Part shown: piece after piece, positions 1 to 23,073 of the stretch
Layout: every line of letters starts with the position of its first letter
Position numbering within the stretch: position 1 is the first letter of the stretch
Origin: a virus
DNA: 23,073 nucleotides
Reading direction: 5' to 3' (one strand)
Virus record (IMG/VR): IMGVR_UViG_3300007541_000230
Location: 1-23,073 of that record
Notes under the pieces: generated by a model
Databases searched by the model: none
What the model saw: the letters and a program-made list of their open reading frames with translations, nothing else
What the model was told of the DNA's origin: nothing
Made by a program: the position numbers and the translations under genes

Positions 1-99
1 ATCATAAACACTGATCCAATTACAATCGCTGGAATGGACTATCTAGTATCAAGCGGACTGTTAACCCGTGAACGAGCAGACGAAATATTGGGTGGTTGA
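1..99 (+). CDS. C-terminal fragment, probable portal (head-tail connector) protein
   Basis: Frame 1 is open from the first base and ends at TGA 97-99, giving the last 32 residues of a protein whose 5' part lies outside the window. The tail ends in GLLTRERADEILGG, an amphipathic helix. No motif identifies it by itself. The call rests on position: in T7-like phages the portal gene lies directly upstream of the scaffold and capsid genes, which follow here after an accessory island. The portal is the dodecameric ring through which DNA is packaged and ejected. Another structural gene is possible, so confidence is moderate. Confidence 0.5.
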   Translation: MINTDPITIAGMDYLVSSGLLTRERADEILGG

Positions 100-125
100 T
101 TTTACTTTTTTTATAGGAGTATAAA

Positions 126-299
126 ATGGCAGCTAAAAAGAAATGGATTCAAAAAGCAATTAAACGCCCTGGAGCTCTAACTAAAAAAGCCAAAGCTTCA
201 GGAAAATCAATTTCTGAGTACTGCAAAGGTTCAAAATTAACGACCCAAACTAAACGTCAATGTAACCTTGCTAAGACCCTAAAAGGGTTCAATAAATAA
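126..299 (+). CDS. Small basic protein, 57 aa (marine-phage WIQKAIKRPG type)
   Basis: The ATG at 126 lies 6 bases after an AGGAG ribosome site (115-119), and the frame ends at TAA 297-299. The protein is highly basic, with a WIQKAIKRPGALTKKAKASG start, a central EYC and a C-terminal TKRQCNLAKTLKGF. I recall similar short Lys-rich proteins with a WIxKAIKxPG start and a xxRRAxLAKTLKK end from marine and T7-like phages, where they have no assigned function. It has two cysteines, no membrane segment and no signal peptide. It is the first gene of the island between the presumed portal and the scaffold. A nucleic-acid-binding or virion role is plausible from its charge only. Confidence 0.8.
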   Translation: MAAKKKWIQKAIKRPGALTKKAKASGKSISEYCKGSKLTTQTKRQCNLAKTLKGFNK

Positions 300-333
300 C
301 CAAGGTAATAGAAAACTGTTTTAGGAGAGAACT

Positions 334-492
334 ATGCCCAAAGATGCGTGTTACAACAAGGTTATGAGAGCTTACGGAGGCAAGCACAGTGCTTATGCTT
401 CTGGAGCTATGGTCAAATGTCGTAAGGTTGGAGCCGCTAACTGGGGCAATAAGTCCAAGAAAGGAGGAAAGTCAAATGCCAAAAGTAGGTAA
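334..492 (+). CDS. Small basic protein, 52 aa (SAYASGAMVKCRK motif)
   Basis: The ATG at 334 follows TTAGGAGAG (321-329), and the stop is TAA 490-492. The protein has two cysteines and the block HSAYASGAMVKCRKVGAANWG, followed by a Lys/Gly/Ser tail. I recall the block SAYASGxxVxCRKxGAxNxG as recurring in marine phage proteins, sometimes fused to other small basic modules; no function is known to me. The last 17 bases overlap the next gene, whose ribosome site (AGGAGG 462-467) lies inside this coding sequence, so translation of the two is probably linked. There is no predicted membrane segment. Confidence 0.8.
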   Translation: MPKDACYNKVMRAYGGKHSAYASGAMVKCRKVGAANWGNKSKKGGKSNAKSR

Positions 493-580
493 AAAGAAAT
501 TCCCATATACTGCCAAAGGTAAAGCTGCAGCTAAGGCTGAAGCTAAGAAAACAGGCAAGAAAATGACCAAGGGTTATTGA
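476..580 (+). CDS. Small Lys/Ala-rich protein, 34 aa
   Basis: An open frame extends upstream to 389, but the start chosen is ATG 476. It has a strong AGGAGG site (462-467) 8 bases upstream, and the resulting product begins MPKVGKKKFPYTAKGKAA. Short phage proteins that start MPxVxGKKFPYTxxGxAAAKxAKK are familiar near structural genes; their function is unknown to me. More than a third of the residues are lysine. Starting here gives a 17-base overlap with the preceding gene, whereas the upstream start would bury almost the whole of this frame in that gene without a ribosome site. Confidence 0.78.
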   Translation: MPKVGKKKFPYTAKGKAAAKAEAKKTGKKMTKGY

Positions 581-581
581 T

Positions 582-818
582 ATGGCTGACTTTTCTCTAG
601 AAAAGAAACAAGGTTTACATGGTTGGTTTAAACGAAACAAAGGTAAAGGCTGGGTAAATTGTAAAACAGGTGGTCCCTGTGGTCGCAAATCGCGATCAGA
701 AGGTGGATCCTATCCAGCCTGCCGTCCTACAAAAGCTCAATGTACAAGTAAAGGCGTCAAAGCTAAAAAAAGCTCTAAGCCAGTTTCTTGGGAGTCTAAA
801 AAGAAAGGAAAGAAATAA
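582..818 (+). CDS. Small basic Cys-containing protein, 78 aa (resembles DUF5872-type module)
   Basis: The gene starts one base after the previous stop (TGATATGG). The core reads GLHGWFKRNKGKGWVNC, then KTGGPCGRK, then YPACRPTKAQC, followed by a Lys/Ser-rich tail. The spaced pattern of W, G, C, PCGR and PACRPTxxQC resembles a small module found in marine phages and giant viruses, which I believe is listed as DUF5872; the Pfam label is from memory. Four cysteines lie in the first 55 residues (Cys 27, 33, 47 and 54) and could bind a metal or form disulfides. There is no membrane segment. The stop overlaps the next start (TAATG). The role is unknown; a virion-associated or DNA-binding protein is a guess from charge. 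Confidence 0.85.
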   Translation: MADFSLEKKQGLHGWFKRNKGKGWVNCKTGGPCGRKSRSEGGSYPACRPTKAQCTSKGVKAKKSSKPVSWESKKKGKK

Positions 819-880
819 TGGCTAAGAAAAAAATGTCAAAGAAAAAGAAAGCAGGCTGTGGCTGCGGAGGTAAAAAGTAA
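818..880 (+). CDS. 20-residue Lys-rich peptide with CGCGG motif
   Basis: The ATG at 818 overlaps the previous TAA (TAATG), and the frame ends TAA 878-880, again overlapping the next ATG. The product is only 20 residues: a run of lysines around two methionines, then AGCGCGGKK. The same one-base coupling on both sides, and the GGAGG (866-870) that serves the next gene, argue that this frame is translated as part of the operon. CGC followed by GG could bind a metal, but nothing proves it. Its length makes it easy to miss; conservation in relatives would settle it. Confidence 0.6.
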   Translation: MAKKKMSKKKKAGCGCGGKK

Positions 881-1143
881 TGCATAAATTTAGGTTCTTA
901 GCAAGTGAAGAAAGTTTTGAAAATACAGACACAACTACGGTTCCTCAAGGCTGTACTCATTTTGTTGTAGCTACTTCACATGGAGCTAATACTGATTACA
1001 ATCATGCTCATATGTCTATTGGTGCTTTAAGTGTAATTGTGCCAGCAGGACAGTTTGTAGCTATTGCACAGGCTACTGCTGGTACTGTTCTTACTGGTGG
1101 AGATAATACAGAATCTATTGCGTTTTACGCTATTGAATATTAA
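880..1143 (+). CDS. Hypothetical protein, 87 aa, beta-rich; possible head decoration protein
   Basis: The start at 880 overlaps the previous stop by one base, with GGAGG at 866-870 as ribosome site. Unlike its basic neighbours it is slightly acidic and rich in small and beta-forming residues. Alternating hydrophobic stretches around HFVVATSH, SIGALSVIVPAG and FVAIAQATAGTVLTGG suggest a small beta-barrel or sandwich. There is no signal peptide or membrane helix. I do not recognise the family. Its position before two probable surface-exposed structural proteins and its beta-rich composition would suit a capsid decoration protein, but that is inference only. Confidence 0.75.
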   Translation: MHKFRFLASEESFENTDTTTVPQGCTHFVVATSHGANTDYNHAHMSIGALSVIVPAGQFVAIAQATAGTVLTGGDNTESIAFYAIEY

Positions 1144-1154
1144 GGAGAATAACA

Positions 1155-1508
1155 ATGCCAGCAATTTCAAAAGAACAAGCTTTTGCTTTAGTTTTGGGTG
1201 CTTATGTTGATCCAGCTAATCTTGCTAATAACACAACATTTGACATTAACTCAAGCTTAACAGGCACTGACAAATATAATTGGCTTTTTACAGGTAGCGT
1301 TGATTTACCGACAATTCCAGTTATTGGTAATTTAAATGCACTAACTTTTACTCTTGTAACCACTTCAACTGATGCAGGAAATAATGGTGTTCTTGATTAC
1401 ATTGAAGGTGGCTACATTGGTGGTACTGGACCATTAGATGGTTCTCTTTCAACTGCTGAATTAAATTACCACACCACAGGTCGTGGTATTTTTAAGAAAC
1501 TTAAGTGA
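1155..1508 (+). CDS. Structural-type protein, 117 aa, short paralog of the SGNH protein downstream
   Basis: The ATG at 1155 follows TAAGGAGAATAACA. The N-terminal 30 residues (AISKEQAFALVLGAYVD, then NNTTF) match the start of the next protein (LITPAQGFAMSRGLYID, then NNSTVF). The last 14 residues, NYHTTGRGIFKKLK, match its end, NYHKTGLKLFKKLK. Between them lie about 60 residues rich in T, L, G and D with beta character, in place of the hydrolase domain of the larger paralog. No catalytic motif is visible. The gene probably encodes the minimal form of a virion decoration or fiber-base protein. The family is not recognised. The DNA around the stop (AAGTGAGGT) is also the same in both paralogs, which supports a duplication. 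Confidence 0.8.
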   Translation: MPAISKEQAFALVLGAYVDPANLANNTTFDINSSLTGTDKYNWLFTGSVDLPTIPVIGNLNALTFTLVTTSTDAGNNGVLDYIEGGYIGGTGPLDGSLSTAELNYHTTGRGIFKKLK

Positions 1509-1517
1509 GGTAATCTA

Positions 1518-3161
1518 ATGGGATTAATTACACCAGCTCAGGGTTTTGCAATGTCTAGGGGGTTATATATTGATTTTACTAATATCAATAATAGCACTGT
1601 ATTTACTCCAACTTTTTCATTTAAAAAACTAGTCAGTAATACTCCTATTGATGTTATTAATCTTCCAGGATATGGCTATATTTTTCTAGGAAATAATGAT
1701 ACTTTTTCTTTTGTTCCTCCTGATACATTTATTAGTCGTTTAAATGCTTTAAATTTATCCTTTCATGGTAATACTAAAGTAAAACAAATGTTTGAAAATC
1801 TTATTAATGGAGAAGATTCTTTAGATATTGTTTTAATTGGTGATTCTAATGTAGGATATAGTGTAACAACAGGAATTTATGGTTATGCTAATGGTATATG
1901 CAATACTCTAATTAGTTTAGGAGTTCCTGTGTATGCTTCAAATCTTATTCCTTGTCTGAGTCGAACTGCTGCTGCTCCAGGTTCTTATAAATACATGAGT
2001 GAAGCTGGCGTTACAACTGTAGATCCTGGGCGAACCGCTAATCAAAGCGGCGTTAGTTGGCTTATTCCAGGAAATGAAACAGAATATACAGAAATTTCAG
2101 CTTTATGGAATTCAGGATCTAGTAATGAGTTATCTCCATCAGGCGGCAATACAAGACTAGATTGGTCGTTTTTAGATACGGGTGCTGTTACTAGCGGTTC
2201 ATATTATATTGAAGTATCGTCTGTATTTGGCATTAAAGTACCAATTACTTATCGTGTTGGATATGCTACATTTCCCTCAGGTGGTTTATTTTACCCCCGT
2301 ATTTATTTAACTTCTGGAATTACATTATCTACTACTACAGTTAACTCTACACGAAACGTAAGTGGTGCTTTATATGAAATCCTTGAGTTATCTGCAACAC
2401 CTTCAGACAAAAATAATCTTAACATTCGATGCAGTAAATTTGCTGGCTCTACAGCTGCAACTTCACCTTGCGGTTTCTTATTTGAGTCTGTAGTAAAACA
2501 GAATACTAAAGGTTTTTCTGTTTCGTCTTACTTACATCGTAGTGGCGGACAAACAAATACAAACATTAAAGCAGCAATTCAAGAAACTGAGTCTTCTACT
2601 TTAAAGATTTTTGTCAAAGAACTTAGAGACAGACAAATATATGCTGGAGGTTCTGGAAAAGTTGTATTCTTTACAAACTCAGGTGTTAATGGCAATGAAA
2701 TTTCAGCTGATTGGTTAACAGGAGTACAAGCTCTTGTTTCAAGTATTCGTAATGCATGGTTAAGCAATGGATTCCCTGAAGAAGATTTAGGTATTATTAC
2801 CTCAACAACAGCTCCTCCTGATGCAAATTATATTTCAACTTCTTATACTCAATGGACTGCTCAAAATACTGTAGGTATAAATAATTCAGGATTTTTTGAA
2901 TTTAGTTTTATTTCTATGAGCACATTAACTTCTTCTGCTGAGTTAACTTCAAATCTTTACCATGCTGGAGCTGGAAACACTGTTCACTTAAGTAACGCAG
3001 GATATAATTTTGTCTCTAATAAAATTATCCAACAATTAATTAATGTCGACCCCATTGATACTTTACGATATGGTGGCGATATTCAACAAAACGGCTACCT
3101 CAGTCCATTTGAGGAAAATTATCATAAAACAGGTCTTAAACTTTTTAAAAAACTAAAGTGA
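1518..3161 (+). CDS. Probable virion protein with SGNH/GDSL-type hydrolase (esterase) domain, 547 aa
   Basis: The start at 1518 follows GTGAGGTAATCTA. The N-terminal 30 residues and C-terminal 14 residues match the 117-aa protein upstream. Inside, DIVLIGDSN (GDSN at 108-111) fits block I of SGNH hydrolases with Ser110 as nucleophile. RSGGQTNTN near 342-349 could give the block II glycine, SGVN (388-391) the oxyanion asparagine, and GNTVHLSNAGY (486-496) block V with His490. The usual Asp of the DxxH pair is Asn487 here, so activity is uncertain. About 180 residues of beta-rich sequence (roughly 150-330) lie between blocks I and II and may be a carbohydrate-binding insert. Phage SGNH domains often deacetylate surface glycans; that role here is inferred. 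Very AT-rich. Confidence 0.8.
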   Translation: MGLITPAQGFAMSRGLYIDFTNINNSTVFTPTFSFKKLVSNTPIDVINLPGYGYIFLGNNDTFSFVPPDTFISRLNALNLSFHGNTKVKQMFENLINGEDSLDIVLIGDSNVGYSVTTGIYGYANGICNTLISLGVPVYASNLIPCLSRTAAAPGSYKYMSEAGVTTVDPGRTANQSGVSWLIPGNETEYTEISALWNSGSSNELSPSGGNTRLDWSFLDTGAVTSGSYYIEVSSVFGIKVPITYRVGYATFPSGGLFYPRIYLTSGITLSTTTVNSTRNVSGALYEILELSATPSDKNNLNIRCSKFAGSTAATSPCGFLFESVVKQNTKGFSVSSYLHRSGGQTNTNIKAAIQETESSTLKIFVKELRDRQIYAGGSGKVVFFTNSGVNGNEISADWLTGVQALVSSIRNAWLSNGFPEEDLGIITSTTAPPDANYISTSYTQWTAQNTVGINNSGFFEFSFISMSTLTSSAELTSNLYHAGAGNTVHLSNAGYNFVSNKIIQQLINVDPIDTLRYGGDIQQNGYLSPFEENYHKTGLKLFKKLK

Positions 3162-3170
3162 GGTGAAACT

Positions 3171-3326
3171 ATGAGTATGTTCGGAATGGGCGGTATGGGT
3201 ATGGGCGGTATGGGCATGGGTATGGGCAATGAAATGCCAATGCCAAAAAAGAAGACCAAGAAGAAGGTCACTAAGAAGGCCCCTGCTAAGAAAAAGAAGA
3301 CAATGACTAAGAAGAAGATGAAGTAA
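3171..3326 (+). CDS. Met-Gly/Lys-rich microprotein, 51 aa
   Basis: The ATG at 3171 is preceded by GTGAGGTGAAACT. The first 24 residues are almost only Met and Gly (MSMFGMGGMGMGGMG and onward), with ten methionines. The rest is a lysine-rich tail with the PAKKKK type of pattern. By count, 12 of 51 residues are Met and 16 are Lys. The Met-Gly part is encoded by tandemly repeated ATGGGCGGT units. The stop TAA overlaps the next ATG (TAATG). The frame is real by ribosome site, coupling and operon position. A flexible hydrophobic head and a nucleic-acid-binding tail can be seen, but the function is unknown. Confidence 0.72.
   Translation: MSMFGMGGMGMGGMGMGMGNEMPMPKKKTKKKVTKKAPAKKKKTMTKKKMK
3186..3227 (+). 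repeat. Tandem ATGGGCGGTATGGGY repeat in the Met-Gly microprotein
   Basis: Two adjacent 15-base units (3186-3200 and 3201-3215) differ only in the last base. They are followed by two 6-base ATGGGY units (3216-3227). The repeat is in frame and encodes alternating Met and Gly, so copy number could change by slippage without breaking the frame. Confidence 0.8.
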
Positions 3327-3439
3327 TGTATGGTCGTAAAACAACTAAAGATCAACTAAATTATGTAAAACAACGGACTGGGCCTTCCCCAGACACTAAG
3401 AAACCTAACAAACCTAAGACTCGTTCTCGTAAGAAGTAA
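3326..3439 (+). CDS. Small basic protein, 37 aa
   Basis: The start ATG at 3326 overlaps the stop of the Met-Gly gene (TAATG), and the frame ends at TAA 3437-3439. The product begins MYGRKTTKDQLNYVKQ and ends in a Pro/Lys/Arg tail (KKPNKPKTRSRKK). It is strongly basic, with no cysteine and no membrane segment. It is the last gene before the scaffold. The evidence for translation is the coupling, the clean frame and the similar charge of its neighbours. The family is not recognised. Confidence 0.62.
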   Translation: MYGRKTTKDQLNYVKQRTGPSPDTKKPNKPKTRSRKK

Positions 3440-3462
3440 CGAACAATCAAAGGAGAGTATTT

Positions 3463-4380
3463 ATGTCAGAACTAAATAATGCTGAACAATCCCTTCCTGA
3501 GGGGACTCAGCCAGAGATCGTTAATACCACACCAACTGAAGATCCTGTTACAGCACACGAAAGAGCCGCATTTATGCGCTATGTGCAAGATCAAGGCCAG
3601 AAGATTCCCAGCAACTTTAAGTCGGCTGAGGATTGGTTTAACAGTCTCAAAGAAGCCCAAAAGATGGCTACTCAAAAAGCTCAGGAACTTGCTTCTCTTA
3701 AGAAGCAGTACAATCAAAACGGGGTGACCAATCCCAATTATGTGGACTCACCCCCAGCTCAAGCTCAGCCAGAGCAAGTCGAGGATCTTTCTGGTATTCC
3801 AGAGGATCTAAAAATCAGTACACCACCTACTCCTCAACCATCCTCTAATAAGGTTAGTCAGGAAGATTGGCTTCGTTGGGGCAAGGAAATTGACTCAACG
3901 GGTGCCGTAAGCGAGGCTACCAGACGAGAGATTAAGGAAAAGATGGGTGCTGATGAGGTAATTATTGAGCAGTTAATCAAGGGACGCCAGGCTTTAGCCA
4001 AGCAATCTTGGAATGATGCAGCATCGGTTGTCGGAGGGAATGACAACCTGAAGCGCCTTTTCAAGTGGGCTCAAGAGTCTTTAACTCCTGAAGAAGTGGC
4101 TGCCACTAATCGTGCCTTACAGACCAATGCTTATAAGAATGTCCTCCTTGGACTCAAGGCTCGGTTTGAGCAACAAAATCCAGCAAAGCCGAAGGAACCT
4201 GCGGCATTGCCTAATCGTGTAAATCCTTCTCAGGTTCCACAATCCGTACAAGTATTTAAGAACTTAGCTGAACAACAAGCTGCACTCAGGGACCCACGGT
4301 TCCGAGTAGATTCAAATTATAGAAAAGCAGTCGAAGCTATGGTTTTTAATTCATCTAAGTATGGGTTTAGAAATCGTTAA
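3463..4380 (+). CDS. Scaffolding (capsid assembly) protein, T7 gp9-like, 305 aa
   Basis: The ATG at 3463 lies behind AAAGGAGAG. The protein is hydrophilic and rich in Gln, Glu, Ala and Lys with several Pro-rich linkers, as expected of a scaffold; T7 gp9 has 307 residues. The C-terminal part has LAEQQAALRDPRFRVDSNYR, resembling the xxLxDPRYxxDxxYR block near the end of T7-family scaffolds, followed by a basic end (YGFRNR) that could bind the capsid shell. It sits directly upstream of the major capsid gene, the usual place. Scaffold would fill the prohead core and leave before or during packaging. GC is higher than in the preceding AT-rich paralog pair. Confidence 0.88.
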   Translation: MSELNNAEQSLPEGTQPEIVNTTPTEDPVTAHERAAFMRYVQDQGQKIPSNFKSAEDWFNSLKEAQKMATQKAQELASLKKQYNQNGVTNPNYVDSPPAQAQPEQVEDLSGIPEDLKISTPPTPQPSSNKVSQEDWLRWGKEIDSTGAVSEATRREIKEKMGADEVIIEQLIKGRQALAKQSWNDAASVVGGNDNLKRLFKWAQESLTPEEVAATNRALQTNAYKNVLLGLKARFEQQNPAKPKEPAALPNRVNPSQVPQSVQVFKNLAEQQAALRDPRFRVDSNYRKAVEAMVFNSSKYGFRNR

Positions 4381-4476
4381 CTCCGTACAATCCCTTAGGA
4401 CACGGAACAATTGATGGTTTCTCCTTTGTTTAATGTTTAATAATAATAGAGAGTTTCTATATAAGGAGAAACAAAC
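4381..4476 (+). promoter_or_regulatory. Capsid-gene leader with two competing hairpins around the ribosome site
   Basis: This 96-base gap is the longest noncoding stretch in the window. GTTTCTCCTT (4417-4426) is perfectly complementary to AAGGAGAAAC (4463-4472), which contains the ribosome site of the capsid gene (start 4477); that pairing would hide it. A second GTTTCT copy (4453-4458) can pair with AGAAAC (4467-4472) instead, leaving ATATAAGG as an 8-base loop. A shorter TCCGT/ACGGA pair (4382-4386 and 4402-4406) lies at the start. T7-like phages usually have a phage promoter, and often an RNase III site, before the capsid gene, but I cannot identify a promoter consensus here. Confidence 0.5.
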
Positions 4477-5832
4477 ATGCCAGAAAATACACAAAATTTA
4501 TTCCCTATTGATTCACTTCCAGCCGTTGGTAGTACTGCTCCTGATAATATGGTTGGACATGATGGTTGGCCGTTAGGCGGTCAAGCAGCTTCTGCTACCA
4601 GCATTCCTTCAGTTTCAGGCTCGACCAATCCTTCGTACTGGCTTCCTATTTGGTCAGGCGAGGTCATTAATGCTTATGATCAGTACAATATTTTTGAGCC
4701 AATGGTTACTACTGAAACTATTGAGTCAGGTACAACTAAGCGTTTCCCAGTAACTGGTACCGTTCAACACAAAGGTATTTGGGAAGCTGGTGAAGAGCTT
4801 ATCGGTAATGAAGGTATTTCAACTCCAGGTTGGTTCGATATTTCACTTGATCAGCGTCCAATGGCCGCTTACTTTGAGCTTGATGATATCCACCTCATGC
4901 TTACTCAGTGGGATTACCGCGCTGAGTTAGCTCGCCAAGCTGGTCTTCAGCTTAGCTACATCCGCGACAAGCAAATTGCTTGTATGATTGCTAAGGGTGC
5001 TTTTACTGCTAATCGTAGTCCATTCTCAAGCGATTACTCAGGTATGAATCATTCAAGCAATGTTGTTTTAGCTCCAGATGCTGCATTTAATAAGCTTGGT
5101 CTTCGCGGTGCAAGCCAAACTGAGCGTACTAATGCTGCTCTTAAGCTTCTTGAGTACATTGAGCTTTACATGGTTCGTCTCAGCGAAATCGACGCTACCC
5201 TTGGTGAAGTCTACTGCGCTGTAACTCCACAGGCTTTCCACGACATCCGTGCTCTTGGTATTGCCCGTGATGCTACTGGCCTTCTTGGTGGCGCTGGCCG
5301 TCCATTCTTCGGTGGTGTATCCGAGGCTGGTGGTCTTGGTGCTGGGCTCAACACAGGTATGTTTGGTCTTGGTGAAATGCTTGAGTACATGGGTGTTAAG
5401 ATTGTTAAGAGCAACCACCTTGCTCAACTTGACCACGCTAAGGTTGAAAGTGGTTTAAATGCTAATGCTGCTTCTGGTTTAGACTTAGTTACTGGTCAAT
5501 ACGCAGCTGCTGATGAAGTTACTGTTATTGGTGATCTTGGTGATGCTAAGTATAACTTTGCTTGGTATAACGGTGATGTTGGAGATGGTACTGGCGATCT
5601 TGGTACTACTGTTGTTGGTGATGATGGTGTTGTAGCAGGAAGCCAGACTCTTAAGCCAATTAAGGCACTCATTTGGCAGCGTTCAGCTGTCTGCTCACTA
5701 CGCCTACAGGGTATGAAGGTTGAAACCGTCAAAGATGTCCGTCGTGGTACATTCTTCACCGTCAGCTCAATTATGGCTGGTGCTGGTATCCTTCGCCCAG
5801 AACTCTGCGGCGCAATTCAAGGTACTTATTGA
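4477..5832 (+). CDS. Major capsid protein, T7 gp10-like HK97 fold, 451 aa
   Basis: The start is ATG 4477 with AAGGAG at 4463-4468. Order and sequence fit T7-like capsid proteins: PIWSGEVINAYDQYNIFEP near 57-75, ESGTTKRFPVTGT (83-95), then WEAGEEL and the D/DDIH block (135-140), WDYRAELARQAGLQLSYIRD (145-164) at the start of the long helix, and a C-terminal MAGAGILRPELCGAI block typical of marine podovirus capsids. It is longer than T7 gp10A (345 aa). Part of the excess is a Gly/Asp-rich segment at about 345-390. Codon choice is distinct, with many GCT, GGT and CTT codons and higher GC, as expected of the most highly translated gene. A strong terminator follows directly. Confidence 0.95.
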   Translation: MPENTQNLFPIDSLPAVGSTAPDNMVGHDGWPLGGQAASATSIPSVSGSTNPSYWLPIWSGEVINAYDQYNIFEPMVTTETIESGTTKRFPVTGTVQHKGIWEAGEELIGNEGISTPGWFDISLDQRPMAAYFELDDIHLMLTQWDYRAELARQAGLQLSYIRDKQIACMIAKGAFTANRSPFSSDYSGMNHSSNVVLAPDAAFNKLGLRGASQTERTNAALKLLEYIELYMVRLSEIDATLGEVYCAVTPQAFHDIRALGIARDATGLLGGAGRPFFGGVSEAGGLGAGLNTGMFGLGEMLEYMGVKIVKSNHLAQLDHAKVESGLNANAASGLDLVTGQYAAADEVTVIGDLGDAKYNFAWYNGDVGDGTGDLGTTVVGDDGVVAGSQTLKPIKALIWQRSAVCSLRLQGMKVETVKDVRRGTFFTVSSIMAGAGILRPELCGAIQGTY

Positions 5833-5860
5833 ACTTAATTCTAGTGCTAACTAACTAATG

Positions 5861-5895
5861 CCTAGGGGACCGAAAGGTCCTCTAGGTATTTTTTT
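5861..5895 (+). terminator. Rho-independent terminator after the capsid gene
   Basis: CCTAGGGGACC (5861-5871), a GAAA tetraloop (5872-5875) and GGTCCTCTAGG (5876-5886) form an 11-bp stem with a single G-U pair, followed by TA and seven Ts (5889-5895). The position matches the late terminator after gene 10 in T7, and it should lower expression of the tail genes relative to the capsid gene. Confidence 0.95.
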
Positions 5896-5910
5896 CCCAA
5901 GGAGATTACA

Positions 5911-6063
5911 ATGAATAAGAATATTCCTAGTCGTGGTCTTGGAGATACCATAGCAAAAGCGGCTAAAGCTATTGGTATTAAACAAAAGCCAGGTTGTGGT
6001 TGTGAGAAACGACAAGCCTTGCTCAACAAAGTAGTTCCGTATCGGAAGAAGGGAGCTAAGTAA
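5911..6063 (+). CDS. Small conserved CxC phage protein, 50 aa
   Basis: The ATG at 5911 follows CCAAGGAGATTACA, just 15 bases past the terminator T-tract. The protein has GLGDTIAKAAKAIGIKQ, then PGCGCEKRQALLNKVVPY and a basic end. The layout (GLGDxxxKxxKxxGIK, a CxxC- or CxC-type pair, then KRxxxLNKxxPY) is one I recall from many phage genomes near head and tail genes, with no function that I know. The two cysteines here are CGC. The stop overlaps the next ATG (TAATG). The gene is the first after the terminator and leads the tail-gene operon. Confidence 0.8.
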   Translation: MNKNIPSRGLGDTIAKAAKAIGIKQKPGCGCEKRQALLNKVVPYRKKGAK

Positions 6064-6725
6064 TGGGACTGTACAGCTATACTGAAGCTATCAATCATAT
6101 GCTGCTGTCCTCTGGTGAACATCTGATTTCTGATTTAGAAAATGAGGCGGGGGTCGATACAAGTGTCGCCCAGTTTATTTTAAACCAGTCAATTAAATCG
6201 GCTGTGATGAGAGGCATAGCTAACAACAGATATGTAGATACCTATACTCCTGAAGTTAATGGAACTATTCTGTTACCTTCTACTGCTTGTTACGCCCAGG
6301 TTGTTGAGCCTTTGTTTGATCCTACGACGGGGGAGGTGATCCAGACTACAATTAAGTCCAATCCAACAAGGCTGTTCAACATCACCAAGCAGACAGATGT
6401 TTTTGAAAAGGAGTTAAAAATTGAAGTTATTATTACTCTTGGCAATGCTGCTAATTATTTTGGGTGGGATGATATTGACTCGGCTTTACAGCGAGGAATA
6501 ATGGAAACAGCAGCTAGGGAGTATCAAATGATAACTCAGGGTGATCTAGATGTTGATAAGCGACTTGCTCAACGCGAGATGTATCATCTTGCTCGCGGTC
6601 GCGCAGGAGACATTTTCAAGAAACATAGATCTATTTTTGCTGGTGGAGATCCTGGTACTAGAGCCGCTATTGATAGGCGGGGTATTCTCAGCAACGATCC
6701 ATACTTTACAAGAACGAGGTTCTAA
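6063..6725 (+). CDS. Tail tubular protein A (T7 gp11-like), 220 aa
   Basis: The start overlaps the previous stop by one base; GGGAG at 6051-6055 is the ribosome site. Typical blocks are SYTEAINHMLLSSGEHLISDL at the N-terminus, AQFILNQSIKSAVMRGIANN (about 36-55), a beta hairpin leading to LPSTACYAQVV, and C-terminal AAREYQMITQGDLDVDKRLAQRE. T7 gp11 has 196 residues. The protein forms the dodecameric upper tail ring that joins the portal to the nozzle and supports the fibers. The next gene is its usual partner, tail tubular protein B, two bases downstream. Confidence 0.93.
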   Translation: MGLYSYTEAINHMLLSSGEHLISDLENEAGVDTSVAQFILNQSIKSAVMRGIANNRYVDTYTPEVNGTILLPSTACYAQVVEPLFDPTTGEVIQTTIKSNPTRLFNITKQTDVFEKELKIEVIITLGNAANYFGWDDIDSALQRGIMETAAREYQMITQGDLDVDKRLAQREMYHLARGRAGDIFKKHRSIFAGGDPGTRAAIDRRGILSNDPYFTRTRF

Positions 6726-6727
6726 TT

Positions 6728-9541
6728 ATGCCATTGACAAGACTTACAATCAATACCCTATCAGGAGGCGTTGGCCGTCAGGCCCCTACTAAGCGTCTTA
6801 CTTCAGAGGCTGAAAATATCGATAACTGTTTGGTAACGGTTGAGAAGTCTGTCGAAAAGCGTCCACCCCTCAGTCGGGTTGCTTATTCTACACAAGCAGG
6901 ACCTACAGACTCGTCATATCTTCCCGTATCTAACTTGGATGCCCCCGCGGGTTTTAATCCAGATAACCTGTATTTTCATTATCTTGATATTGATGGTTTC
7001 CGTCGATATTGTATTATTATTAATAGAGCAGGATATCCCTGGGACCCTACCCAAGTGGGAGATGATTATGGATTATTCCGTAAGGAAGTATCGCCAGGTG
7101 TGTTTGTCGATATTAACCTGAGTCATTTTATTACTGTGTTTAGAATAGAGCCCACTGAGTGGGTGGAAGAACCTGTTGATATTAGTGCAGGACTGGAATC
7201 TAATACTAGTGGATTTAACCGAGGAATTTTTGAGTACTTAACCTTTGGTAATAAAGATACGGAATCGTCTTATCGTGTCGCAAACCAAGTTTATAGCAAT
7301 GTTGCAGCTGCATCTATTGATAATACCTTTGGCTCAATGGATTATAATGTAGGCTGCATCTTATGGAATAAACTTATTCCAATTGATTACATGCCCGACA
7401 ACGGAGACTTAGATGGTGAAACAGCATCTAATTGGGTTGCTCAAGTTCCAAATGATGAATTTATTCACTCAGGCGACGTTATTAACTACAAAGTGGCAAA
7501 TCTACCCAATACTCAAGTTCCCAGCAATGAAGACATTATCAATCCAAATAATCCTGGAAATGGTTATTGGCGGAATGTACGAGATGATATCGATTTTGAA
7601 ATAGATCCAGATACTTTGGAAGAAAATGAAATAGGACAAAATGTAGAAAACTTTAGTATTGTTCCACAATATCCTGCATCAGAAGTCTATAATGATGTAA
7701 GAGATGCAAATGGCTATAAGGCTCAGCGTATGATGCATCATTATTATGATGATCCGCGTTTAATTCCATTTGATGAAGTAGCTGGTGTAGATTTTTTTAA
7801 AGATCATTATCAATTTACCTCACCTCTTGCTGCTGAAGAACGCGATGATTTAACCTCTATTGCAGATGGTTTTGGTAAGGTTTACTTTTGCCGTAACTCA
7901 TACTTAACCTTTCCTTCGGGATTCTATCGGGCTACTCGTTATTCAAAGAATCCATACTTTGAGCGACTAAGATCAGAAGGCCCAAATACTGTTATTGATC
8001 ATCGTAGAATGCCTATTATTATTTATAAAGATACGGCAACCGATGGTAACTGGCGTGTAGCTCATATGCCCTTGTTTCCAAGAAGAGCAGGAACAAGCCT
8101 AAGCAACCCAGGTCCAAAAGCGCTCGAGCGCAAAGAACGCATCCAATCAATGGCTATTTGGAAAAATAGAATGTGGATTGCTACAGACAACACAATCTTT
8201 GCTAGCAAAGCAAACAGCTTCTTTAACTTCTGGGTAGATGATGTTACTAATGTTGTAGAAACCGATCCAATTGATATCCAAGCTAGCGTTGGTGCCTACA
8301 ATAAACTTAGCTATATTGTACCCTTCCAGACAATCTTATTTGTAGCTAGCTCTGGTTCAGTACAGTTTGAGGTCCGTGGTGGCTCCATTGATACAGGTAT
8401 TTCTCCATTCAATGTTGAGTTCCGACCTACATCGTTCTACTCGACTTCTAAGCTTGTAGAACCCCAACGAATGGGTAACAATATCTTCTTTATGGATGCA
8501 GGCCGTATGTACATGTACCTAAGCGGCAGCTCTTTTAATGATGAATACTCAACTTCGATTGATGTAAGTACGCAATGTAAGGGTTACTTGCCTAGTACAT
8601 TTGGACCTGTAAATGCTTCGTCGGCTATTAATTCGTTAATGTTTGTAGATGGAGATAATACAAATCAAATGTATTTCTTTACCTTTAGAACCAATGGCGA
8701 TCAAGTTATTCAAAATGCGTTTTATAAATGGATTTTTGCTCCTGAAGACAACATTGTTTCTATGAAGTCCTACGAAAAGGATCTTTATTTAGTATCGCGT
8801 AGGCCTTTAGGACCTTCGGAATCAACTTCAGAAACTCGTTTAGTTGTTTATTTAGCTTCACTAGAAACTGTCCCACTGGCTACTCCAATGGTTGATGGTC
8901 TAGTTAAAACAGCCAATATCAATTACAATATCAACAGTCTTCAGACTCAGATTACATTACCGCATTATGATCCTTCGCTTGAAGATGGTTATGTTATACT
9001 CCCTCCAGAATGGAATAATGATGCTTATACAGTTATTCCTATAGTTGGTGTGGGTGTAACTTTTGAAGGTGGTATTTATAAAACTATTGTAGCTATTGAT
9101 GGTAATTATTTTCAAGAAGTTGAAAATACCCCACTTCCCGTATATGTAGGTCGAGCATATCAAATGAATATTGAGCTTTCACAACAAGTTCAACGAAGTA
9201 CTCCAGGTCGCGGAACGTCCTCTAATGAAGTTTATGAAGGTGTTCTTAATCTTAAGAAAGCTTTATTTAGACATCTTTATTCTGGGCCCTACAGTGTAGT
9301 TGTGCGTCGTAATAATCGACCAGATACGGAAGTAATGTTCCAACCAACAGATCTTAATAATATTATTACCCGAACTGATCAACTACGAATTGATACCTTC
9401 GGAGAAAAAAGTGTTAATATTCTTTCGTTCTCGGAAAAGGTACAAATCTTTATTCAATCTTCATTTCCAAATCCCGTTAACATTACTAATATAACTTTTA
9501 CAGGTAACTTTAGAAGTTCTAAGGCTACTGCAATAGAGTAA
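6728..9541 (+). CDS. Tail tubular protein B / nozzle (T7 gp12-like), 937 aa
   Basis: The ATG at 6728 follows CGAGGTTCTAATT. The N-terminus (TINTLSGGVGRQAPTKRL, then AENIDNCLVTVEKSVEKRPP) is the family signature. The central block RIQSMAIWKNRMWIATDNTIF (about 471-491), SKANSFFNFW and PFQTILFVASSGSVQFEVRGG are also characteristic. The family forms the hexameric tail nozzle through which DNA leaves. It is longer than T7 gp12 (794 aa). Residues about 236-283 (WVAQVPND, then HSGDVINY, then NPNNPGNGYW) look like a small inserted carbohydrate-binding-type fold, related in pattern to one in the fiber gene downstream; this is tentative. Confidence 0.93.
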   Translation: MPLTRLTINTLSGGVGRQAPTKRLTSEAENIDNCLVTVEKSVEKRPPLSRVAYSTQAGPTDSSYLPVSNLDAPAGFNPDNLYFHYLDIDGFRRYCIIINRAGYPWDPTQVGDDYGLFRKEVSPGVFVDINLSHFITVFRIEPTEWVEEPVDISAGLESNTSGFNRGIFEYLTFGNKDTESSYRVANQVYSNVAAASIDNTFGSMDYNVGCILWNKLIPIDYMPDNGDLDGETASNWVAQVPNDEFIHSGDVINYKVANLPNTQVPSNEDIINPNNPGNGYWRNVRDDIDFEIDPDTLEENEIGQNVENFSIVPQYPASEVYNDVRDANGYKAQRMMHHYYDDPRLIPFDEVAGVDFFKDHYQFTSPLAAEERDDLTSIADGFGKVYFCRNSYLTFPSGFYRATRYSKNPYFERLRSEGPNTVIDHRRMPIIIYKDTATDGNWRVAHMPLFPRRAGTSLSNPGPKALERKERIQSMAIWKNRMWIATDNTIFASKANSFFNFWVDDVTNVVETDPIDIQASVGAYNKLSYIVPFQTILFVASSGSVQFEVRGGSIDTGISPFNVEFRPTSFYSTSKLVEPQRMGNNIFFMDAGRMYMYLSGSSFNDEYSTSIDVSTQCKGYLPSTFGPVNASSAINSLMFVDGDNTNQMYFFTFRTNGDQVIQNAFYKWIFAPEDNIVSMKSYEKDLYLVSRRPLGPSESTSETRLVVYLASLETVPLATPMVDGLVKTANINYNINSLQTQITLPHYDPSLEDGYVILPPEWNNDAYTVIPIVGVGVTFEGGIYKTIVAIDGNYFQEVENTPLPVYVGRAYQMNIELSQQVQRSTPGRGTSSNEVYEGVLNLKKALFRHLYSGPYSVVVRRNNRPDTEVMFQPTDLNNIITRTDQLRIDTFGEKSVNILSFSEKVQIFIQSSFPNPVNITNITFTGNFRSSKATAIE

Positions 9542-9550
9542 GGAGAGACT

Positions 9551-12500
9551 ATGGGCTGCTTTGATTTTTCTTCTGATGATCCAGAATATTTAGATTCATT
9601 TAATGGTGTGGCCTCTATTGAAGTTAGCTATGCTAATACAGGAGTAGGACCCTATTCCTTTAGCTCTATTAGTCGACTTTGCGATATCCCCGCATCAGAT
9701 CAAATCTGTGTATATGTAGATGATGGCGTTACCGAAACGCAACTTACTTATGCAATTGACTACTCAATTAGTGGCGAAAATGTAACTTTAATTAATGCTG
9801 TCAGTCAAGCAACTATTATTATTCGTAGATGCACTCCCAATACTAAAATGTTTAGTACATTTGTTGAAGGAGCTAAACTTACAGCTAAACAACTAAATCT
9901 TGTGCTTTCGCAGTTATTGTTTATTTCACAAGAAAAAACTTTTGTTCCTTCTACACAAAATCATTATTATCCTTTATCAGCTAAAGTAACACCGTGGAAT
10001 GTATCTATTACATACGCAGCAAACCAATATGTTAATTACAACGGATCGATCTATCAATCTAAGATTTCGGGAAATGTAGGAAATCAACCAGATAGTAGCC
10101 CAACTGAGTGGGACTTTATTGAATTTGCAACTAATGGTTTTATTATAAGTGGTTCGCCTCTTAGCTATCCTGTAGAGTTTGATCTTTCTGGGGTCCAACT
10201 TAATCAAGGACTTGTTTGGAATGGTACTAAGTTTACCGCAGGGTTTATTGAAGGCCCCTCGTTAGATAACTTAAGTGATGTTATTATTACTTCAGCAAAT
10301 ACAGGTGATTTACTTCGCTATAATGGATCTAATTGGGTTAACTTTACCCCACCTTTTATTATGCTATCAAATGATTTTGAGTTTAATGTTTGGGCTTATT
10401 ACAAAAACCAAGCTTCCCTTAATCAAGCTAAAAATGATTCCGCAATTACTTTAAATGCGGACAAATGGAATCCATTTAAAGACACCGAGAGGTGGGTTAT
10501 ACCCAATATTCCTACTGTTTATGGGGTAATTAAAAATACTCTTCCATCAAGCGAACAACCTCCTGGAAGTGAAAATACCGCTGTTGAAGATTTCTTTACT
10601 CGGGTCTTAAATGCTGTAAACCTTGTTGAGACAAACACAGGAAATCCCATTAAAGCCCAGCTATATTGGAACTTAAATCTTAGGCGTTACCCAGCTTGGG
10701 AAGATACTGATAGCGGCGAACCATTAGATTCGTTTAGAACAGTTTTTTGGGATAAACCTTTAGAATTATACAATGTAGATATGTGGTCAAATCCCAAAAG
10801 TTTACAATACTCAGGTACTAATCTAGGCAAATCTACTGGTGAATTATATGAACGAGAAGCTTTACAAAATGCTTATTGGGCTGAGCTATATACAGGGGAA
10901 AATACTATAACATTTCAATCTAAGCTATATGGATATAATATTGAAGATAAAGGATTTTATTTGTCTGTCCCTGAATGCTACACCACATCTCTCAGCAATT
11001 TACCTATTATTAATGAAATAACGGACAATTATTATGCATTAAGTGACATTATTACACCTGAAATAATTCAAACTAATTTAAACGATAATGAGGGAATTGA
11101 CCGAGACAACTATTTAGCACAGCTACGCGACTTTGCTTTTGCTGGTTTTAGGACAGACAACACAGGATCTGGTACAAACAAAGGAAGAGATAAAACAGCT
11201 AGAACCTTTAAGAACAAAATGCTAGCTGCTAACTATAATGGGTTTAATAATGTTTCATTTAAACGACTAGAAACAGAAGAAGATGCAACAGATGTTCTTT
11301 GGAAAATGCCTGCACAAATTATTTATTTTAATAAATATGCTTTAGCTTTTGCAAATAATTCTACAGCAACTTTTGGAATTGAAAACGCGTTTGTTAATTT
11401 AATGAAGGGTACTCGGTTTACTGGTCGACATGTTGCAGAACAAGAATCTACTTTAGGTACTTCAACTATTCAATATGCAACAGGTGGTATATACAAAAGT
11501 GATAAAGTGTGGAGCGCGTGGTGCTCACGCTGGAGTGATGATGCTCCGGACAATATATCTTTTAATGAAGCGGATATTGAGTGGATGGTTTATAACTGTC
11601 CAAATACAACAAACAACTTTGGTGATTTCTTTGCAAATAAATTTCTTAAAACTAATCCAGCCACAACAGGTCCTAATCCCCCTCGATCTGGTACTATCTA
11701 TCCTTGGCTATATCGACCAAATAATTTTCTAAAAGAGGGAAATGTTCCAAACGGAGAGCGACAATTGAATGGATCACTTGGTACTCATCTATTTAATTTA
11801 GATTATAATAAATTGTTTTCAGAAGCTCATAATTTTGTTTCAGACCCAAGAGATGAATATGTGTTTAGAGTAGTTTTAAAACCAACTTTAACGGCAGTTT
11901 TCCGCAACCCTGCTCACAATTCTGCAACACCTCAAACCGCTGTTATTGTAGATTACGGTTTTAGTGAAGAAACGGACTTAACTACGGCTAATAAAACAAC
12001 TTTAAGCGAAATCTTTAAAAAAAATAAATCCAATATAAATGCTAGTTTTAGGAAAGCTAAGTTTAATAAAGAAAATGTATTTATATATGTACAAAATGAG
12101 CATTTTGAAGAGCAAAACGGTATTGCAAGATATGTTTTAACTTTATGTATTTCTGTTCCACGACTAAAATCAATCGGCTATAGTCGAATTTTTAGAAGAG
12201 CTTTTCAATCTACGCCTACTAGTACCTATGTACCAGCTGCTCAGGACAATACCGAAGATACAGATAAAGACTTAGGTCCTTGGACTTTTGAATTAAAGGT
12301 TCCTATATGGAACGATCCAAGGACCGATTCAAATAATTTAGGGCTTAGTGGTTATGATCATCTTTATAGTAATGCTGGACCAACTAATGAGTGGACAGCC
12401 GTAGGCAAACCTCAATTAGTTGCGGGTCGTAATGAATGTGCTGTTAAGTTTTCAAGAATGGGAATTCCAAGTAATCTTTGGATTAAACTATCTATTCTTA

Positions 12501-12553
12501 ATTCCGATGGTACTTCAACTTTATTAAATTCTAATGGTTGGATTGTACCTTAA
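9551..12553 (+). CDS. Tail fiber, T7 gp17-like N-terminus with unrecognised C-terminal region, 1000 aa
   Basis: The start follows TAAGGAGAGACT. Residues about 20-130 match the T7 fiber tail-attachment domain: GVGPYSFSS, ICVYVDDG, YAIDYSISG, IIIRRCTPNTK, FVEGAKLTAKQLNLVLSQL. Residues 149-189 (WNVSITYAANQYVNYNG, IYQS, then PTEWDFI) resemble a small CBM5/12-like carbohydrate-binding fold. DNLSDVIITSANTGDLLRYN (about 238-257) is a linker pattern common in fibers. The remaining 730 or so residues are aromatic-rich and lack repeats, a chaperone motif or an enzyme motif I know. They probably form the receptor-binding part. T7 gp17 has 553 residues. Strongly AT-rich. Confidence 0.88.
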   Translation: MGCFDFSSDDPEYLDSFNGVASIEVSYANTGVGPYSFSSISRLCDIPASDQICVYVDDGVTETQLTYAIDYSISGENVTLINAVSQATIIIRRCTPNTKMFSTFVEGAKLTAKQLNLVLSQLLFISQEKTFVPSTQNHYYPLSAKVTPWNVSITYAANQYVNYNGSIYQSKISGNVGNQPDSSPTEWDFIEFATNGFIISGSPLSYPVEFDLSGVQLNQGLVWNGTKFTAGFIEGPSLDNLSDVIITSANTGDLLRYNGSNWVNFTPPFIMLSNDFEFNVWAYYKNQASLNQAKNDSAITLNADKWNPFKDTERWVIPNIPTVYGVIKNTLPSSEQPPGSENTAVEDFFTRVLNAVNLVETNTGNPIKAQLYWNLNLRRYPAWEDTDSGEPLDSFRTVFWDKPLELYNVDMWSNPKSLQYSGTNLGKSTGELYEREALQNAYWAELYTGENTITFQSKLYGYNIEDKGFYLSVPECYTTSLSNLPIINEITDNYYALSDIITPEIIQTNLNDNEGIDRDNYLAQLRDFAFAGFRTDNTGSGTNKGRDKTARTFKNKMLAANYNGFNNVSFKRLETEEDATDVLWKMPAQIIYFNKYALAFANNSTATFGIENAFVNLMKGTRFTGRHVAEQESTLGTSTIQYATGGIYKSDKVWSAWCSRWSDDAPDNISFNEADIEWMVYNCPNTTNNFGDFFANKFLKTNPATTGPNPPRSGTIYPWLYRPNNFLKEGNVPNGERQLNGSLGTHLFNLDYNKLFSEAHNFVSDPRDEYVFRVVLKPTLTAVFRNPAHNSATPQTAVIVDYGFSEETDLTTANKTTLSEIFKKNKSNINASFRKAKFNKENVFIYVQNEHFEEQNGIARYVLTLCISVPRLKSIGYSRIFRRAFQSTPTSTYVPAAQDNTEDTDKDLGPWTFELKVPIWNDPRTDSNNLGLSGYDHLYSNAGPTNEWTAVGKPQLVAGRNECAVKFSRMGIPSNLWIKLSILNSDGTSTLLNSNGWIVP

Positions 12554-12563
12554 GGAGTTTTCT

Positions 12564-12782
12564 ATGGATTTACAATCTTTAATTACATCTCTTACATTCA
12601 TTGGGTCGTTAATATGGGTGGGCTATATAATTAATCAACGAATTTCTTCCATAGAAGTTACCCTTACAGAAATTAAAACTCTTCTTCAATCTACAATTGT
12701 TCGGATTGAGCATATTGAAAAAACCATAGATAAACTTGATAAAAGGGTTTCTGATGTCGAAAAAACAATCAATTGGAATTGA
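12564..12782 (+). CDS. Small membrane protein with coiled coil, 72 aa; lysis or spanin candidate
   Basis: The chosen start is ATG 12564, 9 bases after AAGGAG and just past the fiber stop; the upstream in-frame start at 12534 would lie inside the fiber gene and lacks a ribosome site. LITSLTFIGSLIWVGYIIN (about 6-24) is one membrane helix. The rest has heptad spacing of Ile, Leu and Val (ISSIEVTLTEIKTLL, IVRIEHIEKTIDKLDKRV) and should form a coiled coil. This layout fits inner-membrane spanin-like proteins and also small phage proteins of unknown role. T7 has its holin (17.5) at this place, after the fiber. Its last 29 bases overlap the next gene. Confidence 0.75.
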   Translation: MDLQSLITSLTFIGSLIWVGYIINQRISSIEVTLTEIKTLLQSTIVRIEHIEKTIDKLDKRVSDVEKTINWN

Positions 12783-13326
12783 TGTACCCGTAGTTGTAAT
12801 TCTTCTTTTAATTGTCTTTGCTTTAGCTAGTTGCAAATCCCCAGTTAAATCTATTGCAGATAATGCCAATAAGATTTCTACTCTAGCTCAATCTAGTAAA
12901 GAGCGTTTCGAAAGAATAGAAGAAGCCGCTAAAACCGAGCTTATTGATGTACAATCAGTCCAGAAAGAAGCTAAGGCTGGAGTACAAGAGCAAGAAAAAA
13001 TTATTGCAACAACTAAAATAACCATAGTAGACCTAACTAAAGTACAAGATATAGTACCTTGGTGGGGGACTATGATTAATTATATCTTCATAGGGTTAAG
13101 TATCCTAGGTGTCCTGGCTATTCTATGGTACCTAGGTGTAGGTAACTTAACTCGAAATTTCTTTTATTCTTTAGGAATGTTTGTTCCTAAAAAGAAAGTT
13201 GAAGAAGCTAAACTAGTCCGCAAGACCCTGGCTTCGGACGATCCCGTCACTACCAGGGAATTAGTAGCAGCATTAAGAGCGTCTGATCCCGCTTTTGATG
13301 CCGCATACAAGAAAACAAAGGAGTAA
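12754..13326 (+). CDS. Membrane/lipoprotein-like protein, 190 aa, two hydrophobic segments
   Basis: The start is ATG 12754 with AAAAGGG upstream, nested in another frame in the last 29 bases of the preceding gene. The N-terminus has VPVVVILLLIVFALASCKSP, a hydrophobic stretch ending in LASC, which fits a lipobox with Cys as the lipidated residue. A hydrophilic, partly coiled middle (ERFERIEEAAKTELIDVQSV, VQEQEKII) follows, then a second membrane helix (MINYIFIGLSILGVLAILWYL) and a charged C-terminus. The nesting resembles overlapping spanin pairs, but an outer spanin would not have the second helix. A plain two-helix membrane protein is equally possible. The family is not recognised. Confidence 0.75.
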   Translation: MSKKQSIGIDVPVVVILLLIVFALASCKSPVKSIADNANKISTLAQSSKERFERIEEAAKTELIDVQSVQKEAKAGVQEQEKIIATTKITIVDLTKVQDIVPWWGTMINYIFIGLSILGVLAILWYLGVGNLTRNFFYSLGMFVPKKKVEEAKLVRKTLASDDPVTTRELVAALRASDPAFDAAYKKTKE

Positions 13327-13329
13327 TCT

Positions 13330-13458
13330 ATGTTAGCTAATATCGAATCGTTTATTGGTAGTCTTTGGTTTGCTGGTATGCTTGGCCTCTTTGGTTACAT
13401 TGTCGGCCATATTTTCCCAATCTCTAAGATTGTAAAGCTTTTTGGTAAGGGTGATTAA
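13330..13458 (+). CDS. Single-helix membrane microprotein, 42 aa; holin candidate
   Basis: The ATG at 13330 follows AAAGGAGTAATCT, and the TAA at 13456-13458 overlaps the next ATG. The product has a short polar start (MLANIES), one hydrophobic segment (FIGSLWFAGMLGLFGYIVGHIF, about 8-29) with a Gly-rich face, and a basic end (KIVKLFGKG). This fits a small holin or antiholin, and it lies directly upstream of the small terminase gene, as T7 17.5 does. T7 17.5 has 67 residues. The function is inferred from position and topology only. Confidence 0.68.
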   Translation: MLANIESFIGSLWFAGMLGLFGYIVGHIFPISKIVKLFGKGD

Positions 13459-13679
13459 TGAAAGAAAAGTTAAATAGATTACAGGAATTACTTATTGATT
13501 GTTTAATCTCTGATCTACACAATCCCGATAAGCAAACTCCTGGTTTATATACCGTCGTTCGCGGTATCCTCAGCGATCATAAGGATCAGGTAAACAAGAT
13601 TCCGTCTGAGGCAATTGAAGCTGTTGAAGAAGCTCTTCGTGAGCAAGCACCTTTTAAAATTAAGAAGGCTGCTTATTAA
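13458..13679 (+). CDS. terS: Small terminase subunit (T7 gp18-like), 73 aa
   Basis: The start overlaps the previous stop by one base (TAATG). The segment LIDCLISDLHNPDKQTPGLYTVVRGILSDHKDQVNKIPSE aligns with the T7 gp18 core, in which RMLADLSDHERRSPQLYNAI is followed by a LLDRHK and QIGKL stretch; shared positions include the D/L/SD start, the TPxLY or SPxLY turn, the L/DxHK helix and the KI/KL end. T7 gp18 has 89 residues. The subunit recognises phage DNA and regulates the large terminase encoded 9 bases downstream. Confidence 0.85.
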   Translation: MKEKLNRLQELLIDCLISDLHNPDKQTPGLYTVVRGILSDHKDQVNKIPSEAIEAVEEALREQAPFKIKKAAY

Positions 13680-13688
13680 GGAGGTTAG

Positions 13689-15350
13689 ATGAAAGTTCCA
13701 CAAGAAGTGATTGATGATTTTAGAAACCATTTATATTTCTGTTTCAAGCATCTGGGTCTTGGGGAACCTACTAAAATCCAATATGAACTAGCTCGCCAAA
13801 TCCAAGAAGGTCCAGATGACCAGATCATTGCAGCAGGCCGTGGTACTGGTAAATCCACCATTACTGCTTGTTTGGCGAGTTGGATATGGTTACGAAACCC
13901 CAATGGCACCTTTCTAGTATTATCAAATACCCAAGGTAAAGCCATTGACTTCGTATCTCAAGCAAGAAAAATCCTTTCCGTAGTACCATATTGTCAGCAT
14001 TTGGTACCTAGGGAAAACGATAAAGATAATGCACTTGGTTTTAACATAGCTGTTAGAACCAAGTTTACACAAGACTTATCCTGTGCTGCCCGAGGTATCA
14101 CAGGTCAGATTACAGGTCTTCACTCTGATTTTATTATCCTAGACGATATTGAGATTGCAGGTAAAAATGAAACACCAGTAGGCAAAGAAACTTTAATTAA
14201 GAAACTAGCCGAACTTGAGTCTATTAGAAACAAACCATCTAGGGTTATCTTCCTAGGGACGCCCCATTATCAGGACTCTATTTACAATGTCTTAAAAGAA
14301 TCCTACCCTATGATTAAGTACCCAGCCGAAGTCCCCGATCCTACCATTCCTTCTGAGATGGAGGATGTGGCAGATTGGGTGCTAGAATTGGCTCTGGAGC
14401 CAGGGGAGCCTACCCAGCCCGAACGGTTCGACAAGGCCGAGCTTGCCTCCAGAAAGGCTAAAATGGGCCCTAGCGCCTATGCTCTCCAGTATAAGCTGGA
14501 TACAAGCCTTGCAGACCTAGGAAGGTACCCCCTAAAACTACGGGATTTGATTGTTTTAGATATCGATCCCGAGGTAGGTCCTGATAAGATTGTATGGCAA
14601 GGGCAAAATCCAATGCCTGGGATGCCTGTATTTGGTATCTCAGGCGATATTGTCCCTGTCCCCATGCATGTCTCTAGTGTTTATCTACCCTTTCAGCAAA
14701 CAGTTTTGTTTGTTGACCCCTCAGGAAGGGGGGCTGACGAGACGGGTGTATGCGTGGCGTCCGTTCTGTCTGGTATGATATTTGTCCATGAACTCCTAGG
14801 TATTGAAGGTGGTTATGACGATGGTACTTTAAAAAAGATTGCTCGGTTAATAAATGAATATAAAGTAAACCTAGTTAGAGTTGAATCTAACTTTGGTGAC
14901 GGATTGTTTACTAAAGTTTTAGTTCCGTTTCTCTTGCAACACTGTGATCAAGTGGGCGTGGAAGAATACAGAGTAAGTGGACAAAAAGAACTAAGAATCA
15001 TCAAAACCCTTGAGCCTGTAATGGCGATGCATAGACTTTGTGTGTCTCGCAAGGCTATACGGGACCAAGAGAACCAGCTTCAGATTACCCGCCTCCATGC
15101 AGGCAGGGGCGCGCTTAAGCACGACGATAGGGTGGATGTGCTGTCAGCCGCTGTAGAATACTTCAAGGCTCATATGTCAATTGACACAGAACGAGCTAGT
15201 GAAGAATATAAGAAAAAGGAATGGGAACAAAGAGTCAAGGATTGGGCTAACAACTTTAGAGCAAGTGATTATGTTCCTTGTTCTGGAGCAACTAAGGTTG
15301 TTTCTACCAACCATAAACCTAAACAACGCAACAACCAATGGGGTTGGTAA
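13689..15350 (+). CDS. terL: Large terminase subunit (T7 gp19-like), 553 aa
   Basis: The ATG at 13689 has AAGGAGG just upstream. The N-terminal ATPase shows Walker A (AAGRGTGKST, about 48-57), Walker B (FIILDDIE, about 148-155) and coupling motif FLGTPHY (188-194). The C-terminal nuclease has FVDPSGRGADETG with Asp343, VRVESNFGDGLF with Glu399, and ALKHDDRVDVLSAA with acidic residues at 479, 480 and 483, which fits the RNase H-like metal site. T7 gp19 has 586 residues. It pumps DNA into the prohead through the portal and cuts the concatemer. GC in its middle (about 63 percent at 14401-14460) is far above that of its neighbours. Confidence 0.96.
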   Translation: MKVPQEVIDDFRNHLYFCFKHLGLGEPTKIQYELARQIQEGPDDQIIAAGRGTGKSTITACLASWIWLRNPNGTFLVLSNTQGKAIDFVSQARKILSVVPYCQHLVPRENDKDNALGFNIAVRTKFTQDLSCAARGITGQITGLHSDFIILDDIEIAGKNETPVGKETLIKKLAELESIRNKPSRVIFLGTPHYQDSIYNVLKESYPMIKYPAEVPDPTIPSEMEDVADWVLELALEPGEPTQPERFDKAELASRKAKMGPSAYALQYKLDTSLADLGRYPLKLRDLIVLDIDPEVGPDKIVWQGQNPMPGMPVFGISGDIVPVPMHVSSVYLPFQQTVLFVDPSGRGADETGVCVASVLSGMIFVHELLGIEGGYDDGTLKKIARLINEYKVNLVRVESNFGDGLFTKVLVPFLLQHCDQVGVEEYRVSGQKELRIIKTLEPVMAMHRLCVSRKAIRDQENQLQITRLHAGRGALKHDDRVDVLSAAVEYFKAHMSIDTERASEEYKKKEWEQRVKDWANNFRASDYVPCSGATKVVSTNHKPKQRNNQWGW

Positions 15351-15362
15351 AGGAGAGTATAA

Positions 15363-16025
15363 ATGGATCCAATGACAATATTGGGAATTGGCAGTGCTAT
15401 TGCAGGCGGTGTAAGTTCAATATTTGGAGGTAAAGCTCAAGGAGCTGCTGCACGCCTCCGTAATCAACAAGCAACTCAAAGATGGATTGAAGAAAATACC
15501 CAACGAACATTTGCTAATGGTCGAGAGCAGTTTATGGCGGCTTATAACTTTGCTCAGCAATCTAAGCGTAATCAAGCTATTGCGGAGTCAGCCTATGCAA
15601 CTCAATTTGAAGCTTCTAATAACTTACGAGACATTGCAAGTTTCCAGCATCGACAATTATCCCGCCAACGAGCCCAAGCATCTGCAGCCCTTACTAATGC
15701 TATTGTTGGTAAGGGAATTTCAAAGTCTAGCGGATTGTTTGGTATGCTTGCTACAGCTCAAGCATTAGATGCATTGGACAACTCTAAGCAACTTCAAAAA
15801 AATTTAGATATTCAACAAGACAATATTAATAAAGAGTTTAAAGCTCAAATGGCTACTCAAACAGAAAATATCTTTATGCCTAATATTCTTGGCTACAGTG
15901 AAGCTCCTATGATGGAAAATGCTTCGGCTGCTGAATCTGGCGGTTTACTTAGTGGACTGCTTCAGATTGGTGGAGCTGTTGCGGGCGCCGCCTATGGAAC
16001 GTTCGGTCCAACACCTGAGTCTTAA
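15363..16025 (+). CDS. Internal virion protein, T7 gp14-like, 220 aa
   Basis: The ATG at 15363 follows AAAGGAGAGTATAA. The N-terminus has a Gly-rich hydrophobic stretch (ILGIGSAIAGGVSSIFGG, 6-23), followed by a long helical region rich in Gln, Asn and Ala. A second Gly/Ala hydrophobic stretch (GGLLSGLLQIGGAVAGAAYG) lies near the C-terminus. This is the layout of T7 gp14 (196 aa), which is ejected first and forms the outer-membrane pore. The gene is followed by two very large genes, as gp15 and gp16 follow gp14 in T7. Confidence 0.87.
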   Translation: MDPMTILGIGSAIAGGVSSIFGGKAQGAAARLRNQQATQRWIEENTQRTFANGREQFMAAYNFAQQSKRNQAIAESAYATQFEASNNLRDIASFQHRQLSRQRAQASAALTNAIVGKGISKSSGLFGMLATAQALDALDNSKQLQKNLDIQQDNINKEFKAQMATQTENIFMPNILGYSEAPMMENASAAESGGLLSGLLQIGGAVAGAAYGTFGPTPES

Positions 16026-16041
16026 TCCTAAGGAGTTATAA

Positions 16042-19000
16042 ATGTCCCAAGTAAATATTCAAAACTTATTACAAATGCCAGCTATTGAACCTACCCAGGT
16101 TCAGCGAACTCCTGTTGAATTTAGAGAAGCATCTTTTTCTGGAGGAGCTTTCCGACCTGGTGAAATGTCGGCATTACCAACTAAAACTTCAGAACAGTAT
16201 ATGTATGAAGCACTTTCTCAAATTGCAACAGGAACCCAACAAGGTTTAAATACCTTTGCTGAGATTTCTTCAAGAATCGATAATCAACGCATTGCTGAAA
16301 CTGAAACGGAATGGGAGCGGATTGATGCTCAGGATATTGACCCCAGAGAAAAGGTAAAACAGTTTAACAACTATATTGGACAAGTGTCCACGCCAATGAG
16401 TAGCGATCTTTGGAAGAAAAAGATGGCTAATCGTATGTCCAAAAGCTGGGGCCAAGAAGCTTTTGAAAAGTTTGTAGCAGATGAGTATACAGAACAAGCT
16501 AAACAATGGGAAGAGTACGATGGTAAGATGGGTCCTGTCCTAACTAATAAATTTTTGGCTCAGTTTGAAAAAAATAATCCTTCGCTAACAGGATCAAATT
16601 TTGTTAAGTCTCTTCGTATTCAAACCGCTAAGCAACTTGATAATCTTCAAGATAAGTTAATGTCTAATGTTTTAGTAGCAAGTGTAGCAAACGATTTTAC
16701 ATTAGCGCCACAAGTTGTTGAAGGCTTAGCACAAGGAACAATAGATGCTGAAGAGTTAAGGTCTATGCATCCAAACAGCGTTAAATTAATTGAGCTAGCG
16801 CAATCCTCGCAAGATTTGGATGAGTTTAGAGATCATTTAGCTGTTGAGTTTTATGGGCCCATTCAAGATCAGATCTCTGGGTATAATCCCGAAACACAGT
16901 TTGATGTAAAGCTACAATTAGATGGTATATTTGCTAGTGTATCTCAACAAATCTGGAACCAAGCAACTCAAGTTCAACACGCCCAGAATGAACGAACTAA
17001 TGCTGCTTTAGCTCTTTCGGCTCAAACACCCTATGAAGCTGCACCTAATGAGCAAAACTTAAACGACTTTGCTATAAAATCTTCTTTGGTGTTATCAAAT
17101 ATGCCAGAATTTCAGCAACTAGCATATTTACAAAATGCATTTGTCAAGGTTTATAAGGGATTAGCTACAGGTAAATTTCCAAATTATTCTAATTTTACCG
17201 ACTTACCACCGAATAAACAACTACAAATAGCCGAAGAACTATTTGTCAAGGCTTTTAATCTTGAAGAGTTAAGTACTCATGTAATTAAACATAAAAAGCT
17301 TATTCAAACTCAAAATGCAAATTCTATTATGAGTTTTGTTAGGGATTCATTTAGAGTTTCTGAACAAGGTCAAGCCCTACAAAGTGGCGTACTAACTAGT
17401 GTCGATGAACTAACTGAGGAAATAATTAATTCAATTCAATTAAATCCTAGTCTACCACAAGACATTGCAATTGGTCGTTGGACAGAAGAACTTGCAAAAA
17501 GAACTGGATTAAGTATTACAGACGTCAATAACTTTTTCTTTACCCAAGCAAAAGATGAAGAAGGAAATGTTATTAAAGATGAAAATGATAAACCTGTTAT
17601 GGTTTTTGACACTCGGACCGTAGATCAAAAATTTACAGAAAATTCTGAGTTAGTAAATAAGTTTGTGAAGGCAGGTTTTACCCCTCCAGCTCTTCGAAAA
17701 CTTTCAGGATTTTTAGCTAAGTTAACTACAGATTGGAATCAAATTACTAGTGCGGGGGCTAAAACAGGAGCTCCGCGAGAAAGAGAATTCGTAACAATCG
17801 CAGATGCTTCTAAAAAACTTTTAACAGATCATAAATTTGTTGATTTAGTTCAGAAAGTAGTTAAAGATCCTAGCCAACTAGAAAGCCTTCCTCCAGAACG
17901 CATTGAGGATTTATTACTTGCTCAAGAGGCCTTGCAACAAGCCAATATTGAAGTACAAACTGTAGCTACTCAGGTTGCTTTAACAGAGCTTAATCTTTCT
18001 TCATCTGATATTGAATTACTTAGTACTGATGAACCACTTGATGAAATTGATCAAAATCGCCGTCTTCAACTACAAGAAATGTTAAACTCAAAAGTTACCG
18101 AATTGTATGGAGTTAATCTAGAAAACATTCAAGCATTTGATCCCCTAAAGCCAGTTAATTTTGAGTCTTTTTTTGAACAAGAGTGGGTTGAAAAAAATGG
18201 AAAATTAAGCGCAAATGGTCGTTTACTAGCATTGCGATCTATGTTTTATTCCCGAGAAATGGCCCAAAATATAGATGCTCCTGGTCAAGATACATTTGTA
18301 AAAAACTTAAGAGAAAAATTAAGACTAATAAACGAAAATAATCAACCTATTTCTGAACTTAATCGAAATGAATTATATCCTATTTTATATATGGTTCGTG
18401 GATTGAGTTTAGCTGATCAATCAAAGATTACAGCATTTGGAGGTGCATCTAGACTCGATAATCAATTAGGTACTCAATTTATTCGTTTCTTAGCTACTAC
18501 ACAAATTCCAGATAATTTATCTAAATTAGATAACTCAACGAAAGTTTTTTTAAATGCTGTTGATATTGCTTCTCGCGCACTCCGAGGAGGAGAAACCGCA
18601 GGAAAAATTTTAGATCCTATTAGCCAACGAGGTCTAATTAGTGTAAACCAAATTGCAGAAAATTTAATAGGAATTGGGGACGGCTCTCTTAAATTATTCT
18701 ATCCCGAAGAAGGTGAAGACTATGAAGCTTCCAAGCATACCGATCAAGCGTTAAATGCATTTTGTCAAACATTAGGTTTTTCTGAAGTTTCTTCTGATCC
18801 AGCAGAACGCTTAAATTTAGCTTATACATTTTTAATGTCTTTCTTGTCTCCTGGAAATAATGGTAAGCAAATTCCAGTTCTAGATCCTTCTTATACAGGA
18901 GATATGTATGTTACTTCTCCAGTAACAGGCAAACCAGTTTTATTTAGAGATATGCCTGCAGACGATAAACTTGCGTTTTATATAGGTAGAGCTGCTACTA

Positions 19001-20067
19001 ATAATTTGGCTGGATTACAAACTGCCCTTATTTTTGGTGCTATCGGAAATCAAATCTTACAAGAAACTAAAACAACAACCCCTAAATTACAAGCTTCTGC
19101 TATTTCTGCATTATCCATGTCAGGCGTATTGTGGAATAATCAACAAGAACTAGCAGGAAATCCTATTTCAGTACCAAGCCTCATTTGGGATAATAGAGAA
19201 CTAGGCTTGTTAGGACTTGGATGGAGCCCACAGCTTTTAGACTATAATGTAAGAAGTATTGCTCCATCATTAGATTATTCTGCTATGAGAGATTCGTGGA
19301 GGTATGATAAGATGACAATTGAACAAATGCAACAAGCCGATCCGTCATTCCTTCTTCAAGCATTACCTCAAGCTATTGGAGGAACTCCATTTTTTCCTAC
19401 TTTTGAAGAAATTAGTAATGTAGCCGATAGTGCTTCTGATGCAGATTTCCGTGGTTTAGTCCGAGGAGAATTTGAAAGTAAATTTAGTACTGGTACTCCT
19501 GCAAACGAACGAAAAGGTATTAGAAAAGGTTTAAATCCCGCTTCGCAATTAGTTGTTGGATTGGGGAGTTTGCCCGTTACGGAGGATAATATTAATACTC
19601 TTGTTACAATGTTTACAGATGGGCTTAGAACTTCTGAAGACCTAGATCAAAATAAACTTAAGCAACTTTTATTAGATCCTCAAAGTAAATCTCTTAGTCT
19701 TTTTGAAGTTATAAGTCAAATTGATCCAACTATTGGAACTCAAATAAGAACTACTTTACGAGATATGCAACTTGGTGTAGGAGCACGGAATAGTCTCTCA
19801 TTAACTGCAAATTTAAACGGAACTGCAGCTGTCTTTTCATTTCAAAATGCTAATGGAGAATACCAAACTTTAGCTGTACCTATAGTACCTGAACAACTTC
19901 CTGTAGCATCAGAAAATAATCCAACTCTTTATCAAAACTATAAACGATATGTTAAAACCTTACTATATATTGATAGGCTCCAGAAAAATGAAGTTGAGAT
20001 ACCAAGGCCAAAGCCCCCACTTTCTGGACTAACACCAGAGCAATTATATAAGAGGTATATAAAATGA
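16042..20067 (+). CDS. Internal virion protein, T7 gp15-like, 1341 aa
   Basis: The ATG at 16042 has AAGGAG 7 bases upstream. The protein is large, hydrophilic and mostly helical, with no clear membrane segment. The N-terminal region (YEALSQIATGTQQGLNTFAE, ISSRIDNQR, WERIDAQDIDPREKVKQF) has the character of gp15 homologs in marine podoviruses. The assignment rests mainly on order (gp14-like before, gp16-like after) and on composition. T7 gp15 has 747 residues, so this one is nearly twice as long. gp15 forms part of the periplasmic ejection tunnel. No enzymatic motif was recognised. The stop overlaps the next start (ATGA). Confidence 0.78.
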   Translation: MSQVNIQNLLQMPAIEPTQVQRTPVEFREASFSGGAFRPGEMSALPTKTSEQYMYEALSQIATGTQQGLNTFAEISSRIDNQRIAETETEWERIDAQDIDPREKVKQFNNYIGQVSTPMSSDLWKKKMANRMSKSWGQEAFEKFVADEYTEQAKQWEEYDGKMGPVLTNKFLAQFEKNNPSLTGSNFVKSLRIQTAKQLDNLQDKLMSNVLVASVANDFTLAPQVVEGLAQGTIDAEELRSMHPNSVKLIELAQSSQDLDEFRDHLAVEFYGPIQDQISGYNPETQFDVKLQLDGIFASVSQQIWNQATQVQHAQNERTNAALALSAQTPYEAAPNEQNLNDFAIKSSLVLSNMPEFQQLAYLQNAFVKVYKGLATGKFPNYSNFTDLPPNKQLQIAEELFVKAFNLEELSTHVIKHKKLIQTQNANSIMSFVRDSFRVSEQGQALQSGVLTSVDELTEEIINSIQLNPSLPQDIAIGRWTEELAKRTGLSITDVNNFFFTQAKDEEGNVIKDENDKPVMVFDTRTVDQKFTENSELVNKFVKAGFTPPALRKLSGFLAKLTTDWNQITSAGAKTGAPREREFVTIADASKKLLTDHKFVDLVQKVVKDPSQLESLPPERIEDLLLAQEALQQANIEVQTVATQVALTELNLSSSDIELLSTDEPLDEIDQNRRLQLQEMLNSKVTELYGVNLENIQAFDPLKPVNFESFFEQEWVEKNGKLSANGRLLALRSMFYSREMAQNIDAPGQDTFVKNLREKLRLINENNQPISELNRNELYPILYMVRGLSLADQSKITAFGGASRLDNQLGTQFIRFLATTQIPDNLSKLDNSTKVFLNAVDIASRALRGGETAGKILDPISQRGLISVNQIAENLIGIGDGSLKLFYPEEGEDYEASKHTDQALNAFCQTLGFSEVSSDPAERLNLAYTFLMSFLSPGNNGKQIPVLDPSYTGDMYVTSPVTGKPVLFRDMPADDKLAFYIGRAATNNLAGLQTALIFGAIGNQILQETKTTTPKLQASAISALSMSGVLWNNQQELAGNPISVPSLIWDNRELGLLGLGWSPQLLDYNVRSIAPSLDYSAMRDSWRYDKMTIEQMQQADPSFLLQALPQAIGGTPFFPTFEEISNVADSASDADFRGLVRGEFESKFSTGTPANERKGIRKGLNPASQLVVGLGSLPVTEDNINTLVTMFTDGLRTSEDLDQNKLKQLLLDPQSKSLSLFEVISQIDPTIGTQIRTTLRDMQLGVGARNSLSLTANLNGTAAVFSFQNANGEYQTLAVPIVPEQLPVASENNPTLYQNYKRYVKTLLYIDRLQKNEVEIPRPKPPLSGLTPEQLYKRYIK

Positions 20068-23000
20068 GTATGATGACCTCTAATCCAATTAATTTAGGAT
20101 TAAATACTGGTGTTTCTCCTACAGATGATTCCCAAACCTCGCAACCGTTATTTAATCAAAAAGAACTTGAAGATTTAGAAAGATTTAGTTCGTTAATTGT
20201 TTGGGATTCTTTAAAAAAAAATCCACGGCAAAATGAGTTTTTAAAGGGCTTAGGTAATTTTGAAAAACCAGACGAAATAAATGGAGATTCTAGACAATAC
20301 TTTAAACGATTTCAGTCAGTAGACGCTCAAGATGAAACCCAACTAAGTAAAATGGCCCAAGAAGCTGGCCTTGGGGATTCAGGTATGCTTTCCTATAGTC
20401 CTTTTTCTGGAGGCCAGTGGAGACAAGGAACTTTAGGATTCCATGAAGCAAGTGTTGTTGGAAATTACTTAGGTTCTATATTAGAATTAGGATCAACTAA
20501 TCAAAATACAACTTGGGCGCAAACCATGATGTTTCTTGACACTGGTTTGCTTGAGGACTCACCAGCTGCTGAACCAATCTTACGAGATGTTCCTTTATTT
20601 AAAACTCAAAAACTACCTGTACCTACAGGTGGAAATTTAATGGTTGAAAAGGATGTATATATTAAGCCTGATGGCTCTCCACTCACAGCTAGTGATTTAC
20701 AGAATTCTGGTATTGATTATGATCCCTCACTTATAACTGATCCTAGCCAGTTGATTACCCCTGATACGGTTTTACAGGCTGGACCTGAAGGAGTTGGTAT
20801 TCCTGCAAGTCAACTAATGCCAATGACAACTGAACTAGTTTCACCTGGTTTAGGACAACTTATGCGAAATGAGTTTGAAGAGTCATTATATAACTACAAT
20901 AAAGATACTGTAAATAATTTCGAACGATTTTGGCGTATCGGAGATTATGGACCAGCAACTCGTTATGTTAGTACTTTACCTGTACTAGATGTAATTGAAG
21001 CCTATGTAACCATAGATGATCCCGTAACTACTAATCCAGCTTGGGTTGCATTAAATCGCTCAAATAAAATTAATGGAGCTGAGCTAGTTAAAACCCTAAA
21101 AGAACGAGATCCTAATTTAGTTGCAGCCTGGACACAAGAAGGTGTGAATTGGGAAGTGTTAGAACAAGCCACAACTGCTGGAGAATTTAGAGCCCATGTT
21201 AATGGTGTATTTGTTAATAATGCTATTGCTAGATCTGTAACAACTTCGTGGAAACGAGATCCTTACTATAGTTATCTTCTTAGCGCACGAGAAATGGCAT
21301 ATGGAACTCTCGTTTCAGGTGACGCTGTTGGGCAAGCTTTAATTATGGCGGCAACTGCAGGAATTGGAACAGCTGTGTCCGCTGGTTTAACTGTTAGAGG
21401 GGCTTTGGCTGCTAACCGAGGAGCAACGCTAAGCCGTGCTGCAATCCGTGTTAATCTTAATTCGGCCCGTCGTGTACGCTCTATTTTACAGAATGTGGTG
21501 AAAACTTTACCTGTAAATCTACCAAGTACTTTCTTAGACTTAGCTGCTACACGACTTGGTACTACATTACCCAGAGTTGCTAAGTTAGCCCAAGACGCCA
21601 AAAAAGCGGGTAAAGGATGGAAAGGTACCCTTTGGGTATTAGGTCAAGGAGTAGAAGGTTTTATTGAAGAAGGTGTAACCGATTTGCTTAATCAAGGATA
21701 TGAATACAGCTTAGGTATGCGTTCAAATCTAGATCTTGGTCAAACCTGGACCCAAGCTTGGACAGGATTCTTGGCTGAGCCAATTTTAGGTGCAGCCCTA
21801 GCTCCCGTAAATCTAACTACGGCATTTGTAATCAATTCCCCGAATTTAGTAGTTGGTCATGGGGCTCGACTATTAGGATTAAATTCTACAAGAGCTCGCG
21901 AATTTAATACTTACTTAAGTGCTTTTAATGGTAACTGGGATAATTTAAATTATGTAGAACAAGAAATTAGAATGGAAAGAATTGCTAGAGGTTTGGTTTT
22001 TGAAGCAACTTTTGGCCGACATGCCGATGGAAAGTTTAGAAAAATTGAAGATGCAGAGCAAACTTTATCAGCAATAGGTGCCGAGTTATCAACCTTAGGA
22101 AGTACCGCTACTCCAACAACAGTTTTAGAAGCTGGTATTGCTTTAGGTGAAAAACTTAGGGATCTAAACGAAAAAATTGAAAAAGATTCTTTACCTGAAG
22201 AAGTTAAAATTAAACTAGTTGAAGCTATTAATGCGGGAGTCCTTTCTGTCGATTCTGATCAGACTTTACGCTTAAACGAAGATATAGCCGAAGTTTTACT
22301 AGGCTTTATTGCGCTTGGAGCTCAGAGTTCAACTAAACCTACCCTTAAACAAGCTTTTATTCAAGAACAAGTGCGTAAGGTTATATTAGATCGGGTTCGA
22401 GCAGAAAACCCAGAATTAATCAAACAAATTGAACAAGAAACGGATGAAAAACTAAAAGAAGAACTAGAAAAAGACTTAGAAGCTAAGGTTGAGGAAGCTA
22501 AAGAAATTCCAGATGTTTCTATTGCAGAAACTTTAGAAAAGAATTTAAATTTATTCTTAAGTTTAATTCCAGGAACACAAGAAATAATCACTACCGAAAC
22601 TCTTTCAGAAGAAACTAAAAAAGTTTTTGAAGATGCTCAACGAGAGTTAGATGAAGAGCTTCAGGTTCGTATTGATCGACTAGTTCAAGAACATAATCTA
22701 GCTATTCAATTAACTTCAGATTTTGAGGTTCAAGAACAGCCTGCAACTCCCATTACCGTTTCTGGGGCTGCTATTGGTACACAACGACGCAGAACCGATA
22801 CAGAATCTGTTACTGCCCCTACAGAAACAGCCTTAACTCCAGACATAACACAAACTGAAACAACCCCAGAAGCAACAGGTGATCAACAAACACCACCAAC
22901 CTCAGAAGCAGAACCTGATCAACAAGTAATACCAACCCCAGAAGCAACAGTAACAGAAAAATCAGAATTACAAACTAAAGTAGAAGAGGTTCTAAAAACC

Positions 23001-23073
23001 TTGGGTATAGATTCGGCTGCTTACTTACAAAGCCTTGCTCAAGTACAGCCTAATATAGACCAAGCTTTAAGAG
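20064..23073 (+). CDS. Internal virion protein, T7 gp16-like, N-terminal 1003 aa (cut by window end)
   Basis: The start is ATG 20064, inside the ATGA overlap with the previous stop, and the frame stays open to the window end, so the C-terminus is missing. AGAGG precedes the start. There is a Gly/Ala hydrophobic region at about 413-450 (LIMAATAGIGTAVSAGLTV), then GVEGFIEEGVTDLLNQ near 527-542, a phrase I associate with phage ejection proteins. A charged coiled coil lies near 786-816 and a Thr/Pro/Glu linker near 910-965. T7 gp16 (1318 aa) starts with a lytic transglycosylase domain; no such domain is visible in the first 150 residues here. It would form the inner-membrane end of the ejection tunnel. 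Confidence 0.8.
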   Translation, partial: MSMMTSNPINLGLNTGVSPTDDSQTSQPLFNQKELEDLERFSSLIVWDSLKKNPRQNEFLKGLGNFEKPDEINGDSRQYFKRFQSVDAQDETQLSKMAQEAGLGDSGMLSYSPFSGGQWRQGTLGFHEASVVGNYLGSILELGSTNQNTTWAQTMMFLDTGLLEDSPAAEPILRDVPLFKTQKLPVPTGGNLMVEKDVYIKPDGSPLTASDLQNSGIDYDPSLITDPSQLITPDTVLQAGPEGVGIPASQLMPMTTELVSPGLGQLMRNEFEESLYNYNKDTVNNFERFWRIGDYGPATRYVSTLPVLDVIEAYVTIDDPVTTNPAWVALNRSNKINGAELVKTLKERDPNLVAAWTQEGVNWEVLEQATTAGEFRAHVNGVFVNNAIARSVTTSWKRDPYYSYLLSAREMAYGTLVSGDAVGQALIMAATAGIGTAVSAGLTVRGALAANRGATLSRAAIRVNLNSARRVRSILQNVVKTLPVNLPSTFLDLAATRLGTTLPRVAKLAQDAKKAGKGWKGTLWVLGQGVEGFIEEGVTDLLNQGYEYSLGMRSNLDLGQTWTQAWTGFLAEPILGAALAPVNLTTAFVINSPNLVVGHGARLLGLNSTRAREFNTYLSAFNGNWDNLNYVEQEIRMERIARGLVFEATFGRHADGKFRKIEDAEQTLSAIGAELSTLGSTATPTTVLEAGIALGEKLRDLNEKIEKDSLPEEVKIKLVEAINAGVLSVDSDQTLRLNEDIAEVLLGFIALGAQSSTKPTLKQAFIQEQVRKVILDRVRAENPELIKQIEQETDEKLKEELEKDLEAKVEEAKEIPDVSIAETLEKNLNLFLSLIPGTQEIITTETLSEETKKVFEDAQRELDEELQVRIDRLVQEHNLAIQLTSDFEVQEQPATPITVSGAAIGTQRRRTDTESVTAPTETALTPDITQTETTPEATGDQQTPPTSEAEPDQQVIPTPEATVTEKSELQTKVEEVLKTLGIDSAAYLQSLAQVQPNIDQALR
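22863..22955 (+). repeat. 36-base tandem repeat encoding a 12-residue Thr/Pro/Glu unit
   Basis: Degenerate units start at 22863, 22899 and 22935, exactly 36 bases apart and in frame. They encode TPEATGDQQTPP, TSEAEPDQQVIP and a partial TPEATVTEK. This looks like a flexible linker inside the gp16-like protein. The copy number is about two and a half. Confidence 0.7.

Follow-up and report, generated by a model that had tools for sequence, protein, structure and literature searches.

Modular virion proteins usually consist of an N-terminal anchor followed by a C-terminal tool. In the branched receptor-binding systems of G7C, K1-5 and KP32, conserved docking peptides are combined with exchangeable enzymes, and in KpV767 the second receptor-binding protein is reduced to 69 aa with the docking peptide retained (PMC6872550). 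The phi29 head fibres (gp8.5), T4 Hoc, T5 pb10 and SPP1 gp12 are capsid decoration proteins that bind cell surfaces; such proteins attach to host or other cells via carbohydrates and add little to the stability of the capsid (PMC7602432). In the T7-like phage Syn5, the knob-like and horn proteins are extra capsid proteins (PMC10575957).

The locus presented here lies in IMG/VR record IMGVR_UViG_3300007541_000230, a 23-kb virus record of which positions 1-23,073 were analysed (the window). It encodes two adjacent proteins of 117 aa (P0001) and 547 aa (P0002), which share both of their ends, and homologous proteins with these ends occur in many related phages. With the systems of G7C, K1-5 and KP32 it has in common a conserved part, presumably for docking, joined to a variable and often enzymatic one, and the 69-aa protein of KpV767 is comparable to the empty copy P0001; however, the docking element in those systems is short and N-terminal, whereas here it is a two-part domain encoded between portal and scaffold. 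The function proposed, accessory surface binding, is like that of gp8.5, Hoc, pb10 and gp12, but no sequence relation to these was found, the virion location of the present proteins is presumed, and their cargo would be held within the anchor itself and differs by exchange even among close relatives. With the Syn5 proteins, compared here by description, the likeness is one of extra proteins in a T7-like phage. Judged by the features tested, P0001 and P0002 would belong neither to the decoration proteins nor to the branched tail systems, and the trait that appears to set the family apart is the placing of the cargo inside the anchor. A literature search found no description of the locus.

The window is that of a T7-like phage, with genes for a scaffold (PF05396, E 2.2e-8), a major capsid protein (phrog_267), tail tubes A and B, a gp17-like tail fibre and terminase. 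Compared with cyanophage and pelagiphage relatives, its capsid protein shows about 25% identity and its terminase about 38%, and it therefore represents a clade without a close isolate in the phage collection. The genes for P0001 (1155..1508) and P0002 (1518..3161) are both on the plus strand, as are their parts given below, and they precede the scaffold and capsid genes; the tail fibre is encoded separately, at 9551-12553, and has a T7 fibre N-domain. A portal (PF12236) is found upstream of the locus in the relatives L055 and L059, and a portal-like C-terminus in L087, so that the locus lies between portal and scaffold, a placement read from those contigs that extend to both. The first gene of the locus in the window (880-1143) encodes an 87-aa protein, and similar proteins of 85-290 aa, with the pattern PxxTTHxV...FVxL...VTFFKW, come first in the locus of many relatives. 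Positions 126-818 and 3171-3326 encode several small lysine-rich proteins, one of which has a MPKDACY...SAYASG pattern (phrog_727, E 9.4e-15), and a Met/Gly-Lys-rich peptide, which in most relatives lies between cargo and scaffold.

The sequence-only reading had picked out these two open reading frames and proposed that their products share both ends, and BLASTP, shuffling and profile searches agree that they do. In a BLASTP comparison of P0001 with P0002, the C-ends align over 38 aa with 47% identity (E 3e-6), the N-ends align over 82 aa with 29% identity (E 1e-4), and there is no credible match between the ends. Over 2000 shuffles, the N-ends score 72 against a shuffled maximum of 60, and the C-ends 71 against 45. 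Profile HMMs for each end were then trained solely on relatives shorter than 200 aa, with the window left out; they recover both ends in P0001 (N 2.6e-13, C 2e-13) and in P0002 (N 7.7e-5, C 1.5e-13), in each case at the extreme termini, while their best match outside the family has an E of about 1 and their best shuffled match 0.42. The N and C segments occupy residues 1-35 and 80-117 of P0001. In P0002 the N-terminal half is formed by residues 1-77 (1518..1748), as aligned with P0001 and with the N-part of the L055 protein (38% over 55 aa, E 9e-7), and the C-terminal half by residues 512-547 (3051..3158), which contain an EF-hand-like loop followed by a predicted helix and end in RYGGDIQQNGYLSPFEENYHKTGLKLFKKLK, the latter half being placed by sequence and by the C-end HMM match.

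Searched as profiles, the terminal segments occur in many relatives, which rules out that they are found nowhere else. Scanning with the scaffold protein yielded 71 loci, and 51 proteins with both ends were found, all at the same site before the scaffold gene and all in uncultured T7-like phages. Most loci with enough upstream sequence have one to three end-bearing proteins in the interval from a conserved basic protein to the scaffold, and these proteins start with I-S/T-xxQxxAL and finish with ExxYHxTGxxLxKKLK. The held-out HMMs recover the ends, at the extreme termini, in the majority of a further 18 large proteins, although in several large proteins the N-end by itself is weak under the small-only model. 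The reverse test, from large to small proteins, also worked. In a domain-profile search of 20 whole virus records, every match fell in this one locus and 19 of the 20 had at least one; the exception was L061. Distances between N-ends and between C-ends are correlated (Mantel r 0.51, permutation p 1e-4, 38 representatives), which shows only that both ends travel together, since shared descent alone could produce such a correlation. The family was without match in Pfam, PHROGs, the PDB and isolated phages. More specifically, searching isolated phages singly with P0001, P0002, the small protein of L004 and the large protein of L003 gave nothing credible, neither P0001 nor P0002 matched any isolated T7-like phage in the phage collection, a PDB profile search with the small domain gave no match, and one genome each of 84,980 prokaryote species contained no relatives.

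It had also been noted that bases around the two stops are shared. The shared bases, AAGTGAGGT, are indeed present, at 1503..1511 and 3156..3164, but they consist of a TGA stop that overlaps GAGGT, the Shine-Dalgarno sequence of the following gene (P0002 and the gene after it, respectively). Since this layout recurs in many end-bearing genes of relatives, they are not independent evidence of common ancestry, and we reject their interpretation as shared DNA ends. The overlaps do, together with the strict position of the locus in all examined records, suggest co-expression with the late structural genes, and both argue against the end-bearing proteins being intracellular or secreted proteins that lie among structural genes by chance. 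Several neighbouring proteins have no known relatives, and the upstream protein of L015 begins with what reads as a signal-peptide-like stretch, both of which would fit such an explanation; we nevertheless consider it improbable. The end-bearing proteins are most likely virion proteins, because of their conserved position among late structural genes, the stop/Shine-Dalgarno overlaps, and the adhesin-like or enzyme-like nature of the cargo described below.

The ends had been taken for two separate tags. Sequence comparison instead identifies them as the halves of one domain of about 115-195 aa, because uninterrupted copies of the domain are also found at the C-terminus in three proteins of 643-672 aa (L062, L064 and L058), where both segments follow an unrelated N-terminal part and lie about 120-150 aa apart. 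A full-domain HMM built from small relatives, with the window excluded, runs unbroken from residue 518 to 672 in the L064 protein (E 7.8e-9) and from 521 to 672 in that of L058 (E 1.2e-4), and an N-end model built from the large proteins has one match (3.5e-4) internal to the 643-aa protein of L062. In several other large proteins the same full-domain model is split, its N-part stopping at about position 85-112 and its C-part resuming far downstream. The small proteins also share the inner motifs NRLxxLF, YTLvTTST and LDYxxGG, and are therefore more than two tags. The domain thus occurs alone, split by cargo (in proteins with a total length of 380-1299 aa), or complete as the C-terminal part of a longer protein. 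P0001 (E 1.4e-26 with the full-domain HMM) is a minimal, cargo-free copy, and P0002 (E 7.8e-17) a copy split by an SGNH hydrolase unit. It had been suggested that the SGNH unit replaces the middle of the domain in P0002; it appears rather to be inserted into it. With the insert taken out of P0002 the domain scores about 76 bits instead of 58.5, but the best cut points are not sharp, and the domain boundaries in P0002 therefore rest on homologues and on the fold of the cargo. A joint alignment of P0002 with the small proteins was dropped, its SGNH part being misaligned. An AlphaFold2 (AF2) model of P0001, made with 30 relatives, had very low confidence (pLDDT 51, pTM 0.22) and was not used, and both ends of P0002 are below pLDDT 50 in its model. 

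A possible relation of the C-end to dockerin type I was considered and rejected: the C-end has a single DxNxNG loop where dockerins have two EF-hand-like repeats, the similarity is that of the loop alone, and hhalign of the C-end against the dockerins encoded upstream in relatives aligned 16 columns with a probability of 44%. Those upstream proteins deserve mention in themselves. Proteins preceding the cargo locus end in dockerin-like repeats in five relatives (L015:1664-2998, L020:3975-4619, L039:2732-3463, L043:2640-3449 and L011:708-2576); that of L015 matches Dockerin_1 (E 1.7e-5), and that of L020 also has a cohesin match (1.5e-5), the combination of cohesin and dockerin within one phage protein being unusual.

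The cargo of P0002 occupies approximately residues 78-511 (1749..3050). It is homologous by BLASTP to free-standing proteins of L061 and L032 (26-29% over more than 400 aa, E 3e-16 and 2e-14), which are 498-503 aa long, have no such ends and are encoded in the same locus, and it has shorter similarity to SGNH proteins of 496-537 aa that lie beside small end-bearing proteins in other phages. The SGNH assignment made from the sequence holds up well. Block I (GDSN, residues 108-111, 1839..1850, with the nucleophile Ser110), Gly389 and Asn391 of the block III GxN (389-391), and His490 of block V (2985..2987) are invariant in 11 homologues, and the fold comparison agrees, using a model of modest confidence (AF2, overall pLDDT 50 and pTM 0.58; pLDDT 70-86 in some of the central sheet). 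The Pfam scan did not detect the SGNH middle, and Foldseek of the model against the PDB gave no match below 0.001. A second structure aligner matched it to SGNH enzymes with Z 9-17.6, led by Campylobacter Ape1 (Z 17.6, 295 residues) and a second Ape1 entry (Z 17.4), with 293-298 residues aligned over model residues 78-512; the next SGNH enzymes reach Z 12.8 with 176-186 residues aligned. The Ape1-aligned range (78-511) independently coincides with the start and end of the homologous free-standing proteins.

The model also contains the beta-rich stretch that had been noticed between blocks I and II, at about residues 145-330 (1950..2507) as placed by the AF2 secondary structure and the length of the Ape1 alignment, although it is modelled with any confidence only in its later part, residues 145-239 being below pLDDT 50. 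We read the extra Ape1-aligned residues as this insert, so that Ape1 (8gld, 8gkd, 4k3u) would be the best structural match of the cargo with the beta-rich module included; NmApe1 has a carbohydrate-binding module inserted in its SGNH domain (PMC9487903). P0002 differs from Ape1 in that a sequence search found no Ape1 match for its cargo, and in having Asn for the block V Asp. The residue three before His490 is Asn487, and the usual Asp is absent from all 11 homologues except that of L055. Activity may therefore be lost in P0002, or may rest on a Ser-His dyad, such dyads without that Asp being known in CE2 enzymes of the SGNH superfamily (PMC9487903). As read from the sequence, the missing Asp lowers the claim of a canonical triad and not that of an SGNH fold, and catalytic activity is possible.

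Other end-bearing proteins carry quite different middles. In that of L055 the ends enclose a GDSL-type domain, a second and separate case (Pfam E 0.0068, under the cut-off), with an intact DTVH motif, and the 1299-aa protein of L057 contains RCC1 repeats (E 1.6e-12). A family of 380-476 aa has a middle that resembles a beta-sandwich lectin by sequence pattern only, a PDB search with this family giving nothing credible, and a further class is 459-464 aa long. The large upstream proteins of L003 and L004 (about 1045 aa) were considered as SGNH proteins on a weak alignment alone, and this was not relied on. The proteins with the whole domain at the C-terminus (L058:754-2772, L062:1839-3770 and L064:4227-6245) have N-terminal LTxQH, KTPV, GDSG/GDSS and GG patterns, which, as a reading of the sequence, are suggestive of a trypsin-like fold.

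If the ends were a packaging signal, the cargo could be taken into the head via the scaffold and ejected with the DNA, the esterase then acting on the cell wall. This would suit genes that immediately precede the scaffold, the small lysine-rich proteins that share this interval, and an Ape1-type fold, which fits a peptidoglycan substrate; however, adhesin-like cargo such as the RCC1 repeats of L057, and its fast exchange, fit exposure better, and cargo of up to 1299 aa would use head volume. Neither point is a direct test, and we regard such an internal location as quite improbable. Display of the cargo on the outside of the virion would fit better, and here capsid and tail attachment would be indistinguishable by sequence. 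A conserved docking end with an exchangeable enzyme is the rule for receptor-binding proteins (PMC6872550), an SGNH fold is present in the tailspike of cyanopodophage Pan3 (9vyh, Z 9.7), and variable fibre-like proteins are found in the same interval, so that, in a variant of the main model with another location, the domain could dock on an adaptor, nozzle or gp17-like fibre of the tail, with the loaded proteins as extra receptor-binding proteins, as in G7C and KP32. Against this, the genes precede scaffold and capsid and lie apart from the tail fibre gene, and the known docking elements are N-terminal, whereas here the cargo is inside the domain. A Pfam and PHROG scan of P0001, P0002 and the other scanned end-bearing proteins found no tail family except a weak match to a tail-protein PHROG (1.8e-4) over the RCC1 region of the 1299-aa protein of L057; an absent match leaves room for a tail anchor of a kind other than Phage_T7_tail or T4 gp10-like. 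On this evidence, tail attachment is possible but somewhat unlikely.

The conserved ends had been proposed to hold an exchangeable centre, and this is borne out both by the unrelated middles in many relatives and by near-identical phages with unrelated cargo. The scaffold has a median identity of 84% across 26 loci, and the small end-bearing protein one of 35%; the corresponding medians are 71% for the capsid protein, from 20 loci, and 83% for tail tube A, from 10. L032 and L036 have scaffold DNA that is 96.8% identical and no homologous protein in the locus. These identities establish modularity and the exchange of cassettes between phages, and by the same measure the locus turns over far faster than the adjoining capsid genes.

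Returning to the virion reading, we propose that the locus is a cargo cassette in a clade of uncultured T7-like phages, built on an anchor with inserted, exchangeable tools, a model that we hold to be fairly likely as a whole. The anchor, with N segment I-S/T-xxQxxALxxGxY and C segment GGDxNxxxxLSxxExxYHxTGxxLxKKLK, would probably bind the virion, and the stretch between the YTLvTTST element and the final helix would accept whole folded domains. The window would then have P0001 (117 aa) as its empty copy and P0002 (547 aa) as its loaded one. The latter holds a putative SGNH esterase of Ape1 type, whose insert would resemble a carbohydrate-binding module and whose most likely role would be to deacetylate or bind an acetylated host-surface or cell-wall glycan at adsorption. 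Cargo is swapped between phages at the locus while the flanking structural genes stay conserved. A counterpoint is that L061 and L032 have an SGNH protein in the locus and zero end-bearing proteins; the anchor is therefore not essential to every phage or cargo. More tentatively, the domain could be a virion socket of general use whose internal loop is permissive, allowing whole-domain swaps, so that one locus would supply several cargoes displayed side by side, the empty copy serving as a filler or spacer. If the proteins are on the virion, they would account for the way in which an uncultured T7-like clade alters its binding or digestion targets, and would offer a natural scaffold for display into which several hundred residues can be inserted.

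It is worth adding some smaller observations on the sequences used. A clear CBM_5_12 match (1.4e-7) lies within an SGNH-type protein of 715 aa encoded in the cargo locus of L023 (L023:5254-7401), and another CBM_5_12 match follows the T7-type N-domain of the window tail fibre (E 2.6e-5, just under the cut-off). The records G001-G005, which contain L075, L043, L057, L062 and L064, are 65-69 kb long and would be large for a T7-like phage if complete. Finally, a 14-kb contig (L005, IMGVR_UViG_3300025646_000902) is near-identical to the first part of the window.

Follow-up and report, generated by a model that had tools for sequence, protein, structure and literature searches.

Gene content of the locus and layout of the tail fiber

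The window, that is the whole stretch of 23,073 bases that was analysed, is an entire virus record (IMGVR_UViG_3300007541_000230). It carried a T7-like late module on the plus strand, in which genes for scaffold, capsid, tube, nozzle, fiber, small terminase and large terminase were all found:

3463-4380, plus strand: scaffold gene
4477-5832, plus strand: major capsid gene
6063-6725, plus strand: tail tube gene
6728-9541, plus strand: nozzle (tail tubular protein B) gene, matching PF25675 (E 2.1e-71) and used as the anchor for finding relatives
9551-12553, plus strand: tail fiber gene (ATG start, 1000 amino acids), directly 3' of the nozzle gene
12534-12782 and 12736-13326, plus strand: two small genes of membrane/coiled-coil type, after the fiber gene
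13458-13679, plus strand: small terminase gene
13689-15350, plus strand: large terminase gene
3' of the large terminase gene, plus strand: three genes encoding 220, 1341 and more than 1003 amino acids

The order was thus nozzle, fiber, terminases and then two large proteins (16042-20067, 1341 amino acids; 20064-23073, more than 1003 amino acids) that are presumed from their position to be internal virion proteins. Neither had a credible match in Pfam or PHROGs, and the best segments of the 1341-residue protein in relatives were only about 22–53% identical. The adjacent proteins encoded at 1155-1508 and 1518-3161 had a C-terminal tail in common, NYHxTGxxxFKKLK, and similar tails occurred in ORFs of L011, L017 and L061; this is perhaps a docking tag common to virion proteins. 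The protein encoded at 1518-3161 also contained a GDSN motif and, late in its sequence, a histidine, both of which we take to resemble those of SGNH hydrolases; it had no Pfam match even at E 1.

The fiber protein was divided as follows:

9551-9994, plus strand: residues 1-148, T7-type N-terminal attachment domain (PF03906)
9995-10111, plus strand: residues 149-187, CBM5/12-like module (PF02839), dispensable
10112-10351, plus strand: residues 188-267, linker resembling stretches of other phage fibers
10352-12550, plus strand: residues 268-1000, conserved C-terminal domain of 733 residues, unmatched family
11660-11800, plus strand: residues 704-750, hypervariable loop region 1, where both models have low pLDDT and pooled dN/dS is 0.42
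12287-12424, plus strand: residues 913-958, hypervariable loop region 2, lowest pLDDT in model 2, pooled dN/dS 0.71
12428-12511, plus strand: residues 960-987, the segment under strongest constraint, with two strands predicted to return to the core, pooled dN/dS 0.07

The initial annotation had read the N-terminal part as a T7-type attachment domain followed by a small carbohydrate-binding-like unit, which agrees with this layout, and had set an unrecognised C-terminus at 10350-12553, correct to within 2 bases since residue 268 begins at 10352. PF03906 (Phage_T7_tail) was matched at residues 52-129 with E 5.2e-5 and 23.4 bits, 1.8 bits short of the curated cut-off of 25.2 bits, and PF02839 (CBM_5_12) at residues 149-187 with E 2.6e-5 and 24.6 bits, just short of its cut-off of 26.2 bits. 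These predicted assignments become secure through the relatives: among 30 aligned full-length sequences, the window protein being one of them, PF03906 was matched in all 30 (E≤0.01; best 3.9e-9) and PF02839 in 21 (E≤0.01). The fibers of L029 and L031 had no residues at all in the CBM columns and kept the attachment and C-terminal domains; because they lack exactly these columns and keep all else, the CBM5/12-like unit appears to be a removable module, with these two fibers as natural cases of its loss. Linker residues 196-308 gave weak tblastn matches in Synechococcus and Pseudomonas phages. An aminotransferase (4m2j) that matched the attachment domain at E 0.004 was regarded as chance.

The C-terminal domain as a family in one phage lineage

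In direct protein searches of viral contigs, the window protein matched only a second contig, IMGVR 3300025646_000902, which was 99.84% identical over 9577 bases; direct searches of this kind at first made the fiber seem an orphan. Relatives surfaced only through the nozzle gene, its protein identifying 64 loci among the viral contigs (IMG/VR). The window fiber aligned over its full length, at about 30–40% identity (tblastn), to those close relatives that reached far enough past the nozzle, and co-linear full-length homologues (33–42% identical) were located downstream of the related nozzle gene in uncultured IMG/VR phages. Searches with an alignment of the C-terminal domain and with the last 46 residues found 62 and 71 loci, respectively, with many contigs in common. 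Complete fiber ORFs formed 43 groups, with the window and its near-identical copy counted as two, and 66 distinct ORFs matched the profile when partial ones were included. The fiber frame opened no more than 200 nt past the nozzle stop in 83 of the 83 fetched loci that contained both (contigs counted more than once). The near-copy contig and the dozens of homologues rule out an orphan or a misassembly. Conserved at full length in dozens of contigs, residues 268-1000 are, judged by alignment, far from a chance sequence and make up a conserved family; the tip is no orphan.

The absence of a recognised family, as claimed in the initial annotation, was borne out by every library used. PHROGs and Pfam scans of window residues 268-1000, whole and in thirds, returned chance rows only; with the 30 aligned members scanned singly in these two libraries, no family was common to more than one member, and an NCBIfam scan of 50 members gave no match. 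The proposed sensitive profile search, carried out with profiles of 30 and of 50 sequences against PDB sequences, gave nothing credible. A tblastn search of 50,697 phage records with the C-terminal part yielded no match even at E 10, two diverged relatives gave only chance matches in phage records (E 3–6), and no homologue was found in genome contigs searched with the protein and with the alignment. General searches of open-licence papers turned up no mention of the family in a title or in the opening lines of an abstract. Several library names were discarded as chance: IBD, NAPRTase_N, phrog_10788 and phrog_31505 (weak, from single-sequence scans), phrog_29953 (weak), and IS240 DDE, WASH-7 and MmeI_C, each in one of 30 members. 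The cryptochrome 6ptz (PDB sequence match, E 0.5 and 1.8) was likewise dismissed. Two other negative statements of the initial annotation also stood: no internal repeat was found in the protein, the only tandem array in the DNA being one 10-base doublet, and no Peptidase_S74-type chaperone family of Pfam occurred among 30 members at E≤0.1. Its description of the region as aromatic-rich applied only mildly, as the F+W+Y content of 13.0% was near that of residues 1-267 (12.4%) and of the nozzle protein (12.2%); tryptophan, at 2.6%, was the highest of 12 stretches compared.

So far the C-terminal domain family appears to be confined to one lineage of uncultured T7-like podoviruses. A sister lineage of seven loci (L050, L055-L059 and L066), whose nozzle is 28–31% identical, has its fibers in the same place and with the attachment domain matched by the full-length profile. 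Its fibers differ in that neither C-terminal profile, A2 or A4, matches them; keeping the attachment domain without a C-terminal match is as expected if the latter is the receptor-binding end. The longest contigs of the window lineage (L026, L034, L064, L079, L158 and L165) measured 65–69 kb, which is well above the 38–43 kb of most named phages with the nearest terminases.

Predicted structure, inheritance and sites of change

Two AlphaFold2 monomer models were compared. Model 1 (window residues 268-1000, 30 sequences) had a mean pLDDT of 62.8 and a pTM of 0.64. Model 2, of relative L031 (50 sequences, with the window protein as the second alignment row), had a mean pLDDT of 75.7 and a pTM of 0.77, with 502 of 735 residues at pLDDT of at least 70. 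Both predicted a mixed alpha/beta domain, and the elements followed one another identically in the two (window numbering): helices near 320 and 340, a strand at 367-374, a strand-rich part at 421-471, helices within 503-557, strands at 558-594, 767-804 and 844-877, and two last strands within 961-984, corresponding to model-2 residues 693-700 and 708-716. By eye, this predicted mixture of helices and strands is unlike the regular strand repeats of beta-helix depolymerases.

Foldseek returned nothing at E≤0.001 (PDB for model 1, BFVD for both models). VIA re-alignment of PDB chains reached a maximum Z of 5.2 over 96–98 residues (OpgD with model 1, OpgG with model 2), and IL-12/IL-23 p40 and antibody or immunoglobulin-type domains gave Z 3–5 over about 70–100 residues with both models; by the tool's own guidance, Z under 8 is a level reached by models without a clear match, and these values are not significant. 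The Ig-like rows fell mostly on a discontinuous sandwich extending from about 460-471 to 984 (window numbering), a hint, at a non-significant Z of 4–5, that about 95 residues of the modelled core may form an Ig-like sandwich which the C-terminal strands close. Taken singly, the rows for antibodies, p40, OpgD/G, dodecin, GLIC and herpes gp2 were unsupported (E of at least 0.03 or Z of at most 5.2). A confident match to a tailspike or depolymerase fold had been named beforehand as counting against the idea of a new fold; the structural searches of these monomer models listed no T7-tip, beta-helix or other tailspike row, an absence that is weak evidence. The suggestion of a new fold stands unrefuted, in that a model with pTM 0.77 had no significant match (BFVD, re-aligned PDB chains), and is tempered by the weak hint of an Ig-like sub-sandwich. 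As both models are monomers, the absent fold match does not prove novelty, which is possible but unproven.

Median pairwise identity (25 to 41 taxa per gene) was 0.79 for terL, 0.76 for tube, 0.70 for the major capsid protein and 0.61 for nozzle; within the fiber it was 0.46 for the attachment domain, 0.37 for CBM plus linker and 0.37 for the C-terminal domain. In correlations of divergence with near-identical taxa collapsed, the C-terminal domain followed nozzle (Spearman 0.67, 31 taxa; permutation p 0.001) and terL (0.65, 27 taxa; permutation p 0.001), close to the 0.70 observed between nozzle and terminase themselves (permutation p 0.001). This tracking of both genes points to a domain that, within the lineage, has mainly been inherited vertically together with the rest of the tail. 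Divergence of the capsid gene (4477-5832) hardly correlated with the other module genes (Spearman -0.0 to 0.23, 25 taxa); recombination in the capsid gene, variable insertions there and alignment trouble are possible causes of this discordance.

Sites of amino-acid change were located by dN/dS in 13 pairs picked by hand from the listed close pairs, with L034/L103 added to these. Column classes chosen by conservation would have been circular, and loops defined by pLDDT were used instead; AlphaFold confidence drops where alignments vary, so that loop definition and variability are partly dependent. The low-pLDDT loops of model 2 (704-750 and 913-958) had a pooled dN/dS of 0.54 against 0.26 in the remainder (13 close pairs), and only one of 732 rotations of the loop mask attained this difference. 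With the low-pLDDT segments of model 1 the values were 0.46 and 0.25 (Fisher p 1.6e-15 on pooled counts, 13 pairs). Eleven of the 13 pairs were singly informative, L034/L103 being without synonymous change and L020/L094 without a loop value; nine of the 11 agreed with the excess in the loops, and L079/L081 and L161/L160 went the opposite way. Only L005/L009 had a loop dN/dS above 1, at 2.5; the pooled loop value was below 1, and a value in that range is no proof of positive selection. Elsewhere, pooled dN/dS was 0.07 for nozzle (11 pairs), 0.05 for terL (9 pairs) and 0.10 for tube (4 pairs), making the C-terminal domain the highest of the genes compared apart from a capsid value of 0.35 that was saturated over 3 pairs, unreliable and left out. 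Loop region 2 also contained large indels in relatives. The segments following the two loops, residues 751-775 (0.08) and 960-987, were constrained like the nozzle, and R960, E962, A964-F967, G971, P973, W977, I978, S981 and L983 were invariant in 30 of 30 members. The extreme end of the C-terminal domain is its most invariant part, contrary to the variable tip that would be expected.

Role of the C-terminal domain and comparison with known systems

T7 gp17 is described in PMC8043750 as a homotrimer ending in a beta-sandwich tip; most host-range effects lie in the exterior loops of this tip, which phages often exchange naturally. From its position, and from a change by scaffold plus loops as in the T7 tip, we propose that residues 268-1000 are probably the head by which a T7-type fiber binds its receptor, with two hypervariable loops presented on a conserved scaffold. 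What was observed is the family itself, its pattern of conservation, the concentration of amino-acid change in loops, co-inheritance with the tail, and the lack of a known family in the searched libraries. The receptor-binding role suggested by the initial annotation thereby gains indirect support, from the distal position, the high dN/dS and the change in two loops. The N-terminal domain would hold the head to the tail, with residues 268-1000 distal and contacting the host; the mixed alpha/beta core, closed by strands 960-987, would act as scaffold, and the loop regions at about 704-750 and 913-958 would most likely make contact with the receptor and determine host specificity, with the CBM5/12-like module as an optional accessory. 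T7-type fibers are homotrimers present in six copies on each tail; for the window fiber, contact by the loops, the trimeric state, the orientation of the head and the nature of the receptor are all inferred.

Relaxed constraint in floppy loops that contact no receptor would also explain where change is concentrated, and the pooled loop dN/dS below 1 is compatible with it; furthermore, the tip of T7 is freely exchanged, unlike a domain that is inherited vertically and whose extreme C-terminus is invariant. Those same two features, divergence that tracks the nozzle and the strongly constrained segment 960-987, would suit a region that is mainly structural or trimer-forming, with binding left to the CBM-like module or to a different protein of the virion, for example the one with the GDSN motif (1518-3161). 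We consider this improbable, given a loop dN/dS about seven times that of the nozzle, the absence of the CBM-like module from L029 and L031, which prevents it from being the sole binder of the family, and the 733 distal residues, which on a T7-type fiber would be an unlikely plain shaft. An enzyme of unrecognised fold, a depolymerase or polysaccharide-modifying activity that cuts or trims the host surface, is slightly less improbable but still unlikely. Many charged and aromatic residues are invariant (for example E475, D519, R526, E574, D768, R773, E850 and E853) and could form an active site, and the CBM5/12-like module adjoins the domain in 21 of 30 members; CBM-like modules often adjoin carbohydrate enzymes. 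However, PHROGs, Pfam and NCBIfam gave no enzyme family, the monomer models had no significant fold match and their secondary structure did not look beta-helix-like.

The domain may also have the role of a receptor-binding head and yet a known fold, for instance an elaborated beta-sandwich tip or Ig-like domain, hidden from monomer models and libraries. This is a real possibility, somewhat short of an even chance: both models gave similar weak rows (p40, antibody domains, OpgD/OpgG), and T7 gp17 itself ends in a beta-sandwich (PMC8043750), but Z stayed under 8, only about 95 of 735 residues aligned, and Foldseek found no match at E≤0.001. We put forward as a tentative suggestion that the domain, of some 600–700 residues, is a new host-recognition fold in which C-terminal strands close a discontinuous beta-sandwich displaying the two hypervariable loops, and which is kept vertically and diversified by loop evolution instead of tip exchange.

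If the receptor-binding head is as proposed, host recognition in an uncultured T7-like lineage relies on a domain family that the searched libraries, phage records and solved structures do not contain, and the lineage adapts by altering loops on a fixed scaffold instead of swapping tips. The deep alignment (50 diverse members), the defined loops and a confident model are enough to predict receptor-contacting residues and to seek the host.

Among the nearest terminase matches, the Autographiviridae HTVC119P and HTVC200P (Pelagibacter) and CRP-118 (Roseobacter) have a T7-like module and a terminase 37.5–38.8% identical to that of the window, but these three genomes had no match to the full-length or C-terminal fiber profiles. 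The gene order of the module in HTVC119P differs from that of the window, and in both HTVC119P and HTVC200P large internal virion proteins lie between nozzle and fiber. The periplasmic glucan proteins OpgD/OpgG, IL-12 p40 and Ig-like domains resemble the domain in weak structural rows on the discontinuous sandwich (about Z 3–5), which are not significant, cover at most about 100 of 733–735 residues and come with no sequence relation found. With T7 gp17 the window fiber has in common an attachment domain of family PF03906, the T7-like module and a distal region in which change is concentrated in loops. It differs in that its gene directly follows the nozzle and precedes the terminases, and in that its 733 C-terminal residues, roughly nine times as many as the 83 of the T7 tip scanned in PMC8043750, did not match the sequence of any PDB chain credibly. 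In the same paper natural exchange of the T7 tip is said to be frequent, whereas the window domain was co-inherited within its lineage. As far as sequence comparison goes, the kind of machine is known and the domain family that it carries appears to be new, the far end of the fiber probably gripping the bacterial host through fast-changing loops on a steady scaffold.
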